Shown here one piece after another: positions 1 through 64,000 of a stretch of DNA of 64,000 nt (the stretch's first letter is position 1; the number at the start of each line of letters is the position of its first letter). Under the pieces are notes generated by a model. The model made no database searches. It worked only from the letters and a program-made list of their open reading frames with translations, and was not told where the DNA came from. Both the position numbers and the translations under genes were made by a program. Source of the DNA: Edaphochlamys debaryana (lineage: Eukaryota; Chlorophyta; Chlorophyceae; Chlamydomonadales); NCBI GenBank assembly GCA_016858145.1, contig JAEHOE010000138.1, forward strand, positions 1 through 64,000, written 5' to 3'.

Positions 1-2875
1 CCCTGGTGCCGGCGCCGACCCAGCGGGGCGCGCAGCGGCCCCGCCAAGAGCGCGACCTGGAGGAGTGTCTGCTGGAGCTCTACGGAATGCTCAAACTGCT
101 GCCGGGCTTGAGTCCCTCGCATGCGGCGGCGCTGGCGGAGCTGCTCTCCGAGGAGCCCGCGGCCGCGGCGGCGCTCATCAAGCTTCACGCGGCGGCGCTG
201 CGGCCGAGCGGGGGAGATGGAGCGGGCGCCGTCGACGTCGCGTGGGTCCCTCGTGACGGAGGAGTGGCGTCGTCGTCTCATCTCGACTGTCGCCGCCATG
301 CTGTCCAAAGCCACTCCGCTGCCGCCCTCCCCTCCCGCGCTGTCCGTGCTGCGCTTCGTGCGGGCCATGCTGCGCGCCCAGCCCTTCCACGCCCTCGGCC
401 GTCAGCTGGCGGCGGCGGCGGCCGCTTTCGGCGCGGGCAGGAGCAGCGGCGGCAGCAGCGGCGGCGGGATGGTCTCCGCCGAGGCTTCCTTGGCTAGCAA
501 AATCCTCTGCGGCAGCAGCGCCACTGTTCACACAGTGTGCACGCTGCTGGGCCTCCTTTGCTGCCGCGAAGTGGCGCCTGGGCTTACGGTCGAGGCCGCA
601 GCGGAGCGGGCGGCGTGCGTGGAGGAATTTGCGCGGGGCCTGGCGGAGAGCGGCTTCCTGGAGCACTCGACGCGCCTGACGCTGATGCTGCAGGCCAGAT
701 ATCCTCAAGAGCTGCAGAAGGAAAGCAAACTCTTTTACATTCAGACCTTGTGGCGTGCCCAGGAGCGCGCGAGCGGCTCTGCACCCCTCATGTGGGCGCC
801 GCCCAGCCCGGGGATGGTGCTTCGGGCGCCGCCGCTCGCAGCGTCAGCCCCGCCGCCGCCGCCACCTGCGCTCGGCGCTCAGCGGCCGTTGCGTGCAGAC
901 GCGGTGCGGGTGTACGGGGTGGGGGACGCTGCGGGTGGCCGACCGGGGGACCTCGTACGGCCTGCCTGCGGAGCTGCAACGGCGGGACTCACGCTCTTGG
1001 AGACGGAGGAGGGCGGTGCTCGAGCCCTCGACCCCATTGCCCTCGAGCTGCTGCTCCGTCAGCTGGCCTCCGGCAGCGCCCTGCCGTCGCCCGGGCCCGG
1101 CGCTTCTCTGGAGCTGGCCCTGCGGGTGGGCCGCGCGGCGGTGGGCACTGTGGCAGCGAGCTTGCGCCCAGAGATCCTCAATGTAAGATCTCGGCTGGGC
1201 ACAGAGTTCCGCGACGGTCAGATCCGGCTACCAGGACTGCCGGCGACGCCGCTGAAGGCGAGCACTGTGGAAGCAGTGCGGCTGGCGGCGGGGGCTCTGG
1301 CGTGCGGCCGCCTGCTGCTGCCGCGGCAACGGCCGTCGCCGCGGCTGAGGCTCAGCGGGCCGAAGTGGTGGCGGTTGGCGGTATGGGTTTCGGCCATCAG
1401 CGCACACGAGCCCGAGGACTACCTGCAGCGGGTTGGGGGGCTGGTGGTGGAGCCCCTTCTTGCCGTGTGGCCGGACGGCCGCCTCGGTGGGTCGGGGGCT
1501 GCCGTGGGCTCTCCTACAAGCTTGGCCCGTTCACAGTGAATGAATCTTCTTCCCGGCAGCAGCAGCCACACTGAGGGGAGGTCTTGCACGGACGCGGGGC
1601 ACGGGGCACATGCGGATCGTCGTCAAGGCTCAAACCGCGGCCCTTGGGGGCAGCATTGGTTGGAAACAGTCCTGGGGATGTACTCTTGAAGGCTCAATTA
1701 AAGGCAGCTGTCCTCCTCTTAATCGTTGCCTCTCTCTCTCTCTCCCTGCCCTCCAGACCTGGACGCCCTGCCCCCTGTGGCTCCTCCCGAGGGTGGCGGC
1801 GGCGCTGGCGTGTGGGCTTCTGTCTTCGCTCTGCACCATGTTCAACTGCCCATCTTCCCGCAACCCGCCGGCGCTCTTCGCCGCCTGCGACGAGGCCCGC
1901 CCGGACGGGCCAGGCTTCGCGCTCTTCCTCGCGCCCCTGCTGGCGTACGGGGACACCGGGTCATGCCAGCTGGCCCTGGTGACTCTGGGCATGATGACAG
2001 CAAGGGGCACGGGCACTGGGCTGTTTGCCCACATGGGAGGGAGTGAGGGAGACGCGGAGCAGCGCCGCTCGGACACGGGCCCCTACAGGCGGGCCTCCGA
2101 GGGTTTCTTTCGAGCGGCCTCGGAGGCCATGTGCCGCTGCCGAGGCCTGGCCGGGGCCGATGCGGCGACGGCGGCGTGGGGCTCGGGCGGTGCAGCAGCC
2201 GCCGGCCCTGCCCCGTCGGCAGCCGCTGGGCAGCCCGCCGCCACGGGGGCTGGCAACAGCGCCGCCGCTGCCGGCTCTGGAGCCGCCGCGGAGGCGCCGC
2301 CGCCGCACCTGCTGCAGTTCAAGCAGATGTACGACTTCGCACAGGCATGGCGGCAAGAGGTGTCTGCGCCCGGCCCCCCCGCCGGCGCGGGCAGCGCGCT
2401 GGCCACCGTCACCGCCTTCGCAGCCGCCTTCAGAGCGACCTCCGCTGCCCCCATTGGTTCGAACTCCTCCTCCACTGCCTCCGCCGAGGAAGTGCGACGG
2501 GGGGAATCGGGACGCGGCGTCGGCCTGGGCCTTGGGGCGCGGCCTGGAAACGCCGCCGCCAAGGGCGCTGACGCCACGGCGGAGGGTGCTGGCAGCGCGG
2601 CCGCCACCGCCGCCGGCGCTGCCTCTGTCCAGGCCGGCGCTGGGCGTTCCGCCGCAAGCTCCGCCGGCGCCGCCGCTTCGCCTTCGGCGGAGGGTTCTGG
2701 CAGCGCTGCCGCCACCGCCTCGCCCTCCGCCTCCCCCGCCGCCGCCGACCCTGCCGCCGCGGCGGCGCCTCCAGAGCGCTGGGGCTGGTTCCGGGCGCTG
2801 CGGTGGCTCGCAGCTGGCGGCCTGACGACTGCCGCTGGCATGCTGGGAGGCAAGCGGGGCTCTGGGCAGGGATAG
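1..2875 (+). pseudogene. Copy 1 of tandem unknown gene family (5' cut by window, frameshifted)
   Basis: This is the first of three long paralogues in the array; I do not recognise the family. The start codon lies left of the window. Exon 1 runs to 1486 and exon 2 from 1757 to the stop at 2873-2875, with a GT-AG intron at the same place as in copies 2 and 3 (codon split CTC G|AC). Homology to copy 2 is continuous (LSVLRFVRAMLRAQPFHALG, LLRQLASGSALP, HLLQF), but the frame changes: one extra base near 248, mutually compensating small indels between about 810 and 990, and one extra G near 1791 just after the exon 2 start. It is therefore probably a decaying copy; homopolymer sequencing errors are the alternative. 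The C-terminal half of exon 2 is Ala/Gly/Ser-rich. Its C-terminal type (SGRG-VGLGLG, AAKGA) is shared with the fragment at 7740-8390 and not with copy 2. Confidence 0.7.
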
Positions 2876-3946
2876 GCCGTTGGTGCCGGTACGTGCGACC
2901 GACCGGGGGGTGCCAGGGCGGCAAGGGACAGCACGACATGGGGTTTGGCGTTTGGGGACATGCATAGCTTCAATCAATAGGCGACTTGTCCATAGTCAGA
3001 CGGGTGAAGGGTGGTTGGGAGCATGGTGTTGGCAAGGCACACACAGCTTTCCTTGTCATCGGCGTTAGGGCCACGTTGTCATTGCCAGAGGATAACATGA
3101 TAAAGCGTTGAAGGCAAGGGCTGGCAGGCGGCTTCAAGTCCGTGTGGCCGGCCTTTGCAGACCGTCACGCGGTGTTGCTCGCTGTCCAGCATTGGTCTGT
3201 AGGGCTGTACGTAAGCGGAGTATCTGATATGCTGTTATGCTCGCGAGGGCAGGCAGAACCGCCACCTAGACACGGGTAGACCTGGAGACGCAGGGATACA
3301 CCTTGGCGGCACCTTTCGTACTAAGCGCTGAGCGGCCGGTCCTGGCCGTGTATGCAAGGCAGGGCGAGCTAGGGGAACGAAGGCAGGGCCAAGCCCGTAG
3401 CTATTGCAGGATAATGTGCAGTGGGTTAGGGTTGGATGTTGCTGCTTATGGCATGATGAGGGCTTCCCAGTCACATGTATCGTTCGATGCGAAGAGCTGG
3501 TGGGGACGGGCGGGGGTTGCGGGGACGGCACGCTGGGGGGCGGGGCATGCACGGATGCAAGCGGGCGATACGTTCAACAGGCCTTGCACAGCTGAAGCTA
3601 CGCGAAAGGACACTCACAACCCCTGCTCACAACAACCAAGAGCTCTTGCCCTATCAAAGCGACGCCAGCACAACGCTGTTGCCTGCGTGACGCTGCTGAA
3701 AGACGCTTGAAAGCTGGGCGCGGCAAGCGCTGTGCCGCGCTTTCTGCGTTGTAGCGCTGCCGCCAGCCGCTTTCGACACGCCTGCAACCTTACATGGCTG
3801 TAGCAAGGTGGGGGCACTCCGGGAGGCATTTCAACTCAGGGCTTTTTGAATCCCCCGGCCGCAACTTCGCCCCCCTCTCGCGCTGTCTCCCGTTCCCGCA
3901 GGCGCTTTTGAAGCCCGGAGCTCTGCGTCTGCTTGGAGCCCCCGCG
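2876..3946 (+). other. Intergenic region and promoter of copy 2
   Basis: No convincing gene is present. The part from about 3235 onward is homologous to 15911-16568 upstream of copy 3, so the duplicated unit included its promoter. The region just before the ATG at 3947 contains a pyrimidine-rich CCCGCAG acceptor-like site (about 3895-3901) that is also present before copy 3, suggesting a 5'UTR intron. Confidence 0.5.
3541..3575 (+). promoter_or_regulatory. 35-bp block identical in the upstream regions of copies 2 and 3
   Basis: A 35-base stretch starting CGGGGCATGC and ending ATACGTTC is identical at 3541-3575 and 16202-16236, about 370-400 bp before the start codons, while the surrounding upstream sequence is only partly conserved. 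A retained regulatory element is plausible, but no known motif is recognised. Confidence 0.35.
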
Positions 3947-6900
3947 ATGCCGCCAAAGAGCCGCGGGCGAGGCGCGGGCGGAGCCGGGGGGAGCGCGTCG
4001 GGCTCTGCCGCGAGCTCCGGTGCCGCGGCTCCCTCGGCGGCGGCGGCTGCTTCGCTGCTGCCCGCTGGGCTGCGGACCGCTTTCCAGGAGCTGCCGCGCT
4101 GTGCGGACACCCAGGTGCCGGCGCCCGCGAAACGCGCGCCGTGTCTTGGCGGTCGCCCGAGCCCCAGCCCAAAGCGGGAGCTGTACACTCTATTGGTGCG
4201 GATATGTGATATGCTCGACGAAATACCTCTCATCAGCGCTCCACACGCGGCCGCATTTGCAGAGCTGCTCTCCCAGGAGCCCGCGGCCGTGGCGGCGCTG
4301 CTGCGGCTTTACGCAGCGGCGCTGCGGCCGTCCCGGGATGATGGAGCCTGCGCTATCGACGTCCCTTGGAGCCTGGTGACGGAGGACTGGCGGCGCCTCG
4401 TCATGTCCGTCCCCCTGACCCTGTACAAGATCGCGCCGCTGCCGCCCTCCCCTCCCGCGCTGTCCGTGCTGCGCTTCGTGCGGGCCATGCTGCGCGCCCA
4501 GCCCTTCCACGCCCTCGGCCGTCAGCTGGCGGCGGCGGCGGCCGCTTTCGGCGCGGGCAGGAGCAGCGGCGGCAGCAGCGGCGGCGGCGGGGCTGGCTCC
4601 AGCAGCGGCGGCGGGGCCGGCTCCCGCAGCGGCGGCGGGGCTGGCACCAGCAGCGGCGGTGAGGCTGTCCGCAGCAGCGGCAGCGGCGGCGCCAGGGGTG
4701 GCTCAAGCAGCAGCGGCGGCGGCGGGGCTGGCGGCTGCAGCGGCCACGGAGCTGGCACCAGCAGCGGCGGTGGCGACAGTGGCAGTGGCGGCGGCGGGGC
4801 TAGCTCTGGCAAGGCGTTCTGGGCCAACACACTGCTTCACCGGGGCTTAGCCATCGTCAACGCATTGAACTATGCGCTGGGCCTGGAGGTGGTCGCGTTG
4901 CTTCCCACTGAGGCTGCTGCGGAGCGGGCGGCGTGCGTGGAGGAATTTGCGCGGGGCCTGGCGGAGAGCGGCTTCCTGGAGCACGCGACGCGCCTGACGC
5001 TGATGCTGCAGGCCAGACATCCTCAAGAGCTGCAGAAGGAAGGCAAGCTCCTCTACCTTCTGGCCCTGTGGCAAGCCCTGGAGCGTGCGAGTGGCCCCGC
5101 CCGCCGCATCTGGGCGCCGCCCAACCCCGGAAACGCCTCCACCGCCGCTAGCATTGTCAGCCCCGCCGTCGCCGCCCACTTGCGCTCAGCGCTCGGCGGC
5201 CGCTGCGTGCAGACGGCGGTGCTGGTGTACGGCGTGGGGGCGCTGCGGGTGGCCGACCGGGGGCCCTCGTACGGCCTGCCGGCAGAGCTGCAGACGGCGG
5301 GGCTTGCGCTGATGACGAAGGATTCGATAGGCCTTCGCCGTCTCGACCCCGTCGCCCTCGAGCTGCTGCTCCGTCAGCTGGCCTCCGGCAGCGCCCTGCC
5401 GCCGCCGGGGCCCGGCGCTTCCCTGGAGCTGGCCCTGCGGGTGGGCCGGGCGGCGGTGGGGACTGTGAGATCGCGGCTGGGCACAGAGTTCCGCGACGGT
5501 CCGATCCGGCTACCAGAGCTGCCGGCGACGCCGCTGAAGGCGAGCACTCTGGAAGCAGTGCGGCTGGCGGCGGGGGCTCTATCGTGCGGCCGCCTGCTGC
5601 TGCCGCGGCAACGGCCATCGCCGCGGCTGGAGGCTCAGCGGGCGGAGTGGTGGCGGCTGGCGGTGGGGTCGGCGATCTTCGGCCATAGTGCGCCCGAAAG
5701 CTTCCTGCGGCAGCTGTTGGGGCTGGTGGCGGAGCCCCTTCTTGCCGTGTGGCCGGACGGCCGCCTCGGTGAGATGGGACGGGGATATGGGTCCCATGAG
5801 CTTAGGAGCGGTCTGGTTCAGTCTGGGGCAATGGCTTCTTTTCGCTGGACCCTTCGTTGCGAGGCCTGTCTGTGCAGGGGCACATGGCCCGAGTCCCATG
5901 GGCACTGCGAACACCTTCCAGCCACTCACTCGAACCCTTGCTCCGCCGCATTCCCTCCAGACCTGGACGCGCTGCCACGCGCTGCACCTCCCGAGGTCGC
6001 GGCGGCGCTGGCGGGCGGGCTGATGCCCGTGCTGTCCCACCTGCTCTCCAACAAGTCTGCCGCCGCCGCCCCGCCGGCGCTCTTCGCCGCCTGCGAGCTG
6101 CCCCGCCTGGGCGGTTCCAGCTTTGCGCTCTTCCTCACGCCCCTGCTGGCGTACGGGGACCCGTGCCTCTGCAAGGAGCTGCTGAACATGCTTGCCAAGA
6201 TGAGCCTGAGGACAGCGGGAGGGGCTGGAGGACCGCTCCTGTCTCTGCTGCTGGGCGGACTGGGCCCGGCTGGGGCCTCGGGGGCCACAGGCTCAGCCGC
6301 GGGGCGCGACCACAGCGACGGCTCCGGGCCCTACATGCACGCGTCCGAGGCCTTCTTCCGTGACGGCGCAGCGGCCATCCGCCGCTGCCGGGGTCTGGCG
6401 GGGGTGGGTGTGGCGCCGGGGGCGGGCGGCTCGGGCGGCGCTGCTTCCGCCGGCGCCGTTGCCTCGGGCGCCGCTGGGCAGCCCGCCGCCGCCAAGGGGA
6501 CTGGCAGGGGCGCTGCCGCTGCCGGCGGCGTCGCTGCGGAGGCGCCTCCGCCGCACCTGCTGCAGTTTCAAGCTATGTACGATTACGGCGCTGAGTCGTG
6601 GGGCGTGTTATCGGGGTACGAGTTTTCCGACGGCGCTGACGACGTACCGTCTGCCGCCTCTTCCGCTTCCACCGCCGCCGCTACGTCCTCAGCCGCCACC
6701 TCCTCCTGCGTCTCCACCGCATGTGACCTGGAGGAAGAGCTCGCGCGCCTCATCACTGACGTCATGTCTGACGGCGGGGAGCTGAGCGGGGAGGCGGCCG
6801 CTGCCACTCAGGCGCCTGCGGGAGGCGAGGGCGGCGCTGCTTCCCGCGGGCCGGCCTCTTCGGCCGCCGCTGCTCAACCCGGACTGGAGCCTGCGGCGGA

Positions 6901-7528
6901 GCCCGCTGCTGACGGCCCCGCGGCGGCGGCCCAGCTGGGGCACGCATGCGGGGTCGTGTTGGGGGACTTGGTCAAAGCGGCGCTTGGCGGCTCACCCGGC
7001 GGCGGCGATGGGGTTCCGTCAGCGGCGGAGGCGACGACGACGGGCCTCGCCTCCGCCGCAGCCGCCGCTGGGCTGCCAGCGGCGGGCACGGGAGCCGCCA
7101 TGGATGCTCTGATGGACCTTGGCCCGCGGCTCGCAGAGGCGATCTACGGTGACGGAGACTCGAGCGAGGACGAGGCAGCGCCGGCGGGTGGGTCGCCGGC
7201 GGGTGGGTCCGCGGGCAGCTCAGCCGCCGCAGCAGCAACCGCAGCGGCAGCCGCGGGCAGCCCGGGCGCCGCTGCCGCACCTATCAACGCGGCCGCGGGC
7301 TGCCCGGTCACCGCCGCTGCACCTATCGCCGCCGCCGGGGGTAGCTCCGCCTCCGCTGCGCTCTCTGCGGCGGGCGATGCTGCCAACACCGCCGCCACCT
7401 CCACCGCTTCTGCCCTCGCCGCTGCGTCCGACTCCTCCCTCGCCTCTGAACCCATCCCCGCCGCCGCCCCGGCGGCCGCCGATGCCGCCGATGCCGCCAT
7501 GGTGGTCGACCCGGTGCGTCGGGGCTAG
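3947..7528 (+). CDS. Copy 2 of tandem unknown gene family (intact), 1129 aa
   Basis: This is the intact member of the family; function unknown. Exons are 3947-5768 and 5961-7528 (3390 nt, phase-consistent). ATG 3947 is chosen because it opens MPPKSRGRG, matching MPPKSRRRG in copy 3; the frame is open upstream to 3794. The protein has a basic, Gly/Ser-rich N-terminus, an Ala/Leu-rich helical part (about residues 75-200: HAAAFAELLSQEPAAVAALL, LSVLRFVRAML), a Gly/Ser linker of about 90 residues, a conserved core (EFARGLAESGFLEHATRLTL; VLVYGVGALRVADRG; WPDGRL), then exon 2 with APPEVAAAL, FLTPLLAYGD, ASEAFFRDGAAAIRRCRGL and HLLQFQAMYDYG. The tail is Ala-rich with acidic patches. No signal peptide or membrane segment is evident. 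The 192-nt intron is in frame and stop-free, so retention would insert 64 residues. A TGTAA signal follows at 7655. Confidence 0.75.
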   Translation: MPPKSRGRGAGGAGGSASGSAASSGAAAPSAAAAASLLPAGLRTAFQELPRCADTQVPAPAKRAPCLGGRPSPSPKRELYTLLVRICDMLDEIPLISAPHAAAFAELLSQEPAAVAALLRLYAAALRPSRDDGACAIDVPWSLVTEDWRRLVMSVPLTLYKIAPLPPSPPALSVLRFVRAMLRAQPFHALGRQLAAAAAAFGAGRSSGGSSGGGGAGSSSGGGAGSRSGGGAGTSSGGEAVRSSGSGGARGGSSSSGGGGAGGCSGHGAGTSSGGGDSGSGGGGASSGKAFWANTLLHRGLAIVNALNYALGLEVVALLPTEAAAERAACVEEFARGLAESGFLEHATRLTLMLQARHPQELQKEGKLLYLLALWQALERASGPARRIWAPPNPGNASTAASIVSPAVAAHLRSALGGRCVQTAVLVYGVGALRVADRGPSYGLPAELQTAGLALMTKDSIGLRRLDPVALELLLRQLASGSALPPPGPGASLELALRVGRAAVGTVRSRLGTEFRDGPIRLPELPATPLKASTLEAVRLAAGALSCGRLLLPRQRPSPRLEAQRAEWWRLAVGSAIFGHSAPESFLRQLLGLVAEPLLAVWPDGRLGEMGRGYGSHELRSGLVQSGAMASFRWTLRCEACLCRGTWPESHGHCEHLPATHSNPCSAAFPPDLDALPRAAPPEVAAALAGGLMPVLSHLLSNKSAAAAPPALFAACELPRLGGSSFALFLTPLLAYGDPCLCKELLNMLAKMSLRTAGGAGGPLLSLLLGGLGPAGASGATGSAAGRDHSDGSGPYMHASEAFFRDGAAAIRRCRGLAGVGVAPGAGGSGGAASAGAVASGAAGQPAAAKGTGRGAAAAGGVAAEAPPPHLLQFQAMYDYGAESWGVLSGYEFSDGADDVPSAASSASTAAATSSAATSSCVSTACDLEEELARLITDVMSDGGELSGEAAAATQAPAGGEGGAASRGPASSAAAAQPGLEPAAEPAADGPAAAAQLGHACGVVLGDLVKAALGGSPGGGDGVPSAAEATTTGLASAAAAAGLPAAGTGAAMDALMDLGPRLAEAIYGDGDSSEDEAAPAGGSPAGGSAGSSAAAAATAAAAAGSPGAAAAPINAAAGCPVTAAAPIAAAGGSSASAALSAAGDAANTAATSTASALAAASDSSLASEPIPAAAPAAADAADAAMVVDPVRRG

Positions 7529-7654
7529 CCTACTTGGCAGCTCGGGGGCACTCAGCTGGGGAGCTGGTCGGCGGACAGCAGGGCTCGGGGCAGGCAGGGC
7601 GGCTTGGAGGACAGCAGGGCGCACGGGGCCACCCGGGGCGTGAGGCAGGGTCCC

Positions 7655-7659
7655 TGTAA
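7655..7659 (+). promoter_or_regulatory. Polyadenylation signal TGTAA for copy 2
   Basis: TGTAA lies 127 nt after the copy 2 stop codon. TGTAA is the usual poly(A) signal in volvocine nuclear genes. Confidence 0.5.
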
Positions 7660-7739
7660 GTCACAGGGCCACCTCCGTCTGGGGCCTCGGTCAGGTGCCC
7701 AGCGTGGAGCGTGCAGTGCTCCAAGCGCGGGCCCCGGGG

Positions 7740-8390
7740 GCTGGTCCCAGCGCTGACACCGGGCCCTACAAGCGGGCGTCCGAGCGAGGCCTTCTTCCGA
7801 GAGGGCGCAGGGGCAGAGGCGATCCGCCGCTGCAGAGGCTTGGCGGAGGCCGCTGACGTGCCGGCCGGCGGCTGGGGCAGCGCTGCTGCCGCCGGCCCCG
7901 CATCCTCGGCCTGCGCTCACCAGCCCCGAGGCAGCCGCGGCGCCGCCACCATACCTACCTGCTGCAGTTCGGGGACTTGCATGGGTTCGCGGTGGGCATG
8001 TGGGGGGTGGCGTCGGGGTTCGGCACCGCTGCTGCTTCCACCTCTGCCTCCACTGCATCCACCGCCGGGATCATCCAGGAGCTCGGTCGAAGGCTGGGCA
8101 CAGCGTTCGAAGACCTGCGCGAGGATGTGCAACCGGTGGAATCGGGACGCGGCGCTGGCGTCGGCGTCGGCATCGGCCTCAGGCCGCGGCCCTGGAGCGC
8201 TGCCGCCAAGGGCGCCGCCGCCGCTTCTTCGCCTCCCGTGGAGGGTGCGGGCAGCGCCATGCCCGTCGCCGCCGCTGCACCCACGAGTGGGGGTTCTGCT
8301 GGCAGCGGCTCCGCCGCGGCTGCGCCCACAACTGACGGTGCTGGCAGCGCCGCCGACGCCGCATCCTCAGTGAGGTGGTACGGAGCAGGA
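7740..8390 (+). pseudogene. C-terminal fragment of the same gene family
   Basis: Only the second half of exon 2 is present. It begins at the GPY-(K/R)RASE region (a CGAG duplication breaks the frame near 7783), continues with EAFFREGAG and RRCRGLAE, changes frame again before a degenerate HLLQF region near 7960-7975, then reads FAVGMWGVASGFG and a tail resembling copy 1 (PVESGRGAG, AAAKGAAA). No exon 1, start or intron is found, so it is a truncated duplicate. It lies between copy 2 and the retrotransposon. Confidence 0.65.
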
Positions 8391-8649
8391 GGATGCAGGG
8401 TCATAGCTCATAGCTCGCACAACAACGTGGGCGGGCGGGGTACGGTCTGTCTTCTCACCCTGCCTGACGGTGCTAGATTCCAGATAGGGTGCCGAAGGTC
8501 TGGTTAGTCTGGTGGGGAGGGAGGGGTTTTGCGACTGCACGCCGGGGGACGTGCCCGGGTTGACACTCATGAGCCCATCAGAACTTGCCCATCCACCAGG
8601 GGTCGGTCCATCTAACTAATGGGTATGGTCATGTGCGTGGGTCAGCCGT
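8391..8649. other. Short spacer before retrotransposon
   Basis: No gene or repeat is seen. The 3' end supplies the target site GAAGT. Confidence 0.4.
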
Positions 8650-8654
8650 GAAGT
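8650..8654. repeat. Target-site duplication (left), GAAGT
   Basis: GAAGT directly abuts the LTR at 8655 and is repeated directly after the other LTR at 15906-15910. Five bp is the normal duplication size for Ty3/gypsy integrases. Confidence 0.9.
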
Positions 8655-9083
8655 TGTTGTACCAGCCTAGTGCTTGAGCTGTTAGAACGCTAGTAAGAGC
8701 TAAGTGAGAACCCAGAGTCGTGTCCGTTTTGACGTGGCATTGAGCGAATGCCGGTTAGCGGCCAGAGGCCGGGTCTAAGTAGCTTCCGGAGTAACGGCAG
8801 GGGATTCCGAGGCGCACAGCTGGCGCGTGCCAGCTGTAGCTCTCGTAACTGCAGTCAGACGCTAACCGGTGACAGCACCACAGCTTCCAGGCGCTGTGGT
8901 GAAAGCACAGTGCAGCAGGGTGCTTAACCACGGGGCAGGTCCCAAGCAGTGCAGAGCGACGGAGGGTGTTGCGGACCCCCGCACAGGTGTCGCAGAAACA
9001 GTCAGACCAGAGTTCGGCCGCACTTGGCCGCACGACCGTAGACGTTCGCAGAATACGTCCGTTTCTACGGTCGGCGCACAACA
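8655..9083 (-). repeat. LTR (3' LTR of the element)
   Basis: 429 bp, begins TGTTGT and ends ACAACA as a short inverted repeat. It matches 15477-15905 base for base as far as I can read. Because the element is on the - strand this is its 3' LTR. Confidence 0.95.
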
Positions 9084-9087
9084 AGTG

Positions 9088-9097
9088 TTCCCCCTCT
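9088..9097 (-). other. Polypurine tract
   Basis: On the element strand this reads AGAGGGGGAA, four bases before the 3' LTR. This is the expected plus-strand primer for LTR retrotransposons. Confidence 0.8.
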
Positions 9098-9129
9098 AGG
9101 AGGCTGCGTCCTCGTAGCCTCACTGGCAG

Positions 9130-12100
9130 TTAACCAGCACGGGAAACCTGTCGGGCTTTCCAGCGGGCCCTAGCCTCATCAAGCGCAGGCTTGAGGTCAG
9201 GGGTAAAGTTAGAGGCAGGCTCCCAGGTGTTGTTCTCAGAGGAGTAACCAGCCCACTGCACAAGGTACTCACGTACGGTACGCTTGCGTTTACTTTTACC
9301 ATGCACCAGCCGTTCACGGTAGTCCAGGATACGTTCCACAGTGAACATAGGCTCTCCATCTTCAAGCCATGCGATGGGGCCAGGCTCGGTAGCAGTGACG
9401 TCAGGGGCAGCACGGTAGGGCTTAACCAGGGAGACGTGAAACGTGGGATGAATGCGCATGTGGGAAGGCAGCTCCAACCGCACAGCAGCTTCACCCACCA
9501 TCTCTTTAACACGGAAAGGACCAATGAAGCGCGGCAACAGTTTGCGCGGTCCTGTGGCCAAAGAACGGAGGTTAGTCGTGCTCAGCAAAACCATTTGCCC
9601 AGGCGCAAAGGTCACAGGCCTCTTAGACTTGTTGTAGTAGGCGGCGGCACGTTGTTGAGCAGCCTCGATGCAAGTCCTGGCGTCCTTAATGCGTGTAGCA
9701 AAGTCGGCGATGAACTGTTTAGATGCCGGGACGACAGACTCGATCTCGCGCCACACAGGTAGCGCCGGATTAAAGCCATAATTGAGGTAGAACGGAGAAC
9801 GACCAGTAGAACGGTTAACAGCGTTGTTGATGGCGAACTCTGCAGCGGTGAGGAAAGAATCCCAAGAGGTCTGCGCACGGGAGGCGAAGTTTCTTAGGGT
9901 TTCTCCAAGAACACGATTTACGCGCTCAGTCTGCCCATCCGACTGGGGATGATAAGAGGTCGACAGCTGAACCCGCAGATCACTCAAGCGACAGAGCTCT
10001 CGCCAGAAATGGCTACGCCACAGTGAGTCACGGTCACCAACTACGTTAGCGGGCATACCGTGCAGGCGTACCACGTTGTCCCAGAATAACTGCGCAGCTT
10101 CAGGTGCTGTACATTTAGACGTGGTTGGGGCCAGATGCACCATTTTAGTCAGCCTGTCAACGAAGACAAGTACCGTGTCCCACCCCCTTTCAGTCTTGGG
10201 CAGTGCGCACACGAAGTCCATGGAAACGGACTCCCAAGGCATGCTAGGTATGGGCAAGGGTTGCAGCAGCCCGTGGCCCTTACCAGACAGGGACTTGTTG
10301 AATTGACAGGAGTCGCAGGAAGCGACGTAGCTCTCAACATCACTCGCCATGGAGCTCCACCAGAAATGTGAGCGGACCAGAGCCAGGGTGCGTTTGCCAC
10401 CAGGGTGACCACCCACGGGCCCAGCATGGTAACGAGAGATAATCTGCCGGCGTAATTCAGCATAAGCAGGCACGACAATCAGGGGTCGTTGCCCAGGTTC
10501 GTCAGCAGTGAACCATAAGCCGTTTGCAGACTGGAGCTTACTGGTGTTGGCAGAGATTTTGAACCAGGGGTCCAAAGCATAGGTTTCGCGTATGCGAGCA
10601 ACCAGATCACTCGGAGCAGAGGCCTCAGGCGGCATGCCCGGTGTTGCTTCAGGCAGACCGTCCAGGTCCATAGGCGTAGCAGCATCAGGGCTGTCGCCAG
10701 GAGCCTGTGGGTCCAAACTCAGGCCAACGTCAGGGACAGGGGACGCAGGGTCAGGCAGCATAGCAGCGTCCTGCGCTGAGGGAGAGGCACTCCCCGCAGG
10801 CGCAGAACCCACCTGTTGTGGTGACACGCCACCAGGGCGGCGCGCTGCCTGCCGTCGAGTTAGCACCTGAGCAAAGGCCACACCCATCAGCGTGATGCAA
10901 GCCAGCCGGGCTACCTTAAGCAACGGGTGCCGACTCAGCGCATCAGCCACGTTGAGTGACCCTTTCAGGTACTCCCAATGGAAGTTAAACCGTGCCAAAT
11001 ATTCCATCCAGCGGGCTTGGCGGCGGTTGAGGGTCGGCACACCCTGCAGATAGGTGTTGGGAGCGTGATCAGTTTTCACAACAAATTCAGCTCCCTCGAC
11101 GTAACAGCGCCACTCGCGGAGCGCAATCAACACGGCTAAGAGCTCCTGCTCGCCAGTCGTGTAGTTGCGTTCGGCGGGGCTGAATTTCTTACTGGTGAAG
11201 GCAATCGGACGCCCACCTTGTAAAATCACAGCACCCATACCGTGGTTGGACGCGTCCGTCACAATTTCGATGCGGTAGGGCAGCTGTGGGTCTGGAAACG
11301 CCAACACCACATCCTCTGCAATGGCGCGCTTGATAGCCTCAAAGGCGGCTTGACACTCAGGGGTCCAGGAAGCCGGAGAGGTGAAAGCGCCTGCACGCGT
11401 GAGGTTGGTTAGAGGTGCAGCCAGGTTGCTGTAGCGCTCTACAAATTTGCGAAAATAATTGGTCAGGCCCAAAAATGAACGCAGCTCTTGCAGGTTGGTT
11501 GGCGTGGGCCAGTCACGTACGGCAGAAACCTTCTTGGGGTCCATACGTACACCATCAGCAGAGACGATGTGGCCCAGATACTCCACTTGCGGCTCAGCCC
11601 AATGACACTTTGACGCTTTCGCGTAAAGCTTTTGGTCACGCATGATCTGCAGCACTTGACGTAAATGAACCAGGTGTTCTTCAAGCGTCTTGCTGTAGAC
11701 CAGACCGTCACTGAGGGCAGGAGGCCGAAGGGAAATTAAAAGAGGGGAGGGCGTTGTGTGTGAGGCGCTGATCAGGCGCAGCAAGGGACGGGGATCAAGC
11801 CGGCTTGCGTTCTACAGCACACACGCACTCACTCCAGGTAGAGGGTCATAAAGCCCGCAGAAATGCAGGGAGAAAATATCTCTCCGAGCGCTGACTGGAA
11901 CGTGCTAGGGGCGTTGACTAGCCCAAAGGGTAGCACGGTGTACTCGAAATGCCCAAACGGGGTGCTGAAAGCTGTTTTAGGGATATCGGATTCGTGGATC
12001 CGGATCTGGTTATACCCCTGCAGGGAGGAAAGGAACCGGTTGCAGGCACCAGCCGTGCACAGCTGCAAACCAGCCCAAATCCCACCTGCTGGAGATCCAG

Positions 12101-13989
12101 AGAGCTAAAGTATTTAGCGCCACGCAGCTTGTCGAGCAGATCATCGACGCGCGGCAGTGGGTACCGGTTCTTGACGGTTTTGGCGTTGAGGCCTACACAC
12201 GTCAGAGGAACCCGGGAAGGGGGTCAGCGCTCTAAGCTAGTACGCATGTGTTTGACCTAAACCTAAACCTAAACGCGGGCCGAGCTAGAGGGGCGCTGAC
12301 TGACAGAGGTAAACTAAAGGAGGGCAAAACGAGGAGGCGGGCAGGCAACAGATAACCCCACCGCACACCTCGATAGTCAATACACATTCTGGATAAGAGA
12401 GAAGCACGTGAGGCCGTTAGCAGGGGCAACACGTAGCAAGCTGCACCGCTAAAGGAGCATTCACACCTGAGAGCACCGTCCTTCTTGCCAACAAAGAGGA
12501 TGGGGGCGCTCCAGGGTGACGTCGACGGACGAATCATGCCCTTAGCCAGAAGGTCGGTGACTTGACGCTTGACTTCTTCTTGCTCCAGCGGACTGAGCCG
12601 GTATTGACGGCGGGCAATTGGTCGAGTACCAGGTTCCAGCTCAATTGTATGCGACACAGGGCGCCAGGGAGGGGTGTCAATAATCTCAGCAAACACCTCT
12701 TGGTATTCATCAAGCACAGCCTGAACGGCAGGCTCTGGGGAGGTGGCAACAGAGGCACCAGCGTTAACAGGTACACGAGGGCATAACAGAATGCCATGCG
12801 CACCCTTGCGGATGGCCCTAGTAGCCTCCTTTCTGCCTATGCGTTGCGGCTCGGCACCAGCACGCATAGCAGCCAGGGCTAGGTTCAGACTAGGTGCATC
12901 AGCATCAGGCTCAGATGCATCGGCTTCCTCCCCCCCGGCAGAGAGGTCAGGCAGGAAGGGGACGCGGCACCAAGCAGTGCCCTTGCGCAGGCGCAAGCAG
13001 CCGTCCCCCATGCATACCTCGGCGAAGAGAGAACGCATGGTCGATGCACCCAGGACGTAGGAGACAGGGTCCAGCAGTCCTGAGAGCACGAAGGGGCGAA
13101 CGGTTAGGTGCAGGGACCCAAGGGCCAGGCGCAGCGATACACGGCCCATGATGGCTTGAGTGCCACCATCAGCCAACGTAACCTTTTGCTGGTACGAAGG
13201 ATCGATGTGCAGGCCCAGACGCTTCGCCAAAGCGTAAGAAATGAAGTCATGGCTAGCGCCAGTGTCGACCAAAGCGGTGGTCAGCACACGGCCAGCACGG
13301 ACCTCGATGACAGGAAGCCCAGAGTCTGTGGAAGCGGCATTGGCTCGCAAACAGGACACATGGGGCTTAGCAGTACAGGGCGCAGCAACACCATCAGCAG
13401 GGGCTGCGTACCAGACCTCAGCAGAGGACGTGATGGCAGGCAGGCGCGCAACACGACCTTCTAGGGTAATCCCATTGAACAGCTGAGACCCCGCCTTAAA
13501 ACGCATAACCCGCTCCATACCGTTGAAGAGTGAAGCGGACTTGGCTTGAGCGGCGATGTAGGAGGGCACCAGGACGGCGAGGCAAGTCAAAGGACGAGCA
13601 GCACGCCACGAGTTGAAGACACGAAGACCCTCCTTCAGCTGACCAAGTGAGATAGGGGTAAACCAGACGGTGTGACCACCAAGACGCGCAGAGGCCAAAG
13701 AAGCAGAACGAGGCCACTCTACGTTACACGTAGCAGAGAAGCCAGCACGCATAGCAGACAAGTCATACGAAAACTTGCGCTTAATTTTGCGCTCCACTTC
13801 CTTCAGCACAGAACCAGTCACCGCACGACACGCACGCCACACCATGCCAGATGCTTTAGTGTCAGAAGCGTCATGATTGTCAGAAGTCAGTGCGGAATGC
13901 GCTAGGTGAACGGCACCGCATTTGGCCACAGGCGGCCTATCCTTGCACCCAGGTGGGCTAACCCCTACAGCACACGCCTGGGCAGGCCC
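9130..13989 (-). CDS. pol: Retrotransposon pol: protease, RT, RNase H, integrase, chromodomain (intron-containing)
   Basis: Predicted exons on the - strand: 13989-12467, 12388-12369, 12192-12086, 12017-11833, 11710-9130 (stop TAA 9132-9130). With gag the joined frame is 5802 nt, exactly 1934 codons including the internal TGA. Domains in order: aspartic protease with [15 protein letters not shown] with [35 protein letters not shown] and the catalytic YLDD (the second D codon is completed across intron 4); RNase H with VTDAS, EQELLA, KTDHAP and ADALSRH; integrase zinc finger ([13 protein letters not shown]), the D-D-E core ([21 protein letters not shown]) and a GPF-type end; chromodomain ([13 protein letters not shown] to [17 protein letters not shown]). 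Pol is in the gag frame after one TGA, so it would need readthrough or a different RNA. No ATG is evident at its start. Confidence 0.85.
11711..11832 (-). other. Intron 4, splitting the YLDD catalytic motif (122 nt)
   Basis: Donor GTGAGTGCG after CTG GA, acceptor CTGCCCTCAG before T GAC GGT. Splicing rebuilds LYLDDGLVYSK; without it the frame reaches a stop (TAG) in the intron before DGLVYS. Confidence 0.85.
12018..12085 (-). other. Intron 3 in the RT domain (68 nt)
   Basis: Donor GTGGGATT, acceptor CCTCCCTGCAG. Splicing joins FSSLDLQQ to [11 protein letters not shown], the standard RT motif B region. Confidence 0.8.
12193..12368 (-). other. Intron 2 in the RT domain (176 nt)
   Basis: Donor GTGTGCGG, acceptor CGTGTGTAG. 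Splicing joins DYRG to [19 protein letters not shown]. Between introns 1 and 2 lies a 20-nt exon (12388-12369). The intron contains in-frame stops and three copies of TTTAGG. Confidence 0.8.
12389..12466 (-). other. Intron 1 in the RT domain (78 nt)
   Basis: Donor GTGTGA follows CTCAG; acceptor TTATCCAG. Removal joins GALR to MCIDYRG, the normal RT sequence; retention inserts unrelated residues. Confidence 0.8.
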
Positions 13990-15375
13990 TCAGTTGTCGG
14001 GCTTGCTGGGGCACTCAGCGACCCGGTGGTCGGAGGCACCGCAGTTGAGGCACTGGCCCGAGCCCTTGCGCTCGTAGTAGGTGCGGCGGTTGCAGTTGAA
14101 CGCGCGCATCTGCTCGGCCATGTCCTCGCCCCGGGCGCGGGCGTTCCGGATCAGGAAGGCCACGCGCTGGGGGCCCACCGGGGGCTGCGAGGGACCAGCG
14201 CCCTCGTCGCCACCGGACTGGGGCTTGCCGTTGCCGTTCTTGCCGTTGCCGTGGGACTTGTGGCCGCCGGGGCTCTTGTGCTTGTTGCCCTTGTTGCCCG
14301 GCGAGACCTTGCCCTTGAACGCCGCAGCGGCCTTGATGGCGGAGCCGTCGGCACCCCGGGCCTTCTTGGAGGGGGCGTCGCCGTCGCCGTCGTCGGAGTC
14401 GGGCTTCTTGGGCAGCTGCGGACGGGAGGGGCGGCAGGCACGAACGGAAGCAAGACGGGCACGGGAGTCACGGATTGCGTCAGCTCGAGCTTTCATTTTG
14501 CGCTCTTCAGAGAGGGCGTGAGAGCAGAGCTCGGCATATGACGTGAACGGGTTGCCCTCCCGGGAGGAGGCGCAGGATGCGGCAAGCTCAGTTTCAGCAG
14601 AGAGGCCGGCTTTGAACCAGAAGCACTTCTCCTCATCGGTCATGTTGGGAATGGCAGTGCACAGGGCGTTAAACCGGGATTGGTAAGCGGCTACAGTGTC
14701 ACGGTTAGCAATCCAGGCATAGGACTGCCGTGCCAGCTCAGTGCGGGCCTCTTCTTGCCGTGTCATCAGTTGGGGGGCAAACCGCGCACGAACGGCATCG
14801 AGCATATCATCAGAGGTATATGACTCGTTGCCACGGGCTGCGGTCCAATCGTCAAGCCAGGTCTTGGCGATCCCCTTAAGTGCAGAGGACAGGAACAGGC
14901 GCCGCCCAGGGTCCGTTTCCCCCACGGTAACGCAGCTGAAATATTCAGTTACGTCCCTAATAAAGGCACGCACGCGGGCGGGGACACGGGGCCCCTTCAG
15001 GCCGTGCAGGTCCAGCTCAGGCGCTGGCAGCGAAGCCCGAATGACCCGACCCACCGGCGTGGAGACCTTGCAGGCCGCACCAGAGGCAGCGCCACCCTCG
15101 GGGTCGTGCTGGTTCTCTGGGGCGCGTTCAGGGATTGGGCCACGGAAGGCAGCGTTAGCAGAAACAGAAGCGGCAGCAGGAGCCGCAGGCGCAGCAGGCG
15201 CGACAGGGGCCTGGGCAGGCGCAGGCACCGCAGCAGGAGCGGGCTGGCCATACGGCATGCCGAACGGAGGGCCCCAGGGCCACGGCACAGGCATGTAACC
15301 GGGCGCCATAGCCCCAGCGGGCATTTGCGGCATGAAACCGGCCCAGGGCCCAGGCGCGACCGGAGCGCCAGGCAT
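13990..15375 (-). CDS. gag: Retrotransposon gag with CCHC zinc knuckle
   Basis: 461 residues from ATG 15375 to TGA 13990. The N-terminus is Pro/Ala/Met-rich (PGAPVAPGPWAG), the middle resembles the Ty3/gypsy retrotransposon Gag fold (YFSCVTVGETDPGRRLFLSS, KTWLDDW, YQSRFNALCTAIP), a basic Gly/Lys-rich linker follows, and the C-terminus has one CX2CX4HX4C knuckle (CLNCGASDHRVAEC) for RNA packaging. The next downstream frame (pol) is the same frame, separated only by the TGA. Confidence 0.88.
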   Translation of the reverse strand: MPGAPVAPGPWAGFMPQMPAGAMAPGYMPVPWPWGPPFGMPYGQPAPAAVPAPAQAPVAPAAPAAPAAASVSANAAFRGPIPERAPENQHDPEGGAASGAACKVSTPVGRVIRASLPAPELDLHGLKGPRVPARVRAFIRDVTEYFSCVTVGETDPGRRLFLSSALKGIAKTWLDDWTAARGNESYTSDDMLDAVRARFAPQLMTRQEEARTELARQSYAWIANRDTVAAYQSRFNALCTAIPNMTDEEKCFWFKAGLSAETELAASCASSREGNPFTSYAELCSHALSEERKMKARADAIRDSRARLASVRACRPSRPQLPKKPDSDDGDGDAPSKKARGADGSAIKAAAAFKGKVSPGNKGNKHKSPGGHKSHGNGKNGNGKPQSGGDEGAGPSQPPVGPQRVAFLIRNARARGEDMAEQMRAFNCNRRTYYERKGSGQCLNCGASDHRVAECPSKPDN

Positions 15376-15462
15376 AGCAGGGAGCGCAACAGGGTGCGGA
15401 AGCGCGTTTGGTTGCAGCAGTGCAGGGTTATGGGCTGGCGAAGCAGGAGCGAGGGGCCGGTT

Positions 15463-15474
15463 GCCCCGCTACCA
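15463..15474 (-). other. Primer binding site, initiator-Met tRNA-like
   Basis: Two bases inside the 5' LTR the element reads TGGTAGCGGGGC. It begins with TGG (complement of CCA) and would pair with a tRNA ending GCCCCGCUACCA, as expected for a eukaryotic initiator methionine tRNA with an AGCGGGG acceptor stem. The tRNA assignment is inferred. Confidence 0.7.
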
Positions 15475-15476
15475 CT

Positions 15477-15905
15477 TGTTGTACCAGCCTAGTGCTTGAG
15501 CTGTTAGAACGCTAGTAAGAGCTAAGTGAGAACCCAGAGTCGTGTCCGTTTTGACGTGGCATTGAGCGAATGCCGGTTAGCGGCCAGAGGCCGGGTCTAA
15601 GTAGCTTCCGGAGTAACGGCAGGGGATTCCGAGGCGCACAGCTGGCGCGTGCCAGCTGTAGCTCTCGTAACTGCAGTCAGACGCTAACCGGTGACAGCAC
15701 CACAGCTTCCAGGCGCTGTGGTGAAAGCACAGTGCAGCAGGGTGCTTAACCACGGGGCAGGTCCCAAGCAGTGCAGAGCGACGGAGGGTGTTGCGGACCC
15801 CCGCACAGGTGTCGCAGAAACAGTCAGACCAGAGTTCGGCCGCACTTGGCCGCACGACCGTAGACGTTCGCAGAATACGTCCGTTTCTACGGTCGGCGCA
15901 CAACA
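15477..15905 (-). repeat. LTR (5' LTR of the element)
   Basis: 429 bp, same sequence and orientation as 8655-9083. It presumably holds the element promoter, which would fire away from copy 3. Confidence 0.95.
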
Positions 15906-15910
15906 GAAGT
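15906..15910. repeat. Target-site duplication (right), GAAGT
   Basis: Direct repeat of 8650-8654 immediately outside the 5' LTR. Confidence 0.9.
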
Positions 15911-16568
15911 GAAGTAGGTCAGCCCTGTGGGTCAGCCCTGTGGGTCAAGTGGCATCCCGACACGAGTACACCTGGAGACGCAAAGATGTGCCTTTGCGGC
16001 ACCTTTCGTAATGATGGGCCGTAGCTGTTATGTTATGCGCAAGGCAGGGCAAGCCAGGGGGATTGAAGGCCGGGCGAAGCCCTTAGCCCTCGCAGGATGA
16101 TGTGCAGTGGGTGAGGGCTAGGTGTGGCTGCTCACGGAATGAGCTGAGAGGAAGAGCTGGTGGGGACGGGCGGGGGTTTGCGAGCACGGCCCGATGGGCG
16201 GCGGGGCATGCACGGATGCAAGCGGGCGATACGTTCGACGGGCAAGCTTGCAAGCTTGCAAAGCTTTACTGCAGAGAGCTACATAAACGAACACGCAACA
16301 ACCTGACAGCGCTTGCCCTATCAACGCAAAGCCGGTGACGCTGAACGCCGTGCCGCGCTTTCCGTGCCGCAGCGCTGCTGCCAGCCACTCTCGACACGTC
16401 GTTTGCCCTGCTATGGCCATAGCAAGGTACGTGTAGAAGGCTGGCGAGGGCTCTGGGGGGGCAAATCCCGCCGGTGCCGCGTCAACTTCGCCCCCCTCTT
16501 CACGACGTCTCCCGTTCCCACAGGCGCTGTTGAAGCCCGGAGCTCTGCAGTCTTTGACCGCCCCAGCG
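15911..16568 (+). promoter_or_regulatory. Upstream region of copy 3, homologous to that of copy 2
   Basis: Homologous to roughly 3240-3946, including the 35-bp identical block at 16202-16236 and the CCCACAG acceptor-like site just before GCGCTGTTGAAGCCCGG. The retrotransposon inserted about 290 bp upstream of the conserved block. Confidence 0.5.
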
Positions 16569-19326
16569 ATGCCGCCCAAGAGCCGCCGGCGCGGCGAGGG
16601 CGGAGGCGGGGGAAGCGCCTCGAGCTCTGCCGCGAGCTCCGGCGCTGCGGCTCCCTCGGCTGCTGCTGCTGCTTCGCTGCTGCCCGCTGGGCTGCGGACC
16701 GCTTTCCAGGAGCTGCCGCGCTGTGCGGATGCCCTGGTGCCGGCGCCCGCGAAAGGCGCGCCGTGTCTTGGCGGTCGCCCGAGCCCCAGCCAAGAAGACG
16801 ACCTGCAAAAAAGCCTGACAGAGCTATATAACACGATTGATGGACTACCTAACAGGAGTGCACATGCGGCGGCGCTGGCGGAGTTGCTCTCCCAGGAGCC
16901 CGCGGCCGCGGCGGGGCTGCGGCCGGGCCCACAGGACGGTGTTTGGTGCCTGGGCAAACCCTTGCCAGTGTGGCGGATGAGAGCTAACTCCGTAGCCTGC
17001 ACGGTTCTCTTCAATGCCCTGGCTCTGCCGCCCTCCCCTCCCGCGCTGTCCGTGCTGCGCTTTGTGCGGGCCATGCTGCGCGCCCAGCCCTTCCACGCCC
17101 TCGGCCGTCAGCTGGCGGCGGCGGCAGCGGCCCTCGAGGCGGGCAGGAGCGTAGGCGGCGGGGGTGGTGACGGCCGCGGCGGGGGTGGTGGCGGCGGCGG
17201 CGGGTCTGGCGCGAGCAGCGGCAGCGGCGGGGCCGGACTCAGCGGCAGTGGCCGCGGCGGGGCTGGCCCGGCGCCGGCTCTGGCTGACCGGGCCAACGCG
17301 ATCCTTTGCGGTGGCATTTACATGTCCATTTCTGTGAGCCGTCTGCTTAAGCAGGCTATTGCTGTTCAGGAGCTAGGACCGGGCCTTCCCAGCAGCAGCA
17401 CTGAAGGCGGCGGAAGGGCGGCGGAGGGGGCGGCGTGCGTTAAGGAATTTGCGCGGGCCCTGGCGGAGAGCGGCTTCCTGGAGCACGCGATGCGCCTGAC
17501 GCTGATCCTGCAGACCTTAAACCTCAAAGAGACCAAGCTTGACGGCAAGCTGCCCAGCATTCTCGATGTGTGGGAGTTGGTGGGCGGGCGAGCGGCTCTG
17601 CACCCCTCATCTGGGCGCCGCCCAGCCCTGGAGACGCCGCCTCCACCGCAGCCGGCCGCATCAGCCCCGCCGCCGCCGCCCACCTGCGCTCGGCGCTCAG
17701 CGGCCGCTGCGTGCAGACGGCGGTGCTGGTGTACGGGGTGGGGACGCTGCGGGTGGCCGACCGGGGGCCCTCGTACGGCCTGCCGGCGGAGCTGCAGACC
17801 GCGGGGCTCACCCTCTTGGAGACGGAGGAGGGCGGTGCTCGCCGCCTCAAGCCCGTCGCCCTCGAGCTGCTGCTCCGTCAGCTGGCCTCCGGGAGCGCCC
17901 TGCCGCCGCCCGGGCCCGGCGCTTCCCTGGAGCTGGCCCTGCGGGTGGGCCGGGCGGCGGTGGGCACCGCATGGGCGATGGTGCCTAGTAAGACCCTGGA
18001 GGGCTATTACGCGCGACCGCCATCGCTCGTAACGCCGCTGTCTATGAGCATGTCAGCGGCGGTACGGCTGGCGGCGGGGGCTCTGGCGTGCGGCCGCCTG
18101 CTGCTGCCGCGGCAACGGCCGTCGCCGCGGCTGGAGGCTCAGCGGGTGGAGTGGTGGCGGCTGGCGAGGTGGGCTGCAATCTTTGCCGTGGCTGAGCCGG
18201 AGGGCTTGCTACGGCAACTGATGGAGCTGGTGGCAGAGCCCCTCCTGGCCGTGTGGCCGGACGGCCGCCTCGGTGAGTGCGCGGGAGGGGCCACTGGCAG
18301 AGGGCGTGGGTGCGCTGTACCTTGTATGCTAACTGGGGGCTTCAAGTTCAGGCTTCATGCACGCAGCACCTGTAGCACGCACATGTAGCTTCTGGCGCCC
18401 TCAATGTGTTGCCTTCCTGCATAGCAGACACTGCCCTTTTGAATAGTGCCGGAGGCGAAGTGGACAGCGCCTGACGCCAATCCTTCCCTTCCCCAGACCT
18501 GGACGCCCTGCCGCCGGTAGCCCCTCCCGAGGTGGCGGCGGCGCTGGCGGGCCGGCTGCTGTCCGCGCTGTTGGGCCTCATTGCACCCGCATCCTCCCCA
18601 GCCCCGCCGGCGCTCTTCGCCGTCTGCGAGAGGGCCCGCCCGGGCGGCCCCGGATTCGCGCTCATCCTGGTTCCCCTGCTGGCGTACGGGGACGGTGGCG
18701 ATTGCGAGAAACTGCTCACAGCGCTTGCCAAGATGAGCCTGAGGACAGCGGGAGGGCAGGGAGGGCCGGGGGCGGCAGGGGCCTCGGGGGCCGCAGGCTC
18801 GGCCCCGGGGCCCAGCCCCAGCGCTGAAACGGGGCCCTACAGGCGGGCCTCGGAGGCCTTCTTCCGTGAGGGCGCAGCGGCCATTCGGCGCTGCCGAGGC
18901 CTGGCCGGGGCTGATGGAGCGCCGGCGGCCGGCTTGGGTGGCGCTCCTTCCGCTGGCTCTGCCCCCGCGGCCGCCGCTGGGCACCCCGCCGCCACAGGGG
19001 TTGGCCAGAGCTCCGCCGCTGCCGGCTCCGGAGCCGCCGCGCAGCCGCCTCCGCCGCACCTGCTGCAGTTCAGGCGGATGTACGACATTGCAGTGCGGTC
19101 GTGGGGCGAGGCGTCGGGGCTCGGCTCTGTCGGTTGCTGCGCTGCCGGCACCACCGCCGCCACCGCTGCCAATGCCGCCGCCGCCGCCGTCATTGCCGCC
19201 GCTGACTCCGCCGACGCCGCGACGGAGCGCCGGTTGTGTTTCGGGGTGTTCTCGGGGCGGGGAGGGGCGCGTGGCAGGAGCTCTGGGGGCGGGCGGGGTG
19301 GCACACGAGGTTCGGGGCAGGGGTAG
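16569..19326 (+). pseudogene. Copy 3 of tandem unknown gene family (1-nt frameshift)
   Basis: ATG 16569 opens MPPKSRRRG. Exons are 16569-18272 and 18497-19326, with the same intron position as the other copies. The frame from the ATG stays homologous to copy 2 until LPSILDVW near 17572. Between there and the ERASGSAP-equivalent about 17 nt later one base is missing relative to copy 1, and the rest of exon 1 (SAPLIWAPPSPG, VLVYGVGTLRVADRG, LLAVWPDGRL) plus exon 2 (APPEVAAALAG, FALILVPLLAYGD, ASEAFFREGAAAIRRCRGL, HLLQFRRMYD) continues in the new frame. All else is well preserved, so it is either a very young pseudogene or an intact gene with one sequencing error. The C-terminus is shorter than in copy 2. 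Confidence 0.65.
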
Positions 19327-20239
19327 GGCGGCGGCGGGGTGTACGCGCTGGCATTGCCGATGTTGGCGTGCGGAGGGCCGGGAGACGGCAGTTGGGTGGG
19401 CAGGGGGGCAGGATCACAGGACCAAGGGCAATGGAAGTAACTACTGGCGCAAGGCCCGCCTCGTTGGCCGGCACGGAGGCCGGATCACGAGAGCACCAGG
19501 GTGCATTCCTAGGGAGTATGCGGGGGTATTACGGTCTCGTTGGCAGTTGTACCGATAGAAGCCGACGCCGTCTGAAACCTGACCACAGCTGGCAGCCCGA
19601 GAGGGGAGGGTAACCTGGACTGGGCGCCTGGCATTGCCCCAGGGTTGTAGGCGTTGAACGCTGAGGCCCAGACATGGGCTTGAAGGCGCTGCGGTCGTGG
19701 GGCCGTAGCCCATGGCCGGGCAGGGGCCAAACGGGGCGGTGGTGTTGCGGTGGTGTCGTCCCAGCGCCGTGTATGTGGTGCAAGAAACGGAGCCTTGCGG
19801 GACCTCAAGTGCTACACGGGGGCTATACATTCAACTCTGCCCACGCAGGCCAGCCGACTCCTCATGAGCTCGTTCCCCGTGGGCCCCCGCAGCTTCCCCC
19901 CCGCTGCCGACCATTGGCCACCGAGACCACCAGACCAAGAGACAGCCAGCCCCTACAACCACACAGCCCGTATACAGTCATCCTGCGCGTAATGAGTCCT
20001 GATGAAGAAGCGCCTGCCTATGCAATGCCCGCGTGCCATGACCTGATCCTCATCGCTACATAACAACCTGTTGGCACCCTCACAGACCGCTATTTCACAG
20101 CTGCCCAAGTGCCTGTGCATACATACATGCTTACTCGATGCGCCTGCCCGCGTCTCCCAACCACCCTCTTCCCGAGCAGCTCATGCATGCGTCGCGTGCG
20201 CCCTTTCTCCACCCAGCCCCTGACGGGCAGCGCTTGCCT
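19327..20239. other. Convergent intergenic region
   Basis: It lies between copy 3 (+) and the next gene (-) and must hold both 3' UTRs. No coding potential, TGTAA signal or repeat was recognised. Confidence 0.4.
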
Positions 20240-23200
20240 TCAACCCGCCCGTCCGCCGCCCGCCCCAGCCGCCAGCGCCTTGAGCGGCAGCGACCCCACG
20301 CTCGTGTCCAGGGGCGGAATCGACAACACCGCCGGCCCCGCGGCCGTGGGCGTGGGCCCCCCTCCTCCCACGCCCCCGGTGCCTGCTCCCCACGTGAACA
20401 GCCCGCTGCCGCTCGTGCTGAGCCGGCCGCTGGCGCTGTGCCGCGGGTTGATGGCGGGGAGCGTGAGCGAGGGCCGCTCGGCGCCAAGGGAGGGCGGAGA
20501 GCAGCTGGTGCGAACGGGACCCGAAGCCGCAGGGCCCGCCGGTGTTGATACATGTCCAGGGGCGGCTGCGGGGGCAGGCGCGGCACCGTCGGGGCCGTAG
20601 CTGGCCGAGAAGGGGTTGGGCTGCGGGGCCACCAGAGAGTACGGGAAAGGGATAAGGCGTTGAGGGTTGAGGGTGATCTTGCAAGGCAAAGCCGGAGGGA
20701 CGGCATTCAGCCTTCCTACCCAGCGCCCTTCCCAAGGCCCTTCATCCTGGTTACGTCGGTCGGAGTCGGCCCTACTGAGGGGCCCTTCCCCTTCAAACCT
20801 GACCTCGCCTCCCAACCCCTGTCCTGCCCCGTTGCCCCGCCCCTACGCCCCGCCACTCACCAGCGAATCCTCGTCCAGGCTCGCCCCCACGCCGCCACCG
20901 CCGTCCGCACCGCCGCCGCTGTAACGCGTGTTGTGGTGCGCCTCGGGCCCCCGCACCCGCGCCCACATGCTCCCCACCACCGCCAGACCCTCCAGCGGCA
21001 CCCCAAGGTCCGTGGCGCGTGCCGCCAGGCCGCCCACGCCGTAGCCGCTGTCGCTGATGGCACGCGGCCGCTGGCGGCTGGCGGCGGCGGCGGCGGCGGA
21101 GCTGGCGCCGGAAGACGAGGAGCCGTTGCAGGCCGCCACGTGGCGCTGCGCCGCCGCCGCCAGGTTCTCCAGGTAGCCGCCGCCGCCGCTGTGGCTGTGG
21201 CCGTTGCTGTTGAACGAGCCGGCGGCGGCGGCGGCGGCAGCGGCGGTGGCGGCGGCGCGGGAGGCGAGGTAGCCGGATTTGTCACGTGGGGAAGTCACGT
21301 GGGAGCCCGAGCCGGAGGTGGCGGGCCGCCAGGCGCCAGTGTCGCTCTGGCGGCCGCGACGGGACGAGCCAGCGGCGGCGGCGCCGCCAGGTCCGCCGGG
21401 GGCGGTGCTGGGCACGCGCGGCGGCGGCAGGTGCAGCGGCGGCGGCCGGGGCTGTCGGGTGCTGCTGCCGGCGCTGCTCGCGCGCGCGGCGATCTGCAGC
21501 CGCATGTCCCGGTCTGGCGCCCACAGGCCGTCGCCGTCGGCCGCCGGCCCCGCCGCCGGGCCTGCTGCCGCCGCCGCCAGCCCGTTTGCTCCCGCGCTGG
21601 CGGCCGCTCCGACGGCGGCGGGGTCGCCCGAGATGGAACGGCGCGGCGGCGAGAGCGCGTGTGGGGCCGCCGCCGCCGCCACGGCGGCGCCAAGGGACAC
21701 GCCGTTGCAGCTGATGGACGGGCGGAGCAGGTTCCGATCGCCACCAGATCCAGATCCAGATCCGACCAGCTTTGGCGTGTCGTCCTGGGATTCCGACAGC
21801 GCGCCCAGCGGCGACGTGCGCAGCCCCGGCGGCGCTCGGAACCTAAGCGGCTCCGTCGCGAGCCGTTGCCGTACGCTGCTCTCCGCCGTACACGGCAGCG
21901 GCATGGTGCTCGGCATGGGTGCCGATCCAGATCCAGATCCAGATTTGGATGCGGACGGATCGACTGCCGTACTGTCGTACGCGTGCTCCACCGCAACCCG
22001 CTCGCGAGCGAGGTTGGCCTGCTGGTGTTGCTGCCGGAGCGCGATTGTGCGGACGGTCAGCTCTGCGCTCGCCGGCCACGCCACGCCCACGCCCACAGCC
22101 CCGCCTGCCCCCGCCTCAGCCCCTGCGCTTACCCCTGCACTTGCTCCTCCGTCCGCTGCGGTCCCCGCCAGCCCTGCCGCTTTGCCCGCGGCGGCTTCGC
22201 GCAAGCCCGCGGCCCCGAAAGCGCCGAAGCCACGCACGTCGCCGCCGCCGACCCCGCCCTCGAGCGACTCGGCGACGGCACCCGCGGCCGACAGGTGCCC
22301 AACGGGACCGCTCAGCGGCGCCGGTGGGCCGCTGCGGGTGGGCGGCAGCGGCGGCGGGCTGGGCTGCAGCATGGGTACGCCGTTGGAGGAGGGCCGCTTC
22401 AGGAGCGGGTCGGGCCGGGGCGAGCGCTGCATGAGCGGCGGGCTGGAGGGCACGTGGGGCGCGAGGTGGCCGGGCAGCGGCGGCACGACCGCCGGCGGCG
22501 CCGTCGGCGGCGGCGGCGGCTTGGGAGCGACGGCGGCCGCCGCCGACGCGACGGCGGCGCTGGGCAACGGCGCGAGGCTCTGGCGGCCCGTCGGCGACGA
22601 TGCGGCGGGGACAGGGCCCGAGGCGGAGCTGTCTGACGCCGCTGCCAACGGCGGCGGCGGCGGAGCCCTGGCGGAGGGCGGGTGCGATGAACCCGACGAC
22701 GGCAGCTGCGGCGGCGGCAGGAGGTCCACCAGGGCTGAGGAGCCGCCCCGCATCGGCAGCGCCGACGCCGGGCCTGAGCCGCCGCCAGGCACGTTGAGGT
22801 GCATCTGGGAGGGCTGCGGCGACGGCGGCGCGGTGTGGTGCGTGCTGCCGCCGCCGCCAGAGTGCCCCTGCCCCTGGTACTTGCTGACCTCCGCCGCCGC
22901 CGCAAACAGCAGCCGCTGCGACCCCACAGCGGAATCCATTGTGGCGCCAGACATGGAGAGACGGCGGAGCGAGGCGTTGAGTCCCTCCAGGCCCGCCGCC
23001 GCCGACACCGCCGCCGGCAGCGGGCTCGGGCCCTGCGGTGGCGCCACCGTGGCGTGCTGCGCGTGCTGCGTGTGCACCTCGCTGTGCGGCGGCGACGACG
23101 ACGCGCCGTGCTGCGTGCCACCGCCGCCGCCGCCGCCGGCGGACTGGTGGTGGTGCAGCGAGCCCATCAGCTCCGCCGCCGCCGCCATGACTAAGCGCTG

Positions 23201-24628
23201 CGCGCCCGCCACCGTCGCGATGTCGGGCGGGCGCTCGGCGCCCGACATGCTGAGCCGCCGCAGCGACGCGTTGAGGCCCTCCAGCGCCGACGCGTGGCTC
23301 ACGGGCGAGGGCACCTGGGCGGCACCCGGCTGCGACCCCGGCCCCGACCCCGCCGGGCCCGGCACCTGGGTCGATGAACCCGAGGCGGACTGCGACCCCG
23401 GGGACGAGGGCAGGGGCGCGAAGTGGACCGAGGGCGGCGGCAGCGCGAGTGACAGCGCCTGGGCGGGGCTCTGGCCCGACCCCGTGCCCTGGGCCTGGGC
23501 CTGGGCCTGGGCCTGGGCCTGAGGGGCCGTGAAGGACATGCTGAGGCCCCCGCCCCGCTCCGGCCCTCCCAGCGTGGCGTTGTGGTGCGTGGACGCCAGC
23601 GTGTTCGACAGCTCGTGGGCCGCCGCCATGACTAAGCTCTTGGAGCCGCCGCTGGGCGTGGGCCCGTCGCCCGCGGCGCTGCCCGTCATGCTGAGCCGCC
23701 GCCGCGGCGGGCCGTGGCCGTCGGGCCCGCCCAGCGCCGTCGCCGCGAGCACCACCGCCGCCGCCGACGTGAAGCCCCCCTGGCCCTGCAGGTGCGCCAC
23801 GTCGGACTGCCGACGCTCCACCGCGCCTGCGACCGAGCCAGCGTGCGCCGACTTGAGGATCGAACGAGGCGCTACGACCCCGCCGCCGGCCGAGTTCGGA
23901 GCTGACGCTGGGCCCGAGCTGGGCCCGGTGCTGGAACCGGGCAAGGGGCCCACGGGGGGCAGCTGCCGGGCCCCCAGGGGCCCGCTGCTGCCCACGGGCG
24001 AGCCCGGCGAGGCGGGGCTGGGCGGGCCCTGGCCTATGCTCGTCCGCCAGGGCACGGCCTCGCCGGAAAAGGAGGTGGAGGGCTGGGCGTCGAGGAAGAG
24101 CGCGGGCGAGGGTGAGCCTTGGGTGAAGGAGCGGGTGCCAGAGGGAACCATGAGCGGGGCCGGGTGGAGGGCCGCGAGACGCGTGTTGGGCGGGGGCCAG
24201 GCGCCGGAGGGCGAGGGCGGCGAGGCCGAGTAGGCTATGGCTTGGGAGGCGTTGGGGGAGATGGGCGCGACGGGGGCCAGGGGCGAGGGGCCGGCAACGC
24301 GGGAGAGGCGGGAGGGCGAGGCGGTGGGGGAGGAGCCGCCGGACGGGAGGAAGGTCAGCGCTGGCCCGACGGAGGGCACGGCGATGAGGGGGTGCGGCAA
24401 GCCGCCTGCGCCCGTGACGGGAGCGCTGTTGGCGGCTCCGGACGGTCCCGGGCCGTTCGCAGCACCGCTGCCGGAAAGGTGGTGGCCCGGGGATGAGGCC
24501 CTCGCCACACCGCTACCGCCACCGCCAGCGCCGCTCGCGGAGGCGTTGCCGGGGCCGGCCGCGCTGCCGCTGGGGACAGGCCCACCGCCCGGGAACCGCG
24601 AGGTGGGCAGCGGTGCGGATAGCCCCAT
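20240..24628 (-). CDS. Large disordered protein with repeated RRLSM(S/T)G modules
   Basis: Exons 24628-20861 and 20620-20240 (TGA 20242-20240), intron GTGAGT...CCGCAG of 240 nt, phase 0; about 1382 aa. ATG 24628 is the first ATG in this frame; an out-of-frame ATG lies about 15 nt upstream and a possible acceptor near 24690, so a 5'UTR intron is likely. The protein is Ser/Gly/Ala/Pro-rich and looks disordered. Three spaced modules near residues 309, 457 and 555 read RRLSM(T/S)G followed by about 15-25 residues and a (S/Q)(K/R)(S/L)L(V/L)(M/F)AAA(A/H)E(L/V) helix; two are preceded by GLNASL. RRxS is the consensus of basophilic kinases (PKA/CDPK class), so phospho-regulated docking is a reasonable inference. 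SG and QA dipeptide runs and a short ELTVRTIALRQQHQQANLAR helix (about residue 855) also occur. No enzyme domain is recognised. Confidence 0.7.
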
Positions 24629-26055
24629 GACAGGGTTGGCGCCATCCTCTGTGAGGCTGCGTCGTGAGGTGCCGCGCCTGGGGAGGAGCAGCGAAAGGGG
24701 GATGGCGCAGGCGGGTCAGGGCACCAATTGCTATGCTCGCTGCCGACACAAGCTGCTGCGCCGTCAAGTAGGTGTGGCAGCGTGCACAACGAGCTGCACG
24801 TCCCGGACAGCCGCTTCGTGCTCCCCGCGCTCACCTCAAGTGCAGCCCCTCCGCCTCCACAGCACCAGTACGCTCGCCTACTGCCTGTAGCACAGAGCAA
24901 GCAAGGAGCAAGAGGAACGCCGTGTGAGCCAGCTCGCCCGGACGGAGCTGCTCAAGGGCACGCTCCAGACGCCCCAAGACGCTCAAAGAAGCTCACCCGT
25001 ATACTCTTGAGTAAGGAAGCAGCACTCCCTTCATCGCCTGGCACAGAAGCCGCGGCCATGGCACCTCCAGCTTCTCACCAGACGAGCGGCACCTACCCAG
25101 CCACGCAAGAATTTGCCATGCTGTGTGCTGTAATTGACAGAACTGGAGTGAGAAAGCTACAGAGCAGCGTGGTGTTGCGAGGGTTGCGCGCAACGAGCCG
25201 CGGCGCGTATACGGGTTGTTTCTAGGGGCGGTCTGGGACCAAGTATATGCTTGTTCGAGGTATTGCTGGCTCGGCGCCTGCGGCGACGTCGAGAGAGCCC
25301 AGCGGTTGCTCCCGGCATCTCAGGCGGTTGCCCCGTTCCACCCCGTTGCCAGGGCTCGTCGCCCCGTCAAGCTCGTGTCATTGCCGGCAAGCTGTCGCAC
25401 GCACTTTGGGGGTACTTGAGCGCGCGAGCGCCTCGCCCCGGCCCGCGGGTCTGCAGGCGCCGTGCCACCTGCTGCACCGCCACGCCGCCTCTTCGCCCGC
25501 GCCCCCCGTCACCCCCGTCACTCCTACGGCCGCCCATTGCCCCTTCGGCCTATAGATGCGGGCATTCTCTCTAGGCATTGCTATCTAGCCAAAGTCGACA
25601 TTTGCGCTCTACCACACCGCAGACTGCAGCCACAAGCACATCGGCCAAGCCCCACCCGCAAGCCCCACCCTCCCAGGTGCGCAACTCCGCGCCCCGCACC
25701 TCTCATCGCCTCCGCCACGGCCCCAGCACAGCCTCGCAGCCTGCCTCCTAGCCTGCCTGAAACGGTGCTTCTCTACATCGCGTCATCTCCCCCGGCAATC
25801 CAGTGACCCTGCGCGCCGTGCCCCCCTGCAACCCTCACGCGCGCCCCGCCTCTGCTCCCCCGCGGCCCCCTGCCCCCGCCGCGCCCCCTGCACGCTCGCT
25901 TCCTCTGCCTGCCCCTTACCTCTTCATCCCCCACCCCTTACACCTCCTGCCCCACTGCATGGCTCCCAAGGCCCCACACACAATCGCCCCCTCCCACCCC
26001 TCCCACCCCTCCCACCCCCAATCCCCCAGGCTTTCCCCCAAGGCCCTCTGCCAGC
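24629..26055. other. Divergent intergenic region
   Basis: Between the start of the - strand gene and the small + strand gene at 26056. A possible untranslated first exon of the - strand gene may end near 24834 (CTTGAG|GTGAGC). From about 25600 to 26055 the + strand is strongly pyrimidine-rich (CCCA and CCT runs). No gene is supported. Confidence 0.35.
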
Positions 26056-26699
26056 ATGACCGGCTCCGGCAACACCTCCCCCGAGGAGCGGGATCAGGCC
26101 GCGCAGGAGCTGTACGGCAAGAACTTCGAGGAGTGCGACAGCATGGAGCGGATCAAGGTGGGGGCGTTGGGGGTGAGGGGAGTGAGGGGCGACGGGGTAG
26201 AGGGTTAAGAACAGGAGTGTTAGGCAAGCGAGTGCACAAGGGCACGGGGGCAGGGGGTTGCCCGAAGAGACGGGGATGGCATGATGGGCTTCAGAGATGT
26301 AGGCTGAGTGAGGGGTGTGACAGCAAGGGCCGCATTGAGGGGTCGGGTTTGGGGTTTGGGGCTGGTGGAGGGCTGGGTGGGTGGGTGCAGGTTGAGGGAC
26401 ACGACGCTCGGGAGGGAGAGATGGGTGAAGGGTGGTGAGGGGGATGACTGCGGGGGGAGCATGCGGGGGAGCACTCGGAGGAGAATGTAGACGTGCTGAC
26501 GGGGTACTAAAGCAGCTGCTAAGCTCGCGTACAGTGCTCTGTTCTTCCTCCCTCTCCCCTCGATGCACATCTCCCCCCCCCCTCCGTCCGTCCTCTCCCC
26601 CCCATTCAGGTGGGTGGTCACATCGGTGGCTCCCGCAACAAGCCGCACGGCAGCGGCGAGGGCGAGAGCGGCGAGACCAAGAAGGAGGAGCAGGAGTAG
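26056..26699 (+). CDS. Small hydrophilic protein, 63 aa (possibly LEA/stress-type)
   Basis: Two exons, 26056-26157 and 26610-26699, intron GTGGGG...CATTCAG, phase 0. The product starts MTGSGNTSPEERDQAAQELY, continues GKNFEECDSMERIK, and exon 2 gives VGGHIGGSRNKPHGSGEG and a Lys/Glu-rich tail. It is highly charged, Gly-rich and without hydrophobic segments, with a KVGG-x-IGG motif reminiscent of small hydrophilic stress (LEA or KGG-type) proteins; that assignment is an inference. The spacing of the start after a C-rich leader and the TGTAA signals at 26816 and 26881 fit a small expressed gene. Confidence 0.7.
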
Positions 26700-26815
26700 G
26701 CAGGGCGTGCGGCATGAAGTTGCGTTGCTGGTGCTGGCACTGATCGGGCAGATGTAGGGGGATTCGTTGAAGGCCACCGGCGGCGGGCAGCGGACTGAAC
26801 GGCGGTGCGGTCGGT

Positions 26816-26820
26816 TGTAA
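26816..26820 (+). promoter_or_regulatory. Polyadenylation signal TGTAA
   Basis: TGTAA 117 nt after the stop of the 63-aa gene; a second TGTAA occurs at 26881-26885. Confidence 0.5.
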
Positions 26821-26885
26821 ATTGTGAAGATATGGGTCTGAACTCTGAAGGCAATAACGTCTCATACGCACGGCAATGTGTGTAA

Positions 26886-27193
26886 AATCTAAGGCTTCCA
26901 GATGTGCGCGTCGTTGAGCTTAGTCGGAGATCAGTGTGCCTACCATGTACCCGCACCGTCAGCAGGGGGAAGACAGCGGAAGATCCGTCGAGGGTTCATG
27001 CCAGCTACATATGTAGCAACTACCATATTCAACCGACAGATGCAACAGACTTGACAACAGCTCAGCCTATGGTGGTCCTGTTCAGCCTCCCAGGTACTGC
27101 ATACTGGGTCGCAGGGGTAAAGCCTGTACGGTGACTCGTTGGCCCCCGCGTTCAGAGGGTTGTTCCCTCTTCCGCGCCTCTGTCCGGGTTGCG
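26886..27193. other. Intergenic, nothing recognised
   Basis: No gene or repeat seen before the minisatellite. Confidence 0.4.
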
Positions 27194-27635
27194 GTCATGC
27201 GCCCTGTTCCGGCAAGGGAGTCATGCGCCCTGTTCCGGCAAGGGAGTCATGCGCCCTGTTCCGGCAAGGGAGTCATGCGCCCTGTTCCGGCAAGGGAGTC
27301 ATGCGCCCTGTTCCAGCAAGGGAGTCATGCGCCCTGTTCCGGCAAGGGAGTCATGCGCCCTGTTCCAGCAAGGGAGTCATGCGCCCTGTTCCGGCATGGG
27401 AGTCATGCGCCCTGTTCCAGCAAGGGAGTCATGCGCCCTGTTCCGGCAAGGGAGTCATGCGCCCTGTTCCAGCAAGGGAGTCATGCGCCCTGTTCCGGCA
27501 AGGGAGTCATGCGCCCTGTTCCAGCAAGGGAGTCATGCGCCCTGTTTCAGCAAGGGAGTCATGCGCCCTGTTCCAGCAAGGGAGTCATGCGCCCTGTTCC
27601 AGCAAGGGAGTCATGCGCCCTGTTCCAGCAAGGGC
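27194..27635 (+). repeat. 26-bp minisatellite, 17 copies
   Basis: The unit starts GTCATGCGCCCTGTTCC and continues GGCAAGGGA; 17 head-to-tail copies, differing mainly by CCGGCA versus CCAGCA, with one GGCATGG and one TTTCAG variant. Because 26 is not a multiple of 3 and no unit frame contains a stop, all three + frames are open throughout and encode the same 26-residue periodic peptide. No flanking gene structure supports translation. Confidence 0.9.
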
Positions 27636-28203
27636 GTGGCTTCTGGTGCCGGGAGGTGCCGTGGCTGGCCGTGGCGGTAGGAGGCAAGGGTGATGCGGGA
27701 TGCGTAGGTCCGGTGGGGAGGCAGGTCAGAGCAGGGAGAGGCAGCTGGCGTGGAGGGCCAGGCTACGTGCCGCGTCAAGACTAGCGTCAAGAACTGAGTC
27801 CCCTTGCGGTGGACAGGTGGTTATACAGCTGCGAACGCTGAATAGAGAAGTGTCACTTCGTCCGTTCAAGGATCCCGGGCATGCGCCGCATGCCCCCCTT
27901 TGTGCGCGCACTCACACTGGCCGTTGGCAGCAAGTTGTCACCAAATACGAAACAGTCTTTCTGGTGAAGGGCCCGGGCCCCGCTTCAGCGCAGGAGTGAT
28001 TCCAGCACTGTGGAAGCCACTTCCTTTAGGGGGTCGGGGGAGGTCCGGGCGGGTACGCAGGGTACGTGCCGCGTCGACTACAGCCTTGGCGAGGGGATTG
28101 CACAGCGGAGGGCTTACTGCGCTGCGCATCGACTACAACGCATCATTTGTCTTCATTCATTAGAGCGTCCTGTATGACCTAGCTCTAGCACTTGCGTCAC
28201 ACC
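27636..28203. other. Intergenic / promoter of the glycosyltransferase-like gene
   Basis: No gene recognised. It contains the presumed promoter and 5' UTR of the gene starting at 28204. Confidence 0.35.
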
Positions 28204-30848
28204 ATGCCACCCTTCCGCCACCCCTCTCGGGCACGTACGTGCCTTGCGTACCTCTTTTGTCTCCACTTGACGTTAGAAGGCTTTTCGCGACCTCAACCAG
28301 TTCGGATGCTAACGCAAACCGATGCGACGCTCATGTTTGTGAGCACACACCTTAGCGGCTCAGCGTGTGACCTGATCAAATCAGGGCTTGCAAATGGATT
28401 TGAGGTGGGACAGAGAGCTTGGAATCAGTACAGCGGAAGAGCGGCGGGGCTGACCTGAGGCATGCCGCACAACGACAGGTCAACATTGTCGGCTGGAGAC
28501 CGAAAGAGTAGGTTGTTGGGCTTCGGGAACTGAAGAAGGAGAGGGGCGCGGTGGGGGAGGGACAAGGCGGGCCCGCACTCGACACACGCACGTGCACCCC
28601 CTTCCCGTCAGGCTCGTTCCCCGCCATGCTCGGACGCAGGGGCAACAGCACTCGTCCAAAGGGGGCTCCTGCTTCACCTCCCCCACCAGCTGTCCTAAGA
28701 GCGGTGTCGCACGAGTTTTGGCTGCGGCTAGCACAGATGGACCCCTCACGCCTGGTGGTGAGTCGCTTCGCAGCGTCGTCAAGCGTGAGCGCTCCCCCCC
28801 TGTCGTGCTTGGCCCGGTCCGTTGCGCACGCTTGTCGCCCGCGCGTCCCACCTTCAACCCCGCACGACATTCCTACCCCTGGCTCCCTGACCTGGACGCC
28901 CTTTCGCCTGTTTCTTTTGCTGCCCAATGCTTGCGCGCATCCCGACACAGGTGGGGGTGGACGGGTGGGATACATTGCTATCCCGCGCGGCAACACCACA
29001 GGAGTTTGCCGCCCGCTTCAGCTACTTCGGAACGGAGTTCCTTTGGAGCTGCGAAATCAACATGTTTCCAAATTTCCAACTGGTGCGCACGAAGCTGGCA
29101 CTGGTCTAGGGTACAGGATGGGCCGCAGGGAGTGTTTGGCCAGAGGTCTGCCTTTCTCACTCGCTGCCCGCTCAGCCGTGGGGCCAAGCTCCCGCTGCTG
29201 CGTCCGCCGTGCTCCGCCGGGCGGATGACAAGCACTATTAGGGACGGTATACGATGCATGATGTTGTGTAGGACCAGGCTGGCTGGATTCGGGATACTGG
29301 GCGGCGGGCCTGCGGCCTGCACCTTGCCCCCTCCCATCTCCTTGCTTGCCCTCTCCTATCCGCAGTTACCTCCCCACGTCAGGCAAAACTATCCCAGCTT
29401 CTGGTGAGCTGTGCCATAGCTGGGCGTGGGTGGGTGGCATGGGTATGCCGGGGTGCTCGTGTCCATCCGTGCCGGCTCGATGTGACTGCGAGGTGCTTGG
29501 GCTTGAACACACATGGTCCCCGTGTGGCGTGCATGGTGCCTTGTCCTTGATTGCTAGCTCGCTTTTCGCGCACCTGTTGTGGCACCCAGCAAGTCCCCCC
29601 CGCTTTTCCCCCAACTGCGTTTGGCGTGCAGGCCCAATGACACGAGCGTGCCGGAGCGGTGGCGGGGAGTGCAGAAGAGAGTGCCTTACCCGTTCTTGAA
29701 CTACGGGGGGTGGGTGGGGACCGCCGGCAGGGCAGCCCTGGTCATGAAGACCATAGCAGGTGGGCGTGCAGGTGAAGGAGATGGATTGTATTCACGGACT
29801 GTGTTCACGGGTCCGCGGCCAAGTGGCTTCCCCTAGCAGGCGCATGCCCTGCCACCTGAGCCACCGGTGCCCCCGACAGGAGCTTTGCGTGCCTCCCTCT
29901 CCCGAACCCGGCTGGCCCCAACTGCCCTGCCTCGGCCCCGCTCATGCAGACATGCTGCAGTGCACGCCGGTGCCACAGCCAAAACCGGAGGAGGGCAAGG
30001 ACCCGCCCATACCCGCCTGCCCATGGCATGACCAGCACGCCGCTCAGCTGGTGCTCGTCTCCGATGTGTGCCGCAGCCCGGGGGATGAGGGCGCGAAGTG
30101 CGCCCTTGATAACTTCGGGGAGGTGTTTTACAGCGGCTTCCCAATGTGCGGGGGACTCAAGCCGCGGATCGATGGTGAGTCCATCTGCAGGACTGTCCGT
30201 CCGGACTGGCATGCGACTTGGGACTCATGTCGCTATGACTGCAGTGTAGTTGGAGGAGCTTGGTTGCGCGCTGTCCACTGGCTGCGTGCCCGGTGCTGCC
30301 TCCCGGTGCAGGTGACTGGTGGAATGCGGACGCCGGCGTGACGCCCCTGACCGTCCATCTCAACGGTATGTTTTGGGCGGGGTTCGCAGCGGTCAACACA
30401 CAAGGAGGTAGCACGGCACGCGCACCTGCCCCATTGGATTCTGCACCCGCTTCCGAGAATCATGTCAGGGGCTTGCCCTCTCGCTGCTCGGCGCCCCTGC
30501 GAAACCCACTCCTGCGTTGCCATCGTGCAGGGATGGCCAAAGGGGGCTGCGCCAAGGCCGGGTTCATCGAGGTAGGCCCGCCGAACGTGCGGCTTGTTCG
30601 CCTGTCTCGTACCCCATTCCCTCCATGTGTCATGTGTCACCCACTTCATGCATCCCCCCTCCACCCACCCCCCGGCCCCCCGGCCCCCCGGTCCTCAGCG
30701 CATGACCTCCAAGCGCACCGCATGGTTCCACCGGGTCAACGTCAGCGCCCAGGCGCCGGTGCTGGTGACACGCGCCTCTTTCCACGGCAACGGCCTGATG
30801 GAGACACACGCGCACTCATTCGGGGAGCTGTGCCCCGACACGAGATGA
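28204..30848 (+). CDS. PLOD-type glycosyltransferase-like protein, about 371 aa, ten exons
   Basis: Predicted exons: 28204-28404, 28479-28507, 28640-28757, 28951-29082, 29366-29403, 29632-29759, 29950-30174, 30312-30365, 30531-30571, 30699-30848; 1116 nt, exactly 372 codons. The spliced product follows the glycosyltransferase domain of procollagen-lysine glycosyltransferases (PLOD3/GT25-like): first strand ATLMFVSTHL; VNIVGW; RLVVGVDGWDTLL, whose D-x-x-D aligns with the metal-binding Asp pair of PLOD3; EFAARFSYFG then SCEINMFPN; PYPFLNYGGWVGTAG (family NSGGFIG); WHDQ; CALDNFGEVFYSGF (family LDxxxxIFQ); and LTVHLNG, whose His matches the third metal ligand (VVHGNG). A hydrophobic N-terminus (CLAYLFCLHLTLEG) suggests a signal anchor, so ER/Golgi action is likely. 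No 2-oxoglutarate hydroxylase domain follows. Exons 2 and 3 are the least certain. The acceptor sugar target is unknown. Confidence 0.72.
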
Positions 30849-31408
30849 GGAGCGGCGTGTTGCAGGGGCAGCCTCCTCTGCCTGCCGGAGCCCTGCCATG
30901 GCTGAGGGCGGTGGGGGATGGCAGGGCGGTGGGGGATGGTCTGGGTATGCGGTGTGCATGCCGCTGGGTTGGTGGGCTCAGGCCGGAGTCGCAGGGGCTT
31001 CGGGGTAAAACCAGAACGAATGAGCATAACGCGCTCTGCTTTACTAAACATAATTACTAAGAATATGCAGCGAAGACCATGAAGGCCACGGTCGTGCCTT
31101 GCCTGTTGGCGTGGGCGGTGGACGGAACCTGGGGGCGGCGTGCTCCTGATGTCCGCACCCAGGGTGGCGGGGGCCTCTGAGGTAGAGAGACCCGGCTGAG
31201 CGGAGTCTGGCCCCTGCGTGCTTGGCTCCGCAAGATCGATGCTGCTCTTTTACTGATTATCCCTATTTTATGTGATTGAGGGCGGGGAAACGTATTGACA
31301 TGTGGCGGCGTGATTGCGCGGCCCCAGTGCTGCCCGGCCTCGCGGGGATTGGGGCTCAGCCCTTTTCCCTTATTCTGATCAATGCTCCTCAGATGTCAGA
31401 TCTGCAAC
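30849..31408. other. Intergenic
   Basis: 3' flank of the glycosyltransferase-like gene, with a short AT-rich patch near 31035-31070. No gene, and no TGTAA recognised. Confidence 0.35.
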
Positions 31409-31410
31409 TA

Positions 31411-31835
31411 CCGTAGTGCCACGCTGGATTCGTGACACCGGGTTCGTGAAAATCACGAATCCGGTGGCGGGGCTGAATGGGCACTGGGGGCTGAGCGAGG
31501 CTGTCACGAAGCCCCATGCACATTGGACCCAAGCACGCAGGGACTACCGGTAGACAGGCCATGCACGCTCACAGGGGTTTGAGTGGATTAAGCATGTCTA
31601 AAGCTTGCGATAGACGTTAGCGGGTGCGGTTGCACTAACGGTGCCAGTGGGGGGCTGCAGCTGAGCGCGCTCGGGAGGGATCTGGGGACCGTTTCACGAA
31701 ACCGGCGTCAGGGACAACAATGTGGGCTGGCCTTTGGCAAGGGCATTCACGAAACGCTATGCTATCAAGTCAAATCTCAGGGCGTTTTATCTGAATCACG
31801 AAGCCACGTATCACGAATCCAGCGTGGCACTACGG
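31411..31835. mobile_element. Small non-autonomous inverted-repeat transposon (MITE-like)
   Basis: 425 bp with perfect 25-bp terminal inverted repeats (left 31411-31435, right 31811-31835; outer end CCGTAGTGCCACGC), flanked by TA on each side, so the repeat reads as 27 bp if TA is included. Eight copies of TCACGAA or its complement occur inside or in the repeat ends (31429, 31443, 31453, 31504, 31694, 31747, 31796, 31811). No transposase is encoded. The TA target suggests mobilisation by a Tc1/mariner-type or similar transposase. Confidence 0.75.
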
Positions 31836-31837
31836 TA

Positions 31838-32426
31838 TAATCGTTGTCGCGCTGGTCGGCATGTGAGGTGCCGCCTTTGAGCCTTTGGACGTTTGGAGCG
31901 CAAGGTTGGCAGCAAGGACGCATGCTGGAACCTGGAAGGCTTGACGCGGAGGCACCACCCGGTCGTTCTAGGCCGCGGGTTACGTTGGCCATGGACCCTG
32001 ACTTGCATGAGTGGCAATTGCACCAGCTATGCTTCGCAGCAGAAACCGAGAGGGGCGGGGAATGGGGGACAGCCTTGGGGAGGCTCGGGGAGTGGGGGTA
32101 GGCGCACCCTGCGTTGGCGGGCAAAGGGCGAGCCCAGGGGCGAGCCAATCGGGGCCCAGGCCAGGCGAAGCCCCAGACCTGTAGCCCCAGCGTATCTCCC
32201 GCAATAACCACCAGTTGTACCCCACGGCCGAAAGTTTGGGGGGCAACCTCAGCAGCGAGCCGCTGAGGGAAGCGAGCTGGCGGGCCCGTGCGGTCCCGAC
32301 AAGATCGGCGGACATATTGGCCTCACCTCAATACCACATCCATTGTTCCCAACCGTGTACACACCTATCCTTCGAGACCTCCCAGCTCACTAGTATAGCT
32401 CACTAGAAGACGCCACATACTCCGAA
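31838..32426 (+). promoter_or_regulatory. Promoter region of the giant U-box gene
   Basis: No gene recognised; immediately upstream of ATG 32427. Confidence 0.35.
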
Positions 32427-35400
32427 ATGCCCCCAAAGAGCAGGGGTCGCGACCGAGGTCGAAAACAGCCTCAGGCACGCGTAGAGGTAACAGGCAGCGA
32501 CGGTATTGACCGCTCGCTGCAGGACCTGATAGCTGCCTGGGGACGTGTTGTTGAAGCGTCCGAGAGTCCCGCGTTCGTTCGGTTGAGCCTAGACAACGTG
32601 CATTATGTAAAGGATGTCCTGGAGGAAGAGGGGAGCGCGCTTGCAGCAGTGCGGGATGTAAAGCGCAAGCGCGGGGCAGGTGCAAACAAAGCTGGAGACT
32701 CTGGCCGACAGCAGGCCCAGGAACATGTCCAGGTATGTGCCACCTTGGGCTCGAAGCGACTTGTAAATGCACCAAGAGAGCTGTTATGCAAATCCGCAGG
32801 CCGCGACCGCGGGCCTTCTCGAGCTGGAGGCAGCCATCCTGAACCTGAACGACACGAGGTCTATCGTAGCATTCGTTCAAGCGGGTGGGTGGAGTGCCCC
32901 GCGGACCGTGTGTTCGTGTGGGAATTGCATCCCGATGGCGCCCGTCTGGGCCCAGACCCCCAACCCGGGTGGGGACACCCGCCCTCCCCATCCGCCCTGC
33001 CCTTCTCCACACTCGCTCCCATGCGCTCCATCTTTTCTCCCCCTCAGATCGCCTGGCATCGCGCCTTACCGCCGCCTGCACCTCGGCGTTCGATGCCCTG
33101 GACCGTGTGGCGACCCAAGCTCAGGCCGGGCCCAGCCGCACACTCGCCGACCGGCTCCACGCCGCGGCCTCTGGCCTGCAGGCCCCCCACCTCGAGCCCC
33201 TGCACCGCCTGCAGACCACCAGCGCCGGACTGCGCCGCAAGCTCGAGGGCATCTTCAGCGCCCGGCCCCAGACCCAGCCCGGCTCGGGCGACGGCGGAGG
33301 TGGCGCGGGCTTCGGTAGCGCTGCACCCAGTGTGCTCGAGGCCAGCCGTCGCAATGCTGTCCTCGCGGCGCTGCAGGAGGCGGGGATTCTGGAGGCGGGG
33401 GGGATAGCCCAGCTGCAGGGTGTGAGAGAGATGCTGTCGGACCTGGAGGCCGTGGTGAAGGGAGAGCACCCGCCGGTCAGGGCGGCCGCAGCGGAGGCGG
33501 GGGCGGGAGCGGGGGCTGGGGCAGGGCCCAGCGGCTCAAGGCCAGTGGGAGGGCTCGCCCGCTTGGAGGAGGGGAAGGAGGATGGCGACGAGGACGAGGG
33601 CGAGGCCGAGAGCACCGAGCGTGGAGAGAGCGACGGAGAGATGCAGGAAGCCGACCAGCCCGGCGGCGGCGGCACCGGCGGAGCGGCGGGGGCAGGTGCC
33701 CGTCAGCGGGCTGACGGCGGCACAGACGCGCCGCCAGCGAAGCGGCAGCGGACGGCGCCCGCAGGAGCGAACGGTGCGGAGGGGCCTGCACAGCCCCCGC
33801 TCTTTCTCCAGTCTCTGCTGCGGACGCCGCCGATGACAACCACCGGCGGAGGCAGCGCCTCCGCCACCCCCGCGGGCTCCGGCGGGGGCTGGATGAGCCG
33901 CTGGGTGGCGGGGGGCCTGAGCTCGGTGCTGTCACGGCTGCCCTTCGGCGCGGCCGCGGCAGCGGCCGCGTCTGGCCCTCGCCAGGCGGCGGGTGCCCTG
34001 GCGCCGGCGGATGCACCGCGCGACCCCAGCCCTGCCGCAGCAGCTGCGGCTGCTGCCGCCAGCTCGGGTCCCACCGCAGCGGCGGCGGCAGCGGAGGAAG
34101 CGGCGGCGGCAGCCGGCCCGTCCACTGCCGCGGCCGCGGCGGCAGCGCTCCCGCCCGCGTGCCTCCTGCCCCTGGATGAGGCTGACGTGGCGTACGCCAA
34201 ACTGCTGCAGCCCGTGCTGCGCTCGGCGGAGCAGGTGTTGGCCCGCGGCCGCCGCCGCCACATCGCCGCCGGCCTGCTCCGCACCTCATCCTCCACCGCC
34301 GCCGCCGCCGCCGCCGCCACAGGCGCTGCAGGGGGCAGCGGCGCTGCTGCGGGCGTGGCGGCAGCAGTGCCGGGGTCGCAGGGGTCGGAGGGAGGTGCGC
34401 CTCTGGACTCGGCGCGCGCGGCCGGCACGGCGCTGGGCGGTGGCCAGGCGGTGCCGGGGGCCTTCGTGTGCCCCATTGCCTTCGCCGTCATGCGAGACCC
34501 CGTGATCCTGCTCGACAGGTGAGCACACGTGTTGGTGAAGCTCCGTTTGCGGTGCTTTTCCTAGTTAAGACATCGAGCACACAGCAGGGTCGTGGAGAGG
34601 GGAACGCGCGGGCTAGCCCGAGGGCTTCACCCATGACGGATCGGAAGTTCGGAACCTGCTTTGGCTGGCTGGAAACTAACCCGCCCTGCCCACCCCTCCC
34701 GTCCCGACGCCAGCGGGCACACCTTCGAGCGGGCCAGCATTGAGTCGCACCTGGCGTCCAAGCGGACCAACCCCATCACCAGTGCGTGGCAGGGAACGAT
34801 AACATTGGGGAGGAAGGCAACGGTAGCTCTCAGTCCTGAAGGTTCGGGCCCCCATGCCTCCCCCACGTTCCTCGGCCCCTGAAGCTCGCCGCAAGCAAGC
34901 GCGGCTCCCTTCACTGCACCACACCGCTCTTACCCTCTCCTCCAACTCCGCCCCGCGCAGACCTGCCGCTCAGCTCGGCGGGGGTCACGCTGGTCCCAAA
35001 CGCCGGACTGCGCGCGGCCGTGGAGGCCTGGCTGCGGCGCCACACGCTGAGCTTCGAGGACGCCGACGCTCTGCCCACCTCGCACGCGCTCAGCGCGGCC
35101 GGTACCCAGGAGGCGGCGGGGGGCGACGCGGCTGCGATGGAGGGGCGCGACACGCGCCAGCGCATGGCCAGGAGCGCGGAGGAGGTGGGCGTGGGGGTGG
35201 GCGGTCGGGGGTCTGTGCGCTAGGTGCCACTAGGTACCCGACTGCACCAGTAGTGGAGTAGCTAGGTGCTCTGTGGGGGCCTGGGCGCGACGAGCGCCTG
35301 CGCGCTACATGCTCGCCGAGTCCACCGGACCCAAAATTGCATCCCGTTCTCCACTTGAGGCACCCACCTATGTGCTAGCTGAGTCCGAAGCATCCAAATT

Positions 35401-38400
35401 GCATCCAGGTTTGCATCCACACGACCCACCTGTTGAGCCTTGCCGTGCCCCTTCGTCTTCCTCTGCCCCCCCGTCCCCACGCAGGAGGCGTTCGTGGCGC
35501 TCTTCAGCGGTCTCCGCAAGCGCTTCGGCGCCGCCCTCTCCACCGGCCTCACCGGGATTGTGGTGGTGAGCGGACCGGGGTTTGGGGGTGTTTAGGGAGT
35601 ACCCGTTGGGAAGCTACAATGCGATTGCACGTGCGATGTAGTGAGAGTAGTGGAGTTGGGTGTGTGTGTGGAGGTTGGGGTGGGCTCGGGTTCGGCCCGG
35701 TTCTACGGCGCAAATCGCGAGCGAGTGTGATCTGCATGCACTGGGCTTCTGTGTTCCCTGACCACATCGACCACTTGTCCTGTAAGCTACGCGACACAGC
35801 TAATAGACCATTTGTTCTGTACACTGCGTGACATGCGCGCCTCTCTCTGCCCCTGCTCAGGGCTCCAGGGTCCGCATCCGAGCCGTGACGGTGGACGAGG
35901 CCAAGGCCGTCCAGGAGACGCACGGCGGCTGGGGCGGGGTCAACATGGGAGCCCAGCTGGGCAAGATCGGGGTCGTGACTGTGGTGTACGCCGACGGTGA
36001 CGTCAAGGTGTGTGCGTTTGAAGGAGGGGGCCTGGGGGAGCTAGCGATTGAAAGGAGGATAAGCGCGGGGCTGGGTGATAGCGCCACGTCCTTTAACCCT
36101 CGCTCGTTTCCCGCCATGGGCTCACCCGCTCTTGTTGGGCCAGCGCACATGACCGCTCCCTCTTGGCGCCCTGGGTCCGCCGCGGGCCCCGTGCTTGCAG
36201 CTCCTAGTGGACGGCTCTACGCATACCTACCGCTGGGCCGCGACCCTGGTGGACGCCCTGGATGATCCCGGCTCCGGCAGCGGCGGCGCGGGCGGCTCGT
36301 CGGCTGGGGCGCCCGCCATCCGCGCGGTAGGGCCCCGGGGAACGAGGGCGGGTAGGGTGGCGTAGGGGTCCCGGCTGATGGGTGGAGGGACGCATGTGGG
36401 GTAGCAGCTGGCGGCCTATCGGCAGTCAACAGCCAGCCCCTGCACCCTCCAAACCTACTTTGCCGCCGCCTTCACCCCGCCGCTTGCAGGGCGACCGGGT
36501 GCGGATCCGCAGGTGCGGTTGTGTGTATGGGTGGTGGTGGGGGGCCGACTGTCGCCACGCGGCAACGGCGTGCAGCCGCCACAACGCCGTGCGCTCGCGC
36601 GTGCCGCTCCCTTGGCCGAGCAAGCAAGAAAGACCGCAGCCACGTCAGCCAACCCCATCCGCGTGCCCCCTGCCCCACGCCCCTGCCCCCTGCCGATGTA
36701 TGTGCGTGCTCCCCTGCAGCGTGCCTGTGCACGAGGCGGAGGCGGCCCAGGGCGGCCACGGGGGCTGGAGCTCGACCATGCGTCGGTGCCTGGGCAGGTG
36801 GGCGGCTGCACGGGAAGCCGGGTGGCTGAAAGAGTGGAGAGCGGCGGGTTGCGGCGGGGAGGGCTCGCTCGGCGACAGGCTTCAGGCAGGCACAAAGCAC
36901 CGCGGCGCCGCAGCATCAATGCGCTCAATGCCATTGCGCTCAATGCCTACCGTGACCTCATCTGGAGGCTTCGTCCCTGCTGAATTCCGCCATCGTTTCA
37001 TTGATACACACGCAGGGAGGGCATGGTGAGCGGCGTGGACAGCGACGGTGACATCAGCGTGGAGATGCGGATCCCTGCACGCCGCCGCGGCGGGTCCGAC
37101 GAGGGGACCAGCAGCAGCTCAGACAGCGACAGTGACGAGGAGGCGGAGGAGCGGGAGGTGTCGTACCTGTGGAACGCCGAACTCGTGGAGCTGGTCGAGG
37201 CGGGCGCCGCACAGCCCGCCGTACGGTTTGCGGCGGTGAGTTATGTGCCGTACTACCGTACGTGCACGCACGCACAGGCGGGCGATGCCGCACGAAGCCT
37301 CCGCCAACGGTGCAGCTTTCCGCCAACTCACCTTGGCCGGAACCTTCCAACGGCACCTCCCCCTTTCTCTTCTCCCCAACCCCTCACGCACGCTCTCCGC
37401 AGGGCGCGCGCGTGCGCATCCGGGCGGTCCCGCAGGAGGAGGCGGAGGCGGCGCAGGCGGGGCACGGCGGCTGGCAGCCTCACATGGCGGCGCAGCTGGG
37501 GCGCAGCGGCAAGGTGCAGCGGGTCGAACGGGACGGGGGCCTGCACGTCAAGATGGACGCCGGCGGGGGCGCGGGGGTGGACGTGTGCTGGAACCCCGCG
37601 CTGGTGGAGGCGGTGGAGGCGCGGCCCGAGGCGGCCTTCGTGGAGGTGGGCTTGGGTTGGGCTGGGCTGCTTCTGGGGTGGGTAGGAAAGGTGCACACGG
37701 CTCGGGCGGCTGATGCTGATTATAACGTACGGCGTTGCCTTGCGGCCCGGCCAGGCCCTTGCCTTCCTGACCCCTCGGGTGCCTACCTCACCCTGCGCCC
37801 CCGCACCCCCCCGTCACTCCCCCCGTCGAGGGATAACGTACGAGCGTTACATTGCGGCCCGGCCAGGTCCTTGCATTCCTGACCCCTCGGGCGCCAACCT
37901 CACCGTGCAACCCTGCTCTCAACCCCTGCGCCCCCCTCCTTCCCCCCAGGGCGTCAAGGTGCGCATCCGGCGCGTGCCCCTGGCCGAGGCCGTTGATGTC
38001 ATGACGGGGCACTGCGGCTGGAACAGCGCCATGGAGTCGGAGCTGGGCAAGGAGGGCGTCATCACGGAGGTGCGCCGTACGTACGGAAACTGATTGCCGT
38101 ACGCACTGCTAGCCGCACGCAGAGGTCCTGGCGTGGATGCTACGATGGCGTGGTCTCGCCGTGCGTGGCATTTGCCGAGGGGTTTCGCCCTACCGGTACC
38201 GTCCGTGCCCCCGAAACTGCTGATGGCCCTGCCCCGTCAATCGAAGGCATGCATGTCGCCCCCCCGCCCGCAGGTGGTCAAGGCATCGCCGGGCGACCTG
38301 CGCCTGCGCGTGCGCACGGGCACCGGCTCCTGGGTGTGGCACAGCGAGCTGCTGGAGCTGCTGCACGCGCTGCCGCCGGGGGAGGCGCGCGCGCTGGAGG

Positions 38401-41400
38401 CGCTGGGTGAGCTCGCGTGTATTCAGGATGCGTAGGGCCGGCGCGTGATAAGTAGTAGTGCAGAGTCGGGAGTGCAGTCGCGAGTGTGTGTGGGCTAGCT
38501 AGGTGGACCTATCGCATGCGTCTGCGTGTGCGGGGTGTGAGAGGGAGGCGTGCGCGGTGAGGCGCTGGCTGGGTGGGGCTGGCGGGTGCCCTGGACTGGG
38601 GACCACTCAAGCGCCCGTTGTGGTTGATGGGACGCGTATCTTTCTGTGTGCGCACACGTGACGGGTTGTGGATGCGTCGCGGCGTGTCAGTGGTCGCATC
38701 GGCTGAAGGGCGTAGGCCCAGGTTGCCGTTGGGACGCGCCCTTTCACTCTGTTTGCCTACCGTCCTTATGATGCCCCGTGCCTCCCACCCACCCAGACGC
38801 CCCCGGTCTGGCCGAGCGCCTCTCCGCCGCCCTGGCCTCGGGCCTCAACCCCAACGTGTGCGCCGCCGACGGCTCCACCGCCCTCATGGCGGCAAGCGCG
38901 GCGGGGCAGGTGGGCGGGAGGGGGAATGGGGGAATGGGTGGGGCCCCGGGGTCCTGCGGAACAGAAGACGAATGAGGGGAAGGAGGAGCAGGTTGCCGTA
39001 GGGCGAGAGCGCGTTGGGGTACGTACGACAGCCGGAAAGGGCTTGCGCTGTGCATAAACAGGGACGCGGGCGCACGCTTAGGTACGGAGGGAGGTCTGGG
39101 CCTTGGCGCCCCTACTCGTCCTCTGATAGCTACCCGCCTTCTGCCATCAGCCCCCTGGCAGGCAGGCCCTTGATGGCTGCCCGAACCCCTCCCTCGACCA
39201 TGCCGTGTCGCCCCTTTTGCCGCCCCTCTTGCCGCCCGTTCATCAGGTGGCTCTGATCGGGTCTCTGCTCAGCGTGGGGGCCGCCAAGGACGCAGCGGAC
39301 AAGGTCGGCGCGTGGGCGGAGGCCCGGGGCGTGGGGGTAGATGGATGCAGGCGGACGGCAAGCAGGCAGCAAGCCACGCGCCCCGCTGCACAAAATGCAG
39401 CCACCCATGCCCCTGGCTGTCCTGCCTCGCCGCTCCCCCCAGGACGGGCGCACTGCGCTGCATTACGCTGCCAGTGCGGAGGTGGTGGAGGCTCTGCTGG
39501 GGGCGAGGGCGCAGATCGCAGCGATGGACAAGGTGAGGGCGGGCTTGGGGGTCTGCGTCGGCGGGTGGCCATCAGTCGCAGGCTCACCACGCCATGGTGC
39601 TTGGGCCTCATCAACGTGGGGGCCAGTGACGTGCTGTCGTCTCACCCCCTTCCGTCCGACATGGCCCCCCACCCTCACGTGCGCCCGCTCGCCAGGACGG
39701 ACTGACGGCTGCGCACTCGGTGCTCCAGCGGGGCTGCGCGGAGGCGGCCCTAGCGCTCATCCGCGCTGGGGGGGCAGGCCCCGATGCGGCGTGCAAGGTG
39801 GGTCTGGCAAAGCTTGGGGAGGATCAGTCCTTGGGCCCCGCCAGCCGCACATCACACTTCTGGCATTTCATCCTTGTCCTTAGGCACCCGCTGCCTTCTG
39901 TACCTCATGCTCCAACCCACTGCTGTATTGCCCTGTGCCCTGGGTCTTCAGCCCGTCCTGCGTTGTCCTCTGACTATTCTGTCAAACCCCCGTACAATGC
40001 TGAGAAACCTCCCTCTGCCTGATCGTGAACTTCGTTTTCCGCATGCATGGCGCCCTTTCGTGCCCTGTGCACCCCCAGGGCGGCTACACGCTGCTCCACC
40101 GGGCGTGCGAGGCGGGGGCCACCGAGGTGGCGCGGCTGCTGCTCGAGAGCGCCGCGCGCACAGACAAGGTCACGGAGGTGCGTGCGCGCATGTACGTACG
40201 GCATCTGGAATGTATGTGTACGGCAAGTCCATTAAGCTGCCTGCTCCTTCCTGACGCGCTTACTTGCGTGGCGTATGCCGTTGCACCCGCCTCACTCCTC
40301 CCCAGACGACCCGACACACCCCGCTCTTCCTGGCGGCCAAGGGCGGCCACGCGTCCGTCATAGAGCTGCTGCTGTCTGCGGGGGCGGACCCAGAGGCAGG
40401 GGACCTCAAGGTGCGTGATGATTATCATCATCATGTGCAGTACTTGATTGCCGTACTGCACTTGCCGTACCACACACACAAGCGCCTGCGGGGGCGGACC
40501 CAGAGGCGGGGGACCTGGAGGTGTGTGATGATCTGCGCATTCGGACCGCGCTCTACAAGTCGTACAGTACTTGGTTGCCGTACTGCTGCGTGCGTAGCAC
40601 ACATGCGTTTCTCTGAAGCACACATGCGTTTCTCTTAAGCAAGAACCCGACCTGGTTACCGCAGGCAGCAGAGACGCCGCTCTACGCAGCCTGCGAGGCC
40701 GGCCACGCGGAGGCGGCCAAGGTGTTGATAGCCCGAGGTGGGTGCGAGGAGCCCTTTGTATCCGGAGCAAGCCGGGCTAGGGGAGCTAGGGCTGCCGTTG
40801 GCTCCTAGTCCCGACCGCGCGTCCCCTAAGTAGATCCAAAACACCATGAAAGGTGTTTATCCCCCTCTGGCGTCTGTCGGTGTGACGGAGATGCTTAATT
40901 TGGTTTGTCCTCTTGCTGACCGGCCCATGCGCCCCTGCTTTCGTTCGCCCCGTCCACGGCCCGTCTACCTTGCTTACTGCAGGCGCAAACAAAGAGGTAG
41001 GTGGGCAGTCCCAGTACAGGGCTCGTTGGGCGGCACCGCGGGCCTCGAACATCTCGACCTCCGGGGGGGACCTCCGCCGCTCTTCCGCTCCGCCTCGCCT
41101 GATCCCAAGCCCGCCGCGTCGCTCTTCCCTCCATTCTGTCGTTTTTCCGCGCTCCCCGCCCTTTGCAGGCCGCTTCCACCGCGGGCCTGACGCCGCTGCT
41201 TGCGGCGGTGCAGGCGGGGGCCAAAGCCAAGAGCCGCGAGCGCTTCATTGCTGTCATCGAGATGCTTGCCGATCACGGGGCCAACATGAACGCGGTCACC
41301 AAGGTGCGTAATAACCTGTCCAGCAGCTTCTATACATGCTAGCGATAAGACCCCTGGGCCTTCAAGTCCTGCCGTCTTGGCCTTGCTCCCAGCTCCTCGC

Positions 41401-44400
41401 TCGCCGCTTCAGGCCTGCTTTCTCAACCCCTGCCTGCCTCTCTCGCGCCCTTCGTACCGCACCTGCCGTACCGCCCAGGACGACCGCACCGCTGTGGCGA
41501 TGGTGCTCGCCGCCGCCACCACCGCCAAGCCGCCCGCCGCCAGCCCCGCCGCCGACCTCCTCGAGGCGCTGCTGAAGCGGGGCGCAAGCCCTGACGGTGT
41601 GACGGAGGCCGGCGAGGTGCGTGCGGGGCATGCGTGCCGTTGAACTTTATTTGCCGTACTGCACGTGTACCGTACCGTACAAACGTGCTGGCCGCCAGCC
41701 AGCACCCGGGCTGCCTGAGGCACGCCTGAGATCCGGCTCTGGACCTGAACATAGATCCCGATCACATGCGCTCCCAACTGACACTGGATCTGGATCCTGT
41801 GCCCGCAGCTCAAGGCCCCGTCCCCGCTGTACATCGCCGTCACCAGCAAGTGGCCCGAGGTGGTCCGCCTCCTGCTGGCGGCGAAGCCAGACACGGAGGC
41901 CTGCACCAGCAACAAGTGGGTCCACCGGGGAGAGAGCAGATGCTTGCGTGCTAGCTTAGTGATGCCATTGCACGGGCCGTGGGGGCCGGGCTGCTTGCGT
42001 GCTGCTTTGCCTGAAGCTCGCGCCGCCAACCGCCAACCGCCAACTCACCAGGTGGCGGCCGCTCCACTCGGCGGCTCGTGAGGGCCACGCGGGGATCGTC
42101 AAGATGCTTCTGGACGCGGGGGCCGAGATCGACGGACTGAACAAGGTCTGTACAGGGGCATGCGCGTGATGGGGTGGGCCATGGGGGGACTTGGCAGGCA
42201 CCGCTCGCTCTGTCTTTGATTCGCACCGCCTGACTGTGGGCACCGTCCGTTCTACGGGTTCCGTCCTTTCTACGGCAGGTTCCGTCCGTTGCTAGTGCTC
42301 CTCCACCTAAAAGCCCTACCGAACATGAAATGAGAGAGACCCCTCCCCACTCATTGCATCGCCCCCTTCAGGACAAGGCCACGGCTCTATACATCGCTGT
42401 TCAGGTGCGTGCAGATGGGCGAAACATGCGCCTCTATCGTTGGGTGAAGGGCCACAGATAGAACTCTCGCGCGACCCGTGCGCTGCACCGGGGCGCTTAC
42501 ACCGCGTGCCGACTCGCCGCGCTCCTTCCTTGCTCTCTTTGTGGTTGCGCAGGAGAAGAAGCTGGACGTTGCGGGGCTACTGCTGGAGCGGGGCTGCGAC
42601 CCCAACCTGCCGCTCCATCCGGTAGGCGTGCGTGCGTGTGTGCGTGGGGCTGGGGTGGAGGTGGGGGCCATGCAGTTGGTGGGGCCCGACTCGGCGGTTG
42701 GGCCAGGGGGCGGAGGGCCCTGGGGAAATGCAAATGCATGCTCTCTCCATTGCGGCGAGGCACTGGGGCCTTCCAGAGACTCCAAGCGCCTCGCTGCAAT
42801 GGGCTTCACTTTCGGCGTTCACCGTTCGGCGAGGAGCTGCTCAAGCCTCGTTAACCCAATTGTCGTTCCCGGTATGCCCGTGCTCCCTGTGCCCGTGCTC
42901 CCTGTGCCCGTGCTCCCTGTGCCCGTGCTCCCTGTGCCCGTGCTCCCTGTGCCCGTGCGCCCCCGCCCCCAGGCCATGTGGACGCCCCTGGCCAAGGCGG
43001 CAAAGGTCGGCAGCGCCGAGCTGGTCCGGCTGATCCTGAACAAGGGGGGGAGCAGGGTGGACCGGAGCCTCGCTACCAAGGTGCGTCAGACTACGTATTG
43101 CTACCGTAGAGCTCGGGAGACTCCAGGTACCGGGTACTGCAGAGCGGGCAGCGGACCCGCGCCCTAACTGCCTGGTCCTCGGGTAGGCGCTGGCAGCTGG
43201 GTCCGCCGGCTGCTTTGATCAGCCCGTTCTGAAGTCGTTGGCCCTGGGATTCCCCTTCCTAAGAGCTGAACCCTCCTTGTTCAAACGCGCAGGACGGGTG
43301 GACGGTGCTCCACATCGCCGCATTCGATGGCCACATCGACGTGCTGAGGGCCGTCCTGGCGCCATCAAGTGCAGATGCGCCAGGACAGCGGGGCCCCGCT
43401 GTTGACGTGAACGCGCGCACCAAGGACGGCGCCACCGCGCTGCTGTCGGCCGTACAGCAGGGCAAGCTGGACTGCGTCAGGTGCGTGGTGTGTAGCCTAC
43501 GGCGTACGGCGTACGGCGTACGCCGTGCGCGCGCTAGCTTGTCAGCCCGGCCCGACATGCACTCAATACACTCAAGCCTCAGCCCAGGGCCGACGATCAG
43601 AGAGTGCGGGCGCCCTTGCATGGTCCTCAAGTCTTCCCGTTTCCCGATATCCCAACCTCCCCCCAAGCCTTTTACCCCCAAGCCTTCAAAACTCCAAACC
43701 CTCCAACAGGCTGCTGATCGAGGCCGGTGCCGACGTTAACCAAGGCATGAACTCCACCACCCTGCCCCTCACCATGGCCGCGCGCAAGGGCTGGGAGGAC
43801 ATCCTGAGCCTGCTCCTCGCCTCTGGCGCCAGCCTGGTGCGTGGCGCGGCGCGCGTGGGGTGCGCATTGTGGCGCGGAGGGCGAAGAGCTCGCTCAATGC
43901 ATGCAACGTGCAGCTAGCGGGGCCAGGCCCACCAGCCCGGGAGCGAGGGTGTGCCGGGGCTGCTGTGATTTGAAGCGGTCAAGGGAAAGGGATTGTAAGC
44001 GGGCGGTGGGAGTCTGCTTGGGCGTCATCAAGCCATGTTGTCGGCCTTGAACTTAAGCGAGTCCATGTCTGTACTCGAGTGACCCTACCTGGGCCCTCTG
44101 TCAATTGCTGCAGGCTTCGAGCAACACGGCCCTGTCGACTGCCATAACATTCAAGCACTTTGGCATCGCCTGCATCCTGCTGGAAGCGGAGGTGACCCTG
44201 CCTGAGTCCGGCAAGGCGGTGAGCAGCAGGCCGCGGCGTCCGTCCCCCGAGGTTCCGTGCCTTGCATCCCTCCCCTTTTGCACAGTACCGATACCAGGGT
44301 AGAGCGCCCACACCGCCTGCACTGAACCGCCTGCGCTCGTATGCCCTACATTCCGGCTGGTACCCACCCTCAGAGCGCTCGTTCACTCATGGAGGCTGCT

Positions 44401-47400
44401 GTGGAGGGCGGTCACGCCCGGCTGGCCCGGCTGGTTGCGGCCCGGGCCAGCCCCGGCGGCGCCAACCTGCGCCTCAAGGGGGGCTCTGTCACAGCCCTGG
44501 AGCTGGCTGTGGCGGGGGGCAGGGCCGAGGTGGTCACGGCACTGTGCGAGGCGGGAGCCGACAAGGCAGTGCGCAGCGCGGTGGGTCGAGGGGGGGCCTG
44601 GGGCGGGCGAGAGCTGGCGGCTCCTCGTTATGGCCTATCCAATGCCCTGCCCTTTTCTGTGACGCTTACTTGCAACCAACGAAACACCCCCGACTCTCCC
44701 CCCAGGACGGCAAGCCTCTCCTGGTGGTGGCGTGCGAGCGGCGAGACGTCGCCACTGTCAAGGCTCTGCTGGAGGCGGGCTGCAGCGCAACAGACTGCTG
44801 CGCCCAGGTGGGCGGGGAGAGCCGTGCACATGAAGCCCCCATCATCAACCCACATGTCCCCTCGGCTGCTGACATCGACCTGTCCCTCTCTCCTGTCTCC
44901 TCTCCCCCCGCAGACGGGCTTTGCGCCTCTGCACGTTGCGGTGGCGGAGGGCAGTCAGGAGCTGGTGGAGGCTCTGCTGGGGGCCGCGGGGGCGGACGTG
45001 GACCTGAGGACGCAGGAGGCGAGTGGCGGCTTGGGGGCGGGGGGGCACGCAGGGGCGGCATAGCACGCCCGCCCCGGCCCGCACCTTCCGGTACTAATGG
45101 GGTCTTCTTTCATCTCTGCAATCCCACCCGCAGCCGAGCGTGCCACTTGCTGAGGGGACCCGCGTCCGGCTTCAGCTGGCTTCGGCGCTTGTGGACCCCA
45201 CGGATTCTGAGGATGCCTTCGAAATGAGAAGCGATGACGGCGGGGAGCCTGAGTATGCTGCTGAGGACCTGAACCTTCCAGAGGGCATGGTGGAGGAGCC
45301 TGGCAGGGAGGGCACCGTCGTGTCGGACACTTGCGGAACCGACAACCCCCGCCGGCCGGTGATGGTTAAGATGAACGGTTGGCCGCAGCCCTTCGGGATC
45401 AGCCGCCGGATGCTCGTCGTGCTCGGACCCGTGGCGGCGCCGGCGGCGGTGACATCGACGGCGGGGCCGTCCACGTCCACCGGGCTGGGGGTAAGCGTCA
45501 CCGAAGCTGAGAGTGTTTACCGCAGTGTGGGCTTAGCGAGATCTTGCTGCCTTCCTTGTGCTGACGGTTGACGGCGGAATGCGTCTTTCATGGACCCTCA
45601 CAGGCTGCCACGCCGAGCGCTCCGCAGGATAAGCTCACCGTAGCCCTCGGCGAGGTGGGATGGGTTCGTCGTCGTACTTGCTTTCGTCTCGACGCATCCT
45701 TGAATGGCCCCTTGGCTCGCTCCTCACTCAGCCATTCTCAATCCCTCCGTACCGCCCGATTGCTCCCTCTCCCCCTCCTCAGCCCCTCCTCGAACCCCTC
45801 CTCAACCCCTCCCCAACCCCTCCCCAACCCCTCCCCAACCCCTCTCCCCACACCTCTCCCCACACCTCTCGCCCCGTCCCCAGGGTGTCCGCGTCCGCAT
45901 CAGGCGCGTGCCCGAGCCCGAGTTCACCCGCCTCATGGACCGCGTGATCTTCAGCTCCTCCATTCCCCCCCTGCTCCCGCTCATGGGCGCCGCGGCCCGC
46001 GTGTCCTCACGCGCCGCCGGCCCCGCCTGGCGCGTGGAGCTGGAGGACGGACGCAGCCAGTGCTTCCATGAGGAGCTGCTGGAGCCGGCAGAGGGCGCCG
46101 TGGGAGTGGTGAGTTTGCATCTGTATCTGTGGTGGTATCTGTAGTATCTGCTGTAGTATCTGTCGTACCTTTCGGATCTTTAGGGGATGGGGATCGGGCG
46201 TCCGTGCATGTGCGGGGGCACGGCACAGCCAGGAGCCTTGGCGATTCCATCCGCGCTCTGCGTCCCATCGGCTCGAGCGCGGGTGTACCCCAGTTAACCC
46301 CGCTGCGCGCCCGCTCTCCCTGCCCTATCCCTTCCCATCGTAACCCCACCCCCGCCAGGGCTCGCGCGTCCGCATCCGACAAGTACCCGAGGCCGACTTC
46401 ACGCGCCTCATGGACACCGTGCTCCCCGCCTTCTGCATCCCGCCCCTGCTCGCACGCATGGGCCACAGCGGCCGTGTGGCCTCGCGCGCCTCCGGCCCCG
46501 CCTGGCACATCGACCTGGACGACGGCGGCAGCCAGTGCTTCCATGAGGACCTGGTGGAGACCCTGCCGGGGCCGGATGCGGCTGCGGATGTTGCGGCAGC
46601 GGGACCGCCGCTCACGGTGGTGGGTGCCTACCTGGCTGGGTGGATGCGTGCGCGTTCAGCTGGTGCGGGCTCGATCGGATCGGATCAGCCGGCAGCAGCG
46701 CGCACAGAGGAGAGGCACGGCCGCCTCTTTCTCAGGATCCTGAAGCCTGCCGAGCCCTGCCGAGCCCTGCCGAGCCCTGCCGAGCCCTGCCGAGCCCTGC
46801 CGAGCCCTGCCGAGCCCTGCCGAGCCCTGCCGAGCCCTGCCGAGCCCTGTCGTAGCTTGTCGGACCCTTTTGAACCCTGCCGAGCCCTGTCGTAGCTTGT
46901 CGGACCCTTTTGAACCCTGCCGAGCCCTGTCGCACCCTGCAAACACCCTGCCCAACCCACCCTCCAACAGGGCGCGCACGTGCACATCCGGGCGCTGCCG
47001 CTGGAGGAGGCCCAGCGGCTGTCGGGCGGCCTGACCATCACTGGGGGCATGCAGGGGCAGCTGGGGCGGCGGGGCGTGGTGTTGCAGGTGTTGCCGACCG
47101 GCAGCGTGATGGTCCAGGTGGAGGGCTCCAGGGCCTTCATCTGGCACCCCGCGCTTCTGGAGCTGGCGGAAGGTGCTGGGGCTGGCGCCGACGCTGCTCT
47201 GGCGGCGGCGGCTCCGGTTGCGGCGCCAGCAGCGGCGGCGACGATTGGCGTGGTGGGTTTCGGCGGGTGCATTGGGCTCGTGCATAGGGCTGTCTAGGGA
47301 GCGAGGGTAGGTTGTCGAGCTGGGCGCCCACGGTTATGCTGCAGCGTGCTATCTGCCGTTGGTGGTCCGATTCATCATCATGCCCTCCTCCCTGGCGTCC

Positions 47401-50400
47401 TCGCTCCTGCATCCCGGCCTCAGGGCGCTCGGGTGCGCGTTCGGCCCATGAGCGTGGCTCAGGCTGCTGACACGCCCCCGCCCATACACACACACGCCCC
47501 CGCACCCCCCCTCCCCCCTCCAGGGCGCACGGGTGCGCATTCGGCCCATGAGCGTGGCTGAGGCGGAGCGCCTGGCGGGGCCCTCCCTGGCCATCAACAC
47601 GCACATGCGCACCCAGCTGGGCAAGCTGGGCGAGGTGGTGGAGGTGACGGCGAGCGGGCCGTACTTCCGCGTGAGGGTGGACGGGGACAGCTCCTCACAG
47701 ACCTTCAGCTGGCGGCGTGAGCACCTCGAGCTCGTTTCGCCCGCCGCCGCCGCCGGTGCTGGCGCCGCCCCCGCCCCCGCCGCCGCCGCTGTCCCGCCGC
47801 CCCCCATACAGCAGGTGGGCCTGACAGTTGGTGACACGTGTTCCTGTGCAGCGCTGTGCTTTGGGCGGGTGCACTCAGCTCTCGTCGCGGCTATTTGCAC
47901 CTGCTCTGTTAACCCCTGTATGAGCACAGGACCGCTTGTCATATCGTATGGCTCACGTTGTGGGCCCCGTGTGCACGCCCCGGCCTGCCCACCTACAGGG
48001 TTCGCGTGTGCGGGTCAAGAGCGTTTCGGTGGCCCAGGCCCAGGCGGTGCAGACCGGCGCCCACGGGGGCTGGGGCGCAGCCATGGCGGGTTTCCTGGGC
48101 AAGACGGGCAAGGTCACCGAGGTCTACTCGAACGGAGACTTCAGGGTCAAGTCCGACGAGGGAAACTCGTACCGCTGGCACCCCTCCCTCTTGGAGCCAG
48201 CCGAGCTGCGGCCCGCGTCCGCCTTCAAGCCGGTACGTGCCGTACGTACGACGGGTCCCTTGCTTGTACGTCTAATCGACTGTGTTCGCTCAGGGGCCTC
48301 CTCTTTTAGGCATGGGCTTTTTCCTGACACGCACCAGTTCATCAATACCCACCTCACGGCCCGCCTTATCTCCATGCGCTTGCTACCGTGCGCGCGCGCA
48401 TGCGTGCAGGGCTTGCGTGTGCGAATCCGGGCCCTATCGCTGTCCGAGGCCAAGGCCGCCATGGACGGTCATGGCGGCTGGGGCGGCGGCATGACGGGGG
48501 AGCTGGGGCAGGAGCGAGTCATAAACTGCGTGTGCCACGACCGGCCGGGAGACCTACGCGTGCGCGTCTTCACGGCAGACAAGCGCGACTCCTGGATCTG
48601 GAACTCGGAACTGCTGGAGCTGCTGGATTCGGATGTATCTGGCGATGCGGCTCGTGGCGTCCAGGCCCCTGCGGCGGACCGCCCACTCACCCCGGTACGG
48701 TACAGTACAGTGCAGTACAGCCTGGTCAAGGGATGCGCGCGGAGCTTTAGCTCCGTCCCAGAGTCACCAATCGCTTTCACTCGTACGCACTGAGAGGGCT
48801 GGCAGCTCCCTCCGCCTGCATGCTGGCCCTCCTCTGGCCTGGCTTGACTCCGCCGAAGCACGCAGCCGTCCAACACATCCTGTCCTTTCCCATTCATTCC
48901 CCAATGGAATATACCCAACACCGCAGGGCACTCGCGTGCGCATCCGAAGCGTCAGCGTGGCCGAGGCGGAGGCCGCCCAGAAGGGCCACGGCGGCTGGGG
49001 CGGCGCCGGCATGGCCGCCCAGCTGGGCCGCCCAGGCGTGGTGGTGCGGGTGGACGCGCAGGGGGACATGCACGTGAGGCTCGACGGCGAGGAGAAGGAG
49101 TACTGCTGGGCCCCGGCCCTGGTGGAGCGCCTGGTGCGGCTGCCGCATTTCGTGGTGAGGCGGGGCCTGGGTGGGCCTAGGCGGGGCCTGGGTGGGCCTG
49201 GGTGGGCTTTGGCAGGCCTGGTAGAGCGCTCTGGCTGCACGCTCTCGAGAGCTCTTGCTGCGTACGTGGCGTGCAGTGCCGGTACGCTCATTTGGCTCCA
49301 GAATGGCTGCTTACTTGCTCCTCCATGGCCCTTTCCCTGCTGCCCCCCCAGTCCGGCAGCACCGCACTGTCCCTGGCCTCCGCCGCCTGCCACGGGGCCC
49401 TGGTGGCGCTGCTGCTGCGGAGGGGCGCAGCGCCCGGCCTCGCGGACGCCCTGGGCTGGGCGCCGCTGCACCACGCGGCCTGCGCCTGCGCCCCGGAGGC
49501 CCTGCTGCGGGCGCTGCTGGAGGCGGGGGCGGACAAGGACCAGCGGACGCAGGCACGTGAACGGAGGGGCCGGGGGGCTGGTGGTCGGGGCCGAGGCCCG
49601 GGGCGAGGGTTTCGGGGCTGGGGGATCGGGGTTCGGTGGTCAGGACACACTCAACCTGGGTTTGCATCATTGGGGGCGCTAGGTACGAACCCTCGCAGGC
49701 TTTAGCTCAAGCGCATGAGCACCGTTTCGTGCCCCCTATTGGCGCAGGACGGGGAGGCGCCGCTCGACATTGCCCTGAGAGGCGACCACATGGGGGTGGC
49801 AGAGGTGCTGCTGCAGGTGAGTGCAGCCACGTGGTCACGTGGTTCAGGGGACCCTCTAGGGGGTTGAGTGTTGGTCACGTGGGTTTGGTCACGTGAGCAC
49901 GTCAAAGCCAACTGGGCGCTCGACGGCCTTGCCCCTTGCGGCCAGACCTGGTACCCAATGAAGCCCCAGAAAACCGCCAACTCGCTGCTCCATTCCCTTC
50001 CCTTTCTTGCTGGCTTGGTTTCAGGCCGGAGCGCAGCTGGGAGAGAGCGGTACCTCTCCTGGGTCAGCCAAGTCGGTGAGTGCTGTCTGCGGGCTTTCGG
50101 CGGATCTGGGGGGAGCGGTCTGCCGTCCTCCCAGAGCCTGTGGTGCCCCGTCCTTCCATGCGTTCCCTCTACGGTTGTGTGGCCGTTCCCTAACTCCCCC
50201 CACAGGGCTCCTCCTCGTCCCTTCGCTCCGCGGTTGCGGCGGGCAAGGCAGAGCTGGTGGAGCTGCTCCTGCGGGCGGGGCTGTCACCCAACGAGGCGGC
50301 GGAGGAGGTCAGTCGCCATCAGTGCGCAAACCCGGGACGCAAGAACTGATCAGCAATCGTGATCAATTTACAGCTGCATCCCCATGACCTCCCGTCTGCC

Positions 50401-53400
50401 CTCCCCCCAGGACGGGCGCACCCCGCTGCACGTTGCGGCCGAGCGGGGCCTGGACGACATCGCCCGCCGGCTGCTGTGCGGGGGAGGCCGAGGGGGGGCG
50501 GCGGACCCCAACGCGAGGGACGCCAAGGTGGGTGCCTGCTGTGGGTATTGCTGGGTGGGCCATCTTGGTGTGCCAGGACAAGAGACCGGTGGCAGCTCTG
50601 TTTGGGCACGGCCTCTCTGGCGCCTCTCCGAGCATCCCCACTCCCACCACCAGGCCCTGACCCCCCTCCACCTGGCGGCCTCGGGCGGTCACGTGGCGGT
50701 GTTGGACCTGCTGCTGGTGGCGGGGGCGGACCGGGCGGCGGCAGGGGGAGAGGTGAGGAAGGGCATCGGATCTGGTTGATTCTCTGACAAACCTGGATAC
50801 ATGATGACTGATCTGGTTTCATACGATTTCACTGACATGGGCCCTGTGACCTCCCACTCCATCCAACAATACCCACAGGGCGGGCCCTGGACGCCCCTGG
50901 CCCTGGCAGTCTCCAAGGGCCACGTGGCGTGTGTGCGCTCCCTGCTCATCGGCGGCGCCGGCCCGGCGCTGACCACCCGCACTGCCGGCGGCGTCCTGCC
51001 CCTGCACCTCGCTGCCAAGGCGGAGCGTTCGAGCGCCAAGGAGGCTGAGAAGCAGGCGGAGATTGTGGGCCTGCTGCTGAGGGCGGGCGCGGACCCAGAG
51101 GCCAGGACGGGGGAGGAGGAGGCCGCGGAAGACGAGTCATGGGTCAAGGTGAGGGCTAGCAAACGTCACCCGACTGCGTGCAACCCTATTTAGACTGAGT
51201 CCTTCTGATTCGTGGCTGGTCCGTCGTAATATCTGGGGGATGACCTTTGCGTGCTGCCATCTCTGCTCCCCTCAGGCTTCCCGCACCGCTCTGTGGCTGG
51301 CGGCGGAGGCGGGGTGCCTGCCGTCTGTGCGGGCGCTGCTGGCGGCGGGGGCCTGCGTCGACGCTACGGGAGAGGTGCGGCCCCGCCAAGTGCAGTCCTC
51401 TGGACGCCTAGACGCACGCCCTGCGGGTAGCCATACATGCTCCATCCATGTCGTACCGGTAGTTTGTCGGCTTGCCATGCTGTTCGCTCCTTGGGCGGCG
51501 GCCTCCCGTCCACTGCGTATCGCTCCTGAGGCCCTTTCGTGCCCCCCCCACGCACCCCTGTGCAGCTGGGTGCCACCCCCCTGTTTGTCGCCTGTGAGGA
51601 GGGGCACGTGGACGTTGTGCGAGAGCTCCTAGAGGCCAAGGTGAGGGGTGGTCTTCGGGGCGGCAACCTGCTCTTGGGCCGCGGCGTTGGGCCCTCGTTG
51701 AAGGTCGGGCTTGCTTTTTACGTGCATCGAGCACCGGCAGCCTCCTGCAAATGCGTCCTCCCCAGGCAAACCTGAACGCTGCACTCACGGTTTCGACGGA
51801 CTCGGCCGCCGGATCGCGGGGCGGGTGGACGCCCCTGGTAGCAGCGCTGAGTGTGGGCGAAGACGGCGGCGACGAGGCCAAAGCCATGGAGCTGATGGAG
51901 CTGCTAGTGGACAAGGGCGCCGACACGAGCATCACAGTAACGGTGAGGGGCTTGACGTCTGGCGCTGCCGGCCAGACCCCAGCAACAGCGTTGCCAGTGC
52001 TTCAGCCCGGTGAAGGGCTTGGGAGCTACCGGGGCGGAGGCGGCTACAGTACCTGTGCCTTTGTGCCTGTAAACGTCTACCAATGCTAGCTTCAGCCCTT
52101 CAGCCCTCCGTAACCCCCTCTCTGCTGCATCGTGTGCGCTTCAGGACGGGCGCTGCCTTCTGGCCGTCGCCGCAGCGGCCGGCAGGAAGGATCTCGTCAA
52201 GTGCCTGCTGTCCAAACACAAGTGCAGCCCCAACAACAAGCCGGGAGCACCGGGCGGAAAGGTGGGGCATGCAAATACAGGCATCGCCATAGCGTGCGGT
52301 GCTGCGCGGTGCTCACTGCCGTTTCCTGTTACGACGTAACGTTGTGACGGCCGGCGTCTTCTCTCCACGTGACGTGGTGCCCTCGATCCTTTGTTGCCGC
52401 TCCCGCGCAGCCCGTCCCCACAGCCCTGGGGGAGGCCGCCAGGAGGGGCTGGGGGGACGTGGTCCACATGCTGCTGGAGGCGGGGGCGGAGGTCGACGCA
52501 GCCGGGGAGGTGAGCAGGCGCTGACTGACCAAGGCACTTCGAGCCTGCTGGACTCGCTCCTCGCGGCCCCACGGCGTGAACCGAACTTTCCCCTTCTTCT
52601 GTTCCAACTCTGCATCTTGTGTCCCGACAGGCTGGCTGCACGGCCCTGCACAGCGCTGTCAAGCGGGGCAGCACCGACATCATCAAGGCCCTGCTCGGCA
52701 AAAGCCCAAACCTCGAGCTACGAGACGTGAGAAAGACATGTCTCCATGGGATGGGGTGGTACTCGGATGTGCACGGGCTTTCTTCAACGGGATTTCGTCT
52801 ATTGCTTCGCAACGTTCCGGGGGGGTCAGTTGTTAGCAATGGAGGCGCTGGTGTGCTGAGGCGCTCAGCCCGATGCCCCGGATCTTTGTTGTCACCCACA
52901 GGACCTAGGGCGCACGCCCCTACACGTGGCAGCCGAAGAGGGCGAGACGGGTGCCCTGGAGATGCTCCTTGATAAGGGGGCGGCAAAAGAGGCCAAGAGC
53001 GAGGTGAGATCCTGGTCTTACCAGTTTACTGGATCCCAGATCTCAGAGCTCCTGACCACATCTCACGTCTTGCGACCACCTAGATCCTGCTGTGCCCTGT
53101 CAGCTTAAGTCCGCTTCCAATAACCTCTTTATGTGCGCCCCCGGCCCCGGCCCCGTTGCCAGCAGGTGGGCGAGACGGCTCTGCAGGCCGCGCTGCGATG
53201 CTCCCGCTGGGGCGCGGCCCGGGCGCTGCTGCGGGCGGGCGCCAGGGCCCAGGAGGCCGGCAGGGACAAGGTGGGTGGGCCCGGGTGGGTGGGCCCGGGT
53301 GGGCGTGGACCCCAGAACCGCAAGCCTACCGGACCCGATGTTCAGTACACTCCAGACCGCCGAGGGACCCTCTCAGCCACGGGTGGAGGCAAGGGCATCC

Positions 53401-55467
53401 GGCCGAAGGGGGTGGAGGCTGGTTGCGTGTGTGCCGCGTTTGCCCCGGGCCGAGCCTCGTGCCGTACGACGTACGACCCGCACCACGTGCCCCCCACGCA
53501 GGCCGGCGATCCTCCCCTGGTGGCGGCGCTGAACCGCGGCGCCGACACCGATATGGTGGGAGCCCTCATCGCCGCCGGCGCCGACGTGGGCAGCACAGGC
53601 GCGGTGAGATATGGGTGACAGTGTAGGGTGCACACACTAAAGGCTAAGACTGCTCAGGCCGGCCCAAGGGATGGGTAGGTCCTGATCTCTCTCGCTTTGG
53701 CACAGGCTGACCCCCTGCCTGCCGCCGTTTTCTGCTTGGCACTGCGTTGTTTGTCTGCCTGCAGGGCGGCCTGGCACCCCTCCAGCTGGCGGCCAAGCAG
53801 GGGAAGCCGGCGCTCATCCGCACCCTGCTCGCCGCTGGCGCCCCGCCCTCGCCTGCCGACCCGGTAGGGCCGTCCTGGACGCATGGCTCTGGGCAAGCAA
53901 CACCACCAAGCAATCCAAACTCTGCTTGTTTCGCTCGTGGGTATCCCGCTGGCCCAGTGCAAGCAAGCGACGCGCTGACTCGCCCCCGCCACCCCTCTGC
54001 CCGCCATGCACTAGGACGGCCGCACGCCACTGCACCTGGCCGCCGCCAAGGACGGAGCGGAGGACGCCGTAAAGGCGCTGCTGGAGGCGGGGGCCGACGT
54101 CAACGCGCGCGCCAAGGTGGGTTGGCGTCTGGGGTCACGTGCTCGCTCCTGCGGGGGCTGACGTTTTCAGCCATCTACCGAGCGGCAGCGCTGCTGAGTC
54201 CCCGACTGTTTGCCTTTCGCTCTCTCACCCATGCCCGCCCGTGCCTCACCCATGTCGTCGTGCGCAGGACGGTGCGACGCCACTCCTGGAGGCGGCTCGG
54301 GCGGGCCTCCTGGACACGACCACGGTCCTGTTGGAGGCGGGGGCGGACGCAGACCTGGCCGGACCGGTGAGCCGGCCCCTGGCAAACCGTTCTCCTGTTC
54401 TCTCATTTCGTAAATTGGTTTTACGTACATCTGTTTTACAATTTTTCGACCTTCAGAGTCCTGCTCATCCCTGACCCTCTTTCAAACGTCGACTTGCAGA
54501 ACGGCGAGGCTCCAGCGCACGTGGCCGCCAAGCGGGGGGCCCTGGACGTTCTGTCCATGCTGCTGCTCATGACGCCCAACGCCCACAGCCTGTCCTCCGA
54601 GGTACGCGCGTCGCCCGGTCTTCCGCGCGTGCGGGAGACAGCAGCTGTACTTAGAGGATAGGCCTCCGCGGGGAGGGACGTACAGTGCCGTACGTTGAGT
54701 CTTGGGGTCTTGTGGGGGCTCTCATCACCACCGCCCTGGCCCGGTTCCTTTGGCCATGCAAGGCGCATGAGCGAGGCCTCTCTGTCCACAGCATGACGCT
54801 AGGTATTAGCATGAGCAGCAGCCCCTCCTTCCGACCGACACAGTCCAAACCTCACAAGCAACGCCCCGCCGCATTGCACCCCACCCCAGGACGGCTCGAG
54901 TGCGCTGCTGCTGGCGAGTGGTGCCGGCCACCACGAGTGCGTCACGGCCCTGCTGTCGGCGGGCGCAGCCGTGGACAAGGAGTGCGGGGTAAGGCTTGCA
55001 TGCCGTCTTAGCGGGGCTTTGATTGGTATGCGCGTGTCGGCTGGCGGGGCCCAGCCACGCAGCAGACCAGCCACTCAACCACTGCTGTAGGACCTCCTCT
55101 CCGCAGCTCATCCCGACCGCCGATGCTTCTTCACTTCACTGATCCCAAACGCATGCATCTTCCCGTGCCTTATTCACCGTCCCCGCAGGCCCAGCGGCGC
55201 ACGGCGCTCCTCGCCGCCGCCGCCGGGGGCCACACGTCGTGCGTTCGGAAGCTGCTGGCGGCGGGGGCCAGTGCGATTGCGACAGACGCTGACGGCAAGA
55301 CGCCGCTGGACCTGGCGAGCGCGGGTGCGCGGGAGGTGCGGACGCTTTTGGAGGCGGCGCGGGCGGAGCAGGAGGCGCGCAGGGGGGCAGCTGCGTCCGC
55401 CTCCGGGGGGGCGGCAGGCTCGGGCAGCGGTGTGGGCTCCAAGCGCACACGGAACGGGCGCAAGTAG
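32427..55467 (+). CDS. Giant U-box / MIB-HERC2-like / ankyrin repeat protein, 3456 aa, 66 exons
   Basis: Predicted E3 ubiquitin ligase. Exons: 32427-32732, 32800-32884, 33048-34518, 34714-34781, 34961-35184, 35485-35565, 35861-36007, 36201-36326, 36490-36512, 36720-36797, 37016-37235, 37403-37645, 37950-38069, 38274-38406, 38797-38909, 39247-39303, 39443-39532, 39696-39797, 40079-40177, 40306-40410, 40665-40737, 40983-40996, 41169-41303, 41479-41616, 41809-41915, 42052-42145, 42372-42404, 42553-42621, 42973-43080, 43293-43480, 43710-43836, 44114-44218, 44374-44580, 44706-44807, 44914-45018, 45134-45490, 45604-45654, 45884-46108, 46359-46619, 46971-47252, 47524-47814, 47999-48232, 48410-48694, 48927-49154, 49352-49552, 49748-49816, 50025-50075, 50206-50307, 50411-50527, 50654-50752, 50879-51148, 51276-51374, 51566-51640, 51766-51942, 52145-52261, 52411-52509, 52631-52726, 52902-53003, 53166-53270, 53502-53603, 53765-53863, 54015-54116, 54268-54366, 54500-54601, 54890-54988, 55189-55467. 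They sum to 10371 nt, exactly 3457 codons. Layout: basic then Ala-rich disordered N-terminus with an acidic patch and PAKRQRT; U-box about 602-668; MIB/HERC2-like modules 746-1108; ankyrin 1109-1832; MIB/HERC2-like 1833-2570; ankyrin 2571-3430; basic tail. Such domain sets occur in Mind bomb (animals) and KEG (plants). Transcript support is needed for each splice site. Confidence 0.82.
34462..35020 (+). other. U-box domain (exons 3-5)
   Basis: FVCPIAFAVMRDPVILLD at the end of exon 3, SGHTFERASIESHL in exon 4 and NLPLSSAGVTLVPNAGLR in exon 5 give the full U-box signature (CPI-x-MxDPV, GHTFER, P-LVPN-LR). A U-box recruits an E2 without zinc. The codons split by both introns (AG|C, A|AC) restore the expected residues. 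Confidence 0.85.
35861..38406 (+). other. First MIB/HERC2-like repeat block (exons 7-14, four modules)
   Basis: Each module reads roughly G-x-(R/K)VRIR-x-V, EA-x-GHGGW-x(3)-M, LG-x(2)-G-x-V, GD-x-(R/K)V, then W-x-(P/A)-x-LLE. This matches the REP/MIB-HERC2-like SH3-type modules of Mind bomb and KEG. Module 2 is split over exons 9-11 and contains a Ser/Asp/Glu-rich insertion. Confidence 0.7.
37723..37949 (+). repeat. Tandem duplication (about 111 bp) filling intron 12
   Basis: TAACGTACG(G/A)(G/C)CGTT then TTGCGGCCCGGCCAGG at 37723 recurs at 37834, diverging slightly; the second copy ends in the acceptor of exon 13. Confidence 0.7.
40486..40532 (+). repeat. Partial duplicate of exon 20 and its donor inside intron 20
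   Basis: About 46 bp (GCGGGGGCGGACCCAGAGGC ... GGACCT, then GTGTGTGATG) repeats 40377-40422 about 109 bp downstream, including the exon end and the donor. It lacks an acceptor and the first part of the exon. Confidence 0.65.
42874..42958 (+). repeat. 15-bp tandem repeat before the exon 29 acceptor
   Basis: About 5.7 copies of GTGCCCGTGCTCCCT, directly followed by GCGCCCCCGCCCCCAG. It forms the pyrimidine-rich tract of this acceptor. Confidence 0.85.
46751..46940 (+). repeat. 10-bp and 40-bp tandem repeats in intron 39
   Basis: Ten copies of CGAGCCCTG(C/T) (46751-46850), overlapping a 40-bp unit present twice (46841-46880, 46881-46920) and starting a third time. Confidence 0.9.
47421..47462 (+). 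repeat. Truncated duplicate of the start of exon 41 inside intron 40
   Basis: CAGGGCGCTCGGGTGCGCGT and the following 20 bases copy the acceptor and first 40 bases of exon 41 exactly 100 bp upstream, with a few mismatches. The reading frame then diverges. Confidence 0.75.
49352..55467 (+). other. Second ankyrin block (exons 45-66)
   Basis: About 24 repeats (RTPLHVAAERGLDDIARRLL; TPLHLAASGGHVAVLDLLLV; RTPLHLAAAKDGAEDAVKAL). Exon sizes cluster at 96-105 nt, starting mostly with GAC GG(N) or GCC. The protein ends with a Glu/Ala/Arg helix and SKRTRNGRK. Confidence 0.85.
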
Positions 55468-55691
55468 TCCGAAGTGGGGGCTCGACGGAGTGCTTGAGGA
55501 CAGCTTGAGGACAGAAGGGGGCTGAGGACATTCAGGAGGGCGGACGGGGGCTGATCGGGGCGCAAGTAGTCCGAGCTGGGGAACGGAGGCGGAGAAGGGC
55601 GAGAGCGGAGGGTGCGAGGGTCACTTGGGAGGGCGGGCGGGGGCTGGTCGAGCCTGAATCATGACGTGAAGAAAGCAGTCAAGGACGCGAG

Positions 55692-55712
55692 GGCGCTCCC
55701 TGCGGGAGCGCC
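55692..55712. other. GC-rich perfect hairpin
   Basis: GGCGCTCCC, loop TGC, GGGAGCGCC. It is in the shared 3' region of both genes; any role in transcription arrest is speculative. Confidence 0.5.
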
Positions 55713-56069
55713 TGCCGCCAGTGTGCTTGGAGTGGGGGGGCATGTGGAGCGCCATGGAGTACCACGTCCTGTGGGTACTGAGTGCGTGGCGTGAACGGGT
55801 GATGCAGAGAAGGGCCCTCAAGCACTGTCGTCGACTGCGGTTGGCAACGTTTGCGTGTTCATGAAAGGTGCTGAGGCGTGCGGAGCGTAGAGGAGTGACC
55901 CTGCCTGCGAGTGCATGGGATGCGGGGTTTGGAGCGACAGAGGGTGGGTGTGGTGTGAACGAAGCCGCAAGCTCGTGTACCCGACGGACGCCATGCAAGC
56001 GCATATGGGCCTCGCTCCACGTGCCAGCGTAACTGCTGGTAGGTGGCTTAATTCCATGACGGGTATGCA

Positions 56070-56074
56070 TTACA
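56070..56074 (-). promoter_or_regulatory. Polyadenylation signal TGTAA for the inverted copy
   Basis: TTACA on the + strand, i.e. TGTAA 355 nt downstream of the - strand stop at 56429. Confidence 0.4.
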
Positions 56075-56428
56075 GCCTCCAGATCATACCGGTACCAGCC
56101 ACTGACACCTCTGATCCTGTTTCCTTTGGCCCTGCATTGCTCGTGCCCGTCATGTCGCTCTCGTGACGTCACTTCCGGCACAGTCCATTATATACACACA
56201 GCTTGCATGCCATAGCTTCGCGTGTTCCCACCCTCGGGTATCACGAAACACACACAAGTACTCCTCAACACATACATCAAATGCGCGGAGGCCCTGGCAA
56301 GGCGCATGTTGTTGGGAGCAGCAGCTTCTGTCTAGAGACAACACGGCAACTCGACAGCCCCTTCGCCAATATTCATGCCTTTAGAGCGAGCCGGCCCCAG
56401 CACGGCCCCCGGCCACGCTCGCGAGCCT

Positions 56429-59400
56429 CTACGCGTCCCTGCCAGCCGCCCGCCGGCCACCGCCGGTGCCCCTGCCGACCTGGCGGCTGCCCTGCTCAGC
56501 TCCCGATGCCGCCTCCCAGCCTCCCAGCCGGCGGCCCTCTGCCTGCTGCTCGCTGCCGTCGCCCTGCTGCCGCCGGCCCTCCGCCCGCCGCCGGCCCTCC
56601 GCCCTCCGCCGGCCCTCCACCCGACCGCCTGCAGCCGCCAGCAGCAGCCGCTCCTCCGTGCCAGCGGGATCGCCCCCGTCCAATGCGTCCGAAGCGTCCC
56701 CGTCGTCGTCGTCGTCGTTGCTGAGAACCTCGCTCCACGAATCCGAATAAGATGCCACGTCATCCGTAGCGCCGCTGGTGACGTCAGCGCCGGATGCCTC
56801 AGCGGCGCCGTTGGCCGTGGGTGCCTCAGCGGCGGCGTCAGCCTGCTGGGCGCCGCCGCCGGCCCCTGTCCTTCCGCCGCTGCCTGCTTCCAGCAGCGCC
56901 TCTGCGGCGCGCGCTGCCTCGCGCTCCGCCTGCTCCGCCCGCGCCGCCTCCAGCAGCGCCCTCACCTGCTTGGAGCGGGCGCTCGCCACATCCAGGGGCG
57001 TCTTGCCGTCCGCGTCTGCCGCGGTGACGCTGGCCCCCGCCCCCAGCAGCTTCCGAACGCACGACGTGTGGCCCCCGGCGGCGGCGGCGAGGAGCGCCGT
57101 GCGCCGCTGGGCCTGCGGGGACGGTCAGGCAAGAGGGTTTGCTTCGGTATAACAACAGTGGAGGCAGGGATGCCTGCCCACACAGCGCGTGACGATAGAC
57201 GCGCAATATGGCAGTAGTTCGTATGGAGCACACGCGGAGAGCCGTCCAACGTAACGCTGCTTAGCTGCACCTGGCGCCCCAGCCCCGCCACTGCCTCACC
57301 CCGCAGGCCCGGTCCACCGGTGCCCCCATCATGAGGAGCGCTTCGATGCACATGGGGCGGCCCGCGCCGCTCGCCAGCAGCAGCGGGGTCGCGCCGCTCT
57401 GAGGCCGGCAGGCGAAGGGCGGCCGGGTGAGCAGTTCAGTCACGGCAGGTAACGATCGATGCTTATTATCTCAGTAGAGCTCAGTGCGACGACACAGTGA
57501 CAATAAATGCAATCCCTGAGCAGCAGCAGCAGCGCACCTTTGTGACTTGGTCGGCTGCGCCTGGCCGCATGACCAGGAGCATGTAGAGCACGTCATAGGC
57601 GCCCTTGGCGGCAGCATGCGCCGGCGCCTCGCCCCTCTGTGGGTGGGTGGGCAAGGAAGGAAGACCGCAAGGTGGCGGGTTAAGGTGGTGTCCGCCGCCC
57701 CCGCGCGCCTCCTGCCAAAGCCCGCTAGCTTGAGATTAGCACTACGGCATATCCCTAGAGCCTCGATGGCGTTTGCGGCATGCCAGGTGCTTTGCTTGTC
57801 AGGCGGGGGCCCGCCGCTCACCGGTCCGGCCAGGTCTGCGTCCGCCCCCGCCTCCAACAGGACCGTGGTCGTGTCCAGGAGGCCCGCCCGAGCCGCCTCC
57901 AGGAGTGGCGTCGCACCGTCCTGCGCACGACGACATGGGTGAGGCACGGGCGGGCATGGGTGAGAGAGCGGAAGGCAAACAGTCGGGGACTCAGCAGCGC
58001 TGCCGCTCGGTAGATGGCTGAAAACGTCAGCCCCCGCAGGAGCGAGCACGTGACCCCTGACGCCAACCCACCTTGGCGCGGGCGTTCTTGTCCGCCCCCG
58101 CCTCCAGCAGCGCCTTCACGGCGTCCTCCGCTCCGTCCTTGGCGGCGGCCAGGTGCAGGGGCGTGCGGCCGTCCTGATGAACGGGGGCCGGATGGAGAAA
58201 GGGAGGAGAAAGCGGCGTTGGGCGGAGTCGGCCTCTCCCACTTCGTGCAGATCCCAGGAATGCAAGCCTGCCCCGCCCAGGACGCATGACGCTAAGCGGA
58301 CTTGTGCAGTGGGTCCCTGATCTTATGCGCCGACCCGTGGGCAGTGCTCACCTTCCGCCTCGCCTCCTTGTCCACCCCTTTCGCAAGAAGCAGCGCCACC
58401 GCCCCCAACGCCTTGTAACCGGTGGCCCCGGCCGCATCATGCAGTGGCGTTTGCCCAAGATCCTGTACGGCAGCAGGCGGTGGGCGTACGGCATGCATGA
58501 TGAAACCCAGCACCCCAGCTGCCGTGTCCGTGCAGCTGACCCCGACTTGCTTACCCTGGAGTATGATGGGAGCCATTCATCCCCCAAAGCTATCAAGGTA
58601 CCCGGTACTCACGTCGCGCGGCTCGAGCTTGGCTCCCCGGTCAAAGAGAGCACTCATCACCTCCACGGAACCCACACCAGCCGCGCAATGCAGGGCCGTG
58701 CGGCCGCCCTGTAATGGAGGTAGATAAGTTGAGGACTCGAGGCTGGGTACCGGATTCGGATCCTGAGGCACGTACGGCGGTCAAGATACCCAGCCAGCTC
58801 CATTAAGCCCATGCGCCCGCTCACCTCCCCGGCTGCGTCGATCTCTGCCCCCGCCTCTAGCAGCATCGGTACCACGTCCACCCAGCCCCTCGCAGCGGCC
58901 TCCGCGAGGGCCGTGGGGAAGACCTGCGCGGGATCAGCACACAGGAGGAGGTCAATAGAGCCCTGCGCTCTGGGAGTCAGGGGTAGAAGGGAACTCCATG
59001 GTCAGGAGTTTTTAGAGAGAGTCTCTTGTGCATGGTCTAGAGGCATGTCGATCGGAAGGCGCACATGCATGCTGTGACGTTGGCTTTGCTCCACGCACCT
59101 TGCTGCCCGGCACTCCCGGCTTGTTGTTCGGGCTGCACTTGTACTTCGTAAGCAGGCACTTGAGGAGCTCCTTGCTGTCGGTCGCTGCGCAGTAGGCCAC
59201 CGGGCAGAGGCCGCTCTGCATTCATGAAGGCAAAAGAGGGGCGACCTTGGACGAACCATAAGAGGGTGGTTGATGCGTTGACTGGGGTATGCTGCTAGCA
59301 GCGGGGTTTATGTTTCAACCCGGCAAGAACGCGGTTATATAGCCTGGGCGTTGTGCTAAAGCTCAAGCAGCTCGGAGGGCAGCGTCTGTCTTTGACCTGC

Positions 59401-62400
59401 CATGACTTCGACGACACCTCAACCCAGGGAGCGCTCACCGGCACGGCAGTGGTCGTGTCGGCGCCCCTGGCCACCAGCAGCTCAACCAGCTCCAACGCCA
59501 CGGCTTGATCGCCGCCATCCCTGGCCGCATGCAACGCCGCCATGAGGGGCGTAGCCCCGTCCAGGTCTCGGTGCCGCTCCGCCGGCGGTATGGTGACGGG
59601 GGCATTGGGGTTGGCCTGAGGCACGAGGCGGGAGGCGGGGGCCCAGAAATAGATGCGTGAGCGGCCGTGCAGCGTCTCAAGGTTTGAGCCTTCCAAATCC
59701 AAGATCCAAGATCCAAGTCGTGTCGCTCTAGAAAGCCTTACCTTTGCCTCCAGGAGCTCTCGAGCCACCTCCACGTGCCCCGCCTCACAAGCGGCGAACA
59801 GTGGGGTTATGCCCACCTGCACGGGGGGGGGGGCACGAAATGAGGTGCAGCAACAACTTGCATGCAGTACATGCGGTGGGCAGGAGGCTGCCGCCAAGGA
59901 GCGGACATACAGCATGGCATGCCGGCAAGCTATGGATGGAGCATGCATGGCTACCCGCCACAGGGCGTCTCGAGAACTGCCCTGGCGCCGCACCTCTCCC
60001 GGAGCATCGACGCAGGCCCCCGCCGCCAGCAGCGCCCGCACAGACGGCAGGCACCCCGCCTCCGCCGCCAGCCACAGAGCGGTGCGGGAAGCCTGATGAG
60101 TGCGCGGGGCAGAGGGGCTTCAGTTGTCCATGCACCGCCAAGATGTCTATTGCATTGTGGTCCGGCATCCGCCCTGGCGTAATGACCCCATGGAGCCAAA
60201 CGCAGGCAGCGTTTACCATCCGCTGTCGCGGTCCACGGTCCTTGACCTCCTCATCCACCGTCCGGGCCTCTGGGTCCGCGCCCGCCCTCAGCAGCAGGCC
60301 CACAATCTCCGCCTGCTTCTCAGCCTCCTTGGCGCTGGAAGGCTCCGCCTTGGCAGCGAGGTGCAGGGGCAGGAAGCTGCCGGCAGTGCGGGAGGTCAGC
60401 GCCGGGCCGGCGCCGCCGATGAGCAGGGAGCGCACACACGCCACGTGGCCCTTGGAGACCGCCAGGGCCAGGGGCGTCCAGGGCCCGCCCTGTGGGTATT
60501 GTTAGATGGAGTGGGAGGTCACAGGGCCCATGTCAGTGAAACCGTATGAAACCAGATCAGTCATCATGTATCCAGGTTTGTCAGAGAATCAACCAGATCC
60601 GATGCCCTTCCTCACCTCTCCCCCTGCCGCCGCCCGGTCCGCCCCCGCCACCAGCAGCAGGTCCAACACCGCCACGTGACCGCCCGAGGCCGCCAGGTGG
60701 AGGGGGGTCAGGGCCTGGGGGTGGGAGTGGGGATGCTCGGAGAGGCGCCAGAGAGGCCGTGCCCAAACAGAGCTGCCACCGGTCTCTTGTCCTGGCACAC
60801 CAAGATGGCCCACCCAGCAATACCCACAGCAGGCACCCACCTTGGCGTCCCTCGCGTTGGGGTCCGCCGCCCCCCCTCGGCCTCCCCCGCACAGCAGCCG
60901 GCGGGCGATGTCGTCCAGGCCCCGCTCAGCCGCAACGTGCAGCGGGGTGCGCCCGTCCTGGGGGGAGGGGGTAGACGGGAGGTCATGGGGAGTTGTTAAT
61001 CACGATTGCTGATCAAGCAAGTCTTGCGTCCCGGGTTGGGACAAGACGAAAGCATGCTTTCAGGGCGACTGACCTCCTCCGACGCTTCGTTGGGTGACAG
61101 CCCCGCCCGCAGGAGCAGCTCCACCAGCTCTGCCTTGCCCGCCGCAACCGCGGAGCGAAGGGACGAGGAGGAGCCCTGTGGGGGGAGTCAAGAAAAGAAC
61201 GACAGGCCGCGTGAAGCTCGTCTCAAATCAGTCAACGGCGGGCCGGCAACCAGCACACTTCGAGACGAGGACCGGCACTCACCGGCTTCGCACCGCCCAC
61301 CTCGGCAGAGAAACTGTCTCCCAGTCGGGCACCCGCCTGAGGCAAGATACGGTTGGGGCCACAAATATGTTGGCTTAGTCCGCATTGTGGTATGACGTGT
61401 GGGATGACGTGTGGCATGAGCACCATGCGGGCCTGGCCTCAGCTTTGAAGGCCTCATGTTACTCCCGGTGCGTATGGTTTCCCCGGGAGCTTTGAAGACA
61501 CGACCCCAAGACACCCTCGACCCTAAACCCTGGCACCCACCTCAAGCAGCACCTTGGCAACGGCAATGCGGTTACCCGCCAGAGCGATGTTGAGCGGCGG
61601 CTTGCCGTCCTACGGAATGAGCAGGAAGGGCCTTCGGCGTCGGTCCACGCACGAGCCAAGCACACGACCGACCGACCGCGTTCATGTCGAGGCCCCCAGC
61701 CCCCAGCCCCCAGCCCCCAGCCCCCAGCCCCCAGCCCCCAGCCCCCAGCCCCCAGCCCCCAGCCCCCAGCCCCCAGCCCCCAGCCCCCAGCCCCCAGCCC
61801 CCAGCCCCCAGCCCCCAGCCCCCAGCCCCCAGCCCCCAGCCCCGGCCCCTCCGTTCACGTGCCTGCGTCCGCTGGTCCCTGTCCGCCCCCGCCTCCAGCA
61901 GCGCCCGCAGCAGGGCCTCCGGGGCGCAGGCGCGGGCCGCGTGGTGCAGCGGCGCCCAGCCCAGGGCGTCCGCGAGGCCGGGCGCTGCGCCCCTCCGCAG
62001 CAGCAGCGCCACCAGGGCCCCGTGGCAGGCGGCGGAGGCCAGGGACAGTGCGGTGCTGCCGGACTGGGGGGGCGGCAGGGAAAGGCGGCAAGCCAGGTTG
62101 ATGGGCACAGAGCTTCAACAATTGCTTGCTGAACATGGCACAGCACAGTCAGCACAGCTAGCAGCACAGCTTAGCACGTCGCGCGTGTGGCATGCTTGCG
62201 CCTCGCTGTCCACCCACCACCATGTTGAGCTGCAGGCGCTGTACGACAGGCTGGATCCGCTGCACCAGCGCCGGGTTCCAGCAGTACTGCGAGCCGTCCG
62301 GATCCGCCTTGACGTACACGTCGCCGTCGTCGTCGACCCGCTCCACCACGCCCGTACGGCCGAGCTGTACGGCCATGGGCGAACCCGCCCAGCCGCCGTG

Positions 62401-64000
62401 GCCCCGCTGGGCTGCCTCCGCCTCGGCCGCTGTGACCTCCGCCAAGCGCACCCGCATCCCCTGTGGACATGTGATTCAGGAGTGGCGGAGAAGAGTGGAG
62501 TGAGCGATGCATGGAAACGTCCCATGAACTACCGGTAACGAGCCAACAGCCACGCAGTTCGCCACCCCCTAGCTAGCGCTCCATGTTCCCAGCATGAGCT
62601 CCTGTCGTCACCAGGCCTTAGCAGAGAGTTGCTCTCAGCTACGCTCGTCAGCTCTTCCCCCCTCTAACACTCACCGGCGCAAGGGGCTCAGCGGAAGGCG
62701 CGAAGGCCTGCGGGCGGGGGCAGAGAGGTGCGTGCGTGGGGTTGTGGTCAAGGGCTTACTTTGCATTACATTCCTAGCTTCAGCGGCCTGAGGCTGCGTC
62801 GAGGCTCCCTTTTGCTTCCTATGCTCACCTCTGGTCCACTCAAAGAGGTCCTTCCAGGGTTGGAGGCCCTGGCGGCAGAGGCCGGGGCCAGCGCAACGAG
62901 CAGCTGGCGGTTGAAGGTGAAAGGGCCAGCGCCGCTGTCCATCTGCACCACCACGCCCCGGCTGTCGCCACCCGTGCCTCGGTCCCGCACTACGGTGCCC
63001 TCCCTCCCCAGCTCCTCCTCAAGGCCCTCCGGCAGGCCCCCGTGCGCCGACTGCAGAGCCAGAGCGTCCGCCCAAGGCACGGGCCGCACGCGGACGCGTG
63101 CTCCAGCGACCAGGGGCACGGTTGGCTGCGAGGGTAAAGAAAGGTAGGTTAGGCAGAGGTTGACGTCAGGATGGGGATCAGACAAGCTGCTCTGGCCGCG
63201 CCTATTCTGCTCAGCTGCTGGGCTTGCAAAGAAGATGTAGAAGATGCCCCTGCGTGCCCCCCAGCCCCCAAGGCGCCACTCGCCTCCTGCGTCCGCAGGT
63301 CCACGTCCGCCCCCGCGGCCCCAAGCAGAGCCTCCACCAGCTCCTCACTGCCCTCCGCCACCGCAACGTGCAGAGGCGCAAAGCCCGTCTGCGGGGGGAG
63401 AGGAGACAGGAGAGGGACAGGTCGATGTCAGCAGCCGAGGGGACATGTGGGTTGATGGCGGGGGCTTCATGTGCGCGGCTCTCCCCGCCCACCTTGGCGC
63501 AGAAGTCTGTTGCGCTGCAGCCCGCCTCCAGCAGAGCCTTGACAGTGGCGACGTCCCGCCGCTCGCACGCCACCACCAGGAGGGGCTTGCCGTCCTGGGG
63601 GCAGAGTCGGGGGCATTTCTTTGGTTGCAAGTAAGCGCCACAGAAAAGGGCAGGGCATTGGATAGGCCATAACGAGGAGCCGCCGGCTCTCACCCCCCCC
63701 CCCAGGCCCCCCCGCGACCCACCGCGCTGCGCAGTGCCTTGTCGGCTCCCGCCTCGCACAGTGCCGTGACCACCTCGGCCCTGCCCCCCGCCACAGCCAG
63801 CTCCAGGGCCGTGACAGAGCCCCCCCTAAGGCGCAGGTTGGCGCCGCCGGGGCCGGCCCGGGCCGCAACCAGCCGGGCCAGCCGGGCGTGACCGCCCTCC
63901 ACAGCAGCCTCCATGATCGAACGAGCGCTCTGAGGTAACAGAGTCACAGAACAGGGCAGTCACTAAGCAGTGAGCACGTGCGGTCACTGAGCTTGGAACA
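56429..64000 (-). CDS. Inverted second copy of the U-box/MIB/ankyrin gene (C-terminal part, 25 exons)
   Basis: Partial: the 5' portion lies beyond 64000. Predicted exons on the - strand: 63929-63723, 63594-63493, 63388-63284, 63125-62829, 62707-62675, 62460-62218, 62063-61863, 61609-61541, 61336-61283, 61175-61074, 60957-60841, 60714-60616, 60489-60217, 60092-59994, 59816-59742, 59615-59439, 59215-59099, 58923-58825, 58708-58613, 58462-58352, 58173-58072, 57920-57822, 57636-57538, 57398-57300, 57112-56429; 3759 nt, 1253 codons, no internal stop. They correspond in order to exons 33-37, 44-58 and 62-66 of the + copy, so six MIB-like modules (38-43) and three ankyrin exons (59-61) are absent. 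Exon 36' (GARVRVRPVPW) and 44' (GMRVRLAEVTAAEAE) are MIB-like; the rest are ankyrin. The last exon is longer (227 aa) with an acidic stretch (SNDDDDDGD) and Arg/Glu/Gly-rich repeats. Whether it has a U-box cannot be seen. Confidence 0.8.
61693..61843 (-). repeat. 7-bp tandem repeat (GGGGGCT on the gene strand), about 21 copies
   Basis: CAGCCCC on the + strand repeated about 21 times inside the intron after exon 45'. On the transcript strand it is GGGGGCT repeated, a strong G-quadruplex-type sequence. The + copy lacks it. Seven is not a multiple of 3 and no frame has a stop, so spurious long frames arise here. Confidence 0.9.

Follow-up and report, generated by a model that had tools for sequence, protein, structure and literature searches.

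Introns are the classical mark that separates DNA copied from RNA from its original, since passage through RNA should erase them. How, then, can a retrotransposon carry four apparent introns inside its own reverse transcriptase (RT) and still move? The question is raised by a 64,000-nt stretch of the genome of the green alga Edaphochlamys debaryana (contig JAEHOE010000138.1, positions 1 to 64,000; hereafter the window), where positions 8655-15905 of the minus strand hold a Ty3/gypsy element with a chromodomain, which we assign to family A. Its features are given below in the order of the element, the interruptions of RT being called introns 1 to 4.

15906-15910, minus strand: target-site duplication ACTTC (5 bp), 5' side
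15477-15905, minus strand: 5' LTR, 429 nt, TGTTG...ACAACA, identical to 8655-9083
15465-15474, minus strand: putative primer-binding-site-like TGGTAGCGGG, directly after the 5' LTR and presumed to function as such
13993-15468, minus strand: gag open frame, 492 aa, with a zinc-knuckle-like end; native start missing in the window copy
13990-13992, minus strand: in-frame TGA separating gag from pol; GGGCCTGCCCAG comes next
12467-13989, minus strand: pol exon 1, with N-terminal domain, aspartic protease and RT start (Pfam gag-asp_proteas, E 4.3e-11)
12389-12466, minus strand: intron 1, 78 nt, a multiple of 3, stop-free in the pol frame
12369-12388, minus strand: exon 2 (MCIDYRG)
12193-12368, minus strand: intron 2, 176 nt, containing pol-frame stops
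12086-12192, minus strand: exon 3
12018-12085, minus strand: intron 3, 68 nt, at a position without an intron in family B
11833-12017, minus strand: exon 4 (FGLVNAP...YLD; Pfam RVT_1, E 1.2e-09 for 11850-12017)
11711-11832, minus strand: intron 4, 122 nt, splitting the codon of the first catalytic Asp
9130-11710, minus strand: exon 5, with RT end, RNase H, integrase, SH3-like domain and chromodomain
9084-9097, minus strand: purine-rich tract AGAGGGGGAACACT, preceding the 3' LTR
8655-9083, minus strand: 3' LTR, identical to the 5' LTR over its whole length
8650-8654, minus strand: target-site duplication ACTTC (5 bp), 3' side

The two LTRs, the target-site duplication and the domain order protease-RT-RNase H-integrase are those of a Ty3/gypsy LTR retrotransposon, and a chromodomain downstream of the integrase (Pfam Chromo, E 1.9e-10, residues 789-835 of the exon-5 piece) is what defines a chromovirus. 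RT_RNaseH, Integrase_H2C2 and SH3_Tf2-1 also passed the Pfam cut-off in exon 5, with rve and the end of RVT_1 below it; in gag, Retrotrans_gag fell slightly short of the cut-off (E 4.7e-05) and zf-CCHC was weak. The post-LTR bases TGGTAGCGGG recur in L063 and L067, with TGGCACGCGG instead in five other rows, and a tRNA scan of the window found no tRNA. An earlier reading made from the sequence alone (the sequence-only reading) had correctly called the LTRs identical. It had also taken the window copy for a complete element, which it is not: the leader and gag start are missing and the ATG at 15375 is internal. In six of seven other copies the gag frame spans 540-547 aa (in the seventh, C52, it is interrupted at 142 aa); that of the window copy is shorter, since this copy lacks about 0.7 kb of leader and N-terminal gag sequence.

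The same reading had noticed four GT...AG intervals in RT, of the lengths listed above, whose removal would restore RT motifs. This is borne out, since the flanking exons abut motifs that are present in uninterrupted relatives, and so is the split of the catalytic YLDD within a codon: intron 4 divides the first Asp codon, and unspliced reading there gives YLE-stop. With GT-AG ends, precise positions, and homologues from which they are missing without damage to the frame, the four interruptions look like spliceosomal introns. Possible branch-point-like motifs can be made out, by eye only, in introns 2 and 4.

Interruptions that break a reading frame could also be insertions into, or decay of, a single copy. 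When the host genome (142 Mb) was searched with exon 4 as the query, 17 places belonging to family A were found, corresponding to 15 distinct loci, because C404 and the end of C64 have the flank of the window. Intron 4 adjoins exon 4 in all 17 (lying within 3 bases of it in C404, a disturbed copy). Intron 1 is present in the same 17, one of them cut by a contig end, so the interruptions are by no means confined to the window copy; had they been, one of the two refuting conditions set by the sequence-only reading would have applied. Introns 2 and 3 are present in the 16 family-A rows that were aligned, as well as in C244, and within those 16 rows the splice dinucleotides are intact except in two cases. 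Considering also the GT-AG ends and the whole-intron differences at the same positions between families (see below), we give insertion or decay practically no credence. Perfect 5-bp target-site duplications, each different, flank the element at eight distinct loci of family A, and therefore the introns survive retrotransposition. Recent movement with introns intact, as had been proposed for the window copy, is thus supported by the identical LTRs, the target-site duplications and the retention of introns across copies. The 15 loci resemble one another closely and may go back to a small number of sources. Stops occur in the RNase H-integrase exon at seven of the 17 places; at the other 10, the part of this exon that was covered has none. 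An introner origin, which would imply near-identical introns spread across host genes, was rejected for introns 1 and 4 and for an extra intron of family C, which as queries match only copies of the element; introns 2 and 3 were searched only inside a 756-base query.

Two further families, B and C, lie at dS 1.3-1.8 from family A and have three and four RT introns, respectively, against four in A. Family B is without intron 3, and family C is without intron 1 but has the extra one, so that A shares introns 1, 2 and 4 with B and introns 2, 3 and 4 with C; no copy read from the three families was seen to be without intron 2 or intron 4. Intron interiors were compared against 300 shuffles, and the likeness exceeded all of them between A and B for introns 2 and 4 and between B and C for intron 4 (0/300 shuffles scoring as high in each). 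Between A and C it did so nearly as clearly for introns 2 (1/300) and 3 (2/300) and marginally for intron 4 (10/300); intron 1 of A and B was no closer than shuffles (196/300), and intron 2 of B and C was not significant (38/300). In a tree of 22 rows the four intron-bearing rows form one branch (support 100/100), with A and B grouped within it (98/96), and RT is uninterrupted in seven of nine more distant places in the genome. By parsimony, we infer that introns were gained and lost one at a time. Across the RNase H-integrase exon the three families differ by dS 1.3-2.2 with dN/dS 0.12-0.20; by these sequence measures, the Pol protein is seen to be under purifying selection while its introns accompany the element to each new insertion site. 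Elsewhere, no such introns were found among the protein relatives listed (120 out of 2694 matches), although ORF databases cannot reveal introns, and Astrephomene P0001, being a gene model, may have had its introns removed beforehand. The residue-filtered comparison, from which the RT of P0001 was excluded, gave only chance blocks for that protein. Viral contigs held no relatives. Titles and abstract beginnings in the literature reported no algal LTR element with several RT introns, a search that covers neither subscription papers nor Repbase nor the curated TE notes in Supplemental File S3 of PMC8226300, where a record may exist; PMC7998251 and PMC12477816 have no bearing on the matter.

The sequence-only reading had further counted a Gag-Pol of 1934 codons. 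The arithmetic is right (ATG at 15375 to the stop at 9130), but the frame is not continuous, because the in-frame UGA at 13990-13992 separates gag and pol. The context of this TGA was found in 15 of 17 family-A rows, the other two lacking an exact anchor match. In five of six families examined, a single in-frame stop followed by GGN-NNN-GCN-CAG lies between gag and pol, which share one frame; in C159 the stop is absent from the gag-pol stretch read. Such a junction is of the readthrough type, and the stop is a candidate readthrough site. Selenocysteine at the UGA is unlikely, as B, C and the C22 family have UAG there. A stem after the stop was compared with shuffles in six sequences: over 50 nt z ranged from -2.65 to +0.47, the stem beating shuffles only in B (z -2.12) and the C22 family (z -2.65) and not in the other four, and over 60 nt (z -1.28 to +0.87) none stood clearly above shuffles. 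Rfam gave only two matches at the junction, both far below cut-offs. One may also consider that, instead of readthrough, a further splice uses the GCNCAG as acceptor to make a subgenomic Pol mRNA. This motif does lie 3' of the stop in all five families with a stop, yet there gag and pol share a frame, and no pyrimidine tract is visible by eye before the CAG, so we regard such a splice as improbable.

We consider it likely, judging from sequence comparison, that these families represent a chromodomain Ty3/gypsy lineage whose spliceosomal RT introns move with the element, and whose transcript would exist in two forms. The unspliced RNA would be the genome, packaged and reverse-transcribed; the stops in intron 2 and the intron 4 stop at YLDD would keep it from encoding active RT and whatever lies downstream. 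The spliced RNA would be the mRNA of full Pol. The UGA or UAG after gag would probably be bypassed by readthrough, which would set the Gag to Gag-Pol ratio independently of splicing. Production of RT would then depend on readthrough as well as on splicing, and RT would be translated from one RNA while another is copied. An unspliced genome and a spliced RT mRNA, which the sequence-only reading had postulated, would follow from movement with introns kept, provided that the element relies on its own RT; an RT from another family, acting in trans, would equally move intron-bearing copies. That splicing serves as an on/off switch for RT synthesis, as the same reading had suggested, is a conjecture. 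More tentatively, and with considerable doubt, we suggest that the introns may be a built-in separator and packaging mark, which together with readthrough would give a two-lock control of Pol, kept near synonymous saturation. The copied genome would then never make RT, as reading of the unspliced RNA ends at the catalytic Asp; the intron or splicing signals would mark RNA for packaging; and the double control would have been maintained while introns were gained and lost singly between families.

The introns might, on the other hand, have no regulatory role, having come from an intron-rich host and persisting through incomplete splicing and mostly unspliced packaged RNA. We put this at a little under an even chance, and it could hold alongside the two forms of RNA in our preferred explanation. 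Introns 1 and 3 and the extra intron of C vary between families, as drift predicts, and host genes of the unicellular species are intron-rich, with means of 7.7-9.3 introns per coding sequence in PMC8226300, which also describes one stranded RNA-seq library of Edaphochlamys debaryana; against it stand introns 2 and 4, with no absence in the copies read and with interiors that stay alike between A and B. Intron-bearing transcripts may, by analogy with human HUSH, evade a silencing of intronless transgenes or retrocopies, and be kept for that reason. Intron-containing transgenes are reportedly, from the title of one study, efficiently expressed in Chlamydomonas. In human cells HUSH represses long intronless transgenes and an inserted intron counteracts the repression, according to PMC8770142. 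However, gypsy places with uninterrupted RT share the same genome, and silencing escape appears to us an improbable reason for keeping introns. Slightly less probable still is that another family supplies in trans the RT that copies family A, which would then have no need of a spliced RT and whose introns would be harmless passengers. Uninterrupted relatives are at hand in the genome, the window copy has identical LTRs without its leader and gag start, and exon 5 has stops in seven of the 17 places of family A, all of which would fit; the low dN/dS (0.12-0.20) that separates the three families over the RNase H-integrase exon argues against it.

An RT lineage with several introns makes testable how the unspliced genomes of retrotransposons are kept apart from mRNA, and it records naturally how introns are gained and lost in a gene whose existence depends on reverse transcription. 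Its RT introns also suggest why ORF-based searches would overlook such elements.

Among known systems, murine leukaemia virus separates gag from pol by one in-frame stop, with GG directly after it. The algal junction would resemble it in the stop and the GG; no pseudoknot is in evidence there, stem stability not exceeding shuffles in most of the algal sequences. For Candida Tca2, PMC2194720 reports that a UGA of this kind was not read through in yeast by its flanks alone. Penelope-like elements also disperse intron-bearing sequence, but they are not LTR elements with an integrase, and an antisense template is one possibility suggested for them in PMC3846280. The Chlamyvir clade of chromoviruses may also be counted among the nearest known systems, membership being a matter of position in a chromovirus tree with reference members. 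The LTR elements BARE1, EVADE and CRR have both a spliced and an unspliced RNA, as we propose here, and in BARE translation and replication draw on different RNA pools (PMC3735527; for EVADE, PMC12786077). In these sources, splicing of BARE and EVADE yields a Gag-only RNA and splicing of CRR removes rt, whereas the algal element would need splicing for RT. Ogre, of plants, is likewise a Ty3/gypsy LTR retrotransposon whose pol contains an intron, but it is classed as a non-chromovirus of the Tat lineage (PMC6317226) and its intron region separates the PROT ORF from the RT ORF; the algal element has a chromodomain, its reading frame continues from protease into RT without a break, and RT itself holds the three to four introns.

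Four GT-AG intervals (i1-i4) break the reverse transcriptase (RT) of the window's Ty3/gypsy element, as the sequence-only reading had described, and they are present in the window sequence at these coordinates:

8655-15905, minus strand: Ty3/gypsy element with two LTRs and a target-site duplication
12389-12466, minus strand: i1, GT-AG interval within RT
12193-12368, minus strand: i2, GT-AG interval within RT
12018-12085, minus strand: i3, GT-AG interval within RT
11711-11832, minus strand: i4, GT-AG interval within RT

The LTRs are 429 nt each and identical, the target-site duplication (TSD) is ACTTC, and the GC content of the window is 67.2%. Pfam matches were obtained for an aspartic protease, a piece of RT (exon 4), RNase H, the integrase zinc-binding domain, an SH3-like domain and a chromodomain, with the gag and integrase core matches falling slightly below the curated cut-offs. 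This copy is incomplete: some 0.7 kb covering the leader and the beginning of gag, present in other copies, is missing from it. Upstream of the protease, 13330-13989 encodes a Pol N-terminal domain (40% identity over 141 residues to the database protein P0002); close to the N-terminus of a distant relative, P0077, Pfam places a Dam methylase match, and the window's Pol N-terminal piece has none. The element is flanked (window 1-19000) by repeats at spacings of about 4.3 kb and 12.5 kb, which resemble a host ORF family in tandem arrangement, and a 26-base unit forms a tandem array at 27116-27715.

When uninterrupted relatives were compared with the window by tblastn, block edges fell at or near the intron borders; with the relative P0005, exon 3 ended exactly at i3, and other blocks overran a border by some residues. 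The length of i1 is a multiple of three and i1 contains no stop, the pol frame is closed within i2 by stops at 12234, 12204 and 12195, and unspliced i4 reads Y-L-E-stop, since the first catalytic Asp codon is interrupted after its second base by GTGAGT. The sequence CTGGAGTGAGT at this junction is identical in the aligned rows of family A (the window element and its close copies) and of two related intron-bearing families of the same genome, B and C.

Copies were sought in the host genome (141.9 Mb, 502 contigs). The 756-base RT region gave 34 matches; 16 of them, 98-100% identical, extend over the whole query or the greater part of it. Exon 4 as sole query found 17 family-A places (96-100%) and two partial repeats within the C244 copy; i4 found the same 17, adjoining exon 4 in every case (three bases away in C404), and so did i1, with one match truncated by a contig end. 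Whether other copies keep the interruptions, a check proposed from the sequence alone, is thus answered by i1 and i4 in 17/17 places. A fragment at C52:286940, known from its match to exon 5 only (89%), has its RT outside these intron counts. C404 and the end of C64 have the same flanking sequence as the window and are therefore the same insertion, leaving 15 distinct loci; the occurrence of this one insertion site on further contigs points to contig duplication or to haplotypes assembled separately. Perfect TSDs were found in nine of 17 rows, one being C404, the window's own site, and they differ among the eight distinct loci (ACTTC, TTAGT, GCAAG, ACTAC, GCGGC, TGACG, CAAGT, CAACG); in the remaining eight rows the flank was missing or did not match. 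Across the 16 rows of the splice-site alignment (C244 omitted for its internal repeat, i1 partly missing in one row) the splice dinucleotides are conserved with two exceptions: AG is changed to AT at i3 in C38, and the beginning of i4 is disturbed in C404. The matched part of exon 5 is stop-free in 10 of the 17 places and has stops in seven.

L039, L040, L041 and L042 have interiors mostly 97-99% identical to the window's and LTRs only about 83-85% like it, which suggests LTR exchange between subfamilies. L046 (C244) has, at 4067-4480, three tandem repeats of a segment of about 158 bases that contains intron 3 together with some of exon 4, either a real feature or an assembly error, and in L033 (C254), a rearranged copy, an inverted intron 2/exon 3 piece directly follows the 5' LTR.

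Family B occupies five places (C143, two on C172, C28, C64). In all five i3 is absent, exon 3 being continuous with exon 4, i4 is 97 nt, and the distance across i1 and i2 is equal; for i1 and i2 the sequence itself was read in two. In family C, i1 is missing, i2, i3 and i4 are present, and there is an additional intron after FGLTNAP, whose six matches in the genome are all in C elements. Anchoring succeeded for five C copies, although in two the distal exon did not reach the chosen threshold, and the sequence was read in two C copies. Interiors of shared introns, one copy per family, were scored against 300 shuffles; the numbers scoring as high were 0 (i2), 0 (i4) and 196 (i1) for A-B, 1 (i2), 2 (i3) and 10 (i4) for A-C, and 38 (i2) and 0 (i4) for B-C. 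In the RNase H-integrase exon, dS is 1.33 and 1.51 for A-B, 1.79 for A-C, and 2.24 and 1.68 for B-C, with dN/dS of 0.12-0.20 among the three. In a tree of 22 rows built from the integrase part, A and B group with two C rows in a single branch (100/100), within which A+B has 98/96 support. On this tree, i3 has either disappeared from B or arisen twice, and i1 has either arisen in A+B or disappeared from C.

Nine more distant places in the genome were read at the DNA level. Seven are open through all intron positions (C22, C159, C3, C100, C110, C128, C163:166k); the frame shifts once in C4, close to where i1 would lie, and several times in C163:228k, and neither has a long insert. The nine best-ranked of the 120 protein relatives listed are 56-62% identical over the aligned part and all have YLDD and DYRGLN, but P0001 comes from gene prediction and collections of ORFs are biased towards genes without introns, so elements outside the A/B/C clade may also have introns.

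Gag-Pol had been read as one open frame, which does not hold: an in-frame TGA at 13990-13992 splits gag from pol. Directly after it, 15 of 17 A rows have GGGCCTGCCCAG (window and C404 taken as separate rows); in the remaining two the anchor had no exact match. An in-frame stop also lies between gag and pol in B, C and the C22 family (TAG) and in the C3 family (TGA); GGN-NNN-GCN-CAG comes next in every one of them, and pol continues open in the gag phase, so that five of the six gypsy families examined in this one genome have the arrangement (window; L047, L050, L073, L075, L076, L077); the sixth, C159, has no in-frame stop in the stretch read. Since C22 and C3 have uninterrupted RT, the gag-pol stop probably predates the introns. 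Judged from sequence, readthrough is a candidate at this junction, and would be how the stop is passed; folding energy there is unexceptional in most sequences.

The RT introns of this algal element are real and unusual, and a new variant among intron-bearing LTR elements, although an earlier record may exist in the curated transposable-element notes for Edaphochlamys debaryana, in the supplement of PMC8226300. The introns survive integration at new sites; therefore, if family A uses its own RT, which the low dN/dS supports, the RNA that is copied retains the introns and RT is translated from spliced mRNA. Unspliced genomic RNA and spliced RT mRNA would then form separate pools, and splicing may regulate the element. 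Precedents are known for each of these elements of the reading: RNA pools are separate in BARE (PMC3735527), splicing is partial in Ogre (PMC6317226), and introns shield from silencing by HUSH (PMC8770142).
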